Translations under genes and position numbers: made by a program
Notes under the pieces: model-generated
The model's database searches: none
Told to the model about the DNA's origin: nothing
The model's input: only the letters and a program-made list of their open reading frames with translations
In this document: positions 1 to 64,000 of the stretch, piece after piece
Position numbering within the stretch: position 1 is the stretch's first letter
How the letters are laid out: the number at the start of each line of letters is the position of its first letter
Source: a virus
Reading direction: 5' to 3' (one strand)
DNA: 64,000 nucleotides
Virus record (IMG/VR): IMGVR_UViG_3300049846_001037
Coordinates: 124,001-188,000 of that record

Positions 1-895
1 CTTTGTAGACAAAGCCCATACGTCCACCTATCTTCTTGGCCTTCTTTTCCATGAGGACTGGGCTGGGCAATTCCTCTGACGGCTTCTGGAACAGGTTCTC
101 CTTTTGGCCGTTCTTTAGCTTGATGACCACCTCATGCAGAAGAACGTCTTCCTTCTCTGTGTAGTGGTGGTCCTGCGTTATGATGGTCTTTACGCCATAC
201 TTCTTAGCCAGACCCATCAGGGCCTCGTTGACCCTCTTCTGTTCATCGACTGGATGCAACTGTAGTTCGATGTAGAAGTCGTCCTTGAAGATCTTCAAGT
301 ATTGCTTTAGGTAGTCTTCGGCCTTCTCCATGTTGCCCTTGAGAATGGAAGAGGCAATCTGTCCACCCAAACATGCGGAACTGGCAATAATTCCCTCGTG
401 ATACTTCTCCAGCAACTTGAGGTCTATTCTTGGCTTGTAGTAATACCCCTCAAGGTAAGCCAGAGAACTCAACTTCATGATGTTGTGGTAGCCAGTCTTG
501 TTCTTTGCCAGAAGGATGACGTGGTTTGACTTTCTGACCGTTGACTTCAAACCCTTGAGGTTTTCAATCTGGTCCGATGGGTCAGCATCCCAGCCGTCAA
601 ACAGAGGCATGAAGTTGTCCTTCTTGACCTCTAGTTCCTCTAGCTGCTTTTCGGTCCTAGATATCAGACCGGCGTCATCGCAGATATAGGCTTCGATTCC
701 AAAGATTGGCTTGATGCCCTTCTTCTGGCAGGCATAGTAAAGTTTGAGCCAACCAGAGATGGTGCCGTGGTCAGTCAGAGCAATGGCCTTCATGCCAAGC
801 CTGCTGGCCTTGTCCACCAAATCCGATATCTGAGAGATGGCGTCTAGTCTGGAATGATCGCTGTGAACATGGAGCGAAACATAGTTGTCAGACAT
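1..895 (-). CDS. dnaE: DNA polymerase III alpha subunit, N-terminal part (cut by window edge)
   Basis: Replicative polymerase; only the first 298 or so codons are here and the gene runs off the left edge. The start ATG is at 895, overlapping the stop of the upstream gene by 8 bases. The protein opens MSDNYVSLHVHSDHSRLDA, with the HxHSDHS motif of the PHP domain, then ALTDHG around residue 40. Near residue 160 comes the SSACLGGQ segment typical of C-family polymerases. This is the PHP and first palm-side part of a DnaE-type enzyme. Whether the PHP site is an active proofreading nuclease cannot be decided without the rest of the gene. A phage-encoded C-family polymerase fits the other replication genes at 14-24 kb. 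Confidence 0.88.
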   Translation of the reverse strand, partial: MSDNYVSLHVHSDHSRLDAISQISDLVDKASRLGMKAIALTDHGTISGWLKLYYACQKKGIKPIFGIEAYICDDAGLISRTEKQLEELEVKKDNFMPLFDGWDADPSDQIENLKGLKSTVRKSNHVILLAKNKTGYHNIMKLSSLAYLEGYYYKPRIDLKLLEKYHEGIIASSACLGGQIASSILKGNMEKAEDYLKQYLKIFKDDFYIELQLHPVDEQKRVNEALMGLAKKYGVKTIITQDHHYTEKEDVLLHEVVIKLKNGQKENLFQKPSEELPSPVLMEKKAKKIGGRMGFVYK

Positions 896-1463
896 TAACT
901 TGACCCTCGACCTCAATGTTGTTCTTTACTATCTCAATCTGCCTCATGATGTCTTTCCTCAAATGAGTCAGATTCTTCCACTTATCCAGAACCGTGTAGT
1001 TGATCTGTGACTGCCTCAATACTGGCAGCAACTCCTTCATCAACTTCTCTTCTTTGGCATTCTTGGCCATGTCCTTCTTCTTGATGACGATGGCTTGATA
1101 GTTCCAATGGTTCCTGCGTGTCTTGAACTCTTTCATGTAGTGCTTGTAGAGTTTCTTGTTGCTAAGACGGCAGTAGACGAGATTGCTTATGTGGCTATTC
1201 TCAAAGATGTGAAGCTTTTCGGTGAACTTGTTCAACTTGTAGTTGAAGTAGAGTTCATCATCTCTCTTGAAGTCCTTCATCATGACCATCTCATTGAGAA
1301 CGCCACACAGGTCGTCATGGTCACACTTTACTCTGAACTTGTTCTCTTTGTAGAAGTCACCCATGACATAGATGCCATGCCTCTCCAAGTATTTGGTTAT
1401 CTCCAACTTGGATGAAGGCAGCAAGTCTATGATCATCAGGTATTCTAGTTTTTCGTCACTCAT
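888..1463 (-). CDS. Hypothetical protein, 191 aa
   Basis: Not recognised. It is a charged, Lys- and Asp-rich soluble protein with no membrane segment and a Lys-rich middle (about residues 125-140). It sits between the dCMP deaminase and the polymerase with short overlaps on both sides (4 bases upstream, 8 downstream), so it is translationally coupled to replication genes and may act with them; that role is inference. Confidence 0.8.
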   Translation of the reverse strand: MSDEKLEYLMIIDLLPSSKLEITKYLERHGIYVMGDFYKENKFRVKCDHDDLCGVLNEMVMMKDFKRDDELYFNYKLNKFTEKLHIFENSHISNLVYCRLSNKKLYKHYMKEFKTRRNHWNYQAIVIKKKDMAKNAKEEKLMKELLPVLRQSQINYTVLDKWKNLTHLRKDIMRQIEIVKNNIEVEGQVNV

Positions 1464-1954
1464 TGCTGCCTCTTGTGAACAACCACTTCAACCCCAGCCT
1501 CACGGAACATCGTAGAGGCTATATCATGATCTTCCTTCCATCTTTCCCTAAGAGTAGCGTCATTGTGTGACTTAGAATCTCCGTCAATGACAACCTTGGC
1601 TATTCCAGACTGTATGATTGCAATTGCACAATTACAGCAAGGGTGCCAATCTACATAAAGCGTACATCCATTCAGTGGAATTCCCACCTTAGCCGCATAG
1701 TAAATGGCGTTAGCCTCTGCATGGGCTGTCCACTTGTACTTTGCGGGTCTTTCGTATCTCTCTGGAACTTCTTCGATGTTGTCGTTGACGCCCCTGGCAA
1801 AGCCATTGAACCCGGCCGTTCTGTGTCCGTGGTCATTGCCGGTGGTCATTGAACCAACTTTGGTTGATGGGTCTTTTGACTTTGAGGCAATGCCAGGGAG
1901 CTGATCGAGGAAGTATTCGTTCCAGTCTTTAGGACTGTTGCTGTTGTTGTTCAC
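1460..1954 (-). CDS. Deoxycytidylate (dCMP) deaminase
   Basis: Zinc-dependent deamination of dCMP to dUMP, feeding dTTP synthesis. The zinc motif is complete: HAE at residues 78-80 (His ligand and catalytic Glu) and PCxxC at 105-109 (Cys106, Cys109). At 164 aa it matches the phage and cellular dCMP deaminase family; a general cytidine deaminase is less likely because of the length and the TKVG-type N-terminal region. It overlaps the preceding gene by 26 bases in another frame, so its first residues (Asn/Ser-rich) are read from the same DNA as the Gln-rich tail of that protein. It fits with the ribonucleotide reductase at 4-6.6 kb. Confidence 0.88.
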   Translation of the reverse strand: MNNNSNSPKDWNEYFLDQLPGIASKSKDPSTKVGSMTTGNDHGHRTAGFNGFARGVNDNIEEVPERYERPAKYKWTAHAEANAIYYAAKVGIPLNGCTLYVDWHPCCNCAIAIIQSGIAKVVIDGDSKSHNDATLRERWKEDHDIASTMFREAGVEVVVHKRQQ

Positions 1955-2267
1955 CCTGCGGAGCCTGAGCTTGGGTTTCAGCGGCTTGAGCGAGAGCGGC
2001 TTCGGCTGCTGCTCTACGCATGTTGGTTTCGTGGGCCTCAGACACCAAAATATCGACTTCTCTGATGTATTTGGATAGGCGGGCCTTGTGGTGACGCAGC
2101 CATTCTTCTACAACCTTGTTGGTCCCACTAATCTTGATATCGAAAATCTTATGGTTCCAATCACCTAGATTGTATTTGCGTTCAAACTTTATTTCAATTC
2201 CGATCTCAGGTATTTCTGTACCTGGCGTTTCGTTTCCGATTACTTGATCTTTTTGTAGTTCTGACAT
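1929..2267 (-). CDS. Hypothetical protein with Ala/Gln-rich tail, 112 aa
   Basis: Not recognised. Start chosen at MSELQKDQ (2267) because GGAGG lies 6 bases upstream; a longer reading from 2300 would run into the terminator stem at 2293-2319. The body (residues 1-80) is mixed alpha/beta in composition. The last 30 residues are rich in Ala and Gln and end in five Gln and Ser, probably disordered. It follows a terminator, so its transcript comes either from read-through or from the promoter at 2431-2458. Confidence 0.75.
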   Translation of the reverse strand: MSELQKDQVIGNETPGTEIPEIGIEIKFERKYNLGDWNHKIFDIKISGTNKVVEEWLRHHKARLSKYIREVDILVSEAHETNMRRAAAEAALAQAAETQAQAPQGEQQQQQS

Positions 2268-2282
2268 TTTATCCTCCAACAC

Positions 2283-2319
2283 AAAACAAAAAAGACCCAC
2301 CTCTAACAGAGATGAGTCT
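2283..2319 (-). terminator. Rho-independent terminator or attenuator
   Basis: On the minus strand an imperfect stem (GACTCATCTC pairing with GAGGTGGGTC) is followed by a run of six T. It lies downstream of the promoter at 2431-2458 and upstream of the start at 2267, so it could end a leader RNA of roughly 120 bases or act as an attenuator. Confidence 0.75.
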
Positions 2320-2430
2320 TGTTATAGTTTTGAGACATTTGACAGTTTGATTGACATTTGGGTTAACATTTTTGTATCTCACATTTTTATACTTTTAGAC
2401 ATTCAACAAGGAACAGATGTGCTTCTTTCT

Positions 2431-2458
2431 ATTATACTAGATCTTTATAAAAAAACAA
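2431..2458 (-). promoter_or_regulatory. Promoter, class two (T-run ATAAA then TATAAT)
   Basis: Minus strand: TTGTTT, 16 bases, TATAAT. The spacer holds the T-run plus ATAAAG element, with its first A exactly 12 bases before TATAAT, as at other intergenic sites in this window. There is no gene start within 150 bases downstream; the terminator at 2283-2319 comes first. Confidence 0.7.
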
Positions 2459-2475
2459 CGATTTTAAAGTATAGC

Positions 2476-2985
2476 TTATTCTATCTCCATTTGCTGTTCG
2501 GCAGTCAAAGATGAGTCGCCCAAACTATCCTTTTCAATCTTTTTCTTCTCCATAAACTCAAGGACAGTCTTGAATTCCTTGAGGTTCAGGTCGCTCTTGT
2601 TCTGCTGTCCAATCCTGAGAAGGTATAGATTCCTTCTCCAAGTCTTGACGAAGGTGTTGAACTCAAGGTCGCTCCAGCCATAATTGACCTGCAGGGTTTC
2701 CCTGAGAGCAATTGGAACGTCTATCTGCTCTTCCAGCGAACCCTCTCCTGAGAACTGCCTCAGGATATCAGAACACAGAAGGATAGCCTCTTCACTGGTA
2801 AGACCCTCAAGCAACCCACCCTCTTTGTCGGAGATGGTGATGTTTACGGTGCCATAATTGATGGTCATGCTTTCGTACATGGCAACCGCATTGGGGTTGA
2901 TGATGGGCTTGGTATCGGGCTGCTTCTTCAAGATAGCCCCACCCTCTTCCTCTACTTGCTTCACTTTTTCTGGAGTCTTAGCCAT
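2476..2985 (-). CDS. Hypothetical protein, 169 aa
   Basis: Not recognised. Start chosen at MAKTPEKVKQ (2985), preceded by GAGGA; an in-frame ATG at 3000 lacks such a site. It overlaps the end of the upstream zinc-finger gene by 8 bases. The protein is soluble, acidic and mostly helical in composition, with a Trp-containing central part (YGWSDLEFNTFVKTWRRNL) and a Lys/Glu-rich end. Last gene before the intergenic region at 2320-2475. Confidence 0.78.
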   Translation of the reverse strand: MAKTPEKVKQVEEEGGAILKKQPDTKPIINPNAVAMYESMTINYGTVNITISDKEGGLLEGLTSEEAILLCSDILRQFSGEGSLEEQIDVPIALRETLQVNYGWSDLEFNTFVKTWRRNLYLLRIGQQNKSDLNLKEFKTVLEFMEKKKIEKDSLGDSSLTAEQQMEIE

Positions 2986-3232
2986 TTGAATCCTCATCAA
3001 ACAATGTCTTTTCGTCTGTGCTTCTAGACCTTCCAGTGAACGTCCTGATCTGCTGGTTGGTCATAGTTACCTTCTTACCCTCTTGGCTACAAGCGGCACA
3101 CATGAACCCGAAAAGCATCTGGTGTTTTGCATGCTTATCTATTCTTAGTGGAACCTGCTCAAGCTTCTTTAGCGGCTTCTTGGAGCCACAAAAGTCGCAG
3201 AGGAGCTTGTAGTCTTCAATTTGCTTGTTCAT
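2978..3232 (-). CDS. Small zinc-finger protein, 84 aa
   Basis: Two CxxC pairs, CDFC at residues 13-16 and CAAC at 45-48, about 30 residues apart, are expected to bind one zinc ion. The rest is polar, with a Ser/Thr/Arg-rich end. Function unknown; it could be a nucleic-acid-binding accessory factor. Start at 3232 overlaps the stop of the upstream gene by 4 bases (ATGA), indicating coupled translation. Confidence 0.78.
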   Translation of the reverse strand: MNKQIEDYKLLCDFCGSKKPLKKLEQVPLRIDKHAKHQMLFGFMCAACSQEGKKVTMTNQQIRTFTGRSRSTDEKTLFDEDSNG

Positions 3233-3648
3233 GACTTGGAAACACCCCTTGACGATTTTTCAATCTCTGGGTTGGCTACTGGAATAACGCCGCTGTCGAT
3301 GGCATCAAGGGCAGTGACCAACTTGCTCGATGAATCAATGACGTTGAATTCAGCGATATTGTTCACGGAAAGCCACAGGATCTTCGAGCCACCTGGCATC
3401 TTCTCATACTGCACCGGCACTGGGCCACCGCTCGTCTCCACGATGACAAAGACCTTGGTCATTCTAATGTGCTCGCTGTCAGTAGAGGCATGCAGCATCG
3501 CTGACGTGATAACATCAGACCCTTCTTTGTTCTCAATCTTGAATACTCTCTCATGATCAACAACATGTCCCATGTAGAAATTGCCATTGGACATTCTGAT
3601 GCTGAAATACGGGATCTTTTCCTTGATGTTCAACTCAGTCTTTTCCAT
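3229..3648 (-). CDS. Hypothetical protein, 139 aa
   Basis: Not recognised. Composition suggests a beta-rich soluble protein. GAGG lies just before the start at 3648. It is followed with a 4-base overlap by the zinc-finger gene and preceded by another zinc-ribbon gene 8 bases away, so these form one unit. Confidence 0.75.
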   Translation of the reverse strand: MEKTELNIKEKIPYFSIRMSNGNFYMGHVVDHERVFKIENKEGSDVITSAMLHASTDSEHIRMTKVFVIVETSGGPVPVQYEKMPGGSKILWLSVNNIAEFNVIDSSSKLVTALDAIDSGVIPVANPEIEKSSRGVSKS

Positions 3649-3656
3649 TCCTCACC

Positions 3657-4094
3657 TCAAAGATTGTCTTTTAGATAACCCCAATCGAACCCTTCTTCGT
3701 GAACTGGATGTTCTTCCAGGTCTTTCTTTGCAGCCTCAACATAGTGAGGATTTAGTTGCCCGTACTTGTCAGAACTTCTACTCCATTCTTTTGATGAAGC
3801 AGCCTCAATCTTTCCTATCCAACGACCAACACTCTTCACTCCAGATTCAGAGCAGCGTGGGCAGGTCTTGACGCTGATAGGATAGTTGAACTTGCAGCCG
3901 CAACCCTGACAAAAATGAGAGAAGTATTCACTTCTCTCATTGATCCAAAATGTGGACTTGGTTGAATTCCATCCACACTCTGAATAGGGGTTTTCAGATG
4001 CCAACTTTCCGCAGACATCAGCCTCAAGCTTTAGAGACTGTGTATCTTCACCGAACCCGTCTGGGAATACTCTTATACTCTTAGATCCAGGCAT
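3657..4094 (-). CDS. Zinc-ribbon protein, 145 aa
   Basis: Cys pairs CQGC and CPRC in the middle (about residues 61-80) form a zinc-ribbon-like knuckle, with further Cys near residues 28 and 40. The flanking sequence contains a Trp-rich C-terminal part ending in GFDWGYLKDNL. No family recognised. A TATAAT box lies 6 bases before the ATG and no clear ribosome site is seen. Confidence 0.75.
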   Translation of the reverse strand: MPGSKSIRVFPDGFGEDTQSLKLEADVCGKLASENPYSECGWNSTKSTFWINERSEYFSHFCQGCGCKFNYPISVKTCPRCSESGVKSVGRWIGKIEAASSKEWSRSSDKYGQLNPHYVEAAKKDLEEHPVHEEGFDWGYLKDNL

Positions 4095-4110
4095 AGCTCA
4101 TTATATCAAA

Positions 4111-6621
4111 TCAAGAGCATTTTGAGTAACCACAAGACTTACAAGTTGCACATCCTTCCTGATAGACCATGCCATCCTTGCCGCAGGAAGAGCATTTTGA
4201 GGATGAGGAGGTTCCGTCAGCTATATATTTCTTCAATACTCTGGCAACGACCTTATTGAAGGAAAATAGCTCTTCGTTCTCGTCTTTTTGCAACTGGTCC
4301 ACCACAAACTGGACTGGAATGCCATGCCTTAGGCACATTGATATCACTCTTGCGTTGGTGCTAAAGGCTTCGTTTGTAAAGTGGTGGGTAATATCCTTGA
4401 ACGAAATCTCGTCTTCCTGGTCCTTGTTGAAGTAAATATCATATTTTGAGGACGCCTTCATAGCTCTCTTGACAATGACGCCATGCTCCATGCTCTTTGG
4501 AGGAACGATGTCCTTTTCCAAGCCAGCAAAGATCTCGTAGGGCTTGCCGTTCAAAAGTCCAACGAAGCAATACCACGGCTTGCCTGAGACATTGGCCCTG
4601 TGAACATCACACTGTAGAACATCGGGACGCTTTGGAGCATGTGACTCGATGATGTCGTTTTCTGGGTTGGCGCTGGCTGATGTCTTGAGAACACCATCTC
4701 TGCATCCATCCCTGTAAACGGTGATGCCCTTGCAACCTGCAGCCCACGCCGTTGTGTAGACCGTTGAAACATCTTCTTCGGTGGCATCCTTAGGCAAATT
4801 GACCGTTGACGAGATGGCGTGGTCAATGTGCTTCTGCATGGTTGCCTGAATCTTTACCCTCTCAGAGTAGACCAACTGATGGGCAAGAGACTTGTGGTAA
4901 GGAGACTTCTCTGGGTCTTTGAGACCAGTGACTTCCATCCACTTTGCAAAGCCGTGGTGGAAAACCGAGAAGTTCTGCCACTTGTCGCCCTGAGCATCCG
5001 TGTAATCAACCTTTGCGTTCTGGTCATTGGGGTTGATCTTCTTGCTACGGATGTAGGAGACTTCAAAGGCTGGCTCAACACCAGAGGTTGTCTGTGTCAA
5101 AGTTGACAGAGAGCCAGTTGGAGCCACAGTCGAGATGGCAATGTTCCTTCTACCATACTTCTTCATGTCTGCTTCCAAAGAGTCTGGAGCATCCTTGAAC
5201 AACTGGGCTATGAACTTGTTGTCCTTCTCCTTCTCAAAGTCATAGAGAGGGAAAGCCCCACGCTCCTTAGCCAACTGAACCGAAGAGGTATATTCAGTGA
5301 CCTTCTTCATCTTAAAGGCTTTGTCCACGAACTTGATGGACTCATCAGAGCCATAGCGAATGCCCATATAGGCAAGTGTGTCGCCTAGTCCTGTGATTCC
5401 AAGTCCAGTTCTACGACCCTCTTTGGCATGCTTCAAGAAGACCTGCCAAGTGTCCAACTCGATCTGCTTGATGTGCTGGGGCTCTGGGTCAGCATTGACC
5501 TTAGCAATGATTCTCTCCATGCACTCAATCTCAAGGTCAACCAAGTCGTCCATGATTCGCTGGGTCTTGAAAACAACCTCTTCCCACTTCTTGAAGTCGA
5601 ACTTGGCGTCTTCAGTGAATGGGTTCTCTACGAATGAAGCCATGTTGATAGCCGTCAACCTGCAAGTGTCGGCGTTCATGGCAATCTCGGAGCAGGGATT
5701 GGTGCTGTGCGGCTCCCAGCCCTCATACGAAGATGTGGGTGTGTATTCCTTGATTCTGTCGATGAACATCAACCCTGGTTCTGCTCTGAACCAAGCGCTA
5801 TGGATGATCTTGTTCCACACGCTTCTGGCATCGACCTGTTGGCTGATCTTTGGAGTCTTGGAGTCAACTGGCCAACGCTGCTCGTAGGTCTTACCCTTCT
5901 CAACTGCCTCTAGGAACTCGTCAGTCAAGAAGATGCTGATGTTGGCACCAGTGACCTTGTTGGGGTCGTTCTTGATTGTTGCAAAGTTGAGGATCTCAGG
6001 ATGATGAACCGAGATGGTCTGCATCAAAGCACCACGGCGGCCGTTCTGACCTACCTCACGAATGGTGTTTGAGAAACGCTCCATGTAAACGCCAATACCA
6101 TCAGTGGTCAAGGCAGCGTTGAGAACAGGAGTGCCTTTGGGTCTGATTGGGCTGATGTCAATGCCTACTCCAGCTCTGCGTTTGCTCAACTGAGCCAACT
6201 GCTGGTCGGCATAACCAATTCCACCGTAGCTGTCGTAGATCTTTGGCAGCACCACACAATTGCTGCTGCTTGAGACCTGATAGGGATTCCCGATAACTGA
6301 CATCGGAGAACCCTGAGGGATGATGTATTTGAATCCGTCTAGGAGAGCAAAGATTTCTTCGTAGGAAAGAGGGTTGGGATATTTTTGCTCGATGCGGTGA
6401 AACTCACGAGCCAATCTCTCGTGCATTTCTTTCGGATCTTTCTCATAGAAAATAGATTTGTTGTCGCCCAGAATTTGGCGAACAGAATATTTGTCAGCAA
6501 ACACCTTGCCAGCCAATTCGTCTCCGCCAAAATATTTGGTGGATGCCTCTAGCACCTCTTCGTAGGTGTATTCCTTCTTGGCTGTTTCCTTAACTGCTTC
6601 AATTACCTTTGTCTCTACCAT
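4111..6621 (-). CDS. nrdJ: Ribonucleoside-diphosphate/triphosphate reductase, class II (B12-dependent) type
   Basis: Reduces ribonucleotides to deoxyribonucleotides. Seen at 836 aa: the redox Cys in NCVVLP (Cys122), the active-site NPCSE (Asn308, Cys310, Glu312), RRAGVGIDISPIRPKGT around 148-164, PTGSLS in the later part, and TSGVEPAFEVSYIRS typical of the adenosylcobalamin-dependent class. The C-terminal 27 residues carry four CxxC-like pairs and end GYSKCS, a zinc/redox tail found in class II enzymes. No NrdB radical subunit gene is in the window, which also favours class II. Class II enzymes need coenzyme B12, so the host or its surroundings would have to supply it. A clear AGGAG lies before the start. 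Confidence 0.9.
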   Translation of the reverse strand: MVETKVIEAVKETAKKEYTYEEVLEASTKYFGGDELAGKVFADKYSVRQILGDNKSIFYEKDPKEMHERLAREFHRIEQKYPNPLSYEEIFALLDGFKYIIPQGSPMSVIGNPYQVSSSSNCVVLPKIYDSYGGIGYADQQLAQLSKRRAGVGIDISPIRPKGTPVLNAALTTDGIGVYMERFSNTIREVGQNGRRGALMQTISVHHPEILNFATIKNDPNKVTGANISIFLTDEFLEAVEKGKTYEQRWPVDSKTPKISQQVDARSVWNKIIHSAWFRAEPGLMFIDRIKEYTPTSSYEGWEPHSTNPCSEIAMNADTCRLTAINMASFVENPFTEDAKFDFKKWEEVVFKTQRIMDDLVDLEIECMERIIAKVNADPEPQHIKQIELDTWQVFLKHAKEGRRTGLGITGLGDTLAYMGIRYGSDESIKFVDKAFKMKKVTEYTSSVQLAKERGAFPLYDFEKEKDNKFIAQLFKDAPDSLEADMKKYGRRNIAISTVAPTGSLSTLTQTTSGVEPAFEVSYIRSKKINPNDQNAKVDYTDAQGDKWQNFSVFHHGFAKWMEVTGLKDPEKSPYHKSLAHQLVYSERVKIQATMQKHIDHAISSTVNLPKDATEEDVSTVYTTAWAAGCKGITVYRDGCRDGVLKTSASANPENDIIESHAPKRPDVLQCDVHRANVSGKPWYCFVGLLNGKPYEIFAGLEKDIVPPKSMEHGVIVKRAMKASSKYDIYFNKDQEDEISFKDITHHFTNEAFSTNARVISMCLRHGIPVQFVVDQLQKDENEELFSFNKVVARVLKKYIADGTSSSSKCSSCGKDGMVYQEGCATCKSCGYSKCS

Positions 6622-6630
6622 CTTTTTCTC

Positions 6631-7485
6631 CTAATCAATTAAATTTTTAACGTCTGGGCTACTAATCAATGTCTTGATTTTCTTTTCAAATTCCGTATTT
6701 GTTATCCTTATCCTTTTGATAATTTCTCTCTTGCTCATCCCTTCCACCATTAACTGTAAAATTATAAAAGCTGTCTTGTCTATTTTCGAACTTTTTTTAT
6801 CGACTTTTTGTTTCAGGTTGTCGAAGTCCATCTTGAAGAATATTTCGTCGTTGCTTGGAGGTGCCGCAATAGCGTTGACAAGAGAAACCTCGCCTCCATC
6901 TGTTTGAATTGGTTGATCCAAAGATATCGTGTGGGTGCCACGCTGCTCAAGAACTCCCATTGCGTATTTGCAGAGAGTAAACTGCTTCTTCTTTCCAGCG
7001 TCAAATCCCTTGCTGACTTCTTTGGTCTTGTATGCTACGTGATGAGGGCAACCCTGACAGGTGCTTTTGTTGATGACCTTCTTTGTTAGCGGGCATTTGT
7101 GTTTGCCAAGCATGAGATAGAATGCATTGTTGATTCTATCCATTGCGTAATTAAAGCTAACGTAGTTGTCATTCTCAATGTTGCGTGAATATTTTTTGGT
7201 CTTGTATTGATACCTTAACTGAGCCAGTTTGCGATGCCATACTGTGTATACGTATGTAGAGAAGTTTATGTTGAGCGTGTCATCGTAATTATCTAGAGCA
7301 TCAACTAACTTCATGCGGCAAATCTGAGCCAAGTCATCAATATCATGATTGGGTATCTTTCCTACCCAATGAGAAACCATGACCTTTATCTTGCGGTCAA
7401 ATAATCCAAGGATGTGATCGAACCCATCGCCAGTTTTTGTATTGTATTTGACTACGCCATCTTTAAACTTGATGTTCTTGATCAC
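6631..7485 (-). CDS. Phage sigma-like factor with a zinc-finger insertion
   Basis: Likely directs RNA polymerase to phage promoters. Residues about 45-100 read like sigma region 2: DIDDLAQICRMKLVDALDNY, then NFSTYVYTVWHRKLAQLRY. A Cys cluster follows (CPLTK...CQGCPHH...C, about 135-170), which looks like a zinc-binding insertion absent from standard sigma factors. Then comes SLDQPIQTDGGEVSLVNAI, resembling the sigma region-3 linker, and a C-terminal helix-turn-helix-like segment (GMSKREIIKRIRITNTEFEK). It is shorter than primary sigma factors. The class-two promoters found across the window are natural candidates for its targets; that link is inference. Confidence 0.72.
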   Translation of the reverse strand: MIKNIKFKDGVVKYNTKTGDGFDHILGLFDRKIKVMVSHWVGKIPNHDIDDLAQICRMKLVDALDNYDDTLNINFSTYVYTVWHRKLAQLRYQYKTKKYSRNIENDNYVSFNYAMDRINNAFYLMLGKHKCPLTKKVINKSTCQGCPHHVAYKTKEVSKGFDAGKKKQFTLCKYAMGVLEQRGTHTISLDQPIQTDGGEVSLVNAIAAPPSNDEIFFKMDFDNLKQKVDKKSSKIDKTAFIILQLMVEGMSKREIIKRIRITNTEFEKKIKTLISSPDVKNLID

Positions 7486-7508
7486 TGTTCCAGCTCTCCA
7501 AAGAGGCT

Positions 7509-8333
7509 TTATCCAAAAATGTTCTCGTCCATTCCACGCTGCTTGTAGCAGGTGTCCTTAAAGTCACAACACCAGCAAAAATCATTGTCAGTCGGAGTCC
7601 AGTCCTTTTCTTCTTTGTCTGTCTTTATCTTGCTCCTTATTTCCTGACCTATTGCCCTGATCCTGTCGAGGATTTCTTTGTCCTCATCATTGTTGTGCTT
7701 TTGTCCAGCAGGATCCGGTGGGCTTGTCTTGCCTATCTTCAAGAAGTCTAGTTGCTTGAAAATCTCAACGTCTTCTTTGTCGAGCGTCTTCTTGAATCCG
7801 ATGGCGTAGATGTTTAGCTGGTCGTTCTTGTCTATGGGATAAGCCGCTTTAGATGTCTTGTAGTCAACAATCTTGAATGTGTTCTCGCTGATCCTGTCGA
7901 TGCGGTCAATGTAGCCCTTGAGCCATAGTCCGTCACCAAGGTCTATCTCAAAGTACTTTTCCGTGTGGTAGACATCTGGTTCGTTCTTGTCTATCTTGTC
8001 GTAGTATCGCTTGAGCAACTTCTTCGACTCTTCAATCTGCTTGTCGGTGATCGCAAACTGCTTGCCGTTGTTGGTGAGGCGATAGGTCTTTCTCAGCGCA
8101 GAATAAAAGGCTCTCTTCATGAGAGCCTTCTTATCGTAATCACGGGACTTCTTTTTGAAATAGATGATGTAGTTGTGGAACTTCTCCAAAACCAAATGGT
8201 TGAAGTTTCCAAACGCAAGCCATGGCCAATGTTTCGTGGGTAGCTTGGCTATGTAGCGATAGTAGTACTTTCGTTGACAGGTTTTGAATGACTCAATTGC
8301 TGAAAACGATAGGAAGAATTTGTCTTGTGACAT
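7509..8333 (-). CDS. PD-(D/E)XK nuclease, RecB/Cas4-like, with probable iron-sulfur cysteines
   Basis: The N-terminal SFSAIESFKTCQRKYYYRY is the usual opening of RecB/AddB/Cas4-family nucleases, including the first Cys. The core GYIDRID...FKIVDYKTSK gives the D...(D/E)xK metal site. The C-terminal CWCCDFKDTC supplies three or more further Cys, so a 4Fe-4S cluster like those of Cas4 and AddB is likely. At 274 aa it is a stand-alone nuclease domain without helicase. No cas genes or CRISPR arrays are nearby, so a role in phage DNA recombination or end processing is more likely. Confidence 0.82.
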   Translation of the reverse strand: MSQDKFFLSFSAIESFKTCQRKYYYRYIAKLPTKHWPWLAFGNFNHLVLEKFHNYIIYFKKKSRDYDKKALMKRAFYSALRKTYRLTNNGKQFAITDKQIEESKKLLKRYYDKIDKNEPDVYHTEKYFEIDLGDGLWLKGYIDRIDRISENTFKIVDYKTSKAAYPIDKNDQLNIYAIGFKKTLDKEDVEIFKQLDFLKIGKTSPPDPAGQKHNNDEDKEILDRIRAIGQEIRSKIKTDKEEKDWTPTDNDFCWCCDFKDTCYKQRGMDENIFG

Positions 8334-8369
8334 TTGTATGATTTCTTTGTAGGAAGTTGTCTTTAATGT

Positions 8370-8397
8370 ATTGTACTTGAAAACAAAGAAAAAACAA
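8370..8397 (-). promoter_or_regulatory. Promoter upstream of the PD-(D/E)XK nuclease gene
   Basis: Minus strand: TTGTTT, 16 bases, TACAAT, beginning CGTTGTTTTTT exactly as the promoter at 2431-2458 does. Leader of about 35 bases to the ATG at 8333. Confidence 0.65.
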
Positions 8398-8400
8398 CGA

Positions 8401-9222
8401 TTAAAGAAGCTCTGGGTTGTTTTTGTTGAACTCTTCTATACGCTCATGCATAGAAGACGGATGTGTGCCGGTGAAGTCGTTGAGTTGCCTGCTGTATTTG
8501 TAGTTGTCACCGACAGACCTTATCTTTCCGTTTTCTATCACTTTCTGATCTTCGGTAAAAGTCGGGTCGTTAAAGTAGAACTCTTTTAGATATAACTTTT
8601 TCTCAAGCATGGTCTTGGGACTCTTGACGTATCCATAGTGGTAGATATGCATAGGAGACACCAGGAGCCGTTCTGGGACACTTTTGAGGTCTGCCCTTAG
8701 GTCGGAGTAGGCAAAGCCCATAGCATCCCCGTGGCTGAATATTCCAATGCCATTCTTGAAGGCTCGTATCTCCTGCTCATAAGCATCAAAGCCTTCACTG
8801 TAGGTCTTCTTTGTCTTAGTGTAATTTTTCTCAAAGTGATAGAAATTGAAGACGATGGCCTTTTTGCCCTCGGCATCTGCTTTAGCGAAAGTATCTCTAA
8901 TTGACTTCATTTCATCTTCGTGAACGGCTTCATCAGCCTGCAGATAGAAACACCAGTCCCCCGTGCATTCGGCTAGAGCCTTGTTGGTCTGGTTTCTGAA
9001 AAAGGCCATACCCTGATCCTTGCCTTCCCACACCGACTTGAAGATTTTGAACTTTGGGTTGTTGGCAAAGTTTGAGTTGATAAGGTCGTCTGTGTTGTCC
9101 TCTGAGTCGCCCAAGTTGACAACATACTCGTCAACGAATGGCTCTAGTGACTTGATGGACTCCACGATGGGATAGTCATACTTCGTGGCATTCTTGATGA
9201 TGGTGAAGGCTGAGATTTTCAT
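8401..9222 (-). CDS. Glycosyltransferase, family 2 type (GT-A fold)
   Basis: Likely transfers a sugar from a nucleotide sugar. Start chosen at MKISAFTIIKNA (9222), which overlaps the upstream stop as ATGA. The N-terminal beta-alpha pattern with IIKNA, then DEYVVNLGDSEDNTDD and later WCFYLQADEAVHEDE (the DxD-like region) match GT-A enzymes of family 2. It belongs to the glycosyltransferase block at 8.4-14.1 kb, which may decorate virion proteins, DNA or the host surface; the acceptor is unknown. No membrane segment. Confidence 0.78.
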   Translation of the reverse strand: MKISAFTIIKNATKYDYPIVESIKSLEPFVDEYVVNLGDSEDNTDDLINSNFANNPKFKIFKSVWEGKDQGMAFFRNQTNKALAECTGDWCFYLQADEAVHEDEMKSIRDTFAKADAEGKKAIVFNFYHFEKNYTKTKKTYSEGFDAYEQEIRAFKNGIGIFSHGDAMGFAYSDLRADLKSVPERLLVSPMHIYHYGYVKSPKTMLEKKLYLKEFYFNDPTFTEDQKVIENGKIRSVGDNYKYSRQLNDFTGTHPSSMHERIEEFNKNNPELL

Positions 9223-9572
9223 AGTTCGATGATTTTCCTTAGGTAAAAGTTTGTCCACTTGCCATCGGGCTCTATTTTTTCTACTATCAGGCTTCCATCT
9301 AGATTTGGATTGATTTCATCGTAGGCTATCAGTTCATCGGTTGGTCCTACGTTCTGTAGTATCTCAACCTGATTTGTTTCTCCAATGAACCTTAACACTT
9401 TAACGTGAGCTCGAACAAAGCCATTTGTCATACTGGCTTCTATTCTTAGCAACTGCACTCCCCTGGCGTATTTGTCGTTAATGTAAACACGTATATTGCC
9501 GTTGTTGAGAGTGTCGTGTCTGAACAACTTACGTTCAGACTTTTTGTTCTTGGCAAAATCAGACCTTTTCAT
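9219..9572 (-). CDS. Hypothetical protein, 117 aa
   Basis: Not recognised. Basic N-terminus, then beta-rich sequence with no membrane segments. It lies between two glycosyltransferase genes, overlapping both (13 bases upstream, 4 downstream), so it probably works with them. Confidence 0.72.
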   Translation of the reverse strand: MKRSDFAKNKKSERKLFRHDTLNNGNIRVYINDKYARGVQLLRIEASMTNGFVRAHVKVLRFIGETNQVEILQNVGPTDELIAYDEINPNLDGSLIVEKIEPDGKWTNFYLRKIIEL

Positions 9573-10503
9573 CTAACTTCTTCTTGAATTCACTATAGAC
9601 TTGATCAACCGATATGTCTGAGATGCAGCCACCGGCCTTTCCTATCTGACACCTGACATAGCATGGAACTGGCTGACAGGCTTGATGCATTGGTTTGGGA
9701 GCATTGATGTAAACCACGTTGTCTTCACGAGGCCCAACGCTAGGACCAGAGTGGTCTCTTGTGTTTTGGGTTGCTCCCATGATCAAGACTGTGGGGACTC
9801 CACTCCAACCCGCTAGATAGGCTGGGCCAGAGTCAACACCGATGTATCCAACGCAACGCTTGATGGCTTCCGCATTCTGCTTGAAAGAGAACTTGCCAGT
9901 TAGGTCAACAACGCCATTGACCTTGATCTTCTTGTCGCTAAAAGCGCCCAACTGAACCACGGCATAGCCTTCGGCAATAAGTCTTGACGCCAACTCATTG
10001 AACCCTTCAATGGGCCAATCCTTAGACTCAATGGGTCCAACGCCTGGGTGAGCGCCAGAGGTTGTGTGAATGCCGACAATCTTCTTGTCTTTGGGAAGGT
10101 CTTCCCAGTAATCACTAACAGCATCCCTGTCGTCATCGTTGAGGTACAGATAGATCTTCTTGTCTTCCAAGACATCAATGCCAGCCCTCTTGGCATACCA
10201 CTCTACGAGGTGCTGCTTCTGATGTTCTGGAACATGATGCCAGCAAGTGTCTATCCAATTTGCCATACCAACCCTGTATATCTCATCGTAGCCATTCTCG
10301 ATGAAGTAAAGGTTGGCATCCATGTAGTTGTCCAACAAGACAATCTTGTTGATGTCTGGGTTGCCCTCAAGGATGTTCTTGTTCTGGGGCATCGTCACAA
10401 AGTCAATAGTGCTGTCTGGGTATTTCTCTTTGAGAGCCCTGACAACCGTGGTGCCCATGCAAACATCACCAAGAGTCTTAAACAACACGAAGAGTATTTT
10501 CAC
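9559..10503 (-). CDS. Glycosyltransferase family 9 (heptosyltransferase-like)
   Basis: The opening MKILFVLFKTLGDVCMGTTVVRAL is typical of ADP-heptose:LPS heptosyltransferases. The C-terminal half has IGVDSGPAYLAGWSGVPTVLIMGAT, matching the family's donor-binding GxDxGxxH-like stretch (Pro-Ala replacing the usual His). Length, 314 aa, is normal. It ends with several Cys (CQPVPCYVRC). In phages such genes may alter host lipopolysaccharide or glycosylate virion parts; the sequence does not say which. Confidence 0.82.
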   Translation of the reverse strand: MKILFVLFKTLGDVCMGTTVVRALKEKYPDSTIDFVTMPQNKNILEGNPDINKIVLLDNYMDANLYFIENGYDEIYRVGMANWIDTCWHHVPEHQKQHLVEWYAKRAGIDVLEDKKIYLYLNDDDRDAVSDYWEDLPKDKKIVGIHTTSGAHPGVGPIESKDWPIEGFNELASRLIAEGYAVVQLGAFSDKKIKVNGVVDLTGKFSFKQNAEAIKRCVGYIGVDSGPAYLAGWSGVPTVLIMGATQNTRDHSGPSVGPREDNVVYINAPKPMHQACQPVPCYVRCQIGKAGGCISDISVDQVYSEFKKKLDEKV

Positions 10504-11008
10504 TATTCCTCCCTGCTTGTATCCCTAGATACATGGTATAGGCTAGATAAGCATAGTTAAGAGCATGTCTTCGACTATCATCTAGAGGTGTGGTCTTCTC
10601 GACTAAGAATTGTGATCCTCTCAGACTCTCGTCCCTGTTCACTGTCAGCATCCAGTTCTGGGCGTTGTAGTTCATGGCATTTGTGTTTGTGCCATAGAAG
10701 CAAGTTCTCACTATATCGCCAAACCTCTGTTGTAGTAACTGAACCTGAACTGCCCCAAAACCTATGTCTGCCAACACCATCTTTGGACCAAGAATTTCTA
10801 TTCTTCTTGTTATGTTCTCTACAGTAGTCTGTATGTCTTCGGAGAATACTGTGTCGTAATCTACCTTCAATAGTGACTGGTCATAACTTCTCAAAATACA
10901 CAGGGAAGTAGGTGTCTCCCTGCCCCAGTCTATCCCCAGGAATATGTCCGGTGGAAGAACTGGAGCAGGAGGTCTTGGTACACCAGAGACAAAATCAAAT
11001 CGCCTCAT
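10478..11008 (-). CDS. Terminase large-subunit nuclease-like protein (RNase H fold), stand-alone
   Basis: Residues about 22-30 (IFLGIDWGRE), 98-103 (VLADIGFG) and 143-155 (DDSRRHALNYAYLA) are placed like the three acidic motifs of the terminase large-subunit nuclease domain. The leading Pro-rich segment looks like the linker that normally follows the ATPase domain. At 176 aa the ATPase half is missing and no ATPase gene adjoins it; both flanking genes are glycosyltransferases. It may be one half of a split terminase, a relic, or another RNase H-like resolvase. It overlaps the upstream gene by 4 bases and the next gene by 26. Confidence 0.6.
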   Translation of the reverse strand: MRRFDFVSGVPRPPAPVLPPDIFLGIDWGRETPTSLCILRSYDQSLLKVDYDTVFSEDIQTTVENITRRIEILGPKMVLADIGFGAVQVQLLQQRFGDIVRTCFYGTNTNAMNYNAQNWMLTVNRDESLRGSQFLVEKTTPLDDSRRHALNYAYLAYTMYLGIQAGRNSENTLRVV

Positions 11009-12141
11009 TTATCCCCGTATTGCTTGACATTCTTGATCACTTCCATAGCAATGCGTTTCCAGTCCAACTTCAAAGCCTCTTTTCTTGCAGCAGTTCTGAT
11101 GGCTTCGACATCAGTCTCTTTGCTATAGACCTTTCTCATGGCTGACTTTAGTTCAGCGAGATTTGGCTCCCACCACGAATGCTCTTGCTGTAGTGGGTTG
11201 TTTATCAACCAATCAATATCAGCGATCTTGTTGGACGAAGAGCCAATCAAGATGGCGTTCTGATGATTGGTGTAAGCCCTGTTTCCAGTGTTGACGTTGG
11301 TGATGACAGGAACGCCAGCGGCCATGGACCTGATGACTCCAGTGTTCCATGCCTTGGCTCTTGGCGTTGAAACAAAGCAGTCACCCGTATGGAACAGGGA
11401 ACGCAGGCTCGTAACGTCCATGTTGCCAGGAACATAAACAACCTCTGCCTTGCTGTCGCCCTTGAACTTACCTATCACGTTTCTGATTAGCTCTCTTTCC
11501 TTGTCTGGCTCCACATTTCCAACGAAAGCCTTAAAGAGAAGTTTGGCCTTCTCATCATCCTTGAACTCTTCGTAGAAAGCCTTTAGGACCACATCAAAGC
11601 CTGCGCTGGTCTTCAAGGATCCAATGTAGCTGAAGTAGAAGTTTCCCTCTTCCTTCAATGAAGCAATAGATGGATTGCCTGGCTGGAAGTTGACAGAATC
11701 AACGCCCCACGAGACCAACTTCAACTTGTCTGGATTGACGCCACCCATCTTGAATGAGTTGAGGCTTGAGTTTGTAGCAGCCCATACCTCTGTGACGTTG
11801 GGAGAATTCATCATCAAAGAAGCCACATAAGGAACCTTGTCGGTCTCACATGCAGTCCAGAAGATGTTGGCCTTAGCCTTGTTGTCGTGTAGCCTAACCA
11901 ACTCAGGTGGAAGCATGTAGATGGACACATAGCTTTCACCAGGGCTTGTTTGAGCCATGACCTCAAGCCTCTTGGCCGTTATCTCATCGATAGTAGCCTT
12001 GAAAGGCGAAACGTTCTGCACATCTACGAGACTTACCGGAACGCCAGTCTCAGACAAGGCAATTGCAAATTCTCTGAGGTTACTGGCAATACCGCTGATA
12101 TCCTTGTATGGACCTATCAATCTAAAACCTAGTGGCTTCAT
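11005..12141 (-). CDS. Glycosyltransferase, family 4 type (GT-B fold)
   Basis: 378 aa. The N-terminal domain starts GFRLIGPYKDISGIASNLREFA. The C-terminal domain contains FSYIGSLKTSAGFDVVLKAF and, further on, STPRAKAWNTGVIRSMAAGVPVI, the donor-binding ExGxxxxEAMAxGxPV-type region in altered form (the first Glu replaced). Likely an NDP-sugar transferase. It belongs to the same block as the genes at 8401-10503 and 12793-14079. Confidence 0.8.
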   Translation of the reverse strand: MKPLGFRLIGPYKDISGIASNLREFAIALSETGVPVSLVDVQNVSPFKATIDEITAKRLEVMAQTSPGESYVSIYMLPPELVRLHDNKAKANIFWTACETDKVPYVASLMMNSPNVTEVWAATNSSLNSFKMGGVNPDKLKLVSWGVDSVNFQPGNPSIASLKEEGNFYFSYIGSLKTSAGFDVVLKAFYEEFKDDEKAKLLFKAFVGNVEPDKERELIRNVIGKFKGDSKAEVVYVPGNMDVTSLRSLFHTGDCFVSTPRAKAWNTGVIRSMAAGVPVITNVNTGNRAYTNHQNAILIGSSSNKIADIDWLINNPLQQEHSWWEPNLAELKSAMRKVYSKETDVEAIRTAARKEALKLDWKRIAMEVIKNVKQYGDK

Positions 12142-12154
12142 TCCTTGCTCCTTT

Positions 12155-12352
12155 TTAACAGATAGTTATGTTTCCCAGCGTGCTGCTGGTGAATGTTCCA
12201 AATGGGCTGCTGACAGTCTGATTGTTTTTCTGATGCTCAAGAACAACCCTCATATGTTCCTTGATGATTTGAAGGCTCCTCTCGTCAATGGTCTTTGGAT
12301 CATTTATCTCCATGTATCCCTGTAGCCAATAGGCAAAGTCTCTGTGAGTCAT
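12155..12352 (-). CDS. Small conserved protein, tandem paralogue 1, 65 aa
   Basis: Starts MTHRDFAYWLQGYMEI; the ATG overlaps the stop of the next paralogue as TAATG. It is nearly identical over its first 40 residues to the product of 12352-12555 and more distantly like that of 12555-12785. The DFxYWLQGYxEI opening is common in small tailed-phage proteins of unknown function. The variable tail is Thr/Ser-rich and ends in Cys. Confidence 0.8.
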   Translation of the reverse strand: MTHRDFAYWLQGYMEINDPKTIDERSLQIIKEHMRVVLEHQKNNQTVSSPFGTFTSSTLGNITIC

Positions 12353-12555
12353 TAGCAAGTCACCCAAACATTGCCAGGACTGACGAAGCTCGTAGCACCG
12401 CCAGATCCAAGTCCCTGATTTTGCTTTAACGTCTGTTCTTTGACCACAAGATTCATGTGTTCTCTTATGATCTCCAAGCCCTTTTCGTCAATGCTTTTAG
12501 GGTCATTGATTTCCATATAACCCTGTAGCCAGTATGCAAAGTCACGGTAAGTCAT
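12352..12555 (-). CDS. Small conserved protein, tandem paralogue 2, 67 aa
   Basis: Opens MTYRDFAYWLQGYMEINDPK, then a helix-rich segment and a Gly/Ser tail ending WVTC. It shares its N-terminal half with the downstream gene, a clear recent tandem duplication, and the three genes are coupled by TAATG-type junctions. Confidence 0.8.
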   Translation of the reverse strand: MTYRDFAYWLQGYMEINDPKSIDEKGLEIIREHMNLVVKEQTLKQNQGLGSGGATSFVSPGNVWVTC

Positions 12556-12785
12556 TACGTCCCCACAATGTAGTCAGGGCTTACAGTTTGGCTTGTCATT
12601 GTAACGTAGGGAGTGCCTACGATGCCCTGTCCCACAATTGATGTTTTGGGTGGCGTATTTGTTTCTTTCACGAAGACAGACTGCAACTTATCCTTGATGA
12701 TAGCAGTCTGAACCTCTCCAATAGAGGTGCATGAACTCACCTCTATGTAGCCTTTTAGCCAGTGGAAAAATTCTTGGTCAGTCAT
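12555..12785 (-). CDS. Small conserved protein, tandem paralogue 3, 76 aa
   Basis: Opens MTDQEFFHWLKGYIEVSSC, the diverged member of the three-gene set. The middle keeps the SIGEVQTAIIKDKL pattern that matches SIDE...IIKEHM in the others. The tail is Thr/Val/Gly-rich. Function unknown; the position inside the glycosyltransferase block suggests a link to virion or surface modification. Confidence 0.78.
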   Translation of the reverse strand: MTDQEFFHWLKGYIEVSSCTSIGEVQTAIIKDKLQSVFVKETNTPPKTSIVGQGIVGTPYVTMTSQTVSPDYIVGT

Positions 12786-12792
12786 TTGATCC

Positions 12793-14079
12793 TCAAATCT
12801 TCATAGATTCAACCACGACCTGCTTCTTAACCTCAGGTTGCGGCTGTAGGAATTCCTGAAAGACGGCATCCCACTTTGGAATGGTTGCTTCCCAGGTCAT
12901 TGGCTCTGCAGTCTGACGAGCAGACACAGCCAACTTATCCCTAAGTGCTCTATCGTTGTAGAGCTGTGTCAATATCTTTGCGCTTTCTGAGGGCTTTGGA
13001 ATAGCCCTCTCAACAGGGTGTGGCATGCCAGTCAAGAAGTCATCGACTGGATCCAACGGAATCATGATGCCGCCCTTTGAGGCGAACTCAACATGAGAGG
13101 TGTAGTCTGACACGACCTGAGGAACGCCAGAGGCCATAGTCTCCAAGATTGGAATACCAAAGCCCTCGCCCTGTGTAGGCAAGAAGTGAACGTCCCACAT
13201 ATTGATGACTAGGTTCAAGTCTTGCTCTGACAGACCATCCACAATGCTGTTCTTGGGAGTAAAGATGACCTTATCCTGAATTCCCAAGTGGCAAGCCAAC
13301 TGGACCAGATTGTAGCCCTGGTCAATTGGAGCAGCATGAATCCAAAGCCTTACGTTTGGTTTGTCCTTAGCAAAAATCTGGAAAGCCTTCAAGTTCCTGT
13401 CGTAGTTCTTACGTGGCTGATTTCTGGCCAACGTTCCAACAATGAAGGTGTCTTCGGGCAAGCCATTCGCTATGGACAGGTTTGTTGGCGATGTTATCTT
13501 CAAGTAGTTGATCTGCTTCTTGAGATTCTTTCGAGCCTCTTCTGGAAGAGGGTAGAAATTGCGGGTGTTGCATCCATGATAGATCCAGCGATGGTCAATG
13601 GTCTTGTCGAAGTTCCTAACCATGTCATAGCCATACTGGGTTTCCATGACTAGTCTATCTGGGTTGTTAAGCCAAGGTCTCCAGTAGTCTGGGATTGGTT
13701 CACCATCGATGGGTGTATAGGCAATCCACTTGAAGTTCTTTCTGTTTCCGAGCTGGGTGATGTAATCGACCATCCAGATATCTCCGATGGTCCACAAGAA
13801 CTGAGGCTTCACATAGTTGATGATCTGCTCAATGCCTGGAATACCAGCCTCAGGATGGCCGTTCTTGCCGAAGTCCTTTGGCGAAGCCGGTAGCATGATG
13901 AATGGGAAGTTGTGCCCGTAACCGTTGTAACCCCAAGCGGCTACCACCACATTGTATTTGTTGGTCTTAGCAAGACCAGTTGCAACCTCTCTGCAAACAA
14001 CGGCCTGACCCGTGTGTAGCAACGGGCAGTCGGTCATCATCAGAATGGTTGGCTTTGATGGATCTAGATTTAGCGCCAT
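12793..14079 (-). CDS. Glycosyltransferase, family 4 type
   Basis: 428 aa, GT-B fold. N-terminal domain begins after PTILMMTDCPLLHTGQAVVCRE. The C-terminal domain has VGTLARNQPRKNYDRNLKAF and GEGFGIPILETMASGVPQVVS, the full ExxxxG-type donor site with Glu in LETMASG. Length is normal for the family. It is the first gene of the glycosyltransferase block in transcription order and lies 9 bases after the SbcC gene. Confidence 0.87.
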   Translation of the reverse strand: MALNLDPSKPTILMMTDCPLLHTGQAVVCREVATGLAKTNKYNVVVAAWGYNGYGHNFPFIMLPASPKDFGKNGHPEAGIPGIEQIINYVKPQFLWTIGDIWMVDYITQLGNRKNFKWIAYTPIDGEPIPDYWRPWLNNPDRLVMETQYGYDMVRNFDKTIDHRWIYHGCNTRNFYPLPEEARKNLKKQINYLKITSPTNLSIANGLPEDTFIVGTLARNQPRKNYDRNLKAFQIFAKDKPNVRLWIHAAPIDQGYNLVQLACHLGIQDKVIFTPKNSIVDGLSEQDLNLVINMWDVHFLPTQGEGFGIPILETMASGVPQVVSDYTSHVEFASKGGIMIPLDPVDDFLTGMPHPVERAIPKPSESAKILTQLYNDRALRDKLAVSARQTAEPMTWEATIPKWDAVFQEFLQPQPEVKKQVVVESMKI

Positions 14080-14088
14080 GTCCTCTCC

Positions 14089-16395
14089 TTATATTTCAAC
14101 TTTTGAAGTAAATTTGTCTCTCGTTACAGTTATGATCTCATCGAAGTATTGCTTTACATCATTACGATGAGTAATGACGAATATCTTCTTGAAGTAATGC
14201 TGTAGTTCGTTGATGGTGGTGATCATAGCCTCTACACCAGCCGCATCGAGGGGGCTCAGAGATTCGTCCAAGATCAGGAACTCCAACTCTGAGTTTGCTC
14301 TCTTCAACAAGAGTTTTGACAGAGCCACCCTAATGACGAAGGATATTCTCAATTGCTCTCCGCCACTGTAAGCGCTGAATGGCTGAGTCTTTTGTCCGTC
14401 ATTGATGTAGGCATCAAAAACAAGTTTCTCTGATTGCCCCGTCTTGCTCTTCTTAACCTCTTTCTTCGTCTCAAAGAAGATGTGGAGGCCGCCGTTAGAG
14501 ATGGCTGGCAATATCTCGTTTGCCTCCTTCTCCAAATCCTCGATAGCAGTCCCCAGCACGTGATATCTGATGCCCTTCGGACTAAATGCAGTCAGAAGTT
14601 CTTGGCAAACAGAAATCTTCTTGTTAACCTGTTGTAACTCAACATTTTTATTAGCTATATCTTGCCTGATTATATCAAAATTACCCTTCTTCTTTTTCAG
14701 TTCAAGAATAGAGGCTTCCATAGTCTTTATGTCGCTCTGTATTCTGCCAATCTCTATGTTCGACAGACTAATGCTATTCTTGACCTGATTAAGCCTCTCT
14801 ATCTTGTTGTGATAACTTTCATCAATGTGAGAGTCTGCCCTCATCCTTTCCAATTCCAACTTCATGCCCTCTACTTCCTGCTTCTTGCTGATAACAGTGT
14901 TCTTCCATTCTTCTAGTTCTTTGCTTGTGGATATCTTCTCCTGATCTCTTCTTGCCTCTTCTACCTCATCCAACCTTTTATCCACATGCTTCATCTGATA
15001 GGCAATGCTTGATTCCTGTGCTGCACCAGCTATCAGATTTTCCTTTTCTGCCCTCAAGTCACGTATCTTCTTGTTCAATGCATCTATCTGTGACTTGATA
15101 CCACTTATCTTTCCAGACTTTTCAATAGCACTAGTTTTGAGCGCAGCCAACTTGGCGTTGCTCTCCTCTATCTTGTTGTTCAAATGACCGTAGTAATGGT
15201 CAAGGGTTGCATTTGTGATGTCGGTATAACAGAAGTCGCATTTAGAGCCGATAGCCAAAGACGGATTTCCCTTCTTTGCCTCGTTCTCCTCTATGGCCTT
15301 CTTCTCCGTCTTCCCCTGATGCTGTATTGCCGCCATCTCTTTTTCGAGAGCGCTGAGGCTTGCATTCTCCAGGGACACGCTTTCGCTAAGATCGCCAATG
15401 TCAATGTCGAGATCGGTGACACGTCCCTTTATGGCAGATATGTCGTCAAGTTTCTTCTGGAGAGAAGCCTTCTCTTTAACCAAGGAGTCGTAGGTTGCAA
15501 TGACCTCAGCATTCTTCTTTTTCTTGAGGTCTATGGACTCCTTAAAGTCCCTTGCTCTCTGGATGATGGTTTCTAGTCCAGCCGACTTCTCTTTCAGTAT
15601 CTTCTCGGTTGACTCTATCTTTTCTGCAGCGGAATTCTTGTCGTTGATGAACCTTGTCAACTCATCGCTCTCTGTACCCAGTTTGCCCAACGAGGTTACG
15701 AGCGTATTCTTTCTGTTGGAGTTGATCTGAATGGATTCCTCTAGTCCGTCGATAGTTTCATCAACAGACTTTTCCTGCTGCTCCAGATCCTTGTATTGAT
15801 TCAGGTGGTCAAGAATGGATTTTCTTACACTCTCAAACTCGGCACAGACCTCTTTGGCTGTCTCGTAATACTCATCGTATTCGTGGAGACCCAGAAGCCG
15901 CTCCAGCAATTCCCTACTCTCGTTCTTATCTCTTGAATTAGCTAGAGAGAACAGGTCATTCTGGTTTATGTAAACCGAGTTCACATAAGCGTTATAGTCT
16001 AGGTTTAGGAAGTTGATTATTTTCTGATTGGTATCTTCAATGGATGAGCCGTTGCTCACTTCATTGTCGATGATGAAATCGAGGGTTGAGCTTCCGCTCT
16101 TGAGGTTTCGTGTACGGGTGATGCTGGCTTGATGTCCGTTGTGTTCAAACTCAAACTTCACCAGACAGGAATCTGCTCCCCATCTGACGTTCTGATCAAC
16201 GGTCTTGGCCTCTGGATTGATACCCCATACGCACCAGGGTATCGCTCTCAGAAGATTGCTCTTACCTGAACCATTAGAAAGAGACGAGTTCCTGTCTCTG
16301 ATTCCAAGAATAAGGGCTTTGCGTATCTTGGTGAAGTCTAGTTCTACTGATTCAAATAGGAGATAGTTTTTGAGAGTTAACTTCTTAGGAAGCAT
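14089..16395 (-). CDS. sbcC: SbcC/Rad50-type ATPase (T4 gp46-like)
   Basis: DNA-end processing and recombination partner of the nuclease at 17080-18318. Walker A SNGSGKSN at residues 40-47. Long coiled coils take up about residues 170-600 with a central zinc-hook CxxC (CDFC, near residue 390). ABC signature SGGEQLR comes late, followed by Walker B FLILDESLSPLD and a switch His in FVITHRND. At 768 aa it is shorter than bacterial SbcC and closer to phage gp46. Start overlaps the stop of the upstream gene by one base. Confidence 0.92.
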   Translation of the reverse strand: MLPKKLTLKNYLLFESVELDFTKIRKALILGIRDRNSSLSNGSGKSNLLRAIPWCVWGINPEAKTVDQNVRWGADSCLVKFEFEHNGHQASITRTRNLKSGSSTLDFIIDNEVSNGSSIEDTNQKIINFLNLDYNAYVNSVYINQNDLFSLANSRDKNESRELLERLLGLHEYDEYYETAKEVCAEFESVRKSILDHLNQYKDLEQQEKSVDETIDGLEESIQINSNRKNTLVTSLGKLGTESDELTRFINDKNSAAEKIESTEKILKEKSAGLETIIQRARDFKESIDLKKKKNAEVIATYDSLVKEKASLQKKLDDISAIKGRVTDLDIDIGDLSESVSLENASLSALEKEMAAIQHQGKTEKKAIEENEAKKGNPSLAIGSKCDFCYTDITNATLDHYYGHLNNKIEESNAKLAALKTSAIEKSGKISGIKSQIDALNKKIRDLRAEKENLIAGAAQESSIAYQMKHVDKRLDEVEEARRDQEKISTSKELEEWKNTVISKKQEVEGMKLELERMRADSHIDESYHNKIERLNQVKNSISLSNIEIGRIQSDIKTMEASILELKKKKGNFDIIRQDIANKNVELQQVNKKISVCQELLTAFSPKGIRYHVLGTAIEDLEKEANEILPAISNGGLHIFFETKKEVKKSKTGQSEKLVFDAYINDGQKTQPFSAYSGGEQLRISFVIRVALSKLLLKRANSELEFLILDESLSPLDAAGVEAMITTINELQHYFKKIFVITHRNDVKQYFDEIITVTRDKFTSKVEI

Positions 16396-17093
16396 TAACT
16401 CACTCGGTTAAATGCGGGGGCTGTCCTTTGCTGTCCTGGTGGGATTCTTACAGTCCTTTGCTGAGCTTCTGCTGCAACACCCTTCCTTCTCTCTGCTTCC
16501 ATTGCGGCCGCAGTGGCTTCCATAAAGAAGATTCCAGAGGCATCATCGTCATCATCGGATGCCGCAGGAGCAGGGTCGTCGTATGGACGAGCCATCGGAT
16601 CGGCGTTCTCGTCTTCAAAGACACGCATGGCTGCTGTAATGACATCCATACCACCCGCTTTCTGGACAGTCTGGGCAGTTGGCTTTGGAGCTGGCGTCAA
16701 CCTTCTTGAAGGAGCATTCCTCTCTGCTTCTGTCAAACCATCCTCTCCCCTGACCTCTACTGGCTTAACTGGAGTGACGGCATCACGTTCTGCAGCAGAC
16801 CTTGGAACTTGACGAGGAACAGCGGGAGGTGCTGGCTGAGCTGGTGCAGCCTGCTGAACAGGAGCGCCAGTATCTTCAACTGCGCCGGTGGCAAGAGCAA
16901 GAATGTCTTCAACAATACGGTTGATGACATCATCATTGTCAAGACCATTCTTGATCAGAACTCTTGAGATGGACTTCCTCAAGGCTAATTCTCTTGCATC
17001 AAAAATGGAGTTGCCGCAAAACGGGCACAGATTGGCCGTAATGGCATGCTTCATGGTTGATTCAACGTTTCTATTGCAGCTACGACATAGCAT
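16395..17093 (-). CDS. Zinc-ribbon protein with disordered Ala/Pro-rich tail, 232 aa
   Basis: CRSC at residues 3-6 and CPFC at 23-26 form an N-terminal zinc ribbon. Residues 30-70 are helical (VEDILAL). After residue 75 the protein is rich in Ala, Pro, Gln and Asp (a run of five Asp near residue 185), likely disordered. It sits between SbcC and SbcD genes, overlapping the SbcD stop by 14 bases, so it may be an accessory factor of that complex; this is inference. Its opening resembles that of the zinc-ribbon protein at 26279-26884. Confidence 0.75.
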   Translation of the reverse strand: MLCRSCNRNVESTMKHAITANLCPFCGNSIFDARELALRKSISRVLIKNGLDNDDVINRIVEDILALATGAVEDTGAPVQQAAPAQPAPPAVPRQVPRSAAERDAVTPVKPVEVRGEDGLTEAERNAPSRRLTPAPKPTAQTVQKAGGMDVITAAMRVFEDENADPMARPYDDPAPAASDDDDDASGIFFMEATAAAMEAERRKGVAAEAQQRTVRIPPGQQRTAPAFNRVS

Positions 17094-18318
17094 TGTACAC
17101 TCCTCCCTTTGTCTTCTTAATTATATCATCGCCAAGCCTCAGGAACTCATCTTGATCTTGAATATTTTTAACTTTAGCATAATGACGCAGGGCTTCGAAT
17201 GCGTCCATGCTCTCTTTGAAACCAGCTATATCTTTTACGTCCTTCTCACGCTTGACGGAAGGGATGGTAGTGCCGTGAATGTGATAACAAGTTTCGTCTA
17301 GGAATTTTGTTATCACATCGTCCTTATAAGAGCCTGCATTCTTTGGTGACAAAGTAATGGAAACCCTTACAATTGCATCCTTGATCTCGTCCAACCTCTC
17401 CCTCATGAAACCCATAATATCCGAGGTCGGGTCCACAGAATCGCTGAGGTCATACTTGATGTCTGCAAACTTACGAGCATCCACCTTGATAAACTTGTGG
17501 ATAACCTTACTAGTTACTGACACCTCAACAAAGCCCTTGTCCTCAGTGGCCTCATTGAAGTCCACCCTGTTGTTTGAGCCGCAGTAGACAATGAGTGGCT
17601 TCTCTGACAAGACCTGATATCTATGCAGATGACCCATTGCAACATAAAGATAGTCCTTGCCTTCAAAGACGGACTTATCTACTACTGGTTCTGCCATCCT
17701 GTCAAAGTTGACCTGCTCTCCGCCCATCGTTGCGTTGTTGATGGAAAAGTGTCCAGCGAAGACAATGGGAGCATTCTTGTCTCTGGTCTCATAGACATCA
17801 TTGATTGTTTGGACCATGTATTGCTCGACTTCCTTTACATTCTCTAACCTCAACAGGCTTCTGATGGGATAGGGCATTGTCTGAACCTGCACCTTCTGTC
17901 CCTTAATGTTGAGGCTGACTATCTCTGGCTTAGAAGACAGAACAAAGCTATCACTCTTGATCTTTGCCGACCTCTGTAGGAAGTTGATGATCCTGTCAAC
18001 AGCCATGATAGAGTAAGACCTTCTATCTGACATGAAGACATCGTGGTTTCCCAGCACCACAACGGTAGGTATCTCGTTCTCGATGAGTTTCAGAATGCCC
18101 TCAGAGAAGGCATCCAGTTCATCTGGTCCTGGGTTCTTTGTCCTAAAGATGTCGCCTGGTATCAGACAGAAGTCCATCTTGTTGCTTACGATATAGTCAA
18201 TGGACTGCTGGAAGGTCTTCACGAAGTCTAGGAACCTTGCATTGGCTCCACCCTTCTCGACCTTTCCCTGATACATACCAATGTGGATGTCGGCTATATG
18301 AGCAAACTTGAAATTCAA
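17080..18318 (-). CDS. sbcD: SbcD/Mre11-type nuclease (T4 gp47-like)
   Basis: Metal-dependent phosphoesterase that works with SbcC on DNA ends. The motifs are in order: HIADIHIG (residues 7-14), IPGDIF (about 54-59), VVLGNHDV (about 87-94), FAGHFS (about 189) and AMGHLHRYQ (about 224). All residues needed for the two-metal site are present. Length 412 aa is normal. Overlaps the primase-type gene by 4 bases. Confidence 0.92.
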   Translation of the reverse strand: MNFKFAHIADIHIGMYQGKVEKGGANARFLDFVKTFQQSIDYIVSNKMDFCLIPGDIFRTKNPGPDELDAFSEGILKLIENEIPTVVVLGNHDVFMSDRRSYSIMAVDRIINFLQRSAKIKSDSFVLSSKPEIVSLNIKGQKVQVQTMPYPIRSLLRLENVKEVEQYMVQTINDVYETRDKNAPIVFAGHFSINNATMGGEQVNFDRMAEPVVDKSVFEGKDYLYVAMGHLHRYQVLSEKPLIVYCGSNNRVDFNEATEDKGFVEVSVTSKVIHKFIKVDARKFADIKYDLSDSVDPTSDIMGFMRERLDEIKDAIVRVSITLSPKNAGSYKDDVITKFLDETCYHIHGTTIPSVKREKDVKDIAGFKESMDAFEALRHYAKVKNIQDQDEFLRLGDDIIKKTKGGVYNAMS

Positions 18319-18863
18319 ACCTTGGCCCTCTTCATTATTTGAGTTGCGAAGATATCAATCTCTTTAACGTCTGTATTGTCAGGGTTATTGAAGAACATGT
18401 TCATGTCCTTGAGACAGTCATCTACAACATGATCGTGTCCAGGGTGTTTCTTGAGCCAATCCCTGAGGTAGACCCTTAATTCGAAGTCTATCTCGTCACT
18501 GTGTCTTACTGGGTCAATCCTCGGCTTGCTTATGTTCTTGAGGATGGTATCAACGGCAAACTTGCTGCTGGTAACGTCAATATCGTCCTTGAACCTATCC
18601 AAGATTTCCTGTCTATCAAGACCCTCTTCGCCCATCATGAACTCAACGACTGAGCCAGATTGGTCACAACCAAAGCAATGGAACCTGTTTGTTCCAACAT
18701 ATATCTTGAACGAGCCAGTCTTCTCGTTATGGAATGGGCACCTCATTCCATAGCGGTCATCGGTCTCTTTCTTGGGGTTAAAACCATAGCTCTCTATGAC
18801 ATCAACAATCGAAAAACTCTTATTGATGAAGTCTTGCAGAGCCTTGATTTGCTCCTTATTCAT
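18315..18863 (-). CDS. DnaG-type primase zinc-binding domain protein, catalytic part absent
   Basis: Start chosen at MNKEQIKALQDF (18863), overlapping the helicase stop by 8 bases; the longer ATG at 18926 would lie inside the helicase gene. Residues about 10-75 match the primase CHC2 zinc domain: CPFHNEKTGSFKIY...FHCFGCDQSGSVVEF (Cys, His, Cys, Cys). No Toprim or RNA-polymerase core follows; the protein ends at 182 aa. The catalytic part may be encoded elsewhere or the protein may only bind the template or the helicase. Confidence 0.82.
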   Translation of the reverse strand: MNKEQIKALQDFINKSFSIVDVIESYGFNPKKETDDRYGMRCPFHNEKTGSFKIYVGTNRFHCFGCDQSGSVVEFMMGEEGLDRQEILDRFKDDIDVTSSKFAVDTILKNISKPRIDPVRHSDEIDFELRVYLRDWLKKHPGHDHVVDDCLKDMNMFFNNPDNTDVKEIDIFATQIMKRAKV

Positions 18864-20235
18864 CAATGATGCTCTCTGAGTTGGTCTTGTCTTCGGTGTC
18901 TTGAACCAAGGCTTTGGTAAAGTCAATGGCCATAGACCAAGTAATACCAGCCGAAGTCCTACGAGCCTTGATTAGCTTTATGTTCATTAGATTGAACTCT
19001 GGCAGAGACCTGATATACATGGCGAAGTCTGGTTTCTCAGCCGCCACCTTTGATCTGCCGAAGTCAGTAACGGAGATGTCCTCGAACTTCTTGTCAAAGG
19101 TCTCGGTCTTGGCTTGGTGGGTGCTGATAACAACAACGCCTCTGTTATCGTAGGTCTGAGCAAAGTCCTTGAACTCCATGATGATCTGAGCAACCTTGAG
19201 ATTGTCCTTGTCCTCAACACTCGGATAGTAAGGAGAGATATGCTCCAATGAGTCGATGACTATGACATCTGGGATGAAGTCATGCTTCAACTTCAAGTCC
19301 TCAATGTAACTCTCGACGGTGTTAACGTTGTCTGAGGTCTTGAGGAACTTGGTGATGATCCTATTTGGACGCCTCTTGGTCTCTTCCACGAAGGCATCTA
19401 AAGCAGCCCTGTCTGCATCATTGAGATATTCCCTACCATTCATGATGGAGCTGTAGTCTACGTTTGTGGCACGGGAGTAGATACGCTCATCGAACTCTGA
19501 CGGCTGCATTTCGCAGGTCAACAGCAAGACGTTGGCTTTGTCTTTCCATAGGTTGTAGACGATGTTTGTCAACACCATCGACTTACCCTGGTTGATGTTG
19601 CCAAGAATCATGAGAACATCGCCGTACCTCAGACCCTTGGTGTCATTGTCAAATCTGCGATGACCTATCTTGAATCGCTTCTCGTTTGAAATGTCCTTGG
19701 ACTTGATATGCTCGATGTTTTCCTTGGACTGAGAGGTGGTGAAGCTATACTCGCCCTCGTCGTCAGAACTTATGGCATCGCTTATCTTCATGAACTGCTT
19801 GCCGAAGTTATTGATGTCTTTGGCAAGATCAGCCACCTTAGATATCTTGCTTCGGTCTATGGCAGTGTATTTGTTGAGGTTGTCGGTAAAGCTGGACTGC
19901 ATCCAGGCCATACGCAGATTGTCAACCAGAGCATTGAACTCGTTCTCGGTTGGCTTGTCCTCGGCCTCACCCACCTGCTTGATGACCTTGAACCTGATGA
20001 AGAGCTTTGCACCCATTGGGTTGCCCTGATTCTGCTCATATATCATCCTCATGCTCGGCACTTCCTTGTGGAGCATGTACCAATCAAAGTATTCTTTGAT
20101 GATATGTGTGGCAACCTCGTCTTCCGTGAAAAGCTTCATGAAAGACTTATTCGACAAAGCCTTCTTCAAGCATTTCTCACTTACCGTCATCAGGTAAATG
20201 ACCTTATTTTGGACCTCTTCCATCCCTAGCATCAT
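18856..20235 (-). CDS. Replicative DNA helicase, DnaB-like
   Basis: RecA-fold motor that unwinds the fork. The N-terminal half (to about 160) is helical. Walker A is GNINQGKS (about 211-218), followed by LLLTCEMQPSEFDERI typical of DnaB, Walker B VIVIDSLEHI, then VVVISTHQ and a late KARRT arginine-finger-like stretch. Length, 459 aa, fits. A good AAGGTGG precedes the ATG, which overlaps the loader's stop (CAATGATG). It is followed by the primase-type gene and preceded by a loader gene. Confidence 0.87.
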   Translation of the reverse strand: MMLGMEEVQNKVIYLMTVSEKCLKKALSNKSFMKLFTEDEVATHIIKEYFDWYMLHKEVPSMRMIYEQNQGNPMGAKLFIRFKVIKQVGEAEDKPTENEFNALVDNLRMAWMQSSFTDNLNKYTAIDRSKISKVADLAKDINNFGKQFMKISDAISSDDEGEYSFTTSQSKENIEHIKSKDISNEKRFKIGHRRFDNDTKGLRYGDVLMILGNINQGKSMVLTNIVYNLWKDKANVLLLTCEMQPSEFDERIYSRATNVDYSSIMNGREYLNDADRAALDAFVEETKRRPNRIITKFLKTSDNVNTVESYIEDLKLKHDFIPDVIVIDSLEHISPYYPSVEDKDNLKVAQIIMEFKDFAQTYDNRGVVVISTHQAKTETFDKKFEDISVTDFGRSKVAAEKPDFAMYIRSLPEFNLMNIKLIKARRTSAGITWSMAIDFTKALVQDTEDKTNSESIIDE

Positions 20236-21005
20236 TGTCCCACCTTGTTTCTGAAATCGTCATCAAAGACATTTGTGAAATGCCAATTCTTGCTGCTCAT
20301 AATAGACAGCACACTTAGACCATAGCGGGTCTTTATCTCGTTCTTAACCTCTGGCTTTTCCCAGGGGCGGTTATTGATCGAGTCATAAAGGTTGGCAAGC
20401 AAGATGACTGGCTTACCACCACGCTTCTTCAATACATGTATCTCCAACAGTCTGCGGGCAGAATCCTTGTCTATCTCTGCCATCTCAGACTCTTTGCCGA
20501 GTTCGTCTAGGACAAGAATATCTACGGTTGAGAAAAGCTTGTCGTAATACTCCTTCACCTCATCTGCCTTGTAGCCCTTCTTCGAAAAGGCTTCGCAGAT
20601 GATGGGGAAGAACTCATAGTGAACTGTGAACTTGTTTTTGACTGCTGCTTTTAGGATTTCAATGGATAGCATGGTCTTGCCGGTACCGTTGGGACCATAC
20701 ATGAGGAGGTTGTGTCCCTCGTTGACGAAACGATGAATGTCCTGAGTGATGCCATGTATCTTCTTCTTGATAATGGCTTTCTCTTCATCGGTCTCTTTGA
20801 AGGAATCAAGCGTGAGGTCGTAGTATTCTCTTGGGATGTTTGCTGCATCCAAGTTGGTGTACAGCATCATCTTCTTAAGACACTCGCATTGCACGGCGTC
20901 TTTCTCTACTTGGCCATCCTTCCACTCCCTTTCTGGGCTGAAAAGAAAACCCTTACCTTTACAGACCTTGCACTGTTCTCTCAGATACGTGAATTTGTTT
21001 TTCAT
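20232..21005 (-). CDS. DnaC/IstB-type helicase loader with N-terminal zinc motif
   Basis: AAA+ ATPase that probably loads the helicase encoded next. An N-terminal zinc motif CKVCKGKG...CECL (residues 13-43) is followed by Walker A MYGPNGTGKT (about 104-113), Walker B ILVLDELGK and VILLANLYD as sensor 1. At 257 aa it is the usual size for DnaC-like loaders; the zinc knuckle is also seen in DnaC relatives. Confidence 0.88.
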   Translation of the reverse strand: MKNKFTYLREQCKVCKGKGFLFSPEREWKDGQVEKDAVQCECLKKMMLYTNLDAANIPREYYDLTLDSFKETDEEKAIIKKKIHGITQDIHRFVNEGHNLLMYGPNGTGKTMLSIEILKAAVKNKFTVHYEFFPIICEAFSKKGYKADEVKEYYDKLFSTVDILVLDELGKESEMAEIDKDSARRLLEIHVLKKRGGKPVILLANLYDSINNRPWEKPEVKNEIKTRYGLSVLSIMSSKNWHFTNVFDDDFRNKVGQ

Positions 21006-21897
21006 TTAACCCTTCCAAGAATTTATCCAATATTGCCCCGCTGTAGGTTTCCTTGATCTTTGCTACAGCCTCATCTCTTCCCATTCCCTGTTTCTCTACA
21101 TAGTAACGATACAGTGACTCTATCTTTCCAAGCTTTTGTTGTTCCGAAAAAACTACTGGCTTGGCGATGGGTGAGTTGACAGGTATTCCACTAAACAAGG
21201 CTCTATGGGCGCTGTTCCTCTGGTTGCCATAGAACTTCATACTTGAGACATCTGCGAACCTATTGTGCTGGTGAGCCCTCTTGATGATGTGCTCGAACAT
21301 CTTCTTGGTCTGTTCGGCAGTATCGCCAGTCCTCTGCATAATCTTCTTGAGAGCAGAGGCTTCTACGACCAAGTTGTAAGATGAGTAGTTGCCACCAAAA
21401 GTCTGGTTCAATATCTTGTAGTAGTAAAAGACAAGCGATGGAGCCGTTTCCTTTGTTGGTTCGCCTTCCTCAAAGTTAAATGGCTTTGACTCAGAACTCC
21501 TGCGGATTGCCTTGACCCTCTGTTCTTCTGAGGCGTTGATAGCCTCAAGCAGATGCGGTCTGTTGTCTGCAGGAATCAAACCAGCCGAAATGCACTTGTC
21601 GGCAAGTTCTATCATCTCTTCTTTCTTTAGGTCTTTGGGAAAGAGAAACGATACGCCATCCTTCCTCTTCTTGCGTTCTATCAGATTGCAAATAGCCAAA
21701 GCATTGATCTCTTCATGTACGACCTTTGCTGGCAGCTTGGTTATGCTTATTAGGTTCTCTAGCGGGACAGACTTGCTATCTCCGCTGGCTATCCTCATTA
21801 AAAAAAGCTGATAGTGGATGCCGAAGGCTGCAAGCGAGAGAAATGGCCCGTAGTTGTAGGTCATTTGCTCTATGTATCTATGTGACTTATCACTCAT
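20959..21897 (-). CDS. Putative replication initiator or DnaD-like winged-helix protein
   Basis: 312 aa. The N-terminal 110 residues show a winged-helix pattern (SVPLENLISITKLPAKVVHEEINALAICNLIERK). A central helical part around FGGNYSSYNLVVEASALKKIM follows, and the C-terminal helices end ILDKFLEGLNEK. It overlaps the loader gene by 47 bases. The position directly before loader and helicase suggests a role in origin recognition or loader recruitment. The family assignment is from pattern only. Confidence 0.6.
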   Translation of the reverse strand: MSDKSHRYIEQMTYNYGPFLSLAAFGIHYQLFLMRIASGDSKSVPLENLISITKLPAKVVHEEINALAICNLIERKKRKDGVSFLFPKDLKKEEMIELADKCISAGLIPADNRPHLLEAINASEEQRVKAIRRSSESKPFNFEEGEPTKETAPSLVFYYYKILNQTFGGNYSSYNLVVEASALKKIMQRTGDTAEQTKKMFEHIIKRAHQHNRFADVSSMKFYGNQRNSAHRALFSGIPVNSPIAKPVVFSEQQKLGKIESLYRYYVEKQGMGRDEAVAKIKETYSGAILDKFLEGLNEKQIHVSERTVQGL

Positions 21898-23711
21898 AGT
21901 AGGTCTTTGATGTTTTTGTGGTTAAGAACCAGTCTCTCAACCTGATCCTCAGCAAGTCCGTCAATCACCCTGTCGAAGAGTTTCTGCTTTCTAGTGTTAG
22001 CAGCCAGAACTCTTTCCTCGACAGTATCCCTACAAATCAGGTTAAGGACAAATATCTTTTCACGCTCTTGACCGATTCTCTCAATACGACTAATTCTCTG
22101 CTCATTGGTGGCAGGGTTGAACGAGAGATCGTAGTTGATTATAACCCCAGCCTTCTGCAAATTCAAACCAGCCTTGCCTGCATCTGTCGATAAAAACAGC
22201 TTGACCTGCTCTTCTTCATCGTTGAATTTTGCCATTAGCTTCTTGCGGGTATCACACAACTTGTCATCTTTATAGTAGGGACAATTGATACAAACAGCCT
22301 TCTTCTTCTCGTCATCTAAAAGTATATCTAATTTTCTTTGCTCTAAGTTCTTGTTTTTCTTGAGGACATCACGCTCTATCTCTCTCTCATACTTGCAGTC
22401 ATTCTTGACCTGTCCATGCAAGTGTACGCTCTTCAACCCAATGTTCTGGGCAATGATGTCTCCCATTCTCTTGTATTGGGTAAAGATAACAATCTTCTCT
22501 TCTGGCGGGAAACCTTTGATGATATTTTTCAGTTCATCAAACTTAGAAGAAGTTATCTTTTGCCTTTCTATCACAAGATTGAGGGCATCGCAGACTTCCC
22601 TCAAATAAGTCATCTGCGCCATGGCATGTATCTTCTTTATCTTGCCAGTCTCCATGTCCTCAAGAATGCCGCTCTTGATCTCCTCATACTTATCACGCTC
22701 TTCTTTGGTGAGTTCTATGTAGAAGTGATTGGTGACTCTCTCTGGAAGATCGTCAAGGACATCACGCTTCTTTCTTCTGAACATGACAAACGAGAGTTTC
22801 TTGTTAAGTTCATCTAGGTTCCTGAACTTGCCTGGCACAATCTGCTTGTATTGGTTGACTTGGCAGTAGCGGTATTTGAAGGTAGTCTCGTCCACGCCAA
22901 AGATCTTGGGATTGATGAACTTCATGATGGTGAACAAATCCATTACATCGTTCTCAATGGGTGTTCCCGTCAAACCGACTCTATGGGCGCAATTCAACTG
23001 CTCCATAGCCTTGAAGGTTTCGGTCTTGTAGTTCTTGATTCGCTGTATCTCATCGCATATCACGATGTCCCAAGCAGTCTTCTTTAGTTCCTCAATGTCC
23101 CTATACACCAAGTCATAGTTCATGATGGTGAAGTTGGTCTGGCGGCCGTACTTAGCAAGGCGGTCTGGACCTGATGGGATAATCGTGTAGGAGTAGTCCG
23201 TAAAACGAGCCAACTGAATCGCCCACTCATACTTGAGGGACGCTGGGGCAACCACAAGAATCCTCAGATCCTTTGGTGATTTGCGTATGTTCTGAGAAGC
23301 ATGTGAAATGGATGTGATGGTCTTACCAAGACCCATGTCCATGCCGAGTAAGCCGTTGCCGATGACATCAAGAAACTTAGAGCCCACCTTCTGAAAAGGA
23401 TAGAGCTTCACATCAGGCTTTAGCCCAATGATCTGGTATTCAAGGTCTTTGTTTTCGGCAAGTTCTTTGGTTTTTTTGTATTCGTTGATTACGGAGACGT
23501 ACTTCTGTCGGGCAGGCTCGGTCATGACTGCTTCGAGCCCGTTTTCTTTGAGGATTTTCTTGAGGATGAAAAGGTCTAAAACAGGAAAGATCCAGACCTT
23601 CTCTTTGCGAAGATAAGTTCTAGAGGGTAGTTGTTGAGCTAATGCTGATATTGAATCGGAATACTCAAAGACGAACTTTAAGTTTTCCTCATCATACAAA
23701 TCGATAACCAT
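21894..23711 (-). CDS. SNF2-family DNA helicase/translocase with cysteine insertion
   Basis: Both RecA lobes are present: LYPFQKVGSKFL (Q motif), GLLGMDMGLGKT (Walker A, about 124-135), VICDEIQRIKN (DExx box), LTGTPIEN (motif III), then FTQYKRMGDII, LSTDAGKAGLNLQKA (motif V) and QRISRIERIGQ (motif VI). Between motifs IV and V lies an extra segment with CINCPYYKDDKLC, which could hold zinc or iron-sulfur. 605 aa. Such proteins act in replication restart or branch migration in phages, as UvsW does in T4. It overlaps the putative initiator gene by 4 bases. Confidence 0.9.
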   Translation of the reverse strand: MVIDLYDEENLKFVFEYSDSISALAQQLPSRTYLRKEKVWIFPVLDLFILKKILKENGLEAVMTEPARQKYVSVINEYKKTKELAENKDLEYQIIGLKPDVKLYPFQKVGSKFLDVIGNGLLGMDMGLGKTITSISHASQNIRKSPKDLRILVVAPASLKYEWAIQLARFTDYSYTIIPSGPDRLAKYGRQTNFTIMNYDLVYRDIEELKKTAWDIVICDEIQRIKNYKTETFKAMEQLNCAHRVGLTGTPIENDVMDLFTIMKFINPKIFGVDETTFKYRYCQVNQYKQIVPGKFRNLDELNKKLSFVMFRRKKRDVLDDLPERVTNHFYIELTKEERDKYEEIKSGILEDMETGKIKKIHAMAQMTYLREVCDALNLVIERQKITSSKFDELKNIIKGFPPEEKIVIFTQYKRMGDIIAQNIGLKSVHLHGQVKNDCKYEREIERDVLKKNKNLEQRKLDILLDDEKKKAVCINCPYYKDDKLCDTRKKLMAKFNDEEEQVKLFLSTDAGKAGLNLQKAGVIINYDLSFNPATNEQRISRIERIGQEREKIFVLNLICRDTVEERVLAANTRKQKLFDRVIDGLAEDQVERLVLNHKNIKDLL

Positions 23712-23969
23712 TTATAGAAACCTGTATGGCCCCTTTAAACTAGCCCCTGAATTTCTCTTGTCAGGGTTATTGTTGACAGATCCTTTGTAGGATGGCGCAG
23801 TCTTACTTGGTTGACCGTGGTCCGTCTTCAAGTCATTCCATTCATTGAAGACCCCACATCCACATCTTGGACAATTCACATATGGCTTTTGACCAATCAC
23901 GAAATTCGGAAAGGTTACATCCAGTCCACAGTTGTTACAGAGGATTGTGTTTGACTTGTCGCCCTTCAT
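23712..23969 (-). CDS. Zinc-ribbon protein, 85 aa
   Basis: CNNC (residues 11-14) and CPRC (34-37) with a following CGC form a zinc ribbon of the small rubredoxin-like type. The C-terminal half is polar and probably disordered. Its start overlaps the Roadblock-like gene's stop by 4 bases and it ends right before the SNF2 helicase start, so it may be expressed and act with it. Confidence 0.75.
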   Translation of the reverse strand: MKGDKSNTILCNNCGLDVTFPNFVIGQKPYVNCPRCGCGVFNEWNDLKTDHGQPSKTAPSYKGSVNNNPDKRNSGASLKGPYRFL

Positions 23970-24289
23970 GATATGAACACTCTCCCAAACCTATTGATTT
24001 CCATTTTAGCACGTCCAACATTACCATCAAGGCTGAGGCATAGACCAAAAAAGCCATCTTCCATCAGCTTGCATATGACTATGACATCCTTGAAGTAGCA
24101 TATCATCTCATTGAGGTCTTGCAGATGCTTGAACGAAGACACGCAATTCGCTGCGAACAACTCGCTATCTATCTTTGAAGATCTCTTCCCGCTTCTATAA
24201 ATCATGATGCCATCGTAGCCGCAAAAGAATGCTTCTTGGGCTCCGTCTACGTCCAAAACAATTTTTTCAAGTTTTTCTTGGCTTGTCAT
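23966..24289 (-). CDS. Roadblock/LC7-like small protein
   Basis: Start chosen at MTSQEKLEKIV (24289); the first 16 codons of the longer frame from 24337 lie inside the upstream gene. The 107-aa product reads like the Roadblock/LC7 (MglB-like) fold: VDGAQEAFFCGYDGIMIYRSG, then SELFAANCVSSFKHL, VIVICKLMEDGFFGLCLSLDG and a final NVGRAKMEINRF helix. Such proteins regulate small GTPases or scaffold motors in bacteria and archaea. A phage copy is unusual; no Ras-like GTPase is visible in the window. The call rests on sequence pattern only. Confidence 0.55.
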   Translation of the reverse strand: MTSQEKLEKIVLDVDGAQEAFFCGYDGIMIYRSGKRSSKIDSELFAANCVSSFKHLQDLNEMICYFKDVIVICKLMEDGFFGLCLSLDGNVGRAKMEINRFGRVFIS

Positions 24290-24749
24290 GTTCTTCCCAC
24301 GGGTAAACCACCCACTCTTTTGCCTGAAGGTCGCCAATGTGGTAGGTTGGCTTATGGGTAGAGTGAGAGTCTAGGTGTAGACATGCCGTGTCTACGTTTT
24401 TGATGTCATTATCGACCTTGACGGCGGCCTTGATAGCAGCCTTGATCGTTTCACCACTTCTAATGACATTATCCACAAATAGAACTTTGTGGTGTGGCTT
24501 AATGAAACCTATTTGAGATATGTAGAGATCGCTCTCTGTTCTGCCTAACTTAGATCTAGTCTTCTTATCGTAGTTGAGGACCGAAACAACACCGTGCTTG
24601 GCTGATAGCATCTCGGAGAGAATGACACCTGGAATACAGCCGCCCCTATTTATGCTTACTACCCACTCATATTTTTTGTCGCCTATCTTCTCTCTTAATT
24701 GCTTTGTAAGACTATCAATATCCGCCCAAGTTAGGTGTTTCTCCTGCAT
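24267..24749 (-). CDS. Phosphoribosyltransferase
   Basis: 160 aa. The PRPP loop VLFVDNVIRSGETIKAA (about residues 90-106) and VVSINRGGCIPGVILSEML near residue 30 define a type I phosphoribosyltransferase of the xanthine/hypoxanthine group. It would salvage a purine base to a nucleotide. The exact base cannot be told. It overlaps deoC upstream by 35 bases, and the Roadblock-like gene downstream by 23. Confidence 0.85.
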   Translation of the reverse strand: MQEKHLTWADIDSLTKQLREKIGDKKYEWVVSINRGGCIPGVILSEMLSAKHGVVSVLNYDKKTRSKLGRTESDLYISQIGFIKPHHKVLFVDNVIRSGETIKAAIKAAVKVDNDIKNVDTACLHLDSHSTHKPTYHIGDLQAKEWVVYPWEEHDKPRKT

Positions 24750-25401
24750 TAGTTGAAGCCCCTTTGATGATATTTATGGAACTAGAAGTTCCAAGTCTAT
24801 TAGCACCGGCGTCTACTAACTGTTTTGCAAATTCATATGTTTTGATACCACCCGAAGCCTTAATCAAAATGCGGTCTCCGACATGGTTCTTGATCTTGAG
24901 AATGTCTTCTGCTGTTACATTGCGTGGACCATATCCAGTACACGTCTTGATGAAATCTATCTTGTGCCTAATGAGAAGGTCTGCAATCTTGAATAGTTCA
25001 ATGTCTGTGAGGTAGCCAACTTCAACAATGTACTTGATGGTGTTGCCGGTTTCACCCCTGATAGCCTTTATCTCCTGCTCAACATTTGCCCAAGCCCCAC
25101 TCTTGATGGCTGAGATGTTTGCCACAACGTCAAACTCATCTACGAAGACATCGTAGATAGAAACGACTTCTGTTTTTGCGTTGAATGAGAGATTGCCGTG
25201 TGGAAAGTCAACGACAGTGGCTATCTTGACTTCGGTATCATACTGGTCCAAAAAGTTTCTAGCAAATCCGACCCAATAAGGAGTTACACAAACTGAGTAG
25301 AACTTGTTATCAATTGCTTCTTGGCACAAAGCCTTAATATCATTAGTTGTTGCGTCTGGCTTTAGAAAAGTATGATCAATGAGGGAGTTTATGGTAGACA
25401 T
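24715..25401 (-). CDS. deoC: Deoxyribose-phosphate aldolase
   Basis: Splits deoxyribose 5-phosphate to glyceraldehyde 3-phosphate and acetaldehyde. Seen: IDHTFLKPDATTNDI at the N-terminus, the Schiff-base Lys in FIKTCTGYG (about residue 151), and ILIKASGGIKT with the second active-site Lys. 228 aa is normal. The TATAAT of its promoter ends only 5 bases before the ATG, and no clear ribosome site is visible, so the mRNA may be leaderless. Together with the phosphoribosyltransferase it suggests recycling of host nucleotides. Confidence 0.9.
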   Translation of the reverse strand: MSTINSLIDHTFLKPDATTNDIKALCQEAIDNKFYSVCVTPYWVGFARNFLDQYDTEVKIATVVDFPHGNLSFNAKTEVVSIYDVFVDEFDVVANISAIKSGAWANVEQEIKAIRGETGNTIKYIVEVGYLTDIELFKIADLLIRHKIDFIKTCTGYGPRNVTAEDILKIKNHVGDRILIKASGGIKTYEFAKQLVDAGANRLGTSSSINIIKGASTNAGETPNLGGY

Positions 25402-25406
25402 GCCCT

Positions 25407-25435
25407 ATTATACTTGTTTTCTATAAAGTTCTCAA
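25407..25435 (-). promoter_or_regulatory. Promoter of deoC, box directly before the start codon
   Basis: Minus strand: TTGAGA, 17 bases, TATAAT, with the class-two TTTATAGAAAACAAG spacer. The TATAAT ends 5 bases before the ATG at 25401. Confidence 0.72.
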
Positions 25436-25437
25436 AA

Positions 25438-25472
25438 GCAAAATCCCATGACTTTTACATCATGGGATCCTG
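25438..25472 (-). terminator. Rho-independent terminator after 25488-26177
   Basis: Minus-strand stem GGATCCCATGA pairing with TCATGGGATTTT, followed by TTTTGCTTTT. It is directly followed by the deoC promoter. Confidence 0.75.
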
Positions 25473-25487
25473 CTTTTGATTTTTACC

Positions 25488-26177
25488 TTACGCTGCTGTG
25501 CCGTTCTGGGTTGGCATTACTGGATGTGGACCAGGCTGAATCTCGGCATCGCTTCTATCTTGGATTGAAGATGTTGGAAGACCAAATGGGCCAGAGAAAG
25601 CAGCGCCATTCTGCCAGTGATCTTCTGGAGCATTGGCCTCGGCGGTGTCAACAAGATTCTGATTGATGGTCTTGTCGTCAACTGAACCAGTGACTCTTGA
25701 AGTCTCAACACCCTTCTGGCTAATAGTTACATCTGCAGCCATAGTAGCGCTTACAGTCCTGACGGCACCAGGCAAATTGACGGGAAGTTCTACGTCAACC
25801 TGGGATCTGGTCAAGTTGCTGTAGTATCCGTTAGCTGGTGAGCTAACTGCTGCAGATGTCGTCTGAGCAACCTTCTCTCCATTAACATCAGCAGAAGAAT
25901 CATCTTGAATCGACTGTGGGTTAGTGGATGAGGTTGTAACAGCCTTGCTGGATCCAGTAGAGGCATCCTTAATCGTAGCAGACGGGCTGACGGCGGCATT
26001 CGAGAAGCTTTGTACGCCTCTGTCAACAACGCCACCAAGCGAATTGTTTACAAATCCGCCTAGTCCGTTAATGTTCGAGTTTGAGCCTTGAGCAGTTCCA
26101 ATGTTCTGAACGACGCCAATGGAAGCAAGTTGTCCTCTTGAAACTGGGGCTGTGATTTCTGGTTGGGTTCTGGCCAT
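25488..26177 (-). CDS. Low-complexity Ser/Ala/Asn-rich protein, 229 aa
   Basis: Not recognised. Rich in Ser, Thr, Asn, Gly, Val and Ala throughout, no Cys, few charged residues and no clear domain or membrane segment. Such composition occurs in virion decoration or tail-associated proteins, but nothing here proves that. GGAGG precedes the start. It has its own promoter region (26198-26274) and its own terminator, so it is a single-gene unit and may be made in large amounts. Confidence 0.72.
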   Translation of the reverse strand: MARTQPEITAPVSRGQLASIGVVQNIGTAQGSNSNINGLGGFVNNSLGGVVDRGVQSFSNAAVSPSATIKDASTGSSKAVTTSSTNPQSIQDDSSADVNGEKVAQTTSAAVSSPANGYYSNLTRSQVDVELPVNLPGAVRTVSATMAADVTISQKGVETSRVTGSVDDKTINQNLVDTAEANAPEDHWQNGAAFSGPFGLPTSSIQDRSDAEIQPGPHPVMPTQNGTAA

Positions 26178-26197
26178 TTTTTCCTCCGATGGCTGAA

Positions 26198-26274
26198 ATA
26201 ACTAAAATAGAACTTTCTCAATATAATACTTTTCTATAAAAAAAAGCCTATATTGAAAAAGTCTATTTAGTTAT
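26198..26274 (-). promoter_or_regulatory. Large inverted repeat enclosing a class-two promoter
   Basis: Arms 26198-26225 and 26249-26274 are inverted copies of about 26 bases, with two single-base gaps and one mismatch. The loop holds the T8-ATAGAAAAG element; 12 bases from its first A lies TATATT inside the arm. The transcript of 25488-26177 probably starts here. The dyad could be an operator or, if read through, a long RNA hairpin. Confidence 0.6.
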
Positions 26275-26278
26275 ACTT

Positions 26279-26884
26279 TCATTCAGCGTTACGGCGGCCA
26301 AATGCTGGAGCCTTTTCAGCGGTCTTTGCAGCCACTCTAGGATCAACATTTTGCAGTCTTTCAATGACGGCAGCAGGAGGAGCCTCAACAAACATGTTGG
26401 TTATCTTGCTCTCGTCCTCAGTCGTAACCTCAGAAACCTTTATTTTGCCCTCAATTGCAGCAACAAGCGGGTCATTGGCGGCTGACGCACCACGGGCTTC
26501 CTGTGGGCTGACTGCTTCCTTACCCTCTTGCTCAAAGTACTCCTTCGTATATCCAACGAAGATGCCATTGCTGGCCAAAAGGTTCTTGGTAATGTCGCTG
26601 ATGCGGGCCTCGGTCTTGCAGAAGGGGCAGCGAACCTTATTGTCGTTCTTGTCAACCTCAGCGCTGAACGACTTCTGGCATTGCTGATTCTCGCAAGATG
26701 CCAAAATGCCATTGGGAGGAAGAACCAAGTCGCTCTTCTCCAAGATGTCCCTTCTATCCTTCATCATCTGCTTGGCAAATGACGTTACAGCAACCTCACC
26801 CTTACAGGTGGTGCAGATAACCTTGTCTGCATCTAGATCCAACTTGGCTTCTGAGGTGCCGCACTTCTCACAAGATACTATCAT
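26279..26884 (-). CDS. Double zinc-ribbon protein, 201 aa
   Basis: Two zinc ribbons: CEKC...CTTC (residues 5-30) and CENQQC...CPFC (about 64-93). A helix-rich part follows, with a polar Ala/Glu-rich end. The layout recalls the protein at 16395-17093. Function unknown. It lies 12 bases after NusG and may take part in transcription; this is inference. Confidence 0.75.
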   Translation of the reverse strand: MIVSCEKCGTSEAKLDLDADKVICTTCKGEVAVTSFAKQMMKDRRDILEKSDLVLPPNGILASCENQQCQKSFSAEVDKNDNKVRCPFCKTEARISDITKNLLASNGIFVGYTKEYFEQEGKEAVSPQEARGASAANDPLVAAIEGKIKVSEVTTEDESKITNMFVEAPPAAVIERLQNVDPRVAAKTAEKAPAFGRRNAE

Positions 26885-26896
26885 GATTTTCTCCTG

Positions 26897-27442
26897 TTAT
26901 ATTAGTTCTAGCTGTGATATTGAGAGAACAATGCTGTTGATGTCACCGCTAAAGAACGATGAGCATATCTTGACCTTGGTCTCTCTATTTGTTGCCTTGT
27001 GTATTTCTTGAACGATACCCTCAAAGCCAGAGAATGGACCATCAGTTACCTTGACCCGATCCTCTATCTTGATGTTCTCGTTGTTTTCCTCTGCTCTATC
27101 ATCGTGGCTGGAAATTTCCTGTAACACTACCATCATCTCTTCATCGGGGACGTGAGCATACACTCTGCGTTTCTCTTTGACATCAGCCATATTCAAAATG
27201 CCTGGTATCAGAGATACAGTAGAGAAGACAGTTTCCTTGTCCATGTCTTCACATGCGATGAATACGTATCCAGGATATAGCTTCTCAGCGTAGTTGTAGA
27301 GCTTATCCTTGTAGAACCTACTCTTCTGAGATATGGGAACGATGACCTTCTTTCTTACTTCCCGTAACGTCTCAGTAGTCTCTATCGTATTCTTGATCTT
27401 CTGTTCAAACCCGCTTGTAATGTTTACAACATACCAATTCAA
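26897..27442 (-). CDS. nusG: NusG-like transcription elongation factor
   Basis: 181 aa. The NGN domain begins MNWYVVNITSGFEQKIKNTI and contains KLYPGYVFIAC, the usual NGN core; the C-terminal KOW domain has DRVKVTDGPFSGFEGIVQEI. It would bind RNA polymerase and alter pausing, termination or coupling to translation. Phage NusG copies are uncommon; with the sigma-like factor it suggests that the phage reshapes host RNA polymerase. Confidence 0.88.
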   Translation of the reverse strand: MNWYVVNITSGFEQKIKNTIETTETLREVRKKVIVPISQKSRFYKDKLYNYAEKLYPGYVFIACEDMDKETVFSTVSLIPGILNMADVKEKRRVYAHVPDEEMMVVLQEISSHDDRAEENNENIKIEDRVKVTDGPFSGFEGIVQEIHKATNRETKVKICSSFFSGDINSIVLSISQLELI

Positions 27443-27457
27443 GTGTAGTCACCCCGC

Positions 27458-28753
27458 TTATCTCTCCCTTCTCTTCATACCTGGTATTTGGATGGGATTA
27501 TTTTCAACCTTCTTGGGGGCGTTTGTTTCGCCTCCCGATGTGTCTATCGTAACATTAATTGACGGTGTGTTCTCAACAGGCCCATCGAGGCTAGAAACAG
27601 TCTTTCTCTCAATCTTCTTGGAACCAGGAGTGGTATTGAAAAGACCTCCAACGCCACCACTGCCAAAGTCAACATTGATACCATCATCAAGCCTATTCTG
27701 CTGGGTCTTGATCTTCTGGTATCCCTTCCTTACACTTCTCATCATCTCATCAATGTGTTCACTGGGCAAAGCAAGTCCATTGAAGAGAACGTAGACTCGC
27801 AGGAACTTCACGCTCTCGTCGTTGTAAACACCCCTAAAAAACATACCGCCGTCCAGATACGAGCTAACGTGATCAAAGACGGCGTTGATGGCCTTGGCTG
27901 AGTCAACGGTTTGAAGCGTCTTCTCTGAACCAACTATGATGACTCCGCAAGCGGAGGCTGTTTTGAGGTCGAAGCCATCCATAAAGAAATGCTTGGCTAT
28001 GTTGTCGCTGACGGTCTCAGGCGTAAAGTCCTCGGCTATCTCAAAGTCTCCAATGGCGCAAACGCCACCAGTGCTTAGGAGTCTCTTTAGATCCTGCCTG
28101 TCGAGAGCAGACACATACTTGGATGGTTTCTGAGAGTATTCGTTGAACTTCCTGATGACCGAAACGATGGCGCTGTTTAGCGGTCCCCAGAAGTTTGCAG
28201 CCGTGGGAGCGAACTCATCTACGAGCTTGTTGTTGTCAACTACGATGAGTGGGCTAATGGCTGCTTGCTGGGCGTTCTGATGGATTTCCTTGAGGTTGTC
28301 TAGAGCGTTGACGAACACGAGGGTTGATTCATTCATGAGTGGCAGCGTATAGATTGCGCCTACATTGAGACCCAATTCTGCGGCTATCTGCGAGACCACA
28401 ATACCAAGTCCGCCACCTGTTCCACCACCGCCACCAATGCAAACCAAGACCTGCTCTGTGTTCTCGTTGACCTTGCTTCGTATGAACTTTGCCACACCGT
28501 CATAAAAGTCGTCGATGGATTTTCTTACAACGTTGGGGTCTTTACCTGCGCCGGTACCCTTTGTGATAGGCACCAAAAACTTGTTGTCTTCGCTGAGTTG
28601 CAGACCATCAAGATCCGCTTTAGCTGTGTTGATTGCTATGACGTTATTGAAGCCCTGGAATGCAAACTCCTGAGCAATGCGGCCACCAGCTTCACCAGCG
28701 CCTATGATTAGAACATTTTTGTTTAAGATAGAATCTACGTCCACTGTCACCAT
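27458..28753 (-). CDS. Tubulin/FtsZ-family GTPase
   Basis: 431 aa. N-terminal nucleotide-binding fold starts VLIIGAGEAGGRIAQEF. The tubulin signature loop GGGGGTGGG is at residues 107-115. Around residue 215 the segment ALDRQDLKRLL has the DxxD pattern of the T7 loop that triggers GTP hydrolysis. The last 70 residues are polar and look like a disordered tail. Large phages use such proteins (PhuZ, TubZ types) to move or centre DNA or the phage nucleus. This one looks closer to FtsZ/CetZ in its first motif. GGAG precedes the ATG. Confidence 0.85.
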   Translation of the reverse strand: MVTVDVDSILNKNVLIIGAGEAGGRIAQEFAFQGFNNVIAINTAKADLDGLQLSEDNKFLVPITKGTGAGKDPNVVRKSIDDFYDGVAKFIRSKVNENTEQVLVCIGGGGGTGGGLGIVVSQIAAELGLNVGAIYTLPLMNESTLVFVNALDNLKEIHQNAQQAAISPLIVVDNNKLVDEFAPTAANFWGPLNSAIVSVIRKFNEYSQKPSKYVSALDRQDLKRLLSTGGVCAIGDFEIAEDFTPETVSDNIAKHFFMDGFDLKTASACGVIIVGSEKTLQTVDSAKAINAVFDHVSSYLDGGMFFRGVYNDESVKFLRVYVLFNGLALPSEHIDEMMRSVRKGYQKIKTQQNRLDDGINVDFGSGGVGGLFNTTPGSKKIERKTVSSLDGPVENTPSINVTIDTSGGETNAPKKVENNPIQIPGMKRRER

Positions 28754-28786
28754 GTTAGTCTCCTTAATTTGTATGACTTCATTATA

Positions 28787-29779
28787 TCAATTATTTTTGT
28801 GTTGCTTTGACTTATTTAAGCTACCCAATATTTTTCTTTCCTTAGCATTGATGGACCTTGGGAAATTGACGTTTAGCCTAAAGTAATGATCCCCTTGTTT
28901 TTTTACCCCATAACCCTTAGCGCATACAACAGTATTGGGATTGGAGCATTCTGGGATTTCTACATCAGCCAAGCCATGTATGGTGCTTGCTTTTACTTTG
29001 CCACCCAATATGCACTGTAAGTAGTCAACATCAAGTATTGAGTAAATATCATTTCCATCTCTCTCATATTTCTCGTGGGGTTTTATCTCTATGTGAAGCA
29101 GCAGATCTCCATACTCACCCGTGCGTCCTTTGGTGTTGCCCCGTCCTGCAGCCCTGAGTATTTGTCCACTGGCAATGCCCTCAGGTATCTTGATTGACAA
29201 CTCTGACTCTTTACGAACATAGATGTTTCCATGACACTTGCTGCACTTGATCTTCTTACCTTTTCCATGACAGGTATCACAGGTCTTTTGAATGGTCACA
29301 AAGCCATTGGACTGAACCTGAACGCCACGTCCGCCACATGTCCCACACTCTTCATAGGCATAGTCGCCATGCTTCTCTTTGTGCGCCTCGCAGACATCGC
29401 AGATATCGTATTGGGCATACCTCACGTTCTTCTCGGACCCAAAGCAGGCCTCAAGAAACTCTATCTCAATGACCGCCTCAATGGTGGGATTGATGGTCTG
29501 AGTGGCTTTTTGCCTACGATAGAGTTCTTCGAATATGTCTTGCGGGGATGGGGGCCTGAATCCATGAGGGAAGCCACCAAAGTCTGGCTGCTGAGGTCTA
29601 TCGGCTTCGCCATCAACTATCTTTTGGTAAGCCTCTGAGATTTCTTTGAACTTGGTCTCTGCGCCAGGATCCTTGTTGATGTCTGGGTGGTATTTCTTGG
29701 CCAACTTTCTATAAGCTGCCTTAACCTCATCTTGTGAGGCACCCTTTTTCAAGCCAAGGATTGAGTAGTAGTCCTTCAT
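28787..29779 (-). CDS. dnaJ: DnaJ co-chaperone
   Basis: 330 aa, complete type I layout: J domain (1-65) with HPD at 31-33; a short Gly/Phe/Pro linker; a four-repeat zinc domain (about 122-190) in which repeats two and three are standard CxxCxGxG and the first is altered to CDVCEAHK; then the two substrate-binding beta domains. It would stimulate host DnaK. It is the only DnaK-system gene seen and lies between the tubulin homologue and DUF2997. Confidence 0.92.
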
Positions 29780-29794
29780 ATTTTACACCCACAT

Positions 29795-29832
29795 AAAAAA
29801 GCCCAAGGCCACCTTGATGGCGACCTTGGGCT
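29795..29832 (-). terminator. Strong terminator between DUF2997 and dnaJ genes
   Basis: Perfect GCCCAAGG stem arms (29801-29831) with a GC-rich loop, then TTTTTT on the minus strand. dnaJ begins 16 bases further on. Confidence 0.85.
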
Positions 29833-29852
29833 GTGTATCACATCATTGTTGC

Positions 29853-30062
29853 TTAGTTCTGGGTGCCACCGCCAACGATGTAAACATCGCTCGGCTGCTC
29901 GTTCTCGAAGAACTCGCCGGTCTTGGAGAACTTAGTCTCCCCCAAGGACTCCAAGAACTTATCGACCTTGGCGCACTTCGGACCCTTGATTCCATTGACT
30001 TCGGAGAAGATGTTTCCTTCCTTGTCAATGACGAACTTGATCTTCGCTGTAGTCTTTGACAC
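29853..30062 (-). CDS. DUF2997-type protein, 69 aa
   Basis: Residues 6-40 (AKIKFVIDKEGNIFSEVNGIKGPKCAKVDKFLE) fit the DUF2997 family as I know it: a short beta-hairpin plus GxxC and a helix. In bacteria this family is found next to DUF1257 and an AAA+ ATPase, and all three are present here within 4 kb. Function unknown. Probably co-transcribed with the DUF1257 gene 33 bases upstream. Confidence 0.72.
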   Translation of the reverse strand: MSKTTAKIKFVIDKEGNIFSEVNGIKGPKCAKVDKFLESLGETKFSKTGEFFENEQPSDVYIVGGGTQN

Positions 30063-30095
30063 AACTAGCTCCTTTCTTTCTCGTGAGAGGTTGGT

Positions 30096-30461
30096 TTAGC
30101 CTACGAGCAAGGTCTCGTCGATCTCGCCCTCGATGACGATGCGGCCATCAGGAGTGACAGTGGCTTCGGACAATCCGGTGATGCCGTGTCCTGAGCGGCT
30201 GTTGATCTCCTTGTAAAGCTTGACCTGAGCGTACATCTGGTTGAGCTTGCTGAACAGAGCGTTGGCTCCGTAGCGCTCACCGGCCGAGAACTCGTACTTG
30301 CCATCGGCCAAGCGGGTGGCATTGAAGTTCTCAGTGCCGCTCTTGACGATGAGATCGATCTTGTTGGCGGCCTCGTTGTAGCTCCAGCCCAACTTCTCGA
30401 TAGCCTGCTTGAGAGCAGACAAGTCATTGATTACTGTTTTTACTCTAGCTGTCTGTGACAT
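30096..30461 (-). CDS. DUF1257-type (Ycf35-like) protein, 121 aa
   Basis: The opening SQTARVKTVINDLSALKQAI, the middle GWSYNEAANKIDLIVK and the later RYGANALFSKLNQMYAQVKL match the DUF1257/Ycf35 family. The family's function is not known; in cyanobacteria and other bacteria it sits with DUF2997 and a Ycf46-like ATPase. It has its own promoter at 30504-30531 and a strong AAGGAGG. Confidence 0.75.
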   Translation of the reverse strand: MSQTARVKTVINDLSALKQAIEKLGWSYNEAANKIDLIVKSGTENFNATRLADGKYEFSAGERYGANALFSKLNQMYAQVKLYKEINSRSGHGITGLSEATVTPDGRIVIEGEIDETLLVG

Positions 30462-30493
30462 GGTTCTTTCCTCCTTGGGGGTTTGTTCCCTTT

Positions 30494-30533
30494 TCTTGAT
30501 TCTATTATATTACATTTTTATAGAATATCAAGA
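30494..30533 (-). promoter_or_regulatory. Promoter inside an inverted repeat, upstream of DUF1257
   Basis: Minus strand: TTGATA, 16 bases, TATAAT (30504-30531), with the class-two ATAAAAATGTAA spacer. Arms TCTTGATTCTAT (30494-30505) and ATAGAATATCAAGA (30520-30533) cover both boxes, so a bound repressor would block both. Confidence 0.75.
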
Positions 30534-30551
30534 TTTTTTTTGAGCTTTATT

Positions 30552-31817
30552 CTAAGCTGCTTTCAGTTGAGAAAACCCCTTTAGGCGGTTCTCAACGAAG
30601 TCCTTGTCTATATTATACGTCTTTTCCTTAGATCCTGGTATGGAAAACATCAAGTCATTTAAGACTTTTTCCATCACGGACCTCAATGCCCTAGCTCCTA
30701 TCTTCATAGCCAAAGCATGTTCGACCACTGCATCGAGAGCTTCTTCGGTGAAGTTCAGGGTCTTCTCGTCCATCTCAAACAGAGCCTTATATTGCTTCAA
30801 GACGGCATTCTTGGGCTCAGTGAGAATCCTTCTTAGATCTTCTTTCTTTAGCTCGTCCAATGTGACTAGGACAGGAAGCCGACCAAGGAACTCTGGAATC
30901 AGACCATACTCAATAAGGTCTTCGTGAGTGACCATATGGAGCATTTTCTTCTTCTGTTCCTCTGCCTCTTTCTTGCTCAGGGACTCAGAACCGAACCCGA
31001 TTCCAGACTTGTCCTTGTTCACCCTCGCTTCAATGGTGTCGATGATGTGTGCAAATGCGCCACCACAGATAAAGAGGATTTTGGACGTATCGATGAGAAC
31101 GCTTGGTGCGCCTGGGTGCTTCCTTCCCAGGTCCACCGGAGCATTAGCCATAGTGCCTTCTAGCAGCTTCAACAAAGCCTGCTGGACACCCTCTCCCGAC
31201 ACGTCCCTTGACAAAGACGCCCCAGCACCCATCTTCCTGATCTTGTCGATCTCATCAATGAAGATGATGCCAGTCTGAGCCCTTGCTATCTTCTCTTCTG
31301 GAGTCTTACCCTCTGCTTTCTGAACAAGCCTTGTCAGCATTGTCTCAACGTCATCACCGACATAGCCAGCCTGGCTAAAGGTGGTTGCATCAACGATGAC
31401 GAATGGGACGCTGAAAAGATCCGCCAAATGCTTGACCATGTAGGTCTTGCCGCTACCACTGGGTCCAAGCATCAGGACGTTTGACTTGTCTATCTCCACA
31501 TCCTCAAACTTCCTTGTTTGAGAATGCCTCAGCTTCTTATAGTGATTGTAGACAGCCGAGCAGAGGTATTTCTTTGCCTCTTCCTGACCTATGACGTAAT
31601 TGTTCAGATGCTCCAACATTTCTGCTGGCGTATGCATCTTGATGGTGATGTTGCCTTCTGCTGCCTTTGTCTCGCCTTTGGAAAGACTGACGATGGCATG
31701 CATCTGCTCAATACAGTCATTGCAGACTGCAATCTCACCCGAAGATGTGGAGAGGAGCTGCTTTACTTCCTCAGCTCCACGCCCACAGATAGCACACGAT
31801 TTGCTTGGGGAAGCCAT
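30552..31817 (-). CDS. clpX: ClpX unfoldase
   Basis: 421 aa, full length. N-terminal zinc domain Cys8, Cys11, Cys32, Cys35; Walker A GPSGSGKT; the AGYVGDDVE pore-1 loop; Walker [18 protein letters not shown] (RKH loop); the IGFG segment (ClpP-contact loop) and the [10 protein letters not shown] sensor-2 region. Since the IGF loop is kept, it may dock on host ClpP; no clpP is in the window. Lies 2 bases after the Ycf46-type gene. Confidence 0.94.
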
Positions 31818-31819
31818 TC

Positions 31820-33607
31820 TTAGTCCTTTCTGGTGTCCTTGGCGTCCACGAACACCAGTTTGTTGTCGCCCTTCTGGGCGGTGACTTCCTTACGAGCCTT
31901 CGATGAGTAACGAGCCCTGATACCGTCCTTCTTGTCCTTGTCCCAGCCGACCCAATCGTAGAGGTACTCGATGTCTTCCTCTGCGGTCTTGGAGAGTGGG
32001 ATGCCCTCAGCGATAGCCCTGAAGATGTGGGCATTCTTGAGCTTGCTCTTGTTCTCGTTCCAAGCGAAGATCAGAGCAGCCTTGATGGCTTCCTCGCACT
32101 CCGAGTTCGACCACTTATCGGTGGCGGCAGCAAAGCCCTTAACATCGAAGTCGTCTGGGTCATAACCCTTCTTGCGAAGGTGAATCGAGAAGGTCTCTTG
32201 ACGCTCAGAAGCCTCAGGGAGCGAGACGAAGAAGATCTCGTCAAAGCGACCCTTACGAGACAACTCTGGCGGTATCTGCCTGATGTTGTTGGCGGTGGCG
32301 ACCACAAAGACGGGAGCCGTCTTGTCGTTCAACCACGTCAGCAAGGTGCCGACCACACGAGCGGTGGTGCCTGCATCTGACGAGTTGGACGAAGCCACAC
32401 CAGCCAAGCCCTTCTCGATTTCGTCAATCATGACCACGCAAGGCGACACGGCCTCGATGAGCTTGATGACCTCACGGACATTGGCTTCAGACGAACCCAC
32501 AGTCTGGCTGAACACTTTGCCGACATCGAAGCGAACCAGCGGCATAGCCAAGAGGTTGGCAGTAGCCTTTGCGGTGTATGACTTACCGCAACCTGGAGGG
32601 CCGACCAGCATCAGACCCTTCGGGGTATCGATGCCGAACTTGTGGGCTTCCTCGGTGAAGACTGTCTGGCGCAGCTTGAGCCAGTTCTTCAACTCTTCCA
32701 TGCCGCCCACGTCTTCCAACTTAACGTCCGACTCGTAGTATTCGAGCAAGCCGTTCTTGAGGATCATCTGCTTCTTTGACTCAAGCAAGAAGTCAGCCCT
32801 GATCTCCTCGAACTTGACCTGAGATACGGTCACAACGTTGTCGATCTCTGGCAGAGAAAGACCCGTCAAGGACGTAAGTATCTTGCTGACCTCTTCGTGG
32901 GTGTATTCGGTTCTCCACGGAGCGCCTGCAGCCGAGACCTTGGAGGGATTCTTCTCGACAGTCGTCAAGATGGAATGCTGCGAGAGATAGTCCATGATTT
33001 CTTCCCTGGTGGGAAGATTCCAGTCGATGACCGTGACGAGATTGCGCAGTTCAATTGGGATCTGCATGACTGGGCTGACAATGATGAGGCAGCGGCGAAC
33101 CACGCTCTCTTCGTCATCATTGTGAACCACGATGTCCTTCACCTTGCGGACAACACGAATGTCCTTGAGGTGAGGGTGGATGTCCTTGAGGACTACCACA
33201 TGACAGTCGGCGTCATGCTTCTTGTTGGTGGGAACGTTGGTGGAGAAGAAGTTGAGAGCCGCCAAGGCGTCCTTGGATGCGTCATCGTCGGTCTTCTCTG
33301 GAACGACCAAGCCCTCGCTCTCCATCTTGCGATTGATGACGTTGATGTAGTGGTCTTCCTCATGCTCAAGGTTCTTCATGGCAGCATGGAGGGTACCCTT
33401 GGTGCAGGACCACTCGTAGTATCCATAAGTCCTAGCCTGAGCCTTGTCTTTGTTCAGGTTCAGGGATGAGACGCACCTGCGGATATCCTGCATGGTGAAT
33501 CGCTCATCGTTGGTGTTGATGTATATAAGAGACGCACCGGAACGTATGTAATCAACTAGTTCCTGCGACACCATCGGCTTGCGGATATTCTTCTTTGCTT
33601 CAGCCAT
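31820..33607 (-). CDS. Ycf46-type AAA+ ATPase
   Basis: Start chosen at ATG 33607 (MAEAKKN), with GAGGG upstream; a GTG at 33616 is also possible. The N-terminal 230 residues (a degenerate ATPase-like region) precede an AAA+ domain: [14 protein letters not shown], Walker [14 protein letters not shown], Walker [10 protein letters not shown], and [13 protein letters not shown] with the arginine fingers. This order is that of Ycf46, whose genes neighbour DUF1257 and DUF2997 in bacteria. It probably remodels a protein target. It overlaps the radical SAM gene by 8 bases. Confidence 0.84.
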
Positions 33608-34586
33608 TGTTTTCACCCTCTGATTGTTGGAGTTTCTTCTTTGCAGCTCTTTCTGCGGCGAGTCTGTCGCCGTTTGTCACTAAGTCGCAGGTAGCCAATG
33701 GAGCCTGAGGATACAGGTTCTCGTAAACATACTCAAGGTCTTCTGGCTTTTCAAGAACGAACAAGTCTTTTTTGTCGTAATAGCACAACTTGATTTCGCC
33801 ATAGGGATTTACGTAGATCATGTCGTGGCGGGAACAGGCTCCACCAGTCATCCCCATCTCTCGCTGAATGCAGGAGTCCAAATAGATCCTGTCGTTCAGC
33901 ATTGTCATGAGCGTTTCTCTTAACTTGTTGATCCGGTTATAGACGGTCTTTAGTGGCACGAAAAGCGGCTCTTGCATCAACAGATAGATGGTATCAGACA
34001 CATCCAGAATTTCTTCGGCCAGACCGTTGTTGAGCTGCGTTACCATTCCATCGGTCAGCAGGATGTTGCAATTGAGCCTGCCAACATATTGCCTGATATA
34101 CCTGAACGTGTCAAGTGCTTTCTGCTTTTCTTCTGGAGTCCTAGTCACAAAGTCGTTGATGGATATACCCATCAGGGCGATGTTGTTGAAGTCCAGTATG
34201 TCTTTGTATTGGGTAATGAAGTCGTAATTGCAGAAGGTCACGAAGTCAATGCCCACCTCGTTACTCTTCTCCTTCAACCACTTGAAGTAGTAGATGTTTT
34301 TGTCAACCTTCGAGAAGTCAGGGTTCTTCTCAAACTTGAAGTCTGGATCCCGCTTCACGAAGTTGCCCGGCACAGCAACCTCACGCAACCCAATCTTCTT
34401 GGCTACTTCCACCAGACGCAAGAAGAACTCTGGGTCTTTTTCTTTCTTGTTGGGATCAATGTCCTTCTTCAGATAGCAACCGTAACACTCATAGTCGCAT
34501 TGCATCGTCGGATGGATTGAAAGTTGGTGTGGCTTTGGAATCATTCTTCTCACATGAGTTAGGATGTATGTTTTTAACACATCCAT
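33600..34586 (-). CDS. Radical SAM protein with SPASM-like C-terminal cysteines
   Basis: 328 aa. CxxxCxxC at residues 30-37 (CDYECYGC) holds the 4Fe-4S cluster that splits S-adenosylmethionine. The partial TIM-barrel follows; near the C-terminus CIQREMGMTGGACSRHDMIY and GEIKLCYYDK, then another Cys, resemble a SPASM-type auxiliary cluster, which often marks enzymes that modify peptides. First gene of the operon with the Ycf46-type ATPase and ClpX. Its substrate is not evident; a protein partner encoded nearby is an attractive guess. Confidence 0.82.
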   Translation of the reverse strand: MDVLKTYILTHVRRMIPKPHQLSIHPTMQCDYECYGCYLKKDIDPNKKEKDPEFFLRLVEVAKKIGLREVAVPGNFVKRDPDFKFEKNPDFSKVDKNIYYFKWLKEKSNEVGIDFVTFCNYDFITQYKDILDFNNIALMGISINDFVTRTPEEKQKALDTFRYIRQYVGRLNCNILLTDGMVTQLNNGLAEEILDVSDTIYLLMQEPLFVPLKTVYNRINKLRETLMTMLNDRIYLDSCIQREMGMTGGACSRHDMIYVNPYGEIKLCYYDKKDLFVLEKPEDLEYVYENLYPQAPLATCDLVTNGDRLAAERAAKKKLQQSEGENNG

Positions 34587-34601
34587 GATATCTGTGTCAA
34601 G

Positions 34602-34630
34602 AAAAAAGAGACCCAGTTGCCTGGGTCTCT
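34602..34630 (-). terminator. Terminator after the P-loop ATPase gene
   Basis: Stem GAGACCCAG/CTGGGTCTC with a GCAA loop, then TTTTTT on the minus strand. It separates 34663-36255 from the radical SAM operon. Confidence 0.85.
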
Positions 34631-34662
34631 TCTCTTATTAGTGATACTTTGAAAAGTGATAC

Positions 34663-36255
34663 TTATGCTGATTCTTCCTCTAGTCTAATCTTGGTGATGT
34701 CAACAAGATCGATGTCTCTTGGCTTTAGCATTCCGAGGTCGCTCATATCGGGAGCAAAAACTCCATCACCATAGATTTGGTTGAGTTTTGAAACTCCTTG
34801 CTTGTAAGCGATCTCTGCATATCTCCTGCGCCTCTTGATGGCAGCAAGTTCAGCCTTGACCTCATTTTCTTTTTCTTGAATTGAATTGAGGCGTTCCTTC
34901 TTCTGCTCAACAACAGAGCCTTCAGACTCAACCTCTTCGTGGGGGAACTTGTTTCCAATGTCCCTGAGAGAGATGATTCCAACATCCTCTGATTGCCCTG
35001 GTGCTGCTGGAGCGGCTGGATTCTTGGTTTGAATACCCTTCTGAATGTTTGACTTCTCTGCCTCTAGGTTCTTAATGACATCGTACCACCTAGAGAGGTC
35101 TTCGGTCTTCTTGATGTAGTCGATATCAGCTTTGTATTCGCTGAACTCCTTGACTCTCTCTTCAACTTCAGCGAAAGCCTCACTGATGATAGCCTTCCAC
35201 TTTCTAGGAGCAGCCCACTCTCTGTTTTCTGGAGCCACGCCCCTCTCAACATCATTGGTCTTAACAATGAGGGATGAGATGATCTTGTCTTTATCCTGCG
35301 GAGCATAGTCTATGAACAACTGTGCTTCCTTGTTGTGGGTGATAGCATCTAAGCCACCCATCCTAAGCGTCTTCTGTTGCTCGGCATCCGTGTAGTCAGG
35401 AACGTCCTTGAAGTGGAACCTGCTCTTCATCTGTCCGTCATACACGGGCTTCTGAATGCTCTCTCTGGATCCTGGAGATGTTATCTGGGAAACCTTGAGT
35501 GACTTGAAAGCCTTAACGTCCTTGGTGGCCATTGTGCCGATGATCTTTACAAGCGGCTCTGGCTCAGTCAAACCCTTGAGGGCAAACCAACCACCGGCGG
35601 CATCGGTCTCCTGGCTCAAGGCTGTATACAACTCGTCAAGGCAAAGGATGAAGCGTCCAGAATACTTGACAGCGTTTTCTCTCAAGTCTCTCAATGGTCC
35701 TACTGAACCACCAAGCAATCCACCAGTCTGAGACAAGTTTCTTGCGTCTGTGAACATGAAGTGGTATTCGCTGACTGAGGAGGATGTTCTAAGTTGTGAT
35801 GGGTCAGTCAAAACTCCACCACGGAACCAAAGGAAGTCGTGAGACAAAGACCTCTCGGCCGCCATGATTCCAAGATACTTAAAGGTATATGACTTACCGA
35901 AACCTGCAGGGGCTCCAATGACACCACCGACCTTACCTGTCTTGATGGAGTCCTTAATTGCATCTTGCATCTCAGCGGTGGGAGGACTGATCCTTGAGAG
36001 CTCATCCATCGTGAGGTATCTGCCTCTCTTGTTGATGGCATCAATAGCCTCGTTGGTATAGTCTTCAAAGCTAAATGTCGCTGGGAATGGATTGGGTAGA
36101 GAGGTTGGCAAAGGAAGAGCAAGTCTGGCCTCTTCGAGCCTCAAGGCATTTCTCTTTGTCTTCAGCTCGTTCCAATCCTTGTACTCTGCTTGCATGGTCA
36201 GAGTCTTGGCGGCAGCTTCAAACAATTGCTTCTTTCTTAGAAGTTCCTTATTCAT
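34663..36255 (-). CDS. P-loop ATPase with C-terminal coiled coil, 530 aa
   Basis: Walker A GAPAGFGKS (about residues 116-124) and Walker B RFILCLDELY (about 203-212) define an AAA-like ATPase; a long helical, Lys/Glu-rich coiled coil fills about 340-490. N-terminal part mentions ISPPTAEMQDAIKDSIK, a lead helix to the P-loop. It does not match a family I can name. It overlaps the upstream 186-aa gene by 4 bases and is followed by a terminator, so these two genes form their own unit. The cell target is unknown. Confidence 0.72.
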   Translation of the reverse strand: MNKELLRKKQLFEAAAKTLTMQAEYKDWNELKTKRNALRLEEARLALPLPTSLPNPFPATFSFEDYTNEAIDAINKRGRYLTMDELSRISPPTAEMQDAIKDSIKTGKVGGVIGAPAGFGKSYTFKYLGIMAAERSLSHDFLWFRGGVLTDPSQLRTSSSVSEYHFMFTDARNLSQTGGLLGGSVGPLRDLRENAVKYSGRFILCLDELYTALSQETDAAGGWFALKGLTEPEPLVKIIGTMATKDVKAFKSLKVSQITSPGSRESIQKPVYDGQMKSRFHFKDVPDYTDAEQQKTLRMGGLDAITHNKEAQLFIDYAPQDKDKIISSLIVKTNDVERGVAPENREWAAPRKWKAIISEAFAEVEERVKEFSEYKADIDYIKKTEDLSRWYDVIKNLEAEKSNIQKGIQTKNPAAPAAPGQSEDVGIISLRDIGNKFPHEEVESEGSVVEQKKERLNSIQEKENEVKAELAAIKRRRRYAEIAYKQGVSKLNQIYGDGVFAPDMSDLGMLKPRDIDLVDITKIRLEEESA

Positions 36256-36812
36256 TTACCTCTCCTGTCATCTCTAAAGGATATTTTTAGACTAGCCAAA
36301 TGTGGGATAGCCTCAGAAGATCTGCCAGCCCCTTGTTGTGTGTATTTTTTGTAAGCATCTATCAACTGATTGTAGGCACTGTTTCTCATGCGATGAGATG
36401 TGTCTGGAACAACTGGCAACTCAAGTCTTGTATCGCCCGTCATGATGAGGTTGTTGATCTTCTGCTTGTCGCCACTCATCAGCACCTTGAGGTTTTGAGA
36501 AATCTGTTCGTAGACTCTTTGGGGAACTTTGTCTGAGATGGTCAAGACGCCTTCTCTCAAATACCAGAAAGCACTCTGAGGATCCCAAGCATCTTTGGGA
36601 GCAAATTGACTGCGCAAAAAGTCCATGAAGCTTTTGTCAACACTCAAAATTCCAAACTGAACATTCTCATTCAACTCAGGCACAAAGTAAGACATCGAAA
36701 AAGACCTGCCATCACCTCTTGGCTCAAAAATGATACTTTTGAAATGAGGGGTGATCTGGGACTTTCTGAGTAACTTACGGGATGCCTCTTTGATGTGTTG
36801 TCTATAGTTCAT
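36252..36812 (-). CDS. Hypothetical protein, 186 aa
   Basis: Not recognised. Basic, opens MNYRQHIKEASRKLLRKS, an amphipathic helix, then mixed alpha/beta sequence. First gene of a two-gene operon with the P-loop ATPase, so it may be its partner or adaptor. Preceded by a promoter within an inverted repeat (36826-36891). Confidence 0.72.
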   Translation of the reverse strand: MNYRQHIKEASRKLLRKSQITPHFKSIIFEPRGDGRSFSMSYFVPELNENVQFGILSVDKSFMDFLRSQFAPKDAWDPQSAFWYLREGVLTISDKVPQRVYEQISQNLKVLMSGDKQKINNLIMTGDTRLELPVVPDTSHRMRNSAYNQLIDAYKKYTQQGAGRSSEAIPHLASLKISFRDDRRGK

Positions 36813-36825
36813 GCCAGAAATGCAT

Positions 36826-36891
36826 TCTCCTGTAGTCTTTTCTATAGTACTATTTTATAAAAAATCGACATAAATCAGAGGCTACAGGAGA
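36826..36891 (-). promoter_or_regulatory. Inverted repeat enclosing a class-two promoter
   Basis: Arms TCTCCTGTAGTCT (36826-36838) and AGGCTACAGGAGA (36879-36891) are inverted copies of 13 bases with one mismatch. Between them the minus strand has TTTTTTATAAAATAGTAC then TATAGA at the fixed 12-base distance. One arm holds the AGGAG ribosome site of the downstream gene, so the dyad could also hide it in RNA. Confidence 0.6.
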
Positions 36892-37322
36892 CCCAGAATT
36901 CTGATTACTTCAAAAAAGATGGCGACAGAATAGAAAACCCTGTCGGCAAAGGTGTCGGTGTAAAGGCTGAGATGTTCAAAGGCCCAAGGATGGACGGGTG
37001 AGAAGTGACCCTCACGGATATTGATGCGGTCCATCTTGTAGGAGGTCCAGGGGTTTTCCAGGTTCCAGCCCCAGCCCTTGATGACATCATAGAGCCCCAA
37101 GATATAGAAGCCAGTCAGAACGTTAATGTAAACGCTGCCGTGATTGATATGGATCAGGTAAAAGGCGGTCAGGAAGGCAAAAACCTTCCTAAAGAAAGAG
37201 AACGGAATCCAGATATATGGACTTCCGTTCTCCGATGAAAGGGTCTTGGGGCCAATGTAAAAGATCAGAATCACGTCCAAAATGGCCGCAACGCCGATGA
37301 GTGACAGAACGATGGTATTCAT
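36882..37322 (-). CDS. Multi-pass membrane protein, 146 aa
   Basis: Hydrophobic segments at about residues 3-25, 45-62, 65-83 and 125-146 suggest four membrane helices, with a polar Trp-rich loop (WGWNLENPWTSYK) between. Family not recognised. Strong AAGGGG before the ATG. Confidence 0.72.
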   Translation of the reverse strand: MNTIVLSLIGVAAILDVILIFYIGPKTLSSENGSPYIWIPFSFFRKVFAFLTAFYLIHINHGSVYINVLTGFYILGLYDVIKGWGWNLENPWTSYKMDRINIREGHFSPVHPWAFEHLSLYTDTFADRVFYSVAIFFEVIRILGLL

Positions 37323-37352
37323 GGCAGACCCCTTTCATCTACCTGAATAGTA

Positions 37353-37586
37353 TCACTTTCCCTTTAACTTGTCAAGATGGGGCTGCAGTCTTTCCCTGAA
37401 CTCTGGGGTATTGAAGGTTCTGAGCCCACCCAGACGGCGCTTAAACGTCTTTTCAGAAGGAAACTCAAAGGGTTTTTCGGCATGAGCCTTTTCAATGGTT
37501 TCGACAGCCAGATATCCGTGTTGAATCTCAACTGTTGCCAGGATATCTAACAATTCCTCATCAGTAAATCTCTTTGGTCTTGCCAT
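37353..37586 (-). CDS. Small basic protein, possible DNA-binding, 77 aa
   Basis: MARPKRFTDEELLDIL opens like many AT-hook or helix-turn-helix homing-type regulators; the middle KTFKRRLGGLRTFNTPEFRERL is helical and basic. May bind nucleic acid; not confirmed. Overlaps the next upstream gene by 26 bases. Confidence 0.65.
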   Translation of the reverse strand: MARPKRFTDEELLDILATVEIQHGYLAVETIEKAHAEKPFEFPSEKTFKRRLGGLRTFNTPEFRERLQPHLDKLKGK

Positions 37587-37791
37587 GAAATTTGACCCCT
37601 ATTCTTTCAGCGTATGTTTCTCTTGAAGCATTGACAGCAAACGAGCAGAAGAGTAACAGCATGATTATAGTAAAAAGAATCGCCGCAGGTATTGTCAGAA
37701 CAACAATGATCAAACCTAACAGCAAACCTGCCGTCAGATGGACAACATTGTTGATGCTTTTGAGGATTGATTCTTTGATGCTGTTTTTCAT
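37561..37791 (-). CDS. Small membrane protein, 76 aa
   Basis: One long or two short membrane helices at residues about 18-52 (TAGLLLGLIIVVLTIPAAIL then FTIIMLLLFCSF), polar ends. Function unknown. Confidence 0.7.
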   Translation of the reverse strand: MKNSIKESILKSINNVVHLTAGLLLGLIIVVLTIPAAILFTIIMLLLFCSFAVNASRETYAERIGVKFHGKTKEIY

Positions 37792-37798
37792 GGACGGA

Positions 37799-38014
37799 TC
37801 ACTTTGCTCCGTAAATGTCCTGCGATATCTTCCAGCCCGTTACAATGAAAGCGCCGTTGAAATGGTTTCCTACTGGCGCAACCACATAGCCCTCTCCAAT
37901 GTAGGGCTTGATGTTGATGTCGTAGTCCTGCTTCTCTGTAAGAGAGTAGTCTCTATAGATGAGGTCTCTACCATCTATGAACAATCCGGGATTAGGATTC
38001 CTTGGTCTGCTCAT
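37799..38014 (-). CDS. Hypothetical protein, 71 aa
   Basis: Start chosen at MSRPRNPNPG (38014) with AGGAT upstream; the longer ATG at 38074 lies fully inside the upstream gene. Soluble, Tyr- and Asp-rich. Not recognised. Confidence 0.65.
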   Translation of the reverse strand: MSRPRNPNPGLFIDGRDLIYRDYSLTEKQDYDINIKPYIGEGYVVAPVGNHFNGAFIVTGWKISQDIYGAK

Positions 38015-38321
38015 CGAGTATCCTGTATAGACCATCCTGCTGCACCGCATAGGCCAGAGCATGGTTCTCTTCAAAGTGTTTGATTATCTTTATTCTTCCC
38101 TTAAAGTCATCTCCTACAATTGACTTCACAACGAACATCGGATTGTGGAGATTGGGTATTTTCTTGAAGCAGTAAATCATCACAAAAGACCTTTCGACAC
38201 TATTGTTCACAGCCTTCTCTGGACTCATGAAGACATATCCATCCAAGTTCCTGTAGGTCTTTTGAATGAACACTTTGTAATAGGTTTGTTTAGGGGGCTT
38301 TTTCTTCTGCTTCTTCGTCAT
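37992..38321 (-). CDS. Hypothetical protein with Lys-rich N-terminus, 109 aa
   Basis: Start chosen at MTKKQKKKPP (38321), one base after the upstream stop (TGACATG junction); an in-frame ATG at 38354 with a better ribosome site would overlap the upstream gene by 32 bases and cannot be excluded. Basic, soluble, probably nucleic-acid- or membrane-surface-binding. Not recognised. Confidence 0.65.
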   Translation of the reverse strand: MTKKQKKKPPKQTYYKVFIQKTYRNLDGYVFMSPEKAVNNSVERSFVMIYCFKKIPNLHNPMFVVKSIVGDDFKGRIKIIKHFEENHALAYAVQQDGLYRILDEQTKES

Positions 38322-38322
38322 G

Positions 38323-38718
38323 TCAGATCGCCCCAACAGAAGCTTTTTTTCCATCTCTCACTCCTTGTCTGTAGGCGTTGTATACATCATCGCCCCATTG
38401 TTCGAGTAGAAGGCATTTTGTGTCTTTTTGTTTTGAGAGGTCGTAAGCAGCACTGTAGATTACGAAAATCTGAAACGAGACTTCACTCTTTGAAAAGTCC
38501 TTGAAAGCCAGATCCATTTTGTTGGACAAGCGTATACCGGCCTCTACACAGGAAAGGTCGTTAGATTGCTTTGAAAGAGTCTTCTCAAGATTCTTTTGGC
38601 GGGATAGATTTTGTGTGTGAAAGAAAAATCCTGTACCAACTAAAAGAACGAACATTGAAATGTTGAGCATCAAAAATGTCTTGTAGCTCTTAAGGAACGT
38701 GCTTTTGCCCTTAAGCAT
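38323..38718 (-). CDS. Membrane-anchored protein, 131 aa
   Basis: One N-terminal membrane helix (about residues 14-33, FLMLNISMFVLLVGTGFFF) and a helical, charged domain probably outside the cytoplasm. Cys near 57 and 102. Not recognised. Confidence 0.7.
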   Translation of the reverse strand: MLKGKSTFLKSYKTFLMLNISMFVLLVGTGFFFHTQNLSRQKNLEKTLSKQSNDLSCVEAGIRLSNKMDLAFKDFSKSEVSFQIFVIYSAAYDLSKQKDTKCLLLEQWGDDVYNAYRQGVRDGKKASVGAI

Positions 38719-38740
38719 AAATCACCTCTTACTTCATTTG

Positions 38741-39058
38741 TTATTCTCCCTGTTGTGAGAGCGCCTGCTCCATCTGCTGCTCATAGTATCTTTGTTCCGC
38801 CAGCCTATCTATTTGTTCATCTCTCTTTTGTTTTAGACCCAAAACATACATCTTAAATTCCTGCAAACTTTTGTAGGGTGAGCCAACCACTTCATAGATA
38901 GTGGGATCACTTAAGGATGGTTCTCCTAGAATCCATCCATCAGGAGCCTTGATAGCACGATAACCCATGTACTCGGCCAGATTATTTACTTCTGCCAAGG
39001 TGCGCTCTTCGGTCTCGATGTTGTCTAGTTCATTGAGTAAGTCAGACCTCTTTCGCAT
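38741..39058 (-). CDS. Hypothetical protein with DLL-type N-terminus, 105 aa
   Basis: Start chosen at MRKRSDLLNEL (39058) with AGGAG upstream. The opening resembles the SxRxADLL tag of the proteins at 42.8-45.3 kb. Helical, acidic, ending in a Gln/Glu-rich tail. Has its own class-two motif just upstream. Confidence 0.7.
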   Translation of the reverse strand: MRKRSDLLNELDNIETEERTLAEVNNLAEYMGYRAIKAPDGWILGEPSLSDPTIYEVVGSPYKSLQEFKMYVLGLKQKRDEQIDRLAEQRYYEQQMEQALSQQGE

Positions 39059-39070
39059 GGATATCTCCTT

Positions 39071-39093
39071 TCTGTAATCCTTTTTTATAAAAG
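39071..39093 (-). promoter_or_regulatory. Class-two promoter motif upstream of 38741-39058
   Basis: Minus strand: TTCTTTT then ATAAAAAAGGAT then TACAGA, at the fixed 12-base distance. TACAGA runs straight into the AAGGAG ribosome site, so either the leader is minimal or the upstream TTTTATAAAA is the real minus-10 box. Confidence 0.5.
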
Positions 39094-39100
39094 AAGGCAA

Positions 39101-39133
39101 CAAAAAAGCCCAGATAACTAAATATCTGGGCTT
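39101..39133 (-). terminator. Terminator after the vWA gene
   Basis: Stem AGCCCAGATA/TATCTGGGCT with TTTTTTG after it on the minus strand. It directly precedes the class-two motif. Confidence 0.85.
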
Positions 39134-39157
39134 TTCTGCTTCGATTTGTGACCTAGA

Positions 39158-39874
39158 TTACTTAACTGGTTCTTCCTCTTTCTCCTTCTTTGAAACTGGA
39201 GCATAGAAGGATGTAGCTGCGAAGGACATCTCGGCACTAGCCAGATTGACAGCGTAGTTTGAGATGGCGTTGGCGTTAGAGGCAAAGGCTCTCAAGACAC
39301 CCTTTGAGGAGTGGCTGTCGAATGTTGCCATGTTGCCCACGCTCATGCGAGTCCTCGTGCTGACCTTGCTGAGATCCTGATTTGCACCAAGATAGGAGAA
39401 GGTCCAACGCTTGGTCTCATTCATCTTGCCGATGGCCGCAGCAAGGGACTCACTGTTATACTTCTTCGATGAGTTCTCTTCACCATCGCTGACCACAATG
39501 ACCAACGAGGAAGTGTTCTCTTCGTTGATGTCCTTGCGCTCTTTGAGCTGGTCGATGGCATGACCTACGGCGTCGTACATGGCCGTGTTGCCATTGGGAA
39601 TGTAATCCTCGCTGGTGATCTCTTTCAGCTTGTCAAGTGGGATGTGGGCAAAGACCGTCTGGACATCGCCACTGAACTTGATGAGCGAAACAAACGTGTC
39701 AATGTCTTCGGACTTGCTGCCGAAGTCCTTCTTGATCTGCTGGATCTGCTCATTGATGCCGGTGATGGTGGCATCTCTCACACCCGCCATTGAACCACTC
39801 TCATCAATGACAAACGTGATGTATGAAACCTTCTTAACCTTTTCTTTCGGCTTGATGAAATTATCTCTCTTCAT
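39158..39874 (-). CDS. von Willebrand factor A (vWA) domain protein
   Basis: 238 aa, one vWA domain. MIDAS metal site: DESGS at 24-28, the Thr in GNTAMYDA near 96, and Asp in VVSDGEE near 130. Soluble, Lys-rich at both ends. vWA proteins often work as adaptors for AAA+ ATPases or in protein complexes; an ATPase partner could be the one at 34663-36255, but they are not adjacent. GGAGG before the ATG. Confidence 0.85.
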   Translation of the reverse strand: MKRDNFIKPKEKVKKVSYITFVIDESGSMAGVRDATITGINEQIQQIKKDFGSKSEDIDTFVSLIKFSGDVQTVFAHIPLDKLKEITSEDYIPNGNTAMYDAVGHAIDQLKERKDINEENTSSLVIVVSDGEENSSKKYNSESLAAAIGKMNETKRWTFSYLGANQDLSKVSTRTRMSVGNMATFDSHSSKGVLRAFASNANAISNYAVNLASAEMSFAATSFYAPVSKKEKEEEPVK

Positions 39875-39903
39875 TACCTTTCCTCCAGGAGTGAACGTGC
39901 ATA

Positions 39904-39933
39904 ATTATACCAATGGTTTTGGTATGGGTCTAA
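39904..39933 (-). promoter_or_regulatory. Promoter of the vWA gene, with inverted repeat
   Basis: Minus strand: TTAGAC, 18 bases, TATAAT. The arms ATACCAA (39907-39913) and TTGGTAT (39919-39925) lie in the spacer and partly cover the TATAAT. Confidence 0.6.
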
Positions 39934-39950
39934 CATTTGTTTGGGTTGTT

Positions 39951-40595
39951 TTAGAAAGTGATAGTGATGGATCCGTCTGATGAGACTGTGATTTCTGATG
40001 GGGAGATTGATGACTTGGACAGGCGATTGATTGTGACATTTTCGCCATCGATAAGGAGGGTTACTTCTCTTTCTTGTGTTTCATAGTTCTCGTCCTCTAC
40101 TTCTGCATAGAGGCTGAGTGTTTGCGAAAAGACTATTGGGCTAATCTCTTTGACTCCCCAACCTCTAACATCGAGGTCGAGTTTCCATTTGAGATTTGCT
40201 TGACCCTGGAATCTTTCGCCATTCCTTTCACTGACAACTTTAACGGGTGTTGAGAAAGTCCAATCATCGGACTGAGCCATCTTCCTTAGGGCCGCAATCT
40301 GCTTGATTGTTTTTCTGTAATCTTTTTTGGCCAATGTTGGGGAGGCACTTGACTGCCACTCCTTCACGAGATTCTTTTTTGTCTTGTCCCAAATCTGATT
40401 CAGAAAAGTGTTATTACTGATCTGCTTCCTGAGCATCCAAGTTCCATCTGGCCTTTGCTGGACAGATGGCTTATATTGGTCGGGAGCAGGGACTTCGTTG
40501 CCCTGAGCAGGCGCAGGACGAGAGGACCGGTCTTGGTAGGCAAGTCCTGTATCTGGGTTCCACATGTCTGGTCTGGCTGAAATTATTTTGCTCAT
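39951..40595 (-). CDS. Hypothetical protein, 214 aa
   Basis: Not recognised. Pro/Gln-rich N-terminal 55 residues, then a helical part and a beta-rich C-terminal half with a repeated Ser-Ser-Ile pattern, ending ITITF. May be a virion-associated protein, but there is no direct sign. No ribosome site is visible and the promoter-like TATTGT box touches the ATG, so translation may be leaderless. Confidence 0.68.
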   Translation of the reverse strand: MSKIISARPDMWNPDTGLAYQDRSSRPAPAQGNEVPAPDQYKPSVQQRPDGTWMLRKQISNNTFLNQIWDKTKKNLVKEWQSSASPTLAKKDYRKTIKQIAALRKMAQSDDWTFSTPVKVVSERNGERFQGQANLKWKLDLDVRGWGVKEISPIVFSQTLSLYAEVEDENYETQEREVTLLIDGENVTINRLSKSSISPSEITVSSDGSITITF

Positions 40596-40631
40596 ACAAT
40601 AATAGCAAAATATAAAAAAATGCCATTATTG
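40596..40631 (-). promoter_or_regulatory. Class-two motif within an inverted repeat, at a start codon
   Basis: Minus strand: T7, ATATTTTGCTAT, TATTGT, then ATG. Arms CAATAATAGC (40597-40606) and GCCATTATTG (40622-40631) differ by one base and frame the element. Confidence 0.5.
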
Positions 40632-40865
40632 CTAACTGAATGAAACGCTGCCTTCGTCCTTGATGATCGCCCTGAGGTTACGCCAACTGGAGGCTTTGAA
40701 GGTCTTGCCAGCCAAATCGGAGTCTTGGTCTTTCCCAAAACTCACAGAAATATAGGGCTCGGCAATGACCACCTTGCCACCGTGGGAGCCGATGAACTTT
40801 CGCATCTCGGCTTCATCTTGCTGGTCCTGCAGGCGAACTGCTTCTTGCTCTTGGGGTTTAAGCAT
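40632..40865 (-). CDS. Hypothetical protein, 77 aa
   Basis: Not recognised. Acidic Gln-rich first 25 residues, then a small alpha/beta domain. AGGAGG before the ATG and a near-consensus promoter (40886-40914). Confidence 0.7.
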   Translation of the reverse strand: MLKPQEQEAVRLQDQQDEAEMRKFIGSHGGKVVIAEPYISVSFGKDQDSDLAGKTFKASSWRNLRAIIKDEGSVSFS

Positions 40866-40885
40866 GACATCCTCCTGTCAACTAA

Positions 40886-40914
40886 AATCTAGCAAAAACC
40901 CAAATACTTGTCAA
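40886..40914 (-). promoter_or_regulatory. Sigma-70-type promoter of 40632-40865
   Basis: Minus strand: TTGACA, 17 bases, TAGATT, about 20 bases before the ATG. Confidence 0.78.
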
Positions 40915-40937
40915 TAGCCCAATTTGATTGCGCAACG

Positions 40938-40971
40938 AAAAAGACCCCACCCGTGAAGATGGGGTCTTTTC
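40938..40971 (-). terminator. Terminator after 40979-41239, works in both directions
   Basis: Stem AGACCCCA/TGGGGTCT with T-runs on both sides (TTTTTCG on the minus strand and TTTTCC on the plus). Confidence 0.85.
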
Positions 40972-40978
40972 CCTTTAT

Positions 40979-41239
40979 TTACTGGGCCAAAACCTGTTTG
41001 GCCACTGAGACGGTCTTCTCGAAGACGGGGGTCACGGTAGCCTTCTTCTCAGCCTCGAAAGCCGAAGCAAAGCCATCCATCGAGATGTGGGAGTTAGCCC
41101 AGCCAGCCAGATCCATCTCAGCCTTCACGAACTCGTTGAACTGAGCGATGAATTCGGGGTTCGAATTCAGCTTGTTCAGGGTCTCCCCGCTAGGGTCGGT
41201 CAGAGCGGCGACCACGTTCTGCATCAACAGGCTACGCAT
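40979..41239 (-). CDS. Hypothetical protein, 86 aa
   Basis: Not recognised. Helix-rich, mildly acidic, without Cys or membrane segment. It is a single-gene unit: TTGACA-type promoter at 41271-41300, AGGAGG ribosome site, and a strong terminator right after the stop. This suggests high expression. Confidence 0.74.
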   Translation of the reverse strand: MRSLLMQNVVAALTDPSGETLNKLNSNPEFIAQFNEFVKAEMDLAGWANSHISMDGFASAFEAEKKATVTPVFEKTVSVAKQVLAQ

Positions 41240-41270
41240 GACTTCCTCCTGAGTTTTAGTTTACGAGACA

Positions 41271-41300
41271 ACTATAACACCCCAGGATCCTACTTGTCAA
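41271..41300 (-). promoter_or_regulatory. Sigma-70-type promoter of 40979-41239
   Basis: Minus strand: TTGACA, 17 or 18 bases, TTATAG or TATAGT. It begins TTGACAAGTA, as does the promoter at 40886-40914. Confidence 0.75.
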
Positions 41301-41308
41301 GCCCCTTC

Positions 41309-41653
41309 TTATACCAACCTTTGGGTTGCCTCAAAGTAGCGGTCCTGATCACCCATTTTAAAGAAAAACCTTTCATTTTGAAGGCCTAATTCCTGTATCT
41401 TCTGACGAGCCGCCTCATTGACACCCTCAGGCCCGCCAAGCGGAACAGTGAAAATGTTGCCATGCTCATTGTATCTTCGGAAAGCAAAAACAACATCCTC
41501 AGAGGTTCTTTCCTTCTTATGGGGATTTACCTCACTAGGATTGCCAGCGCTTTTTGAGACCACTTCCTTCTGCACTATGATGGCATTGGGTGGCAACTGG
41601 TTTCCAGGAATCGAGGAGTCGGCGGTCTTGTAAATAAATTTGCTGTAATCCAT
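41309..41653 (-). CDS. Hypothetical protein, 114 aa
   Basis: Not recognised. Soluble and basic, with a Glu-Gly-Val-Asn-Glu-Ala helix in the C-terminal part. GGAGA precedes the start. Upstream lies the shared region with the divergent methyltransferase gene (41654-41718). Confidence 0.7.
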   Translation of the reverse strand: MDYSKFIYKTADSSIPGNQLPPNAIIVQKEVVSKSAGNPSEVNPHKKERTSEDVVFAFRRYNEHGNIFTVPLGGPEGVNEAARQKIQELGLQNERFFFKMGDQDRYFEATQRLV

Positions 41654-41680
41654 GTGAAAGTTCTCCGTGTTTTAAGTAAG

Positions 41681-41707
41681 ATATCTATATATCACTAGCT
41701 TTTTATA
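41681..41707. promoter_or_regulatory. Class-two motif between divergent genes
   Basis: TTTTATAAAA is a perfect palindrome, so it can serve both strands. Minus strand: CCTTTTATAAAAAGCTAG then TGATAT at the 12-base distance. On the plus strand the same element lies just before the methyltransferase start. Confidence 0.45.
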
Positions 41708-41718
41708 AAAGGTTGCCT

Positions 41719-42435
41719 GTGGAAAATACCATCAAACTAATGGAAGCCAACGACTGGTTCCCCACCGTCAAAGATGAGTCGGTTCAACTCTTCGTTTTGG
41801 ACCCACCCTACAACGTTGGCTATGGCTACAATACCTTCAAAGATCGCAAGAAGCAATCTGATTATATCATGGAACAGGTCGAGATCCTACGCCAGTGTAG
41901 CAAGAAGCTCAAGGAAGGCGGCAGCATCTTCTACCTGAACTATCCTGAGAGCGCTGCTGACGTATGGGCCAACGTCAACTTTCTGACCCGCTTCGAGATC
42001 ATCACTTGGATCTACAACGTCCATTCTTCTGGTTCACCCGTCCGTAAAGCAACGAGGAGCTGGCTCTGGTTTTCTAAGGGAGACCCACTCATCAACCAGT
42101 CTGCTTTCGATGGTGAGTACCAGAACCCAACCGACAAGCGTGTAGCCCAGAGAATCAAGGACGGCTTCAAACCTGCAGGCTATGACTGGTGGGAGATTCA
42201 GCAGGTCAAGAACGTCAGCAAGGAGAAGCGTGATCATCCTTGCCAGTTGCCAGAGAAGATGGTTGAGAAGATCATCTTGGGAGCATCTAACCCAGGCGAT
42301 CTAGTCTGCGATGTCTACAGTGGTTCGGGCACCACAGCCATTGCAGCCATCAAGAACGGCAGGAAGTTTGACGGCTGCGATTTGGACAAGAAGTATGTTA
42401 CTGAGTCAAACAACTTCCTCAAGACCCTAAAGTAA
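41719..42435 (+). CDS. DNA methyltransferase, beta class (N6-adenine or N4-cytosine)
   Basis: One of only two plus-strand genes recognised. Start chosen at GTG 41719 because AAAGG lies 6 bases before; TTG 41713 is also possible. Catalytic motif DPPY comes early (about residue 28) and the AdoMet motif DVYSGSGTT late (about 199), the order of beta-class enzymes. About 238 aa, complete. No restriction nuclease adjoins it, so it may protect phage DNA or mark it. It is convergent with, and touches, the gene at 42436. Confidence 0.85.
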   Translation: MENTIKLMEANDWFPTVKDESVQLFVLDPPYNVGYGYNTFKDRKKQSDYIMEQVEILRQCSKKLKEGGSIFYLNYPESAADVWANVNFLTRFEIITWIYNVHSSGSPVRKATRSWLWFSKGDPLINQSAFDGEYQNPTDKRVAQRIKDGFKPAGYDWWEIQQVKNVSKEKRDHPCQLPEKMVEKIILGASNPGDLVCDVYSGSGTTAIAAIKNGRKFDGCDLDKKYVTESNNFLKTLK

Positions 42436-42774
42436 CTACTCCTCTTCCTCTTCTTCCTCAACCTGATCCAACGCATTGGATACCAACGGAAAGATGGTAT
42501 CCAATTTTTCTTTTGCGTCTTCCCCGTTAGAGTTGCTTGGGTCGGAAATGGTCTCAACCATGTCAACGACCTGAAAGAGCGCCTGATATCTGTCTACAAG
42601 TCCAGGCCGCTCTGCAAAGGCTACGTCAGTCACAGTTCTTCTCTTGATGTTGTTTGAATCTGCCCCTTCGTCTAACTCGTTGGCTATATAGTCATCAACC
42701 TTGGCAACCATGATGTCGGCTGGCAACTCAATGATGTACTCAACGACAACCTTTACCTCAGCCTTGTTTGACAT
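42436..42774 (-). CDS. Acidic hypothetical protein, 112 aa
   Basis: Not recognised. Ends in seven Glu and is acidic overall; the first 30 residues form beta-strand-like sequence. Acidic tails occur in DNA mimics and in chaperone-type proteins; no direct evidence here. Lies 8 bases after the gene at 42783. Confidence 0.7.
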   Translation of the reverse strand: MSNKAEVKVVVEYIIELPADIMVAKVDDYIANELDEGADSNNIKRRTVTDVAFAERPGLVDRYQALFQVVDMVETISDPSNSNGEDAKEKLDTIFPLVSNALDQVEEEEEEE

Positions 42775-42782
42775 TTGAACTC

Positions 42783-43538
42783 CTATTTGTTCAACGCTTT
42801 GATAGCTGCCCCTACTGCTGTGTCCAACTTTGTATGTAGCTCTGTCAAAGTGGAGAAGGTAAAACTTTTCTGATAACCCTTTCCGTCGCTGCCTTCGATG
42901 TCTGAAAACACGTATATCTCAGGCTTCTTGATGTCGAACTTCTTGTGGGTACTGGTTGGATTATAGTAATAAACCTTTACAATGAATGAGAAGTCCCAAC
43001 GAGTCTGGTAGTCTGATTCCAACTCAGAAAGATGCTCTGCCACTCTTGGAAGGTTCATTTGATACAAGTTGTGGTAGTCAATCTTATCATCGGGGACATC
43101 TTTCAATTCGCCAGGGAATGCTACCTTTACCTCTGCAATGGCATCCTTCGTGCACTCTGCCGATATTTCGCTCAACTTCTTATGTAGGCTTCCTGGGTAC
43201 TTACCAGAAGAAAGCATGTCGTTTGCGGTTGTATGTCCTATTAAACCAAAAGCGCCGTTGACGTGGGACCAGAATCCACTGCGGCTCTGCCACTCAAGTT
43301 CAAAGTTATCCTCGTTTATCTCGTCTTCATTGAAAAAGTCAGCCAAAGAACAGAAAGAATCAGCGTGTTGGTTTAAGACCGATTTGATGACAATAGCAAT
43401 ATTGGGATTGCTCTCTATGTCATCAAGAGGTAAGTCTCTTAGATTCTCCTTGTCCTGAGCAGCCTTCTCAGCAGCCTGCTGTTCTGCAAGCTCTTTATTG
43501 GTCGTCAAGAGGTCGGCTCTTCTGAATGAGATGATCAT
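42783..43538 (-). CDS. Protein with N-terminal SxRxADLL tag, 251 aa
   Basis: Start chosen at MIISFRRADLL (43538): GGAG is 5 bases before and the ATG overlaps the upstream stop (ATGA). After the tag comes a Gln/Ala/Lys-rich linker (to about residue 28), then a soluble alpha/beta domain. Not recognised. Its first 11 residues match those of the proteins at 43535-44122 and 44937-45332, although the bodies differ. Confidence 0.72.
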   Translation of the reverse strand: MIISFRRADLLTTNKELAEQQAAEKAAQDKENLRDLPLDDIESNPNIAIVIKSVLNQHADSFCSLADFFNEDEINEDNFELEWQSRSGFWSHVNGAFGLIGHTTANDMLSSGKYPGSLHKKLSEISAECTKDAIAEVKVAFPGELKDVPDDKIDYHNLYQMNLPRVAEHLSELESDYQTRWDFSFIVKVYYYNPTSTHKKFDIKKPEIYVFSDIEGSDGKGYQKSFTFSTLTELHTKLDTAVGAAIKALNK

Positions 43539-44122
43539 CGGGGCTCCAACCAATTCTCAGCTTCGTTAAGTACCACTGGATTTGACATGTTGTGGTCGGC
43601 TAAATCTGCCTCTTGTGACTTGACTACACTAACCTCGTAGCTGCCATCACCCCTAATAGCCTGAACAACGCCATCAAACTCTGTCCCAAAATACTTAAAC
43701 TTGACCTCGCTGCCTGCTGGGAACTTGGCATCCATAATCTTGTAGGTGGCATAGACAGCACCGGAGGGCAATACTCCGCCAGATAACTTTCCCTTGTAAT
43801 AATAGGGAGCCATAGAGTTCAGCGTGTTACCTACGGCATCTAGGGTATTCTTGTAAATGTTCCTCTCTCTAGCTGGAACTGGCATGGCATATTTGTTGGA
43901 GTCAACATCTACCTCTCCAACAGAATTGACAGTCCAAGACCTTTCTAGGTTAGCCATGATCGTAACAAGAAGGTGTTGCATAAATGCGCTAACCCTAGTG
44001 GTACTGATTTTTGAATCAACGCTATCACCCTCTGGACCATTGTAAATGACAAGCGTAAGACGGACCAATCTCTTGTCCTCATCTACCTTCTTTAAGAGGT
44101 CGGCTTGTCTGTAAGAAATCAT
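43535..44122 (-). CDS. Protein with N-terminal SxRxADLL tag, 195 aa
   Basis: Opens MISYRQADLLKKVDEDKR. The body shares weak points with the product of 44937-45332 (FMxxxL and NIYKN placed alike), so the two may be distant paralogues. The C-terminal part contains a beta-rich KFKYFGTEFDGVVQAIRGDGSYEVS, a Tudor/SH3-like pattern. Function unknown. Confidence 0.72.
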   Translation of the reverse strand: MISYRQADLLKKVDEDKRLVRLTLVIYNGPEGDSVDSKISTTRVSAFMQHLLVTIMANLERSWTVNSVGEVDVDSNKYAMPVPARERNIYKNTLDAVGNTLNSMAPYYYKGKLSGGVLPSGAVYATYKIMDAKFPAGSEVKFKYFGTEFDGVVQAIRGDGSYEVSVVKSQEADLADHNMSNPVVLNEAENWLEPR

Positions 44123-44940
44123 TGGGTGATGAACTCCGTCATGATGATCATGGTCTTATCGTTACGTCCTTGCATGGGCTCAATATTGACCATGATGAAA
44201 CTGCTCTTGTGTATCTGCTTGAATGATTCACAGACTCTCTTTATGACTTCATTATACTGCGAATTCACATCGTCGCCCAAGGCTTTCGTGTATAAGCCGT
44301 TGCCCTCTCGGTGCAGCCCATTCTCAACCAGCGCTATCTTGAAGCTGTTTGCCATGTCGTCATTGCGGAGGATATCATATATGTCAAAGTAAACAATGGA
44401 CTGCCAACCACCGTTGACAGACCTAGTGCCTCTTGTGGCATTGACATAGTACTCCTCATGCCTCTTGCTTATTTGTGATTCTACTGTTCTCATTTTTAGG
44501 TTTGCTTCTATTCCTCTGTCCTTAATTTCCTCTTCATCAAATTTGAAGTTCTGATTGCGCCTCAAGTCCCTGATGTCTATAGGGAAGTCATTGGGCTTAG
44601 TGCTGATCTCTCTGGTCAAGATGGCATCCCTTATGAGGTTGCCGCTGCGGTTGATATCGAAGACTACGTAAAATGATGGCGTGTGTATCCTGACCCAGTT
44701 TTGTTTTACCAACTCAAAGGATGGAGTCTCGCCCATACCCCTCTTGATGTCTGCCCTTATGGAGTCAGCGCTCGGCAAGTTATATCCCTTCTTCTGTAGC
44801 CACTCATAATGATCAAGCATCCACTCGGCATGAGTCATGTCGTTGACTGGATAGACGTTACCACTGGGATCGATCCAACCTGAATAGTTGACTCGACCCA
44901 TCGTGGGGTTGCCTAAGCTTCTGAGTGAGATTGTTATCAT
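44119..44940 (-). CDS. Hypothetical protein, 273 aa
   Basis: Not recognised. Opens MITISLRSLGNPTMGRVNYSGWID, then a segment MTHAEWMLDHYEWLQKKGY, and later a long charged helix (KMRTVESQISKRHEEYY). Coupled by 4-base overlaps to both neighbours, so it is part of the tagged-protein operon though its own N-terminus lacks the tag. Confidence 0.72.
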   Translation of the reverse strand: MITISLRSLGNPTMGRVNYSGWIDPSGNVYPVNDMTHAEWMLDHYEWLQKKGYNLPSADSIRADIKRGMGETPSFELVKQNWVRIHTPSFYVVFDINRSGNLIRDAILTREISTKPNDFPIDIRDLRRNQNFKFDEEEIKDRGIEANLKMRTVESQISKRHEEYYVNATRGTRSVNGGWQSIVYFDIYDILRNDDMANSFKIALVENGLHREGNGLYTKALGDDVNSQYNEVIKRVCESFKQIHKSSFIMVNIEPMQGRNDKTMIIMTEFITQ

Positions 44941-45332
44941 GCCTTTGAGAATGTAAAAAGAATGGATTTGTCTACGTTGGAAACTTCCATTGTTGCATCT
45001 CCGAACCCCAATCTTGCGGCAATACCACTAACAAGACCCTGGGCGTACTTTCGTCCTCTTTCTAGGTCGTAAGATGGAAAGTTCTTGTAGATGTTATTGG
45101 CTGAACTCTGGGGTATCTCGAACTTATTGAACGCAAGGATATCTCTCATGAAATCTGACATCCCTTGATTGACAAACTCTGGATAATTACCCATCCATTT
45201 GCCGTCAACAATCTGCGCCACCTCTGGCCTAAAGGCTATCTGCACACCCTTATCACCTTCGACAAAGCCAATGATGCCGTAAGTCTTGGGATTTAAGCTT
45301 TCTAAAAGATCGGCGTGGCGGGATGATAGCAT
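44937..45332 (-). CDS. Protein with N-terminal SxRxADLL tag, 131 aa
   Basis: Opens MLSSRHADLLESLNPKTYG. Soluble alpha/beta body of 115 residues, not recognised. First gene of the operon 42436-45332. No ribosome site is seen: the TATCAT box of the upstream motif ends 5 bases before the ATG, so the message may be leaderless. Confidence 0.72.
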   Translation of the reverse strand: MLSSRHADLLESLNPKTYGIIGFVEGDKGVQIAFRPEVAQIVDGKWMGNYPEFVNQGMSDFMRDILAFNKFEIPQSSANNIYKNFPSYDLERGRKYAQGLVSGIAARLGFGDATMEVSNVDKSILFTFSKA

Positions 45333-45336
45333 GGTT

Positions 45337-45360
45337 ATGATACTACTTTTTTATAAAAAA
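45337..45360 (-). promoter_or_regulatory. Class-two promoter merged with the terminator T-run
   Basis: Minus strand: CTTTTTT, ATAAAAAAGTAG, TATCAT, AACC, ATG. The T-run that ends the preceding terminator is also the T-run of the promoter motif, so the two signals are fused. Confidence 0.6.
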
Positions 45361-45382
45361 GCCCCACCTATTTCGGTGAGGC
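45355..45382 (-). terminator. Terminator after 45409-45603
   Basis: Stem GCCTCACC/GGTGGGGC with GAAATA loop, then TTTTTT on the minus strand. Confidence 0.82.
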
Positions 45383-45408
45383 TTCTTCATTCAATGATAT
45401 TGTTATAC

Positions 45409-45603
45409 TTACTTGCGTTTGAGGGCTACCCAGATAATCCCTAGCACCAGCAGGAAAAGCAGCCCATACATCAAACCAAAGGTCAGCTTAGAAAAGACGA
45501 CCATGACCATGTAATAGAAAGTATGCGCAATTGTTCCAATGCCGTAACCTACGATGGCTACCAACAAGAACGAAGCAATGATCCATCCCGCCAACTTGTT
45601 CAT
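45409..45603 (-). CDS. Small two-helix membrane protein, 64 aa
   Basis: Membrane helices at about residues 5-30 and 38-60; very short polar ends. Function unknown. The start overlaps the upstream stop by 4 bases. Last gene of the long operon that begins near 55.3 kb. Confidence 0.7.
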   Translation of the reverse strand: MNKLAGWIIASFLLVAIVGYGIGTIAHTFYYMVMVVFSKLTFGLMYGLLFLLVLGIIWVALKRK

Positions 45604-46007
45604 TTAGGATCTCCCAGTAGCAACCTGCGTATCTTTCCTTCACCTACATGATCAAACCCAGTTCCCTCACAGTAGGGACAGGGGTCTCCAATCTTCTTCT
45701 TTGACCCACCATAACCATCACAAGTCTTACACTTCCACTGCTCAACCATGTAAAGGATGTTGGAGCCTACGTTTGTTCCCAGCCATTGAATGACCGTGTT
45801 GGCAACGAACAAGTCTCTCTTGGTGACAGGTCCACGAAATGGTCTGCCCCCATCGCCATTGGTCAGAAGAGCAACAAGAGTCTGATGTCCTCTGTTGAAC
45901 TCAAATGACTTTGCGAACAACCTCTCACGTCCGCTGTGTATCTGCTGCAGCCGGTGAGCATCGTTACCCTGATAGGCTTTCTTGACTTTGATGGTCGTAG
46001 GCTTCAC
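45600..46007 (-). CDS. Protein with DnaJ-type CxxCxGxG zinc repeats, 135 aa
   Basis: Two repeats, CKTCDGYG (about 93-100) and CPYCEGTG (about 109-116), form a zinc centre like half of the DnaJ cysteine-rich domain. The N-terminal 85 residues are basic and contain SGRERLFAKSFEFNRGHQ. No J domain. May bind unfolded protein or nucleic acid. Confidence 0.74.
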   Translation of the reverse strand: MKPTTIKVKKAYQGNDAHRLQQIHSGRERLFAKSFEFNRGHQTLVALLTNGDGGRPFRGPVTKRDLFVANTVIQWLGTNVGSNILYMVEQWKCKTCDGYGGSKKKIGDPCPYCEGTGFDHVGEGKIRRLLLGDPK

Positions 46008-46222
46008 TTCTTCCCCTTAAACTTCTTGCATGCTTCTATCTCGCCGTCTTCCAATGCGGCGAAGCAAGGAACGCATTGCCACATCTTCTCTGATTCGAAA
46101 TATCTCAGGAAGCCAACCTTCTTGCCGTACTTGCAGGGGTAAATCTTAGCCGTGTCCATGACCTCTGCCGTTGGCGTTACAGCCTGCAATGAGACACACA
46201 AAAATAGGGCTTTGAGTATCAC
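46004..46222 (-). CDS. Small exported protein, 72 aa
   Basis: Hydrophobic N-terminus MILKALFLCVSLQAVTPTAE looks like a signal peptide. The mature part has Cys at about 30, 50, 53 and 65, which could form two disulfide bonds outside the cytoplasm. Basic tail. Function unknown. Confidence 0.65.
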   Translation of the reverse strand: MILKALFLCVSLQAVTPTAEVMDTAKIYPCKYGKKVGFLRYFESEKMWQCVPCFAALEDGEIEACKKFKGKK

Positions 46223-46228
46223 GACAAC

Positions 46229-46621
46229 CTAGAAGTGATAGATGATACAGGTAAGCCCACCCAAAGCACCAAAGACCATATCCTCGGTTTTGATGTTGCT
46301 CTGGTTCTTTTCGGCATAGTAAGCCGACACAGCAGTTCCTCCCGCCATACCCAAGAGGAGTTTGCCGATCAAGTACTTGGTTGCCCTGCCATCATTCCAC
46401 ATGCGGTAGGATTGCTCATCTCCCACCCAAACCGAGACCAACTTGGCTGTGGTTATTTCGCTTTGTCCAGACATGCCAAGGTAAACATCGTAGAGGGTTG
46501 CGCTTGCATAGCCAGACACGTATGCCCAACCAATGTTTGCGTCATCCCATTTTACGGAGATGTCGGTTGCCGAAAGGTTGGACGAGAAAAGAAGTAGAAA
46601 CCCTAAGACCCATGCTTTCAT
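46229..46621 (-). CDS. Exported protein with signal peptide, 130 aa
   Basis: Start chosen at MKAWVLGFLLLFSSNLSA (46621), overlapping the upstream stop by 4 bases. The signal peptide probably ends after NLSA. The mature part is about 110 residues with a hydrophobic stretch near 80-100 and a second at the end. Function unknown. Confidence 0.68.
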   Translation of the reverse strand: MKAWVLGFLLLFSSNLSATDISVKWDDANIGWAYVSGYASATLYDVYLGMSGQSEITTAKLVSVWVGDEQSYRMWNDGRATKYLIGKLLLGMAGGTAVSAYYAEKNQSNIKTEDMVFGALGGLTCIIYHF

Positions 46622-46905
46622 CTCACAGCCTCTTCCTCTTTCCGCATCCAATGATCAAAAGCCTCAAGGGAAGCCTCAAGCAGTTCTTCCTTGAGTTCTG
46701 CGGTGGCATAGAAGTAGTCGAAGCCAATGACTGGATGCTTGGGGAAACAGAGGTTGGGTCTCTGCTTGCCACGCATGAGGGCAACGCTGTTGAAGCCCAG
46801 TCGGCCCAACTCGTTCTCATAGGCTCCACTGATGAAGCCAATGATGTTCTCGTTGATGTTGGAGTCTTCGGGTATCGGATGAAACTTTATATTCACAAAA
46901 CCCAT
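46618..46905 (-). CDS. Hypothetical protein, 95 aa
   Basis: Start chosen at MGFVNIKFHP (46905), with AGGGG 9 bases before; the longer frame starts at a TTG. Soluble, acidic C-terminal helix with ATAELKEELLEASLEAFDHW. Not recognised. Confidence 0.66.
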   Translation of the reverse strand: MGFVNIKFHPIPEDSNINENIIGFISGAYENELGRLGFNSVALMRGKQRPNLCFPKHPVIGFDYFYATAELKEELLEASLEAFDHWMRKEEEAVR

Positions 46906-46915
46906 GATATCACCC

Positions 46916-47524
46916 CTATTCAAAAGTAATCGCAGCGCCGAAAATCATCGTGGTTAGAGATATTCCAAGGACCACTATTGCTCCTAAGACTCCAAGGAAA
47001 ATGCTTTTATCTAGCTTAAAGCACTCCTTGAAGACCATCAACATCTCATGGGCTTCATCTTGCTCTTGCCCAGTGATCTGTTGGATGGCTGTCTGGTAAG
47101 CCAAACTGTTCTCGTCCATGTCCTGTATCTTGACCAATCTTTCCTCAAGCGACTTCAATGCCTCAAGGTTCTTCTCAAAATCAAGGTCTGGAGTCTTAAG
47201 CCAAATGGCGGACGAGGGAGCAAACTTGTCCTTGTTCTCAGACAACTTACTGTAAAAGGTATGAATGTATTCGCTCTTGGCCTTGATGGTTGATGACTTA
47301 ACGCCCAGATCCCAGAAACTCTTGTAGTCACGCTTGTATTCGAAGGATACCATCACGGCGGCTATGCAAAAGTAAGTAAAGCAAATGAGACCAGTGACCA
47401 TTGCTATGGCTCCCGCAGTGCCACCCTCGGTTCGTCCATAATTGTCTCTGCGATATGCTGCGATAACAAAAAAGACAAATGATATTGGAAGCAGGATTGA
47501 TAGTGTGATTGTCAAAGCGTCCAT
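46916..47524 (-). CDS. Membrane protein, 202 aa
   Basis: Start chosen at MDALTITLSI (47524) with GGGAG upstream. Membrane helices at about residues 3-23, 38-60 and 178-202; a charged helical segment (about 70-175) lies between, with FEKNLEALKSLEERLVKIQD coiled-coil-like. Function unknown. Confidence 0.7.
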   Translation of the reverse strand: MDALTITLSILLPISFVFFVIAAYRRDNYGRTEGGTAGAIAMVTGLICFTYFCIAAVMVSFEYKRDYKSFWDLGVKSSTIKAKSEYIHTFYSKLSENKDKFAPSSAIWLKTPDLDFEKNLEALKSLEERLVKIQDMDENSLAYQTAIQQITGQEQDEAHEMLMVFKECFKLDKSIFLGVLGAIVVLGISLTTMIFGAAITFE

Positions 47525-47525
47525 C

Positions 47526-47684
47526 TTATTCTCCCTGTTGTTTGTGACCCTCACGGGCCAACCTGACTAACTCGATCATTTCTTGATGCGAAATGTCACT
47601 GCCGCCGCCGTCAGAGTCGCCCACCGAATAGAAGGCGTTGACAGCCACAGCTCTCCAAATCTCGTTAAGCCTCTCGTCCGTCAT
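47526..47684 (-). CDS. Small acidic protein, 52 aa
   Basis: Read directly from the DNA. Opens MTDERLNEIWRAVAVNAF, has a Gly/Asp/Ser linker, then a second helix MIELVRLAREG, ending HKQQGE. GGAGG is 6 bases before the ATG, and a TTGACA promoter (47703-47731) lies just upstream. Its stop is 1 base before the next gene's ATG. Confidence 0.72.
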   Translation of the reverse strand: MTDERLNEIWRAVAVNAFYSVGDSDGGGSDISHQEMIELVRLAREGHKQQGE

Positions 47685-47702
47685 CTCAAATCCTCCCCAA
47701 AG

Positions 47703-47731
47703 ATGCTATCAACATGCCCTAATGCTGTCAA
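47703..47731 (-). promoter_or_regulatory. Sigma-70-type promoter inside the small-gene operon
   Basis: Minus strand: TTGACA, 17 bases, TAGCAT, about 18 bases before the 52-aa gene. Confidence 0.72.
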
Positions 47732-47755
47732 TCGGAATCTGACGAGTAAGTATAA

Positions 47756-48226
47756 CTACTTACCCCAGATGTGTCTCCACAAACCTCGGAAGTTCCTATA
47801 AAAACCGATGTCAGTTACAAAGTCACTGTAAAAGTCTTTGAAGTAAACCAGCAGGATGACTGGACCAAGAAGAGATGCAAGCAACCCCAAAACCAATCTT
47901 GTTACCACTGAGAAATTACGAGACTCCTCCCACCCAGCAATAAAAGCTGCGGGAAAAGAAACAAGCAGCATTAGGGCATAGCAAGAAACAACCCAAACCA
48001 AAAAGACCGGCACCATCACCAAGAGCAATGCGGCAGAGATAGACCATTGAAAGAATTTCGGATACCTTGGTTGAGTCTGTATTACCCCGAACTCTCTGTT
48101 GGGTGTGGCTTCTGCTGCTACCGCTGTCTCAAAGAGGATCTTATGAGAAAAGCTACCAGCCTCCTGCATCTTTTTAACAGGACGCATGACCTTCTTGATG
48201 CCTTTGATGAAATCATTTCTTCTCAT
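47756..48226 (-). CDS. Membrane protein, 156 aa
   Basis: Start chosen at MRRNDFIKGIKK (48226). Two hydrophobic hairpins, about residues 65-105 and 118-138, give three or four membrane helices. The N-terminal 60 residues are basic and soluble. Function unknown. Confidence 0.68.
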   Translation of the reverse strand: MRRNDFIKGIKKVMRPVKKMQEAGSFSHKILFETAVAAEATPNREFGVIQTQPRYPKFFQWSISAALLLVMVPVFLVWVVSCYALMLLVSFPAAFIAGWEESRNFSVVTRLVLGLLASLLGPVILLVYFKDFYSDFVTDIGFYRNFRGLWRHIWGK

Positions 48227-48578
48227 CGATGATCTCATATCGAGGCTCAAAACCCTTACGGGTCAATTGAGCATTCAATTCCTTGGCCGTCTTGTTATAT
48301 TGGTCTGTGTAAATGGGAGGACATCCCTTGAGAGCCCTTTGGTGACTCATGTTCCTAAGCCATCTGTCTGGATTAGCGGCATCTGAACAAGGCATACAGA
48401 AGCCCATGAACTGAGGCTCATATCCATCCTGCACCTTTTTCTCGTAATCCACATAGCCGCAAGGAACGCAGGGAGCAATGGAGCCCTTGTAGACCATCGT
48501 TCCTGTGGCCAACAGCAACGCCGCCAGAAATCCCCACAAGGCAACGACCCCAACGATCTCTTTTGTTTTCTTGGTCAT
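48213..48578 (-). CDS. Membrane-anchored protein with CxxC pairs, 121 aa
   Basis: One N-terminal membrane helix (about 8-28), then CVPC (about 37-40) and CMPC (about 61-64) and another Cys near 86. The CxxC motifs could bind metal or act as thiol redox sites in the periplasm. Function unknown. Confidence 0.7.
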   Translation of the reverse strand: MTKKTKEIVGVVALWGFLAALLLATGTMVYKGSIAPCVPCGYVDYEKKVQDGYEPQFMGFCMPCSDAANPDRWLRNMSHQRALKGCPPIYTDQYNKTAKELNAQLTRKGFEPRYEIIDEKK

Positions 48579-48859
48579 ATCTCCCCCGTCTTAACGAACT
48601 TCTGCAGAACAGGCAACAACATCTTTACCTGCTCCTGATTGAGATGCATAGCTCCGTAGTCCACTATCTTGTTGGCGTTCATACCCATTTGAGGTCCAGT
48701 CTCAGTGACGCCAATCCATATAGCGGCCTGAGTAGCCAGAGAAGATGGCTGCAAGATGCACCGCTTCTCATAGCGGTCAATGAACGTGTAATAAGTGCCA
48801 CCCGTGCTGTCCTTCTTCTTTTTCAGCGTTGCCTTTGGCGGCTTATGCAGGGCTCCCAT
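48575..48859 (-). CDS. Hypothetical protein, 94 aa
   Basis: Not recognised. Basic first 20 residues, then YTFIDRYEKRCILQPSSLATQ and a helical end. Soluble. Overlaps neighbours on both sides. Confidence 0.7.
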   Translation of the reverse strand: MGALHKPPKATLKKKKDSTGGTYYTFIDRYEKRCILQPSSLATQAAIWIGVTETGPQMGMNANKIVDYGAMHLNQEQVKMLLPVLQKFVKTGEI

Positions 48860-49112
48860 CTTCTCTCCTTTTTCTGATCAATCTTCCCATGAATCGCCGG
48901 TCCACCTGTAGGGCTCCAGCCTCTATGGCCTTCTTCTTGTATTCTTGGCTAACGTCAAAGTGTTCCTTTGGCGTTCCTGCATACTGCAACCACTTCCTGC
49001 TCAAACCTATCTTGTCAGCCATCGCCAACAACTCTTCGGAAGTGTCGGCTAACATGTGGCTCATGATCATCCGACCATACTTAGCCTTCATGTCGTCTAC
49101 ATAGACAGCCAT
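48843..49112 (-). CDS. DUF4031-type protein, 89 aa
   Basis: MAVYVDDMKAKYGRMIMSHM, ELLAMADKIGLSRKWLQ and YKKKAIEAGAL match the DUF4031 family as I know it: small alpha/beta proteins common in phages and bacteria, function unknown. Length typical. Confidence 0.78.
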   Translation of the reverse strand: MAVYVDDMKAKYGRMIMSHMLADTSEELLAMADKIGLSRKWLQYAGTPKEHFDVSQEYKKKAIEAGALQVDRRFMGRLIRKRREDGSPA

Positions 49113-49441
49113 TACTTTGCCGTTGAACTGACAGCCTCAGGTGTAGCTATGGCCGTGGGCGTGAAGGTCGGCTGAGGCGTAGATGTGGGTCGGGGTGTGG
49201 GCTCGTATTTCACAACCGCCTGACAGACCTGCCTTCTGTGATAGATGGTGAATCCGTCTTTTTTGTCAAAGGTAGAAACACTCACCGAGCCGAAAGGTTG
49301 CCAGCCCGCCTTGATCATTTCATTGGTCTCTGTCGTCACGGATTCTTCATCCCAGCCACAGACAGCCTTGTAGGCGGTTATCTTCTCAGCCAGTAGCGGT
49401 GCAGCCACAGCAAGAATCAAGAACAAGATAGCCTTTTTCAT
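49112..49441 (-). CDS. Exported protein with Pro/Thr-rich tail, 109 aa
   Basis: Signal peptide MKKAILFLILAVAAPLLA with likely cleavage after it. The mature domain (about 60 residues) has two Cys that may form a disulfide. The last 30 residues are Thr-Pro repeats (PTPRPTSTPQPTFTPT), like a linker crossing the cell envelope. Function unknown. Confidence 0.72.
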   Translation of the reverse strand: MKKAILFLILAVAAPLLAEKITAYKAVCGWDEESVTTETNEMIKAGWQPFGSVSVSTFDKKDGFTIYHRRQVCQAVVKYEPTPRPTSTPQPTFTPTAIATPEAVSSTAK

Positions 49442-49747
49442 TTACGCCTCCTTGATGATGATGAGACTGTCATCGCTCCAACCATGCATGAGGTTGGCAT
49501 TGAAGAGGGCAGCATATTCCCCATCTCTCCTGCGCTGACCCTTCTTCCACGCCAGCGAATAGAGGGGCGTTCCATCGCAATCCCTGTCGTGGGAAGCAAT
49601 GTAGCCCCTGACACCATGACTGTCGTGGTAGTCACAGTTGACCTCAACCAGAGTATCCAGAGGAATCTTGTGCTTGATCTCCAGATTGTTCTGCCTGACG
49701 GTCTTGCCATTGGCTTCAACAACATCGCTGATGCTCATGACTCTCAT
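49442..49747 (-). CDS. Hypothetical protein, 101 aa
   Basis: Not recognised. The ATG at 49747 overlaps the upstream stop (ATGA). Soluble; beta-rich middle (EVNCDYHDSHGVRGYIASHD) with Asp/His clusters that could bind metal. Confidence 0.7.
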   Translation of the reverse strand: MRVMSISDVVEANGKTVRQNNLEIKHKIPLDTLVEVNCDYHDSHGVRGYIASHDRDCDGTPLYSLAWKKGQRRRDGEYAALFNANLMHGWSDDSLIIIKEA

Positions 49748-50079
49748 TTGCCACGCTCCAAAAAGAACAGGGAAGTACCTGGGTCTTCTATGCCCTTGCG
49801 GAGAAGTCTCATCTTATAGACCTCATCCTCTATCTCTAACCATGCATTCCAGTAAACCAGCCTGACACCTGACTCTCTCAACTCAATGGTGTGACCATAG
49901 AGACGAGACTCTTTGAAGCCACAGATTTCCTTCATGTGTTCAAGCTCTTTACCTTCTAAGCCCTGCAGCGTCTTACGGATGTGCTGCTTCATCAGCCGCC
50001 GATACCATCTCAGGGCTACGAACTGCTCTATCTTATAGAGAGCAATCCTGTAATAGAAGGCAATCTTGCTTAGACGCAT
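49744..50079 (-). CDS. Basic hypothetical protein, 111 aa
   Basis: Start chosen at MRLSKIAFYY (50079); an in-frame GTG at 50163 would add 28 Ala/Val-rich residues and is possible. Strongly basic and helical, Tyr- and Arg-rich, may bind nucleic acid or membranes. See the possible frameshift just upstream. Confidence 0.62.
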   Translation of the reverse strand: MRLSKIAFYYRIALYKIEQFVALRWYRRLMKQHIRKTLQGLEGKELEHMKEICGFKESRLYGHTIELRESGVRLVYWNAWLEIEDEVYKMRLLRKGIEDPGTSLFFLERGK

Positions 50080-50165
50080 GTCAGTAGCTAGCTCTGCTGC
50101 TTCGCCCTCTGCGACCCTCACCATAAGCCCCACCGCCATAGGTGCGACGGCGCTGACTCTCACTG

Positions 50166-50261
50166 CTAGTGGGAGTTGGAGTGGCCTCCCTCTTTTCCTT
50201 CTCTACCTGACCAGGGCTCTTGAGATAGGGGTCAGGCTTCTTGCCCAATCGCTTTTCCATC
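50166..50261 (-). CDS. Short gene, 31 aa, perhaps interrupted by a one-base shift
   Basis: GGAG precedes the ATG at 50261. The frame gives 31 aa and stops at 50166. If one base is removed at the CAAAG near 50220, the frame instead runs on for 59 aa, Lys/Glu- and then Arg/Gly-rich, and stops at 50081, one base before the ATG at 50079, the usual spacing here. So this may be a broken gene, a sequence error or programmed shift. Confidence 0.45.
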
Positions 50262-50268
50262 TCATCTC

Positions 50269-50520
50269 CTACTGAGGTTCAACATTGACTTGGCAATCAT
50301 ACCTTTGCCCGTTCTTGCAGTCGTAGAGATACATGCCGCAATAGGCCGTGCCCATGCCAGCACACTCCACGATGGTCCCCGATGCCAGCCGATACTTGTG
50401 GTATCTGGAAGGATCCGATGGCATATCACCCCAACCCTGATAAGCCCCATAGACACAGAAGCCTAAAAAGGCCGCTATACCCAGAATGGTCCAAGCCAAT
50501 GCTTTTAGAAATTGTTTCAC
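50269..50520 (-). CDS. Membrane-anchored protein, 83 aa
   Basis: Start chosen at GTG 50520, overlapping the upstream stop as GTGA, with GAGG before it. One membrane helix (about residues 6-28), then a Tyr/Cys-rich outer part with four Cys. Function unknown. Confidence 0.65.
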   Translation of the reverse strand: MKQFLKALAWTILGIAAFLGFCVYGAYQGWGDMPSDPSRYHKYRLASGTIVECAGMGTAYCGMYLYDCKNGQRYDCQVNVEPQ

Positions 50521-51017
50521 ACTGACCTCATGAGGGTATTGATATATTCCTTGGCCTTGCCGTAGCCCCAAGCATGGATGTACTTCTCATCCTTAGTCAC
50601 ATCCTCTTTGGGGAAGAGTGTCTTGGCATCGCTCTGGATGTTGGTCTGAGACCAGTCAATCATGATGACCCTTCGCCGCCAACCGATCTTGATGGGGCCT
50701 CGTGCTGTCGTCACCTCAAACCAAGGATAGTGAGGACGGTCCCCATATTCCTCAGGTATCTCCTTGACATAGATGGGTTGCTGAAAGCAATCCAAAAGGT
50801 CAGCCTTCTCCCGCTTGATGTCTTCTTGAACCTCTGGGTCCAGCAGCTCGCTCTGAATCGACACGAATTCAGAGATCTTCTCACACATCTCTGACAGCAG
50901 GTTCTCCTCGTCTTTGGTCATCTTACGCCCGGCCGCAATATGGATCTGGACGCCAAGCCTTCTGTTGCCAAAAGACTCGATGGAGGCTACCTTCTTGTAC
51001 TTGAGACCTTTGCTCAT
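50517..51017 (-). CDS. Hypothetical protein, 166 aa
   Basis: Start chosen at MSKGLKYKKV (51017) with AAGGAG 7 bases before. Soluble alpha/beta. Contains a Trp-rich region WFEVTTARGPIKIGWRRRV. Not recognised. Confidence 0.68.
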   Translation of the reverse strand: MSKGLKYKKVASIESFGNRRLGVQIHIAAGRKMTKDEENLLSEMCEKISEFVSIQSELLDPEVQEDIKREKADLLDCFQQPIYVKEIPEEYGDRPHYPWFEVTTARGPIKIGWRRRVIMIDWSQTNIQSDAKTLFPKEDVTKDEKYIHAWGYGKAKEYINTLMRSV

Positions 51018-51196
51018 GATGAAACTCCTTTGGATTCCAAAATCTCCAGAGCCCTGGTTCGCCGGTCCTGAGCATCGGCGTGATAATCGTCCCACGAATC
51101 AATGAGCCTTCGCCTCATCAGCGGGGTGAAAAAGATACCAGCAGCCGTGAAAGCCTGATGTAGCTCCTTGGCTTCTTCGTCAGTTAGCGTAATCAC
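51014..51196 (-). CDS. Small helical protein, 60 aa
   Basis: Charged, helix-rich; LTDEEAKELHQAFTAAG and a basic Arg-rich second helix. Overlaps both neighbours by 4 bases. Function unknown. Confidence 0.68.
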   Translation of the reverse strand: MITLTDEEAKELHQAFTAAGIFFTPLMRRRLIDSWDDYHADAQDRRTRALEILESKGVSS

Positions 51197-51816
51197 ATCG
51201 CCCCCATCATCGTAAAAATCATCGTGTCATCGCTACTACTAGGCTCAACATACTTCATGTGCCATGCCACAAGGTTGCAGCCCTTTCCATCACTGGCTAC
51301 CAGCACCTTGTTGCCTTCAAAGAGATTGGTTCTTACCTCAAATGAAGCCTCGTAAGACTTGCCATTGTCCTCAGTCCACTGCACCCTAGCCACCCAACAC
51401 CTAGCCGTCTCAATGACCTTGATGACAGTGGCTTCATAGATCTTGTCACCAGCATCAATATGATGCTTCTCGTAAGCCAATACTCCAGAGATGGCGAAGC
51501 GTGGCTTTACATCATCTTTGGGAAAACGCCAGTAGATCTTCGTTTCGTAATTCCCAGGCCTCATCCAGATGTTGGTGTCGAAGGTCGTCTCATAAGTCCG
51601 CTTATCATCTATCTTGACCCTATAAGTCGTCTCATAGTGATCGTCAACCCTGACACACTTGACAACGGGAGCCATCACAGAGTCTTTCCACTCAGGAAAA
51701 TCCCCACAGCCAGTCAGCAGAAGGAAGCAAAGCCCAATGACGAACTTCGCCTTGAAGGCCCAGTCCCAGCGAATGAATTTCCACTCATAGTGAACATCAA
51801 CCCTATCGCCAGTCAT
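51193..51816 (-). CDS. Putative lipoprotein, 207 aa
   Basis: A basic/Trp-rich N-terminus leads to a hydrophobic stretch FVIGLCFLLLTGC; LTGC (Cys at residue 37) is a lipobox, so signal peptidase II would cut there and lipid would be attached. The mature domain is beta-rich with repeated YETT/YEA-type strands. It would sit in the host envelope, where phage lipoproteins often block superinfection. That role is inference. Confidence 0.72.
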   Translation of the reverse strand: MTGDRVDVHYEWKFIRWDWAFKAKFVIGLCFLLLTGCGDFPEWKDSVMAPVVKCVRVDDHYETTYRVKIDDKRTYETTFDTNIWMRPGNYETKIYWRFPKDDVKPRFAISGVLAYEKHHIDAGDKIYEATVIKVIETARCWVARVQWTEDNGKSYEASFEVRTNLFEGNKVLVASDGKGCNLVAWHMKYVEPSSSDDTMIFTMMGAM

Positions 51817-52136
51817 TTCTTCCTCTTCTTGGGAGCAGTCTTCTTGGGAGGATGCAGGTCTATCTTGATGCCCGTTCTCTTAACCCAAGCCTCATGACTC
51901 TCCAAGGGTTCATCTAATGGTCCAGGCGTTAACTTCTCGGACTTCTTCTTGGACTTCTTCTTGTCTTTCATTAAAGACTTCAGGCCGCCCCAAAGGAGCA
52001 TCAATAGCACCAGCGGCACAAAAATAGGCCATGCAGGAGCCAGCAGGGTATTGTCACCCAGCGGGTCAGGGTCAATCTCTTCCATGAGCATCACAAAGGC
52101 AAAGCAGCCAGCAATCCAAAGCAAAAACCAGAACAT
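51813..52136 (-). CDS. Membrane protein with Lys-rich tail, 107 aa
   Basis: Two hydrophobic helices (about 3-18 and 30-50) with an acidic link, then a cytoplasmic tail of Lys/Ser repeats and a basic end. Function unknown. Overlaps the lipoprotein gene start by 4 bases. Confidence 0.7.
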   Translation of the reverse strand: MFWFLLWIAGCFAFVMLMEEIDPDPLGDNTLLAPAWPIFVPLVLLMLLWGGLKSLMKDKKKSKKKSEKLTPGPLDEPLESHEAWVKRTGIKIDLHPPKKTAPKKRKK

Positions 52137-52144
52137 GTCTTCTC

Positions 52145-52726
52145 CTAGAAGTTGATGTATCGCCGCCAGCGGGGAGTCTTCATCATCCGGTCCTGCCAGT
52201 TCTCATAGAAGGGCTGGAAGAAAGGATGTTTTCGGAAAAGGGGATTCTCCAACTCCGCATGACAGCCGCCACAGAACATGGTCTTGTGGTCGAACCTCTC
52301 GTGTGGGAAATGCAGTCCCACCACACAGAGCAGTCTGCTGGCCTTGTAGTTCAAGATCTTGGAAAGCCTCGTCTTCTCGAATTCGCTCTGCTTGTCCCGA
52401 ACCCATTCCCACGACCCTACCGCATGATAAGGGATATCGTGAGGAAAGAGAGCCCCACCATAGAGACTCCCATGATCGGCAAAGAAGTAGCCGCCCTGAT
52501 GAACCCTGCAATCCCGATTGACGCAGACCTTGACTTCCCTCTCAGGATAGTCTTCCTTGTTGGGGTCGCTGACATGCTCATCCAACGTCTCGAACTTGCG
52601 ACCCTTCTCGTCTACCATCAAAAGCTGCATGCAGACAGGGCAACGCCAGTCACTCTCCTGCCGCCAAAACCACCAGCCGATCAAGGAATAGGTGGGATTG
52701 AAGATCTGAAACCAAGGGAAGTTCAT
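52145..52726 (-). CDS. Protein with CxxC zinc motifs, 193 aa
   Basis: Start chosen at MNFPWFQIFN (52726), with GGGAG upstream. CPVC (about 26-29) pairs with a later Cys near 60-70, and CGGCH appears near 158. Trp-, His- and Phe-rich. Not recognised. Confidence 0.68.
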   Translation of the reverse strand: MNFPWFQIFNPTYSLIGWWFWRQESDWRCPVCMQLLMVDEKGRKFETLDEHVSDPNKEDYPEREVKVCVNRDCRVHQGGYFFADHGSLYGGALFPHDIPYHAVGSWEWVRDKQSEFEKTRLSKILNYKASRLLCVVGLHFPHERFDHKTMFCGGCHAELENPLFRKHPFFQPFYENWQDRMMKTPRWRRYINF

Positions 52727-53196
52727 AGCATCTTCTCCCAAGAACGCATCTTGATGGTGTAGTTTCCGTCTGCCTTCAACTGCTCGGCATAGTTCTCCGA
52801 TACAAAACGCAGCCGAACCATATTCCACTTCTTCTTGTAGAAGATGAAGCCACTGACATAGAAGTTGAAAGGAAAGCCAGGATACACTGTGTAGCTTGGG
52901 TTGACAATGTTGAAATGCTCTTTGCCCATTTGGAAAGAGAAGTTGCGCTGCCCATCTTCGGTGCCGAAACCAAAGACCTCAAAGGTCTCGTTGGAGAAGA
53001 CATAGGACTCACCTTCGAATTGCCACAACCGCATTACATTGGACTTCTCACGAGCCTTATCGATCTTGCCGTTGATCTCCCGCAAGATAGCCTTAGCCCA
53101 CTTGTCCTTGTACTCAGGATTCAACTTGAGCCCCAAACCCTTCAGTACGGCTTCGAGGATCTCAGTGTCGGTTGGTAGTACCTGATCAGTCTTCAT
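52723..53196 (-). CDS. Hypothetical protein, 157 aa
   Basis: Start chosen at MKTDQVLPTD (53196) with AAGGAG before it; the longer frame to 53364 runs through another small gene. Helical first third, then beta-rich, Phe/Tyr-rich. Not recognised. Confidence 0.68.
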   Translation of the reverse strand: MKTDQVLPTDTEILEAVLKGLGLKLNPEYKDKWAKAILREINGKIDKAREKSNVMRLWQFEGESYVFSNETFEVFGFGTEDGQRNFSFQMGKEHFNIVNPSYTVYPGFPFNFYVSGFIFYKKKWNMVRLRFVSENYAEQLKADGNYTIKMRSWEKML

Positions 53197-53281
53197 GCCT
53201 TCTCCTTCAATGTGGGCGGCGGAACCATGCCACCTCAAACCATTCGACGAGCGAAGCGAGACACGCCACGCCCAAAATTTT

Positions 53282-53431
53282 CTAGACCTCTTTGACCCGA
53301 CCAGCCTTGTAGATGAAGGACCGCTCTTCCTTGACATGCCTTCGAGCCATCCAGAGCAAAACACTCACCAGCCACTTGGGAGCCCACTCGGTAAGATAGA
53401 TCCTCAGCAGATTTTCATCCTTGATATTCAT
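53282..53431 (-). CDS. Small basic protein, 49 aa
   Basis: Read directly from the DNA. Opens MNIKDENLLRIYLTEW, with a hydrophobic/amphipathic helix (WLVSVLLWMARRHV) and a basic end. ATG overlaps the upstream stop (ATGA), and a purine-rich GGAAG precedes. May associate with membranes. The 85 bases after it (53197-53281) hold no gene. Confidence 0.68.
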   Translation of the reverse strand: MNIKDENLLRIYLTEWAPKWLVSVLLWMARRHVKEERSFIYKAGRVKEV

Positions 53432-53727
53432 TTCTTCTTCCTTTCGATGGTGTAGTACTTCTTGAATATTTCAACGACGAGAGCAGGAACAATAAAGATA
53501 GCTATACTTAGGATGGCTGCAAACCCTAAGGCAAAAATCCAGTCAGTCCACTTAGGCTCAACATCAAAAGTCTTGAAGAGAACCATGATCCAGAGGTTGA
53601 CAATAAACCAACCCAAAACCGTGGCAGCATAGATCACCTTCAAGAAGTTCCTAACCAAAGCAGTGTTCCTTTGGTCAGTCATCATGAAGTAAACTAATGC
53701 CGAACCTATCATCCAAAGTATGATCAT
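53428..53727 (-). CDS. Membrane protein, 99 aa
   Basis: Three membrane helices, about residues 2-16, 30-50 and 63-90, with a basic end. Function unknown. Confidence 0.7.
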   Translation of the reverse strand: MIILWMIGSALVYFMMTDQRNTALVRNFLKVIYAATVLGWFIVNLWIMVLFKTFDVEPKWTDWIFALGFAAILSIAIFIVPALVVEIFKKYYTIERKKK

Positions 53728-54125
53728 TTCTTATACCATGAGCTCTCGTTAAATACTTCCTTGCCATTCTTCTTGATGATGATCTTGATGAGGGTTCGCC
53801 CAGTATTGACCCACTCCTCAAAAACCAGATCCGTCTTCTTCTCTGGAGCAACCTCTTCAATGAAAAGAGCTACCTTGCCATCAATACCCTCTCGATACTC
53901 TCCCCTGTGAACTGCTGCTAGGTAAATATCACATTTGCAATAGCACCTAGCTGTTCCTACGTCATCCACCTCATCCTTGATATTGAGATGTTTGACTTCG
54001 GTGATGAGAGCAAAACACTTCCCCGGCAGTAGTGATGAAAATGAACAGGAACCAAAACTAAATCTCTCACCCACCTTAGGTAAGAGAGCATAGTATTGAG
54101 ACCAATCCCTATTCTCACCGTACAC
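53724..54125 (-). CDS. Hypothetical protein, 133 aa
   Basis: Start chosen at GTG 54125 (frame VYGENRDWSQYY) with GGAG 7 bases before; the ATG at 54191 lies inside the upstream gene. Contains ARCYCKCDIYLA, a Cys triplet that may bind metal, and a Lys-rich end. Not recognised. Confidence 0.62.
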   Translation of the reverse strand: MYGENRDWSQYYALLPKVGERFSFGSCSFSSLLPGKCFALITEVKHLNIKDEVDDVGTARCYCKCDIYLAAVHRGEYREGIDGKVALFIEEVAPEKKTDLVFEEWVNTGRTLIKIIIKKNGKEVFNESSWYKK

Positions 54126-54396
54126 TCTTCTGCTCCGAATGACTGCTCTTAGACCAGACATCAGGATTGAGCAAAGAATACTTCGTGCCATCGGACATCA
54201 TGCCGTAAGCCCGTATCTCCCTGCCAAGCCTTCCCGCTGCATCTCTGCCCATCTCCAAAGGATCATCACAGGGCAAGACCACAGTCATTCCTTTATCGTC
54301 AGAAGAACGGTAAGCACGGGCTGAGAACTTATTGAAGTAATCAATAAGCGTCTGAGCCTCAAAAATATCACTTACCCTGACGATGAGATGTCTCAC
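54115..54396 (-). CDS. Hypothetical protein, 93 aa
   Basis: Soluble alpha/beta, opens MRHLIVRVSDIFEAQTLIDYF, then VVLPCDDPLEMG. The fold may be a small ferredoxin-like one; not recognised. Overlaps the next gene by 11 bases. Confidence 0.68.
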   Translation of the reverse strand: MRHLIVRVSDIFEAQTLIDYFNKFSARAYRSSDDKGMTVVLPCDDPLEMGRDAAGRLGREIRAYGMMSDGTKYSLLNPDVWSKSSHSEQKSVR

Positions 54397-54653
54397 AGCA
54401 ATCCCCTCTTGTCCGCAGACCAGACATCAGAAAGCAATGACTCAAGGAAAGTCGAACACCTTGAGTTCTTGTAAGGCCCACTCAGGTAATACCACACCGT
54501 CGAAGACCCAACGAACTGATACCGTCCCGAAGGGTAAACCAAGTAATCCATCCAGTCCAGAGGATTCCAGAGACTCAGATGAAAAGTGACATCAATTACC
54601 TTGTCACTACGATCACCCTTAAAAGGCTTGACTGAGTGGACGGTGTACTTCAT
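54393..54653 (-). CDS. Hypothetical protein, 86 aa
   Basis: Not recognised. Beta-rich, Tyr/Ser-rich middle (YPSGRYQFVGSSTVWYY). Overlaps both neighbours by 4 bases. Confidence 0.68.
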   Translation of the reverse strand: MKYTVHSVKPFKGDRSDKVIDVTFHLSLWNPLDWMDYLVYPSGRYQFVGSSTVWYYLSGPYKNSRCSTFLESLLSDVWSADKRGLL

Positions 54654-54841
54654 GGCTTCATCCTCTCTTTACACTGACAGACAATGCAAGGCTTCTCCTT
54701 GACATTGGGCCATTCCCCCGTTGCCTCTTTGTTCCTCTGCAAACAATTCACAGGCTTTGAACCAGCAGCCCTTAAACACTTCTTTGAGGCTAACTGCTCA
54801 ATGTCCCAAGAATCCAACTTGAAAGCCTTAACCTTCTTCAT
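54650..54841 (-). CDS. Small zinc-binding protein, 63 aa
   Basis: Basic, with five Cys: one near 22, one near 34 and CIVCQC at 53-58. Likely binds one zinc. Function unknown. Confidence 0.68.
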   Translation of the reverse strand: MKKVKAFKLDSWDIEQLASKKCLRAAGSKPVNCLQRNKEATGEWPNVKEKPCIVCQCKERMKP

Positions 54842-55305
54842 GCTGCCTCCAACTGATAACCATATACCTTTAAAGCCTCAGTCATCTTGATGATCTCCCC
54901 GCCTCTGACCAAGTTCCAATAAGTTTTCTCTCCCTCTTTCACAATATGCTTCCAGCCATAATGCCCCTTCATGATGCGGACATAATGCTTCGTGAACTCA
55001 GGCCCATGCGATAGGCTCTTGTCTTCTAACTTCTTCATAAAGATATAGGCATGCGTCAACTCATGAATAAAGTTATCGTATACCCGCTTGTTACTCATGC
55101 CAGCTATTCTAAAGGTATTGAAGTTAATATGACATTTTTGGGTTTGGTGATTGTAGGTGCAAGAAGCAGATACTCCCCTTCTCTTGCCACCCCCACCAAA
55201 GGCTTCACCAGGATCATAAAAGAACTTCAACGGGATATCAGGCAATTCCCGAAAGTATTGCTTCTTGACTCTGGCAAAGATTCGCTTGACCGTGGTTCGC
55301 CGCAC
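54838..55305 (-). CDS. SprT-like zinc metalloprotease
   Basis: 155 aa. HELTH at residues 81-85 is the HExxH zinc site with catalytic Glu82; a further His in SLSHGPEFTKH (100 or 107) gives the third ligand. Basic, Gly-rich N-terminus. Resembles SprT/Spartan enzymes, which cut proteins bound to DNA. First gene of the long small-gene operon, downstream of the promoter at 55354-55383. Confidence 0.8.
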   Translation of the reverse strand: MRRTTVKRIFARVKKQYFRELPDIPLKFFYDPGEAFGGGGKRRGVSASCTYNHQTQKCHINFNTFRIAGMSNKRVYDNFIHELTHAYIFMKKLEDKSLSHGPEFTKHYVRIMKGHYGWKHIVKEGEKTYWNLVRGGEIIKMTEALKVYGYQLEAA

Positions 55306-55353
55306 AGCATGCCCCTATTTGAAGCCAGGATGGTCAGGGATCAACCTTTGGAC

Positions 55354-55383
55354 ATAATCCCACATCAGCCCCCACCTTGTCAA
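55354..55383 (-). promoter_or_regulatory. Sigma-70-type promoter of the small-gene operon
   Basis: Minus strand: TTGACA, 17 or 18 bases, GGATTA or GATTAT, about 50 bases before the ATG at 55305. Confidence 0.62.
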
Positions 55384-55699
55384 GATAAATATCACTTGTT
55401 AGGTCGATTCTGTGGCGCAAAACCTGGAAAAAATAAAAATAGGGATTTGACTTTTTCGGGGGCTTTCGGAAAAAACTTTTTTAGCGATTTGGATAACCGC
55501 TGAGAGTACATACTCTGACACACTTTTTGACCCCCACCCCCTACTTTTTTGGGGCTTTTTTCCCCTTATATTTCAATGATTTTTGCCTCTTTTTGATGAA
55601 AATCCTTGTGTTTCAAGGCTTTTATAGCCCCCAATAGGGGTAGGAGGGGTGGGGAGGATGTCCCAGCAGGTAAGGGAAAGCCTGCAGATGTCATCCCTC

Positions 55700-55715
55700 T
55701 ACTTAAATTTAAGTA
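55700..55715. repeat. Palindrome copy 1 (TACTTAAATTTAAGTA)
   Basis: Perfect 16-bp palindrome; one of seven in the right 8 kb. No consensus promoter lies within 50 bases, unlike the other copies. Confidence 0.8.
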
Positions 55716-55762
55716 AGCAGATGACCGGTCGCAGCAGATCCTCTGGATGTTCTCCCGTAAAG

Positions 55763-55793
55763 ACAAAGACCCCGCCGAGGTTGGCAGGGTCTC
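55763..55793 (-). terminator. Terminator after 55820-56158
   Basis: Stem AGACCCTGCC/GGCGGGGTCT, then TTTGTCTTT on the minus strand. Confidence 0.78.
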
Positions 55794-55819
55794 TGTGGGT
55801 GGGACGAGGTGGGGTGGTT

Positions 55820-56158
55820 CTACTTGGTGAGGTATCCATGCTTGGGGAGGTCGGTGGGGAGAGGCATGGAGAGCAGGGCAGAGATGGAAGGAACCTTCAT
55901 CTTGCAGGGAGAGTGGGCGAGGTAGTCATACTTCTTGAACGCCAGTTCCTTGCCGTGGTGAGGGCAGTCCACGTAGTCGAAAGTGTAACCCTTCTTCTTG
56001 AGTTCGGCATGGAACAGGTCGAAGTCCTTCTTCGCTTGCTTGATGGCGGGGTCGCTGGGGTTCTGCTTGATGAGTTCATTGATTTCGTCCATTGCCATTG
56101 CGATAGCATGGGCAGACATCTTGGAAGCGATTGCCTTCTTCTCTTTGATGGTCAGCAT
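55820..56158 (-). CDS. Hypothetical protein, 112 aa
   Basis: Helical first 55 residues (MLTIKEKKAIASKM...), then KGYTFDYVDCPHHGKELAF with Cys and two His, and a second Cys in HSPCKM, a likely metal site. Not recognised. It has its own promoter (56186-56214) and terminator, a one-gene unit. Confidence 0.72.
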   Translation of the reverse strand: MLTIKEKKAIASKMSAHAIAMAMDEINELIKQNPSDPAIKQAKKDFDLFHAELKKKGYTFDYVDCPHHGKELAFKKYDYLAHSPCKMKVPSISALLSMPLPTDLPKHGYLTK

Positions 56159-56185
56159 GGTTTGTCTCCGAGAAGTGATATCTTT

Positions 56186-56214
56186 AATGTAACTTAGATG
56201 AGGGTTCTTGTCAA
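56186..56214 (-). promoter_or_regulatory. Sigma-70-type promoter of 55820-56158
   Basis: Minus strand: TTGACA, 17 bases, TACATT. The TTGACA overlaps the stop codon of the upstream gene; no palindrome here. Confidence 0.75.
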
Positions 56215-56435
56215 GGCATATTTAGGTCTTTGAACAGGAAGTCTTTGGGGAGTTTCCTGCCGCCGAGGTGGTCGTAGATGATGAGGCAAGGCAGGGACAT
56301 GATGCCAGGCACGACGAAGGAGTTGATGAGGAGGGTCATGGGCATGGAGAAGTGAAGATGCTGGTAGCAGATGTTCCCCACAGCGAACCAGATGAGGAAG
56401 AGGACCATGAGGAAGATGCGTTGTTTGTTGTTCAT
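56211..56435 (-). CDS. Membrane protein, 74 aa
   Basis: Start chosen at MNNKQRIFLM (56435), with AGGAG upstream; the longer frame runs through the promoter. Two membrane helices (about 6-25 and 33-58), basic end. Function unknown. Confidence 0.72.
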   Translation of the reverse strand: MNNKQRIFLMVLFLIWFAVGNICYQHLHFSMPMTLLINSFVVPGIMSLPCLIIYDHLGGRKLPKDFLFKDLNMP

Positions 56436-56460
56436 GGTATTACTCCTGAGTGATGAGTAA

Positions 56461-56489
56461 AGTATAACAATAAAGATAGCACATGTCAA
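56461..56489 (-). promoter_or_regulatory. Sigma-70-type promoter of 56211-56435
   Basis: Minus strand: TTGACA, 17 bases, TATACT. Confidence 0.85.
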
Positions 56490-56493
56490 GGGG

Positions 56494-56544
56494 TTATCTG
56501 CCGTTGACATCGGTCCAGTAGTCATCATCGCAACGCTCGTCCAT
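56494..56544 (-). CDS. Possible 16-aa acidic peptide
   Basis: Reads MDERCDDDYWTDVNGR. The ATG follows the upstream stop by one base (TAACATG), like other coupled genes here. Too short to be sure. Confidence 0.35.
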   Translation of the reverse strand: MDERCDDDYWTDVNGR

Positions 56545-56545
56545 G

Positions 56546-56752
56546 TTATTTCCCCCTCTTGTTGGCTTCATTGCGGAGTTTGGTCATGACTTCGAGGGCA
56601 CGGGCAAGGATGGCGGCTTCGCTCTGATGACCCAGCATGAAGACACCCAGCGAATGAACAGCATCCAACATCTCGTCATTGGGAATGGTGGGAATGCTTT
56701 GTTCCAGTTCCGCCAGCATCGCCATCTTCTCGTTGTAGACTTGGGTATCCAT
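56546..56752 (-). CDS. Small helical protein, 68 aa
   Basis: Two or three helices; MAMLAELEQSIPTIPNDEML, then AAILARALEVMTKLRNEANK. Mildly charged. Function unknown. Directly downstream of promoter 56779-56807. Confidence 0.72.
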   Translation of the reverse strand: MDTQVYNEKMAMLAELEQSIPTIPNDEMLDAVHSLGVFMLGHQSEAAILARALEVMTKLRNEANKRGK

Positions 56753-56778
56753 TGGGTTTCTCCTTAGTTGATAAAGTA

Positions 56779-56807
56779 ATTATACTAATAAAGATAGCAC
56801 ATGTCAA
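56779..56807 (-). promoter_or_regulatory. Sigma-70-type promoter of 56546-56752
   Basis: Minus strand: TTGACA, 17 bases, TATAAT (full consensus). Shares TGTGCTATCTTTATT spacer with the promoter at 56461-56489. Confidence 0.9.
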
Positions 56808-56844
56808 GGGGGAGATGTTCGCCCGCTGCGAGGGAGGGGCGTTG

Positions 56845-56862
56845 TTACTTAAAGATAAGTAA
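56845..56862. repeat. Palindrome copy 2 (TTACTTAAAGATAAGTAA)
   Basis: Same arms with a changed centre (AAGA). Lies 37 bases before the TTGACA. Confidence 0.8.
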
Positions 56863-56906
56863 GGAGTGCAGGGCTGCAGGATCTGGCTGCGATGAGGTTG
56901 GCACAG

Positions 56907-56936
56907 CAAAAGACCTTCCGTGTTAGGGAAGGTCTT
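56907..56936 (-). terminator. Terminator after 56923-57102
   Basis: Stem AGACCTTCCC/GGAAGGTCT-type, then TTTTGC on the minus strand; the gene's stop codon lies inside the stem. Confidence 0.82.
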
Positions 56937-57102
56937 TGCGGGTCTTCTCTTTCTCTACCCTCTTGAGTATTTTGAGGGCGACTTGTTCTGCTTCTTCCAG
57001 CGTCATCAGAACCTTTTTCCTTACGTCATTCTTTTCTATCAGGCAGACATAAGGTTGTCGTAGACGTGGAAAGCGTATTTCTACTGTTTGTTTCTTTGGC
57101 AT
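56923..57102 (-). CDS. Small basic protein, 59 aa
   Basis: Start chosen at MPKKQTVEIR (57102), 7 bases after the upstream stop; the longer frame overlaps the upstream gene almost fully. Beta hairpin then a Lys/Glu-rich helix. Function unknown. Confidence 0.66.
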   Translation of the reverse strand: MPKKQTVEIRFPRLRQPYVCLIEKNDVRKKVLMTLEEAEQVALKILKRVEKEKTRKDLP

Positions 57103-57109
57103 GGTGTCA

Positions 57110-57418
57110 TCAGAGTGGGATGGAGAGTTCGTGGATGAGGACTTCGGTTCCGCTTTGGAGGAGGATGATATCTTCGTCGGTTCCTCCTCTTGCCACCTTG
57201 TCCCAGCGAGAGCAGGTGCCGTGGTCGGGGTCATGCCAGTAGACCACATCGCCACGCTTTACCCTGTCTGTGGATTTGAGGCGGCGTTTGGGGCATTTGG
57301 AGCAGGGACCATCTTCGCCCAGTTCGGACTGCTTGACTTTGTTGCCACAGAGCGAGCAGTATTCTTCGCCCTGAGGGTCATAGTTCCGTTTGTGGGGTTG
57401 CTTCTTGTCGGAGTTCAT
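57110..57418 (-). CDS. Zinc-finger protein, 102 aa
   Basis: Start chosen at MNSDKKQPHK (57418). CSLC (about 21-24) and CSKC (about 39-42) form a zinc ribbon; the C-terminal half is an alpha/beta domain with VVYWHDPDHG. Function unknown. It is coupled with the ADP-ribosyltransferase-like gene (7 bases apart). Confidence 0.7.
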   Translation of the reverse strand: MNSDKKQPHKRNYDPQGEEYCSLCGNKVKQSELGEDGPCSKCPKRRLKSTDRVKRGDVVYWHDPDHGTCSRWDKVARGGTDEDIILLQSGTEVLIHELSIPL

Positions 57419-57425
57419 GTCTGCC

Positions 57426-58055
57426 TCAGAGGACGATGACTTCTTTCTCGTTGCGACCACCGAGGTAAGCGAAGACTTTGCTCTTATCAATCTTGATGGT
57501 CTTCACTTTGCCCTGTTTGCCAAAGCGATTAGCGAACCAAGTTGCTTTGGTCTTAGAGAGCGAGTAAGACATTCCGTTAGGGGATTTGTCGTAGCCCCGA
57601 TGGATGGTGAGGAAGTCAGGGAGATTGGCGAGTTCAAGGCGGTCCTCATCGCTCATAAAGTATTCTTTGTTGGGGACTTGAGCCGTGAGGAGTTTCTTCC
57701 AGTCCTTGATGTTCTGCCAGATGTTCTCCGAGTCAATCCAGATGGAGCCGAGCAGACCCCAATAAGTCTTAGGCTCAGTAATGCGGTTGCGGATTTTGTT
57801 GAAAGCCCACAGACGATACGGACGCTCATGCCAGAAGACATAGGCATGGAAATCTCCTTCGGCAAGGCATTTGTCACACGCTTCCTGCTTCTGCTTCAAC
57901 TGCTCGTTGTAGAGGGCGTTATGCTGAGGGGTGTAGAAGATTTCCTGCACCAAAGGATGCTGAATCGCCTGCCCGAAAGGTCCGTCCATCAGACAGACGT
58001 AGAGTTCGGGGGCGAGTTCTTCTTTACGGGCGAGGACTTCCTGAAAGTTAATCAT
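57426..58055 (-). CDS. Putative ADP-ribosyltransferase (R-S-E type)
   Basis: 209 aa. The three marks of arginine-type ADP-ribosyltransferases are in order: Arg in FLTIHRGYD (Arg153), Ser-x-Ser in GMSYSLSKTKATWFA (163-167), and Glu-x-Glu in RNEKEVIVL (Glu203, Glu205), where NAD would bind. The N-terminal 100 residues are helical with Cys60/Cys63. T4 Alt and ModA alter host RNA polymerase in this way, so a host-takeover role is likely but not shown. It has the first promoter in a two- or three-gene unit, with a module palindrome upstream. Confidence 0.7.
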   Translation of the reverse strand: MINFQEVLARKEELAPELYVCLMDGPFGQAIQHPLVQEIFYTPQHNALYNEQLKQKQEACDKCLAEGDFHAYVFWHERPYRLWAFNKIRNRITEPKTYWGLLGSIWIDSENIWQNIKDWKKLLTAQVPNKEYFMSDEDRLELANLPDFLTIHRGYDKSPNGMSYSLSKTKATWFANRFGKQGKVKTIKIDKSKVFAYLGGRNEKEVIVL

Positions 58056-58061
58056 GTAGTA

Positions 58062-58090
58062 AGTATAACCTATTAAGCATAGCTTGTCAA
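58062..58090 (-). promoter_or_regulatory. Sigma-70-type promoter of the ADP-ribosyltransferase unit
   Basis: Minus strand: TTGACA, 17 bases, TATACT; 7 bases separate the TATACT from the ATG at 58055, leaving almost no leader. Confidence 0.88.
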
Positions 58091-58137
58091 GACGTGGGGC
58101 AAATAGACATGAGTGGCTGGTGATCCCTGGGAGCTAG

Positions 58138-58155
58138 TTACTTACATTTAAGTAG
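58138..58155. repeat. Palindrome copy 3 (TTACTTACATTTAAGTAG)
   Basis: Lies 47 bases before the TTGACA, exactly as copy 7 does. Confidence 0.82.
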
Positions 58156-58202
58156 GAAGAGGAGGTGGCTGCAGATCCGGTCATCTGGGTGGTTGGCACA
58201 AG

Positions 58203-58235
58203 CAAAAGGGACTCCGATGTTTTGGAGTCCCTTTG
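58203..58235 (-). terminator. Terminator after 58240-58662
   Basis: Stem AAAGGGACTCC/GGAGTCCCTTT with TTTTGC after it on the minus strand. Confidence 0.88.
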
Positions 58236-58239
58236 GGTC

Positions 58240-58662
58240 TTAGTAGATTTCGAGTTCGTCTAGTTCTTGGGAAGTTGGGGTGGAGAATTCCTTGAGGGAG
58301 TAGCGTCTTCCTGAGTCTCTGGGCGGGTTCATGCCGCTTGTTTCTTGGACTCGGTTCCATGTGGCTATGAGTTGTTCGCCGTAGGGGCGGGACTCCACAA
58401 GGACTTTGAAAGTATTACCTTCGGAGGATTGAACAGTCATGGTCTGGAGGGTAGCGACAATGTATCCGCCTTCCCAGTTCCATGAATGATTCTTTGCTTT
58501 GGTCATCACTCTGCCCTTGCAGTCGAAGGAGTCGCCCTTGAAGAAGACGACGGCACCATGACGGGCTTTGATGCGTCGGACTTCGGTTGGTGTAACTTCC
58601 CTGTGTTTGCCTTGAGGGGGCAAAGGAAGTTCGAGGCAGTCGGGGTGGATGTTGAGTCCCAT
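58240..58662 (-). CDS. Hypothetical protein, 140 aa
   Basis: Start chosen at MGLNIHPDCL (58662) with AGGAG upstream. Beta-rich, with EVTPTEVRRIKARHGAVVFFKGD and a Trp-containing middle. Acidic end. Not recognised. Confidence 0.7.
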   Translation of the reverse strand: MGLNIHPDCLELPLPPQGKHREVTPTEVRRIKARHGAVVFFKGDSFDCKGRVMTKAKNHSWNWEGGYIVATLQTMTVQSSEGNTFKVLVESRPYGEQLIATWNRVQETSGMNPPRDSGRRYSLKEFSTPTSQELDELEIY

Positions 58663-58693
58663 GACTATTTTCTCCTGCGGCGGCGATAAATCA

Positions 58694-59026
58694 TTAGCAA
58701 AACTCCCCATCGAGGAAGAAGTTGCCTGATTGGTCGTTCCACTCATTCTCCCGTGATGCCCTCTGGAATTTGGCACCAATCTGTTTCCTGTCCCTGATGA
58801 GTTTGAGCAGGTCTACTGGGGTGGAGACATCCGAGCCATTGTCGTTGGTGAGAGTATAACCTTCTTTTGCCAGCCGCTCAACACGGGCGTACCACGAGCG
58901 GACATCCACAACGCCGTTAGCCTTGTCGCCACGGAAGGTGAATTGCCAGCCTGCTGATGACTTGCCCAGATGAACGGGCTCACCAGAGACGAAGACTTCG
59001 GGAGTCATGTAGAAGTTCGTGCCCAT
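58694..59026 (-). CDS. Conserved small phage protein (MGTNFY-HLGKSSAGW type), 110 aa
   Basis: The MGTNFYMTPE opening and HLGKSSAGWQFTFRGD match a family common in phages and of unknown function. The usual zinc cysteines of that family are missing here (MTPEVFVSGEP instead), so it is a metal-free variant. Soluble. Confidence 0.76.
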   Translation of the reverse strand: MGTNFYMTPEVFVSGEPVHLGKSSAGWQFTFRGDKANGVVDVRSWYARVERLAKEGYTLTNDNGSDVSTPVDLLKLIRDRKQIGAKFQRASRENEWNDQSGNFFLDGEFC

Positions 59027-59028
59027 GT

Positions 59029-59298
59029 TCAGCCCTGAAAAGAGATGCCTTCGGGGTGGCTGTAGAGCGTTTCGCTCATCCAGCGTCCCATTCCCTTATA
59101 CCGCTTGTCTTCGTCATCGACAAGGGCAAAAGAGGTCAGGACGTAGGACCACTTGTTGTTCATGAGGTTGCGGCTCTGCTCGTTCCACTTGGCGATGAGG
59201 GCTTCGCCAACCTTCTGGGAGACGACGAGGATCTGCTCGTTGAAGGTCTCGTTGGTCGGGGTGTGGGTGTTGGTGTAGTTCATCAGGAGCATCTGCAT
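59029..59298 (-). CDS. Hypothetical protein, 89 aa
   Basis: Not recognised. Thr/Asn-rich N-terminus, then FNEQILVVSQKVGEALIAKWN and a Trp/Tyr-rich end. The phrase GEALIAKWN recurs, as GEQLIATWN, in the gene product of 58240-58662, so the two may be related. Coupled to the gene at 58694. Confidence 0.7.
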   Translation of the reverse strand: MQMLLMNYTNTHTPTNETFNEQILVVSQKVGEALIAKWNEQSRNLMNNKWSYVLTSFALVDDEDKRYKGMGRWMSETLYSHPEGISFQG

Positions 59299-59301
59299 GG
59301 C

Positions 59302-59469
59302 TTAGTCCTCCTCTTCCGCTTCGATGTCCACTTCGGGGTCTTCGAGCGTCAGATTGTTCTTGTTGACCTTCATCTTCTCCCACTTCTTCATGGCGTCCTT
59401 CTCGTTCTTGGCGGTGACGGTCACTTGTTCGGTGGCGAGGTAACGGACGGTGAGGTTGAAGGTCTTCAT
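59302..59469 (-). CDS. Small acidic-tailed protein, 55 aa
   Basis: Read directly from the DNA. Opens MKTFNLTVRYLATEQVTVTA (beta hairpin), then a basic helix (EKDAMKKWEKMK) and an acidic tail. GGAG precedes. The first gene after the promoter at 59496-59524. Confidence 0.75.
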   Translation of the reverse strand: MKTFNLTVRYLATEQVTVTAKNEKDAMKKWEKMKVNKNNLTLEDPEVDIEAEEED

Positions 59470-59495
59470 GGCGGTTCTCCTTGAGTGATGACTAC

Positions 59496-59524
59496 ATCAT
59501 AGTCTAATAAAGCTAGCTTGTCAA
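59496..59524 (-). promoter_or_regulatory. Sigma-70-type promoter of the 58240-59469 unit
   Basis: Minus strand: TTGACA, 17 bases, TATGAT; spacer AGCTAGCTTTATTAGAC. Confidence 0.85.
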
Positions 59525-59560
59525 GACCGAGGTGAGCTGCGAGGGATCCCCGTGAGCTGT

Positions 59561-59578
59561 TTACTTAAAGATAAGTAA
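59561..59578. repeat. Palindrome copy 4 (TTACTTAAAGATAAGTAA)
   Basis: Identical to copy 2. Lies 36 bases before the TTGACA. Confidence 0.82.
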
Positions 59579-59616
59579 GAAGATGTCCGGTCATCAGAAG
59601 TTGGTTGGTGGCACAA

Positions 59617-59648
59617 GCAAAAGCCCCGCCGTGTTAGGGCAGGGCTTT
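59617..59648 (-). terminator. Terminator after 59667-59906
   Basis: Stem AAGCCCTGCC/GGCGGGGCTT, then TTTTGC on the minus strand. Confidence 0.86.
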
Positions 59649-59666
59649 GCTTGGGATTACTGGGTT

Positions 59667-59906
59667 TTAGTAGGAGATGGACACATCGAAGTCGCCGTGT
59701 TCGTTGGTGGCTTCGAGGAGGGACTGGAGGGTTTCCTTGTCTTCGGGGTTGAGGTTGCGGAGGGTCTTGTTCAGTTCGTCCACTTTCTGCTTGGAGATGT
59801 AGTAGAGCCCGTTGTCGTTCATCGGGAAATGCTTCTCGATGAAGTCGGCGGAGGAGGAGCCGTTCAGCAGGCTGTGGTGTTCGATGCGATAGATGCTGAC
59901 GGACAT
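59667..59906 (-). CDS. Hypothetical protein, 79 aa
   Basis: Opens MSVSIYRIEHHSLLNG; then a helix-loop-helix with NPEDKETLQSLLEATNE. Soluble, not recognised. Last gene of the three-gene unit 59667-60623. Confidence 0.72.
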   Translation of the reverse strand: MSVSIYRIEHHSLLNGSSSADFIEKHFPMNDNGLYYISKQKVDELNKTLRNLNPEDKETLQSLLEATNEHGDFDVSISY

Positions 59907-59916
59907 GGCGTTCTCC

Positions 59917-60441
59917 TTATCGGTGAATGTTCATGGGAAGATTCTTCTTCAAGCGTTCATTGACCACCGCCGTCAAGAACACTTTCCCGAACCCTGACTT
60001 CGGGACCACCTTTTGTATCAGTTTCTTTTCTCCTTGCATGGTGATGAAGGTATCCACCTTGAAGTGTTCTTCCATTTTAGCCTTTGAGCCGTAGACTTCT
60101 ACCACAGCCCCTTGCAGAACCTTGGTCAGTTCCTCATGCTTCTCATTGATAATATCACATTCCCTCTTATTAGGGAAGTTCTTCATGGGGAAGGAGATGC
60201 TATATTCTCCTTCGACAGAGTTAACACCGCCAAAGAGGCGAAGGGACTTGCGGAAGATGAAGTCATCCAGTTTAGCCAGTTTGGATTCCAGCAGGTTGAT
60301 GCCGTAGATGACGTAGGCGTTGGCGATGGGCAACACGATGGAAAGCACCGCCGCCAGAGCCAAGCCCGAAGCCATCGCCGTCTTACCCATAGCAAGGGCG
60401 GCAAGGCAGAGGAACGAGAAGAAGATGAAGGGGCTTCTCAT
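59917..60441 (-). CDS. Membrane-anchored protein, 174 aa
   Basis: Two membrane helices at about residues 3-20 and 25-48, then a 125-residue soluble domain with CDIINEKHEELTKVL. The CDIIxxxxEE phrase recurs in the next gene (CDIIIRILGE), so the two may be related. Function unknown. Confidence 0.72.
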   Translation of the reverse strand: MRSPFIFFSFLCLAALAMGKTAMASGLALAAVLSIVLPIANAYVIYGINLLESKLAKLDDFIFRKSLRLFGGVNSVEGEYSISFPMKNFPNKRECDIINEKHEELTKVLQGAVVEVYGSKAKMEEHFKVDTFITMQGEKKLIQKVVPKSGFGKVFLTAVVNERLKKNLPMNIHR

Positions 60442-60623
60442 GGCTTCACCTCATTGAAGGGAATGATTTCTGCCTTGATGTTCATTTCACCCAGTATTCT
60501 GATGATAATATCACATTCACTTTTTGGCAACGGGTTGATATCTTCAATAATAGTGCTAGGCTCCCCATCGAAGTCGTGGTAAGCAAAGGTGCCATCTTCG
60601 AGAGTGTAGCGTATCTGGAACAT
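60438..60623 (-). CDS. Small protein, 61 aa
   Basis: Beta-rich first half (MFQIRYTLEDGTFAYHDFD), then a helix with PKSECDIIIRILGE. Function unknown. First gene after the promoter at 60647-60675. Confidence 0.74.
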   Translation of the reverse strand: MFQIRYTLEDGTFAYHDFDGEPSTIIEDINPLPKSECDIIIRILGEMNIKAEIIPFNEVKP

Positions 60624-60646
60624 GGAGTTCTCCTTGAGTTAATGTA

Positions 60647-60675
60647 ATTATATAAAATTAAAGATAGCTTGTCAA
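60647..60675 (-). promoter_or_regulatory. Sigma-70-type promoter of the 59667-60623 unit
   Basis: Minus strand: TTGACA, 17 bases, TATAAT (full consensus). Confidence 0.9.
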
Positions 60676-60719
60676 TGGGGTTGGAGCAGGTGAGCTGGCT
60701 GGTGATCATGGGGAGCTGT

Positions 60720-60737
60720 TTACTTACATTTAAGTAG
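60720..60737. repeat. Palindrome copy 5 (TTACTTACATTTAAGTAG)
   Basis: Identical to copy 3. Lies 44 bases before the TTGACA. Confidence 0.82.
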
Positions 60738-60780
60738 GGAGGGAGCCCGCTGCAGATCTGCGAGTGGGTCGTCGTGAAAA

Positions 60781-60812
60781 GCAAAAGCCCCTCTAGAGTT
60801 CAGAGGGGCTTC
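60781..60812 (-). terminator. Terminator after 60835-61365
   Basis: Stem AAGCCCCTCT/AGAGGGGCTT, then TTTTGC on the minus strand. Confidence 0.88.
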
Positions 60813-60834
60813 GGCGTTTAAGGCTGGAGATGGT

Positions 60835-61365
60835 TTATTGCATGGAGGCGAAGGACTTCTGGAGGGCGAGTTTGAAGCATCGGCATTGTTCGGGGTCGAG
60901 GGAGAAGGCGAAATTGAGGCTGGGGTCTTCGAGGGCTATGCGGTTCTTCTCGGCGGCTGGCTTATCGCCAATGGTTGAGTAGTTGCTGTTCTCGTCCACG
61001 CACCACCAGAAGGTTTCGGGGTCGCTGGACTGGAAGGAACTCTCGTCCACGATGTCGCCCAGACGAATCCATTCCTTGAGGCGACGGGCACCGTTCTTGC
61101 CTTCGAGGTAAGCCCTGATGGCTTCGACGGCTTCGCCCTGTTCGTTGTGGTCAGCGAGAACATGGATGGTGAAGTCATGCTTCTTGCTGTTGCGGAACTT
61201 GAAGGAAGTCTGGACCAGATTCTTCTGAGCCAACTTCCTGATGGACTTGGGGATGGCTCCGAACTCGAACTCGGCAGAGCCCATGTAGTCGAGGCTCATG
61301 TAGTCGGAGACCTTCTCACCTGCGTAGAACGTGACCTTGGGTTTGCATCGCTGGACGAGCCACAT
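60835..61365 (-). CDS. Conserved phage protein (DYMGSAEFEFGAIPKS type), 176 aa
   Basis: The segment SLDYMGSAEFEFGAIPKSIR (about residues 24-43) is the mark of a family found in many podophage and other phage early regions, function unknown. The rest is soluble alpha/beta with several Trp. GGAG before the ATG. Confidence 0.78.
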   Translation of the reverse strand: MWLVQRCKPKVTFYAGEKVSDYMSLDYMGSAEFEFGAIPKSIRKLAQKNLVQTSFKFRNSKKHDFTIHVLADHNEQGEAVEAIRAYLEGKNGARRLKEWIRLGDIVDESSFQSSDPETFWWCVDENSNYSTIGDKPAAEKNRIALEDPSLNFAFSLDPEQCRCFKLALQKSFASMQ

Positions 61366-61368
61366 GGT

Positions 61369-61689
61369 CTACTCCTTTCCTTCGAGGATGATGTCTCCAG
61401 CCTTAGGCTTGCCGAAGTTTTGCTTCATCGGCTTGCCCATGTTGCCACCGACACGGACGAAGATATCGTGGTCGGCATGATGGACTTCAATGACTGTGGC
61501 GGCATTGGTGTGGATACCGCCGTTCTTGCTGTGAGCCGCAACATCTCCCTGCCCATAGCGGAAATGGTCAGAGTGTTGGTAGGCGGCAACGTGTTGGATA
61601 GCGTCAGCCAGCTTCTTGCCGAACTCAGGGTCGTTCTTGATGGCATCGAGGGCATCCACCATCACAACCAACGTGGCATTGTATCCCAT
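61369..61689 (-). CDS. Hypothetical protein, 106 aa
   Basis: Soluble, His-rich middle (HVAAYQHSDHFRYGQGDVAAHS). Pattern VVMVDALDAIKNDPEFGKKLADAI is a beta-alpha start. Not recognised. First gene of a two-gene unit. Confidence 0.74.
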   Translation of the reverse strand: MGYNATLVVMVDALDAIKNDPEFGKKLADAIQHVAAYQHSDHFRYGQGDVAAHSKNGGIHTNAATVIEVHHADHDIFVRVGGNMGKPMKQNFGKPKAGDIILEGKE

Positions 61690-61716
61690 GACGTGTCTCC
61701 TTTGAGTGATGGAGTA

Positions 61717-61745
61717 AGTATAACTAATTGGCCGATGCTTGTCAA
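61717..61745 (-). promoter_or_regulatory. Sigma-70-type promoter of the 60835-61689 unit
   Basis: Minus strand: TTGACA, 17 bases, TATACT. Confidence 0.88.
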
Positions 61746-61789
61746 CGCATCTCCGCCTGCGAGCTGCTGGGGATCACCGGCTGCAGTGC

Positions 61790-61807
61790 TTACTTAAATT
61801 TAAGTAG
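61790..61807. repeat. Palindrome copy 6 (TTACTTAAATTTAAGTAG)
   Basis: Lies 44 bases before the TTGACA, as copy 5 does. Confidence 0.82.
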
Positions 61808-61849
61808 GCGGCCGTCTTCCTCGCAGCGGGCTGGGACATCTCGGCGCAG

Positions 61850-61882
61850 CAAAAAGCCCACACCTGCTGGGGTATGGGCTTG
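61850..61882 (-). terminator. Terminator after 61906-62187
   Basis: Stem AAGCCCATACC/GGTGTGGGCTT-like, then TTTTTGC on the minus strand. Confidence 0.84.
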
Positions 61883-61905
61883 CGGCAACAGACTGCTGGA
61901 GATGA

Positions 61906-62187
61906 TTACTTCTTCAACGCCTTGTCAATCATCTCTTGGACTTCTTTGACTATTTTATCTTTGGCTGTCTTCTCAATGGTGGCTCGGAACATGGGACGAA
62001 GGGACTCACGCTCGTAGTCGCTCACCTTTAAGCCTGCGAGGATTTCGTCTTCCACTTTGCGTAGCGTAGGAATCATCTGTTCAAAGGTCTTGAGCATCTG
62101 AACACGCAGAAACTCATTGACCTGCTCAATTTGTTTATGAACAGATTCTTGTTCCATCTCTTTTAGTGTGTTGAGTAGGTCAGCCAT
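61906..62187 (-). CDS. Coiled-coil protein, 93 aa
   Basis: Nearly all helical, heptad-like: MADLLNTLKEMEQESVHKQI, then FEQMIPTLRKVEDEIL and a Lys-rich end. Likely forms an oligomer. Function unknown. Overlaps the upstream 58-aa gene by 8 bases. Confidence 0.75.
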   Translation of the reverse strand: MADLLNTLKEMEQESVHKQIEQVNEFLRVQMLKTFEQMIPTLRKVEDEILAGLKVSDYERESLRPMFRATIEKTAKDKIVKEVQEMIDKALKK

Positions 62188-62356
62188 TGGGCACCTTCAT
62201 TGAAGCAAGACAATCTTTGCAGGTGACTTTCTTCCAGTCAAAGGAAGATTGGGGGTCATCGTATTTCATGCCATCGTAGTCGCAGAGGATGTAGGATTCA
62301 TCTTCTCCACTTGATTGGGAGCAGGTCTCTCCAGCGGCGGCATGCACGACCTTCAT
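62180..62356 (-). CDS. Small Cys-containing protein, 58 aa
   Basis: Read directly from the DNA. Opens MKVVHAAAGETCSQSSGEDE; Cys at 12 and 25, then CKDC at 46-49, a probable zinc site. Its ATG overlaps the upstream stop by 4 bases and its stop overlaps the next ATG by 8. Function unknown. Confidence 0.74.
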   Translation of the reverse strand: MKVVHAAAGETCSQSSGEDESYILCDYDGMKYDDPQSSFDWKKVTCKDCLASMKVPNG

Positions 62357-62712
62357 GGCTTCTGCTCCTTGTAGTTCACCATCTCTGCGATCTTTTTCAG
62401 GAGCTCATAGTTGTCCTGAACGCCCACCACATTACCGAGGTAGTGAGCGTTAGCCTTGACCCACGCCTTGCGTTCCACTTCTTCCATTGAGAAGCAGACC
62501 CCACGCAGAGTTCCTTCACGCAGTTCCTTCTTGGAAATCTTGATGGGGTTGCGCCAGTCCTTGCCCACAATCCAAGACTGGGTGGTTTCCCCGTCAATGG
62601 TGTGAGGACGCCAATGTTCCTTCCAGATGGGTCCGCCAGTTGAGCGACCCTGAGCATCTTTGGCGTAGACTCTGTGGTTGTCTTCGAAGATGTAGATGGT
62701 TGAGCCGATCAT
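62353..62712 (-). CDS. Hypothetical protein, 119 aa
   Basis: Beta-rich first half (IYIFEDNHRVYAKDAQGRST), Trp-rich, then a helix ending LLKKIAEMVNYKEQ. Soluble. Not recognised. Confidence 0.74.
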   Translation of the reverse strand: MIGSTIYIFEDNHRVYAKDAQGRSTGGPIWKEHWRPHTIDGETTQSWIVGKDWRNPIKISKKELREGTLRGVCFSMEEVERKAWVKANAHYLGNVVGVQDNYELLKKIAEMVNYKEQKP

Positions 62713-62828
62713 TTTTGACTCCTGAGATATTCCTGATGCATCTTGCGAATGTGTTTGGTGTTTTGGCGTTTAGTATACAGCCCAGAAGCCACAAGGAAAA
62801 GGATGAAGACCAGCCATGTGATATCCAT
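62709..62828 (-). CDS. Small membrane peptide, 39 aa
   Basis: Start chosen at MDITWLVFILF (62828); a longer frame would run through the tRNA-like RNA. One membrane helix (about 3-19) and a basic tail. Such peptides can sit in the inner membrane; function unknown. Confidence 0.66.
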   Translation of the reverse strand: MDITWLVFILFLVASGLYTKRQNTKHIRKMHQEYLRSQK

Positions 62829-62884
62829 TACTTGGCTCCTTTGAATTTCTTCTTGGCTTTCTTGTATTTGCGTAGGCGGCTCAT
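62828..62884 (-). CDS. Tiny basic peptide, 18 aa
   Basis: Reads MSRLRKYKKAKKKFKGAK, 11 of 18 residues basic. Stop and next start overlap (TAATG), and a purine-rich AGGA lies before the ATG. It could be a leader peptide or an RNA-binding peptide; short length keeps it uncertain. Confidence 0.5.
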   Translation of the reverse strand: MSRLRKYKKAKKKFKGAK

Positions 62885-62904
62885 GACACATCCTATAAGG
62901 GGGC

Positions 62905-63005
62905 GGTGAGAGACCGAACCCACTTTTAATGGCAGAGGGGCGGATTCGAACCGCTCTCCCTATCTCTAGGGCGACTTTCCATCGTCCATCTCTGGGGCTC
63001 TCACC
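62905..63005 (-). ncRNA. tRNA-Ser-like leader RNA
   Basis: Directly after the TATACT of promoter 63013-63041 the minus strand reads GGTGAGAG, then a possible anticodon loop ATGGAAA (GGA, serine), a long variable-arm hairpin CCCTAGAGATAGGG, and GCGGTTCGAATCCGC, a normal T arm. One 3' side, CTCTGCCA at 62930-62937, pairs with the 5' end only imperfectly. Further on, CTCTCACC (62905-62912) pairs perfectly with GGTGAGAG. No normal D arm is seen. It is either a broken or odd tRNA, or a tRNA-like leader of the operon. Confidence 0.5.
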
Positions 63006-63012
63006 TGTCATC

Positions 63013-63041
63013 AGTATAACTTTCTGGGAGACCCTTGTCAA
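63013..63041 (-). promoter_or_regulatory. Sigma-70-type promoter of the tRNA-like RNA and its operon
   Basis: Minus strand: TTGACA, 17 bases, TATACT; expected start within about 8 bases of the GGTGAGAG. Confidence 0.88.
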
Positions 63042-63088
63042 TGACGCCAGCAGCTCTGGGGACGCCGCTGCTGATCCCCGGGAGCTGG

Positions 63089-63106
63089 TTACTTAAATTT
63101 AAGTAA
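63089..63106. repeat. Palindrome copy 7 (TTACTTAAATTTAAGTAA)
   Basis: Perfect 18-bp palindrome, 47 bases before the TTGACA. Confidence 0.85.
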
Positions 63107-63142
63107 GCCAGGACATCACGGGCTGCGGCGGAGATGTGGCGC

Positions 63143-63190
63143 AAAAATAAGCCCCCTTATTTTATATAAAACTATTAGATTATAAGGGGG
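63143..63190 (-). terminator. Likely terminator upstream of the last module
   Basis: Arms CCCCCTTAT (63152-63160) and ATAAGGGGG (63182-63190) with a 21-base A/T-rich loop, then CTTATTTTTG on the minus strand. It also lies just before the start of the plus-strand HNH gene. Confidence 0.6.
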
Positions 63191-63195
63191 TTCAC

Positions 63196-63699
63196 ATGGA
63201 AACTAAAAAGTGTTCTAAATGCCATATAACAAAGTCTATTGATAACTTTTACGCTTCACACGTTGACAGAACATGTATTGATTGCCACAGAAAAAGGAAC
63301 AAGGAATACAAGAAATTACACCCAGAGATAATTAGGGCTCAAAAGCAAAGATATAAAGAAAGGGGCAAGGGGGCAAAGGCATACGCCAGATCGATGAGTA
63401 AACTAGAGTTCAGGTTTAGAAGGTGGGAAATAAATGCCAAGAAAAGAGGAATAGTATGGGACTTAACATTCGATGATATTAAAGATATGCCTATGACATG
63501 TTTTTACAGTGAAATGGAACTTACTCTAAAACCAAATCAATTAAATACAATCTCTCTAGATAGAAAAAACAGTGATTTAGGCTATACAAAAACCAACGTT
63601 GTATTCGCCTCTGCAAAAATCAACAGAATGAAAAGCGACATGAGCATTAACGATTTTTTAATGCTATGTAAACTTGTCACAAATAAATGCCCTGGCTGA
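63196..63699 (+). CDS. HNH-type homing endonuclease
   Basis: 167 aa, plus strand, against nearly all neighbours. Two N-terminal CxxC pairs (CSKC at 6-9, CIDC near 27-30), a basic middle, then the HNH-like end SLDRKNSDLGYTKTNVVFAS with a following Asn and Lys. More A/T-rich than the flanking genes, which suggests recent arrival. No intron or intein is evident, so it is probably free-standing. Its stop codon lies inside a hairpin (63689-63718). Confidence 0.82.
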   Translation: METKKCSKCHITKSIDNFYASHVDRTCIDCHRKRNKEYKKLHPEIIRAQKQRYKERGKGAKAYARSMSKLEFRFRRWEINAKKRGIVWDLTFDDIKDMPMTCFYSEMELTLKPNQLNTISLDRKNSDLGYTKTNVVFASAKINRMKSDMSINDFLMLCKLVTNKCPG

Positions 63700-63718
63700 T
63701 TTTTACGTCAGCCAGGGC
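63689..63718 (+). terminator. Hairpin at the end of the HNH gene
   Basis: Perfect 11-bp stem GCCCTGGCTGA/TCAGCCAGGGC with an 8-base loop. It is not followed by a T-run, so it may be only an RNA-stabilising or weak terminating hairpin. Confidence 0.5.
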
Positions 63719-63720
63719 GG

Positions 63721-63778
63721 TTTCCTGCGGCGGTCTGTCCAAGTCCCAGAGGGCGGGAGAGACCTATGCGGCAGGAAA
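63721..63778. other. Nested inverted repeats, possible structured RNA
   Basis: TTTCCTGC (63721-63728) pairs with GCAGGAAA (63771-63778); inside, GGTCT (63732-63736) pairs with AGACC (63760-63764); inside that lies CCC-AGA-GGG. GGGGTTCAAGTCTC follows at 63778-63791, like a T loop, but no tRNA fits. No gene is present in 63700-63791. Confidence 0.45.
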
Positions 63779-63791
63779 GGGGTTCAAGTCT

Positions 63792-63989
63792 CTATATTTG
63801 TTCATACAGCAGAGCGGGGCTAAACTTTATTTTCTTCTTGGCAAAATTACACCTTAGCCACTTATCATCTATGCGTGACCTTTCAGCCTTTTTCTTGCGA
63901 TTCTTCATTGCCTTTTCAACAGCCTTATTTCTTTGAGCAATATACTCATCTGTTAAAAAGACATCATCATCCCAGTTATTGATTCTCAT
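63792..63989 (-). CDS. Small basic protein, 65 aa
   Basis: Opens MRINNWDDDVFLTDEYIAQR, then a strongly basic helix (MKNRKKKAERSR). May bind nucleic acid. Function unknown. The last 11 bases of the window hold no further feature. Confidence 0.7.
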   Translation of the reverse strand: MRINNWDDDVFLTDEYIAQRNKAVEKAMKNRKKKAERSRIDDKWLRCNFAKKKIKFSPALLYEQI

Positions 63990-64000
63990 GTTGCGCCTAG

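Follow-up and report, generated by a model that had tools for sequence, protein, structure and literature searches.

Four consecutive minus-strand genes at 42783-45332 of the window, a stretch of 64,000 bases (124001-188000) from a 205,426-base IMG/VR virus record, encode proteins that open with variants of one short N-terminal peptide, which is common to about a dozen otherwise unlike proteins of this large bacterial virus. Genes were called on the whole record with a simple caller; positions are given in record numbering when they exceed 64,000 or belong to genes outside the window. The window features are as follows.

44937..45332, minus strand: tagged gene 1 of the operon, 131 aa, MLSSRHADLLESL; no match in Pfam or PHROGs
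45303..45332, minus strand: tag of gene 1, M-LSSRHADLL
44119..44940, minus strand: gene 2 of the operon, 273 aa, MITISLRSLG; diverged tag, ISxR core only
43535..44122, minus strand: tagged gene 3, 195 aa, MISYRQADLLKKV
44093..44122, minus strand: tag of gene 3, M-ISYRQADLL
42783..43538, minus strand: tagged gene 4, 251 aa, MIISFRRADLLTTN
43506..43538, minus strand: tag of gene 4, MI-ISFRRADLL
45336..45357, minus strand: promoter-like element TTTATAAAAAAGTAGTATCATA, 24.3 bits, a held-out site, 25 nt before the first start codon of the operon
39951..40595 (record 163951-164595), minus strand: possible carrier, 214 aa, MSKIISARPDMW; ISxR at residues 5-8, then P
38741..39058 (record 162741-163058), minus strand: doubtful carrier, 105 aa, MRKRSDLLNEL, without ISxR
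39070..39091, minus strand: promoter-like element before the doubtful carrier, 21.5 bits
41688-41709, 36840-36861, 30503-30524, 26219-26240, 25406-25427 and 2430-2451: further sites of the element

The three N-termini reported in the initial annotation (MIISFRRADLL, MISYRQADLL and MLSSRHADLL, of genes 4, 3 and 1, all on the minus strand) were confirmed. ATGA overlaps join all four genes, gene 2 overlapping both of its neighbours, so that they look like one translationally coupled operon; gene 2 had been overlooked in the first reading because it keeps only the ISxR core. A fourth carrier proposed at the time, 38741-39058, does open with MRKRSDLL, but it lacks ISxR and its membership is not secure. 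Searches of the window carriers against Pfam, PHROGs and PDB returned no informative match, and the AlphaFold model of 43535-44122 is poor (pLDDT 45) and not interpretable. Two other genes of the window are recorded here in passing: 41713-42435, a plus-strand gene amid minus-strand genes, has a DNA-methyltransferase-like DPPYN motif and a product 27% identical to that of another gene of the record, 106657, and the 176-aa protein of 10478-11008 resembles residues 351-464 of the phage's own large terminase.

A search of all proteins of the record showed that the set is larger than first noted. The tag follows the pattern M-(I)-S-x-R-[Q/R/H/K]-A-D-L-[L/F], with ISxR as its core, and at least 12 tagged proteins are encoded in the record, namely the four window genes and eight others within the head and tail modules or close to them. 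Besides the window N-termini, the strict motif opens three further proteins, with MISYRQADLF in 54835-55386 and 56602-56991 and MISFRQADLL in 61902-62309; [RQ][QRHS]ADL occurs nowhere else among the called proteins. The ISxR core stands at the start of 45872-47131 (MSFRQAVKI), 52197-52751 (MIIISFRSIIAL), 70495-70884 (MIISARQINAYIG), 86300-86602 (MSSFNIISHRQVVAI) and 86599-87045 (MISHRQVQIV). The motif taken from three window proteins predicted three more carriers in other parts of the record, as well as one in a relative. Pfam and PHROGs gave no informative match to the bodies of the accessory carriers, nor did the PDB for those compared with it.

A chance origin of the tag was rejected. Of 279 called proteins, 13 have an ISxR[QRHKS] that begins in residues 1-9, where the internal rate (10 matches in about 60,000 residues) predicts 0.42; the Poisson P is about 1e-15, a value that is optimistic because the motif was defined on the same data. 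When residues 2-31 were shuffled, such N-terminal matches averaged 0.87 and never exceeded 5. One of the 13, MSNRRTQRK of the head gene 64585, is probably a chance match. A motif-free comparison of 18-residue N-terminal windows over the record returned 32 pairs scoring at least 30 (a few ordinary paralogues and one duplicated call among them) versus 11 and 8 in internal windows, and as a positive control the same test on roughly nine tenths of T4 recovered MKTYQEFIAEA of ipII and ipIII.

No direct nucleotide relatives were found in the phage collection. Relatives of 43535-44122 and of the ATPase 34663-36255 were not found in IMG/VR, nor those of 42783-43538 and 43535-44122 among 24 related records, and none was found for 61902-62309. 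A strict DNA pattern for MIS[FY]RQADL had one match in IMG/VR, within a longer unrelated protein, and this was discarded as no true tag. The capsid protein has no relative in GTDB genomes and so gives no hint of the host. Six related contigs (G001 to G006) were reached through the terminase (about 57-81% identical) and the capsid protein (73-92%). In the 70495 family all seven orthologues keep both the S and the R of ISxR at 27-57% overall identity, so that these residues are as conserved as three of the family's cysteines; the AlphaFold model of this family (pLDDT 48, low at the two ends and better between them) is not interpretable. The G003 orthologue of 45872 opens MNRISFRNIKG, and G002 has a tagged accessory gene of 89 aa (MISFRKADLLDHI, L012 4031-4300) without counterpart in the record studied.

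In G001, five consecutive tagged genes follow directly after the capsid gene (8258-11096), opening MNYRYFIAYLGQ, MNYRYLIAYLGQSR, MTIIQYRHLIAYIGQSR, MNYRHLIAYLGQSR and MNRIYYLNKIAYLGQSR. Four of these five carry a local dialect, [QN]YR[HY][LF]IAY[LI]GQ, and the fifth has YLNKIAYLGQSR; the third (L110 9294-10292) is a fusion of two tagged units with an inner tag-like stretch, ISIRDFKKTAYLGESR. G006 proteins open MIKLSFRD, MKLSSRD and MKIKLSSRD. The product of G003 19002-20186 opens MISFRKIESG and comprises 394 aa with no family match and a HESAH motif, by which it could be a metallopeptidase. This gene adjoins the orthologue of 55388, which is the slot filled by 54835 in the phage studied, so that one slot holds in two phages proteins that are unrelated yet both tagged. 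ISxR is enriched in G003 (3 genes, P 3e-4) and in G006 (5 genes, 3 of them convincing, P 2e-5), and no such enrichment was seen in more distant relatives. Taken with the swapped accessory genes, the tags of the relatives indicate that the signal is coherent within a genome and differs between genomes, and that the proteins behind it change. Several unlike-looking proteins per genome in G015, G018, G020, G021 and G023 (within L120-L175), which are more distant relatives by capsid protein, share another recurrent N-terminus, L.KLA..LD..G...EAD.LD.II.

Outside the window, tagged genes of variable content adjoin the capsid, portal and sheath genes, which lie in the record among the following landmarks.

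73527-75296, minus strand: terminase
70936-72639, minus strand: portal
66758-68347, minus strand: head maturation protease
62588-63574, minus strand: major capsid protein
49038-50849, minus strand: tail sheath

Between portal and protease, carrier 70495 encodes a zinc-ribbon protein. The product of carrier 86300 matches minor head proteins weakly (E 5e-4), and its C-terminus, HVNCRC, resembles that of MuF proteins. Just upstream of the sheath gene are carriers 52197 and 54835; 45872-47131 sits in the tail gene block, and the window operon is a long way from the head genes. The product of 64585-66648 has near its N-terminus a stretch of about 90 residues that recurs at the C-terminus of the 75296-76300 product with 67% identity, and part of this repeat (GDVRDxEQKAFE) is found near the C-terminus of the head protease 66758-68347 (4585-6648, 15296-16300 and 6758-8347, respectively, in L005 numbering). 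The sharing between 64585 and 75296 is kept in relatives, and the module common to the three proteins is possibly core-binding.

A 22-bp promoter-like element with consensus TTTATAAAAA..TA.TAT.ATAG lies in intergenic sequence before structural genes. With a matrix trained on six structural-region sites, about 20 sites in the record score at or above the shuffle maximum of 16.0 bits, nearly all of them intergenic and on the gene strand. The element precedes the genes of the protease, of the 64585 product and of the sheath, and likewise their orthologues in relatives; a site between the capsid gene and 61902 scores 16.3, and G001 has the element 21 nt ahead of its run of five tagged genes. A weak match of 13.6 bits, below the shuffle maximum, is found at 40595-40616 before the possible carrier 39951-40595. 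Some genes outside the structural block (e.g. 154096, 149488 and 125929) are preceded by the element as well, a point against the packaging reading of the tag. The element would be a phage-specific promoter, probably a late one.

What is conserved in the tag is the peptide and not the DNA. Among the seven full-form tags, identical residues use the same codon in 48 pairs, versus 45.4 expected from codon usage, and different codons in 95 pairs; synonymous positions are saturated while the peptide is kept, which argues that the tag is neither a recently spread DNA repeat nor a signal in the nucleic acid. A regulatory, translational or mobile DNA or RNA element at gene starts, with the peptide incidental, could draw on the ATGA stop-start overlaps of several carriers, which bias the second codon towards A and favour Ile and thus account in part for the MI start, but not for the rest of the tag. 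Other overlapping genes lack the motif, the tags of relatives differ in DNA as well as in dialect, and with codons randomised at conserved residues this origin was rejected as highly improbable. Divergent paralogy, by which all carriers would descend from one duplicated gene recognisable only at its N-terminus, has somewhat more in its favour: carriers frequently lie side by side, and in G001 a region of the body is homologous in three of the five tagged genes, the other two being unrelated by hhalign. Within the record, however, blastp matched a single pair of carriers, 54835/56602, over residues 1-20 only, and hhalign from residue 23 to the end gave no carrier pair above 20% probability, against 98% and 85% for real paralogues used as controls; these are single-sequence comparisons, which remote homology can escape. 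The claim that the tagged bodies differ is thus borne out, full-length homology does not explain the carriers, and the suggestion that two of them may be distant paralogues found no backing. Bodies range from a zinc ribbon to MuF-like to 419-aa proteins, and even under common descent selection would have kept the tag alone. We regard paralogy as unlikely.

The tag might also be a recognition or propeptide sequence for the prohead protease, with no targeting role. A head maturation protease is encoded (66758), and residues 12-14 of two carriers read TFE or TLE, as in cleavage sites of giant phages (PMC5694885). Yet xxE, the cleavage motif of T4 and giant phages, follows the tag in only few carriers, most have no common site after it, and it is the extreme N-terminus that is conserved; we consider this reading rather improbable, slightly more so than paralogy. 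Docking to some other partner, such as a tail or neck component, an assembly chaperone, a membrane or a phage compartment in the infected cell, is the alternative that deserves most weight, and we hold it to be a real if minor contender. It would suit the window operon, distant from the head genes, the position of 52197 and 54835 upstream of the sheath, and that of 45872 and its tagged G003 orthologue between sheath and baseplate-side genes. It fits less well with the core carrier 70495 between portal and protease, with the minor-head-protein resemblance of 86300 and with the clustering of tagged accessory genes beside capsid and portal genes in three relatives.

We therefore return to the targeting or packaging signal proposed in the initial annotation. 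Protein-level constraint, gene neighbours and the shared element all fit this claim, and the motif occurs in other proteins of the phage and in its relatives; packaging into the capsid is the inferred part, and the tail-block carrier 45872 counts against it, making a strictly head-bound signal uncertain. That the tag serves some common docking partner in virion assembly appears quite probable. The more specific reading, to which we incline with some reserve, is a virion-targeting signal comparable to the T4 CTS, most likely one that leads to the prohead interior; we commit to virion targeting because of the P1 and T4 precedents and the T4 control of the pair test. The tag would act as a short docking peptide at the N-terminus, directing unrelated proteins to a single, shared phage receptor, most likely in the inner core or scaffold of the prohead. 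The receptor, we infer, would be a core or scaffold protein, for which the 64585-66648 product and the C-terminal region of the 66758-68347 protease are candidates. Tagged proteins would then be enclosed in the head, where the tag may or may not be removed, and some may be ejected with the DNA, like T4 internal proteins.

T4 internal proteins are highly diverse with only the CTS conserved (PMC3012670), and IPI and IPIII counter host defences or serve host range (PMC9391042). The tag is likewise a short conserved stretch at the extreme N-terminus of unlike bodies, with Ser/Thr followed often by an aromatic residue, on accessory carriers of variable content whose genes lie partly outside the head cluster. 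It differs from the CTS of IPI, IPII and IPIII (MKT[YF][QK]EF) in its unrelated sequence and phage lineage, in having about 12 carriers rather than three internal proteins, and in that the core genes 70495 and 86300 are also tagged. No homology to MKTYQEFIAEA was found, the resemblance being a loose one by eye (Ser/Thr, aromatic, mixed hydrophobic stretch) without shared motif. In P1, the first 30 residues of DarB suffice for packaging into the capsid, the signal being longer than 9 and shorter than 30 residues (PMC9024508); there too an N-terminal signal directs a protein to the capsid, but the evidence is experimental and concerns one protein, and the signal is not described there as common to a dozen unlike proteins. 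SPN3US gp53 and gp54 have matching N-termini on diverged head proteins, for which a CTS-like role was inferred (PMC5694885). Such propeptides of SPN3US and phiKZ-like giant phages resemble the tag as matching N-termini on diverged inner head proteins, but they mostly exceed 100 residues and are cleaved after xxE, and no matching sequence was found here. The L.KLA..LD..G...EAD.LD.II peptide is similar as a shared N-terminus on unlike-looking proteins of phages with related capsid proteins, and differs in its length of about 30 residues and in lacking ISxR.

Devices of this kind are familiar from T4 and P1 and suspected in SPN3US; as far as the open-access literature searched shows, the sequence, phage clade, number of carriers, dialects and tagging of core genes are new. 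Ejected and internal proteins of large phages serve early takeover and counter-defence and are not easily recognised from sequence. Should the tag mark packaged cargo, it would give a readable list of candidates in a clade without a cultured, studied member among the records found. The dialects of the relatives would be a natural experiment on the co-evolution of a peptide signal and its receptor, and the tag could find use in loading particles with proteins for delivery, an application already proposed for T4 and P1. It is possible, and we suggest it only tentatively, that this clade of uncultured large phages has a general virion-loading system, in which one prohead docking site would be served by drifting address dialects on core and accessory proteins freely swapped at set slots, with a cargo that could be listed from sequence.

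Follow-up and report, generated by a model that had tools for sequence, protein, structure and literature searches.

An 18-bp palindrome occurs 13 times in the genome of this virus, always within its last 26 kb and in each case after an intrinsic terminator. Judged from the sequence, the palindrome most likely represents the putative docking site of one regulator that would control the gene groups of this region together. The window, i.e., the whole stretch of 64,000 nucleotides that was analyzed, corresponds to positions 124001 to 188000 of an IMG/VR record of 205,426 bp. Among the proteins encoded in the record are a tail sheath, a portal, a terminase and a DNA polymerase; the virus is large, myovirus-like, infects bacteria and is poorly related to others.

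The initial annotation reported seven palindromes in the window and suggested looking for the site in the rest of the genome and in relatives. All seven were found, with zero to two mismatches to the 18-mer that had been given, the first one starting at 55699. Scanning the whole record yielded six further copies, all in the right end beyond the window, whereas the 179 kb left of the array contained none. The statement that nothing similar is seen elsewhere thus holds for the window and for those 179 kb, but not for the sequence to the right of the window. The copies are as follows.

55699..55716, palindrome copy 1, CTACTTAAATTTAAGTAA on the plus strand, left border of the array, with no promoter within 300 bp
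56845..56862, palindrome copy 2, TTACTTAAAGATAAGTAA
58138..58155, palindrome copy 3, TTACTTACATTTAAGTAG
59561..59578, palindrome copy 4, TTACTTAAAGATAAGTAA
60720..60737, palindrome copy 5, TTACTTACATTTAAGTAG
61790..61807, palindrome copy 6, TTACTTAAATTTAAGTAG
63089..63106, palindrome copy 7, TTACTTAAATTTAAGTAA
Genome positions 189447, 192140, 195084, 196333, 200470 and 203426 (the window starts at genome position 124001), six copies beyond the window

The chance expectation for the 18-mer with up to three mismatches is 0.01 per window, and an inverted-repeat scan of the genome singled out this palindrome alone among short inverted repeats. The site follows the pattern YTACTTA-N4-TAAGTAR, with a fixed 7-4-7 arrangement. 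Its inner arms, TACTTA and TAAGTA, are invariant in all 26 half-sites, whereas the center and the outermost base differ between copies and the flanks of the modules have diverged and do not align. Of the centers listed by the initial annotation, AAGA was correct; the others read AATT or CATT rather than AAAT or ACAT, and AAAA was found once outside the window. No RNA fold was conserved over the modules, no Rfam family matched, and the outermost pair changes regardless of pairing. An RNA element, such as a hairpin or a riboswitch, was rejected on these grounds, together with the invariance of the inner arms. A dimeric DNA-binding protein is indicated by half-sites that stay invariant amid diverged flanks and by the lack of a conserved RNA fold.

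Comparison of the modules confirmed the order proposed for them on the minus strand, namely, a terminator, a TTTTGC(T)TGTGCC-like stretch, GC-rich words, the palindrome and TTGACA-17-TATAAT. The terminators of the window, all on the minus strand, are listed below; the first six were called by a terminator scan, and the seventh was read from the sequence and not called by the scan.

55760..55795, minus strand, intrinsic terminator upstream of copy 1
56904..56940, minus strand, intrinsic terminator upstream of copy 2
58200..58236, minus strand, intrinsic terminator upstream of copy 3
59615..59651, minus strand, intrinsic terminator upstream of copy 4
60779..60815, minus strand, intrinsic terminator upstream of copy 5
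61848..61883, minus strand, intrinsic terminator upstream of copy 6
63143..63192, minus strand, terminator-like hairpin with a long AT-rich loop upstream of copy 7

The hairpin upstream of copy 7 abuts an open reading frame on the plus strand (63196-63699). The distance from the T-run of the terminator to the palindrome is 43 to 53 bp in 12 of the 13 modules. All but one of the strong terminators of the right end have a palindrome, and the terminator scan found none with a palindrome among equally strong terminators in the rest of the genome. The modules have a common architecture, common words and terminators that agree in part: the same terminator loop is found in copies 2 and 4, GATCACCAGCCA occurs in both copy 3 and copy 5, and along copies 2 to 5 the palindrome variants alternate. 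This alternation and the shared parts suggest that the modules arose by duplication.

Downstream of the palindrome, a near-consensus sigma70 promoter is present on the same strand in 12 of 13 copies, mostly with a 17-bp spacer. The first copy alone has no nearby promoter, as had been noted; none was found within about 300 bp. Such a short element, repeated near promoters of a single phage but scarce in the rest of its genome, is what is expected of a dispersed operator regulon. The promoters of the window are the following.

56779..56807, minus strand, sigma70 promoter TTGACA-17-TATAAT, module 2
58062..58090, minus strand, sigma70 promoter TTGACA-17-TATACT, module 3
59496..59524, minus strand, sigma70 promoter TTGACA-17-TATGAT, module 4
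60647..60675, minus strand, sigma70 promoter TTGACA-17-TATAAT, module 5
61717..61745, minus strand, sigma70 promoter TTGACA-17-TATACT, module 6
63013..63041, minus strand, sigma70 promoter TTGACA-17-TATACT, module 7

Between the palindrome and the -35 box there are 25 to 70 bp over the 12 copies; in the window the gaps are 37, 47, 36, 44, 44 and 47 bp. The spacing is looser than that between terminator and palindrome (standard deviations of 12.2 and 3.4 bp, respectively). Modulo 10.5 bp, the distances to the -35 box cluster (R = 0.60, P about 0.01, in a post hoc test on 12 distances that share ancestry). The P value was also about 0.01 when the modal group was collapsed, and it was 0.06 for the six outlier distances alone. 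The predicted centers of the palindrome fall at about -70/-72, -81, -89 to -92, -102 and -114, in steps of about one helical turn. The palindromes would thus tend to lie on one helix face relative to the promoter, hinting at contact with RNA polymerase. In contrast, the same modulo 10.5 bp test revealed no helical phasing of the terminator-palindrome distances. The palindrome is missing from several further sigma70-like promoters in the region, none of which is preceded by a terminator. GC-rich DNA directly precedes the -35 boxes, arguing that the promoters have no UP element.

As a whole, these features are best explained, in our moderately confident view, by an early regulon made of terminator-operator-promoter cassettes. 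The right 26 kb would be an early region read leftwards in short units by the host sigma70 RNA polymerase, an early class that we infer from the type of promoter only. A duplicated intergenic cassette would part the units, with the terminator, about 47 bp, the 18-bp operator, about 45 bp and the next promoter. The operator, with TACTTA half-sites whose centers are 10 bp apart, would be bound by a homodimeric DNA-binding protein of phage or host origin, making the units one regulon. Centered some 70 to 115 bp before the start, on much the same helix face, the dimer could touch RNA polymerase through the alpha-CTD or sigma. Given that the promoters already come close to consensus, the early units would more plausibly be damped or shut off together, via an over-stabilized polymerase, than activated.

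The initial annotation had guessed at a common regulator that switches the takeover genes together. The invariant half-sites, the restriction to an early-type region and the phasing relative to the promoters speak for it, but the palindrome is tied to terminators at least as tightly as to promoters. The label "takeover genes" is itself a guess, most of the genes being orphans. The tie to terminators would be expected if the palindrome were an insulator or roadblock, at which a bound protein halts readthrough polymerase in the manner of a mycobacteriophage stoperator, isolating the units, with the promoter being incidental. The constancy of the terminator in the modules and of its distance, the near-complete association of strong right-end terminators with the site, the presence of a terminator at the promoterless copy 1 and the lack of a palindrome at promoters without a preceding terminator are all in keeping with this idea. 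However, equally strong terminators elsewhere in the genome do without the site, its distance from the terminator is not helically phased, and even spacing would likewise follow from descent of all modules from one cassette. Furthermore, the palindrome is symmetric, whereas stoperators are asymmetric (PMC9283540). We regard a roadblock as unlikely. Class I activation, in which the bound protein would boost the early promoters through the alpha-CTD, is quite unlikely; CRP acts in this way from sites spaced by about one helical turn. The stepwise positions of the centers and the lack of an UP element would suit such activation, but near-consensus promoters, mostly with 17-bp spacers, need little help, and the phasing is only suggestive.

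The signs of duplication raise the question of whether the modules merely represent PeSL-like homologous patches for the shuffling of early genes, with a non-binding palindrome kept by recent duplication. The shared architecture, words and terminator parts would fit, but 12 arm positions are identical in 13 of 13 copies, the flanks of which can no longer be aligned, and recombination alone would not preserve exactly those symmetric bases; we consider this very improbable. Dispersed palindromes upstream of promoters also resemble the OB sites of RK2 (PMC11790492), which would suit a ParB- or KorB-like site for segregation, replication or packaging, at which silencing of nearby promoters is at most a side effect. 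We consider such a function extremely improbable: the palindromes occur solely in the terminator-promoter modules of the early region, and no ParB family was present among the Pfam families listed, up to 25 per group.

The early regulon that we favor may best be likened to the PeSLs of T4-type phages combined with a dispersed operator such as SPBRE of SPbeta. PeSL cassettes of T4-type phages were reportedly described by Arbiol et al. in 2010 and Comeau et al. in 2014. As summarized in PMC4503421, PeSLs consist of a promoter and a stem-loop. Like PeSLs, the modules are intergenic cassettes in which a terminator stem-loop is coupled to a strong early promoter of sigma70-like type, and they recur in a variable region rich in orphans; both elements are combined in 12 of 13 modules. 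Unlike PeSLs, they have an invariant operator-like palindrome midway. SPBRE is likewise one short conserved element that recurs in numerous intergenic promoter regions within one phage, a regulator site predicted from sequence 24 years before binding of MrpR was shown (PMC10516654). However, SPBRE is a 15-bp motif of a prophage, bound by the tyrosine-recombinase-like repressor MrpR, whereas the site described here is an 18-bp palindrome in a phage with no evidence of lysogeny. Mycobacteriophage L5-type operators or stoperators and the SAS and ESAS of cluster K likewise comprise more than 10 short repeats, which occupy short intergenic gaps and are linked to transcription units and their direction. 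Stoperators and SAS are asymmetric 13-bp sites, in contrast with a palindrome between terminator and promoter, and the ESAS, inverted repeats of 17 bp located beside start codons, have a variable spacer, unlike the fixed 7-4-7 arrangement. An L5-type stoperator, an asymmetric 13-bp site oriented with transcription, was thus rejected.

The temperate and unrelated phage phiC31 has some 18 conserved inverted repeats, the CIRs, which are located close to early promoters and bound by one repressor. The p4 protein of phi29 acts from about -70 to -80 via the alpha-CTD, activating a weak promoter and repressing a strong one. KorB of RK2, which provides another mechanistic analogue, acts from palindromic OB sites at least 45 bp upstream; its sites are located 4 to 10 bp or 45 to more than 1000 bp upstream of promoters (PMC11790492). 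No homologue of phi29 p4 or KorB was found in this phage.

The phage encodes two transcription proteins of its own in the window.

6631..7485, minus strand, phage sigma70-like factor (region 2 match, 3.5e-7)
26897..27442, minus strand, phage NusG-like protein (NusG 1.9e-12, KOW)

Since it encodes sigma-like and NusG-like proteins, a staged transcription program is likely. Family searches among the early proteins, which are mostly orphans, identified no DNA-binding protein able to recognize the palindrome. Two small basic proteins, one of them of 66 residues, are candidate regulators; they are alike at 26% over 57 residues and match no family or phage record. The AlphaFold model of one of them had a pLDDT of 54, too low to use. 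To our knowledge, no host factor matches the TACTTA half-site.

The search for relatives did not reveal the array in IMG/VR, GenBank phages or GTDB genomes. Scans of IMG/VR and GTDB with the exact palindrome pattern returned single copies only, in unrelated places, and no module surrounded those whose contexts were read. Megablast against GenBank phages detected no close relative, nor did searches with the reductase, the ATPase and early genes. The terminase has relatives in IMG/VR at 81% (a 12-kb contig) and 58% (contigs of 36 to 39 kb), and the palindrome is absent from these contigs. A tail sheath is present, as in T4-like myoviruses, but the otherwise closest terminases, at about 30%, come from Bacillus phages and others. 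Little is known about how transcription by the host polymerase is coordinated and shut off in large lytic phages whose early genes are orphans. One 18-bp site that marks the borders of putative early units offers a ready bait for the presumed regulator, and an early regulon becomes open to testing in a phage lineage of which no member has been studied. As a compact part, the terminator-operator-promoter cassette could also be tested in a laboratory strain.

A more far-reaching joint reading, which we find quite unlikely, is that a lytic phage of the jumbo class, which encodes sigma-like and NusG-like proteins of its own, would switch its whole host-polymerase-driven early region via one new operator halfway from terminator to promoter. 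From this site, a phage regulator of a new kind would contact RNA polymerase, close near-consensus promoters and insulate the units, and CTGCAG/GATC in the spacers would be a second word for methylation-dependent timing. The GC-rich words reported in the spacers are real: 16 of the 17 CTGCAG sequences in the last 25.8 kb are located in the modules, which make up 6% of that region (P about 4e-19); enrichment there was also seen for GATC and GCAGC. Genome-wide avoidance or excess of CTGCAG was rejected (79 found versus 82 expected); its concentration concerns the modules within the right end only.

A search of the whole record (205,426 bp, of which the window covers 124001-188000) identified 13 copies of the palindrome YTACTTA-N4-TAAGTAR, all between genome positions 179,699 and 203,443, which leaves the first 179 kb without a copy; allowing up to two arm mismatches brought no additional sites. 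The seven copies reported by the initial annotation are all present, the first displaced by one base, and the repeated element, larger than first described, is statistically beyond doubt. In an assumption-free scan of the genome, TACTTA-N4-TAAGTA was the only short inverted repeat to stand out. All 26 half-sites share one inner-arm sequence, and the outermost base is Y/R, while the 4-bp centre is mostly AATT, with AAGA, CATT or AAAA in the other copies.

The module order initially proposed for the transcribed strand also held. From 5′ to 3′, each module comprises an intrinsic terminator, often with TTTTGCTTGTGCC or TTTCTTTGCGCC after it, then the palindrome flanked by two GC-rich spacers, a promoter (TTGACA/G, a spacer of 16-18 bp, mostly 17, and a TATAAT-like box), a ribosome site and a start codon. 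The start of the terminator T-run lies 43-53 bp from the palindrome in 12 copies (mean 47.5, SD 3.4) and 150 bp in one, and the palindrome 25-70 bp from the −35 box (mean 44, SD 12). Several modules measure 109-111 from terminator to promoter with the palindrome near the midpoint, a layout that probably represents the ancestral cassette. All strong terminators of the right end except the last (205126) are accompanied by a palindrome, as is none of those elsewhere in the genome, and the region's sigma70-like promoters not located behind a terminator (e.g., 180214, 180489, 189058, 192543, 194120 and 202225) lack it. The palindrome thus marks transcription-unit borders.

On the transcribed-sense strand the spacers are C-rich (36-37% C, 25-27% G), and they have words in common. 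Modules occupy 6% of the last 25.8 kb and contain 16 of its 17 CTGCAG copies (P ~4e-19); GATC (15/49) and GCAGC (25/53) are also enriched. Genome-wide, CTGCAG is neither avoided nor enriched (79 observed, 82 expected). These words have no fixed position, except that about eight modules carry a GATC 12-17 bp past the palindrome. The phage encodes a DNA methylase (N6_N4_Mtase, 2.2e-40), possibly linked to them.

How might the palindrome act? Action at the RNA level is unlikely, because the inner arms show no variation, compensatory or otherwise, changes in the outermost pair disregard pairing, and the folded modules, which have no match in Rfam, have nothing in common beyond the palindrome hairpin. 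Half-sites of 6 bp that are symmetric, invariant and spaced by 10 bp are the kind of target that a dimeric DNA-binding protein requires. Taken modulo 10.5 bp, the distances from palindrome to −35 box all lie in one half of a helical turn (R 0.60, p ~0.01), with a peak at 10.5-11 in a period scan; p was ~0.01 with the modal group collapsed and 0.06 for the outliers alone, a lead from a post hoc test on 12 related distances. Distances from terminator to palindrome showed no helical phasing. With the start site set 7 nt past the −10 box, palindrome centres lie at −69.5/−72.5, −80.5/−81.5, −88.5 to −92.5, −102.5 and −114.5, near the known positional steps of class I activators such as CRP. This phasing and placement hint that a putative palindrome-binding protein touches the polymerase.

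As the promoters are near consensus, collective damping or shut-off by a palindrome-bound dimer would be likelier than activation, with phi29 p4 as a precedent. Real weight must also be given to an insulator, in which the palindrome and its protein would isolate units at terminators: spacing to the terminator is more even than to the promoter, and copy 1 has no promoter. Arguing by analogy, we lean slightly toward the palindrome being the operator of an early regulon.

Among the matches listed for the early proteins, mostly orphans, there was no recognizable helix-turn-helix, ribbon-helix-helix or ParB domain. Two small basic proteins resemble each other (single-comparison E 6e-5), and the gene of each is the last before a terminator-palindrome module (L060, right-end piece of the record):
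genome about 192260-192460 (L060 6261-6461), minus strand, small basic protein of 66 aa
genome 196557-196796 (L060 10558-10797), minus strand, small basic protein of about 80 aa
They have no relatives in the databases searched, and an AlphaFold model of one of them, made without an alignment, was unusable. Both are candidates for the regulator; that a host protein binds the palindrome instead is equally possible.

As summarized in PMC4503421, the PeSLs of T4-type phages consist of a terminator plus an early promoter; the cassette here works alike but has a predicted operator-like site added. As a dispersed site, the palindrome resembles SPBRE in SPbeta, whose sequence-based prediction came many years ahead of the demonstration that MrpR binds it (PMC10516654). 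Stoperators, which are asymmetric 13-mers, and ESAS, 17-bp inverted repeats with a variable spacer at start codons, differ in form from the palindrome. The array is not assigned to the PeSL, SPBRE, stoperator or ESAS family.

L082 (IMG/VR 3300033463_000025, 143,758 bp), an unrelated phage with one early-gene relative in common (35%), carries a repeated intergenic module of its own, in which AATATTAAAAA precedes TTGACA-TATAAT by a constant distance, in seven copies:
647-725, 2371-2449, 4168-4246, 4851-4929, 6134-6212, 8151-8229 and 12372-12450, L082 module copies
Several lie behind terminators, and some have a related repeat further upstream. Phages may more widely place repeated elements upstream of their early promoters.

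Judged by gene calls and profile searches, the phage is myovirus-like, encoding a tail sheath, portal, terminase large subunit, DNA polymerase, GroEL, ribonucleotide reductase, a DnaB-like helicase and an SbcC-like protein; nearly all genes are on the minus strand. No near relative was found among GenBank phages; the terminase shares ~30% identity with its counterparts in Bacillus and other phages, and its IMG/VR relatives (58-81% identical) are on short contigs only. Transcription is likely staged, since profile searches predicted:
genome 90759-91508, sigma70-like protein
genome 130631-131485, sigma70-like protein
genome 150897-151442, NusG-like protein
CAGCTG is strongly under-represented across the record (6 observed, 31 expected), which may reflect restriction by a host.

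A tRNA-like stretch (window 62915-62985, minus strand) immediately follows promoter 7; it has a good T-arm (GCGGTTCGAATCCGC) and a 3′ CTGCCA, with no ARAGORN call or Rfam match. The early region has a single clear ORF on the plus strand (window 63196-63699; AT-rich, 35% GC), which adjoins the module 7 terminator as if inserted there; by eye it looks like an HNH-type homing endonuclease, and Pfam gave no confident family. An early gene at genome 190977-191324 (L060 4978-5325, minus strand) has a cyclic-phosphate processing receiver domain (cREC_REC, 2.1e-7), a family tied to defence signalling. L060 16378-16998 (minus strand, genome about 202.4 kb) encodes a PP-loop protein resembling TilS, the tRNA-Ile lysidine synthetase (ATP_bind_3, 7.3e-28), and lies near a tRNA with anticodon CAT (L060 18604-18680, minus strand, genome about 204.6 kb), whose sequence we take to resemble bacterial tRNA-Ile2, the TilS substrate. 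The phage may supply a lysidine pair of its own.
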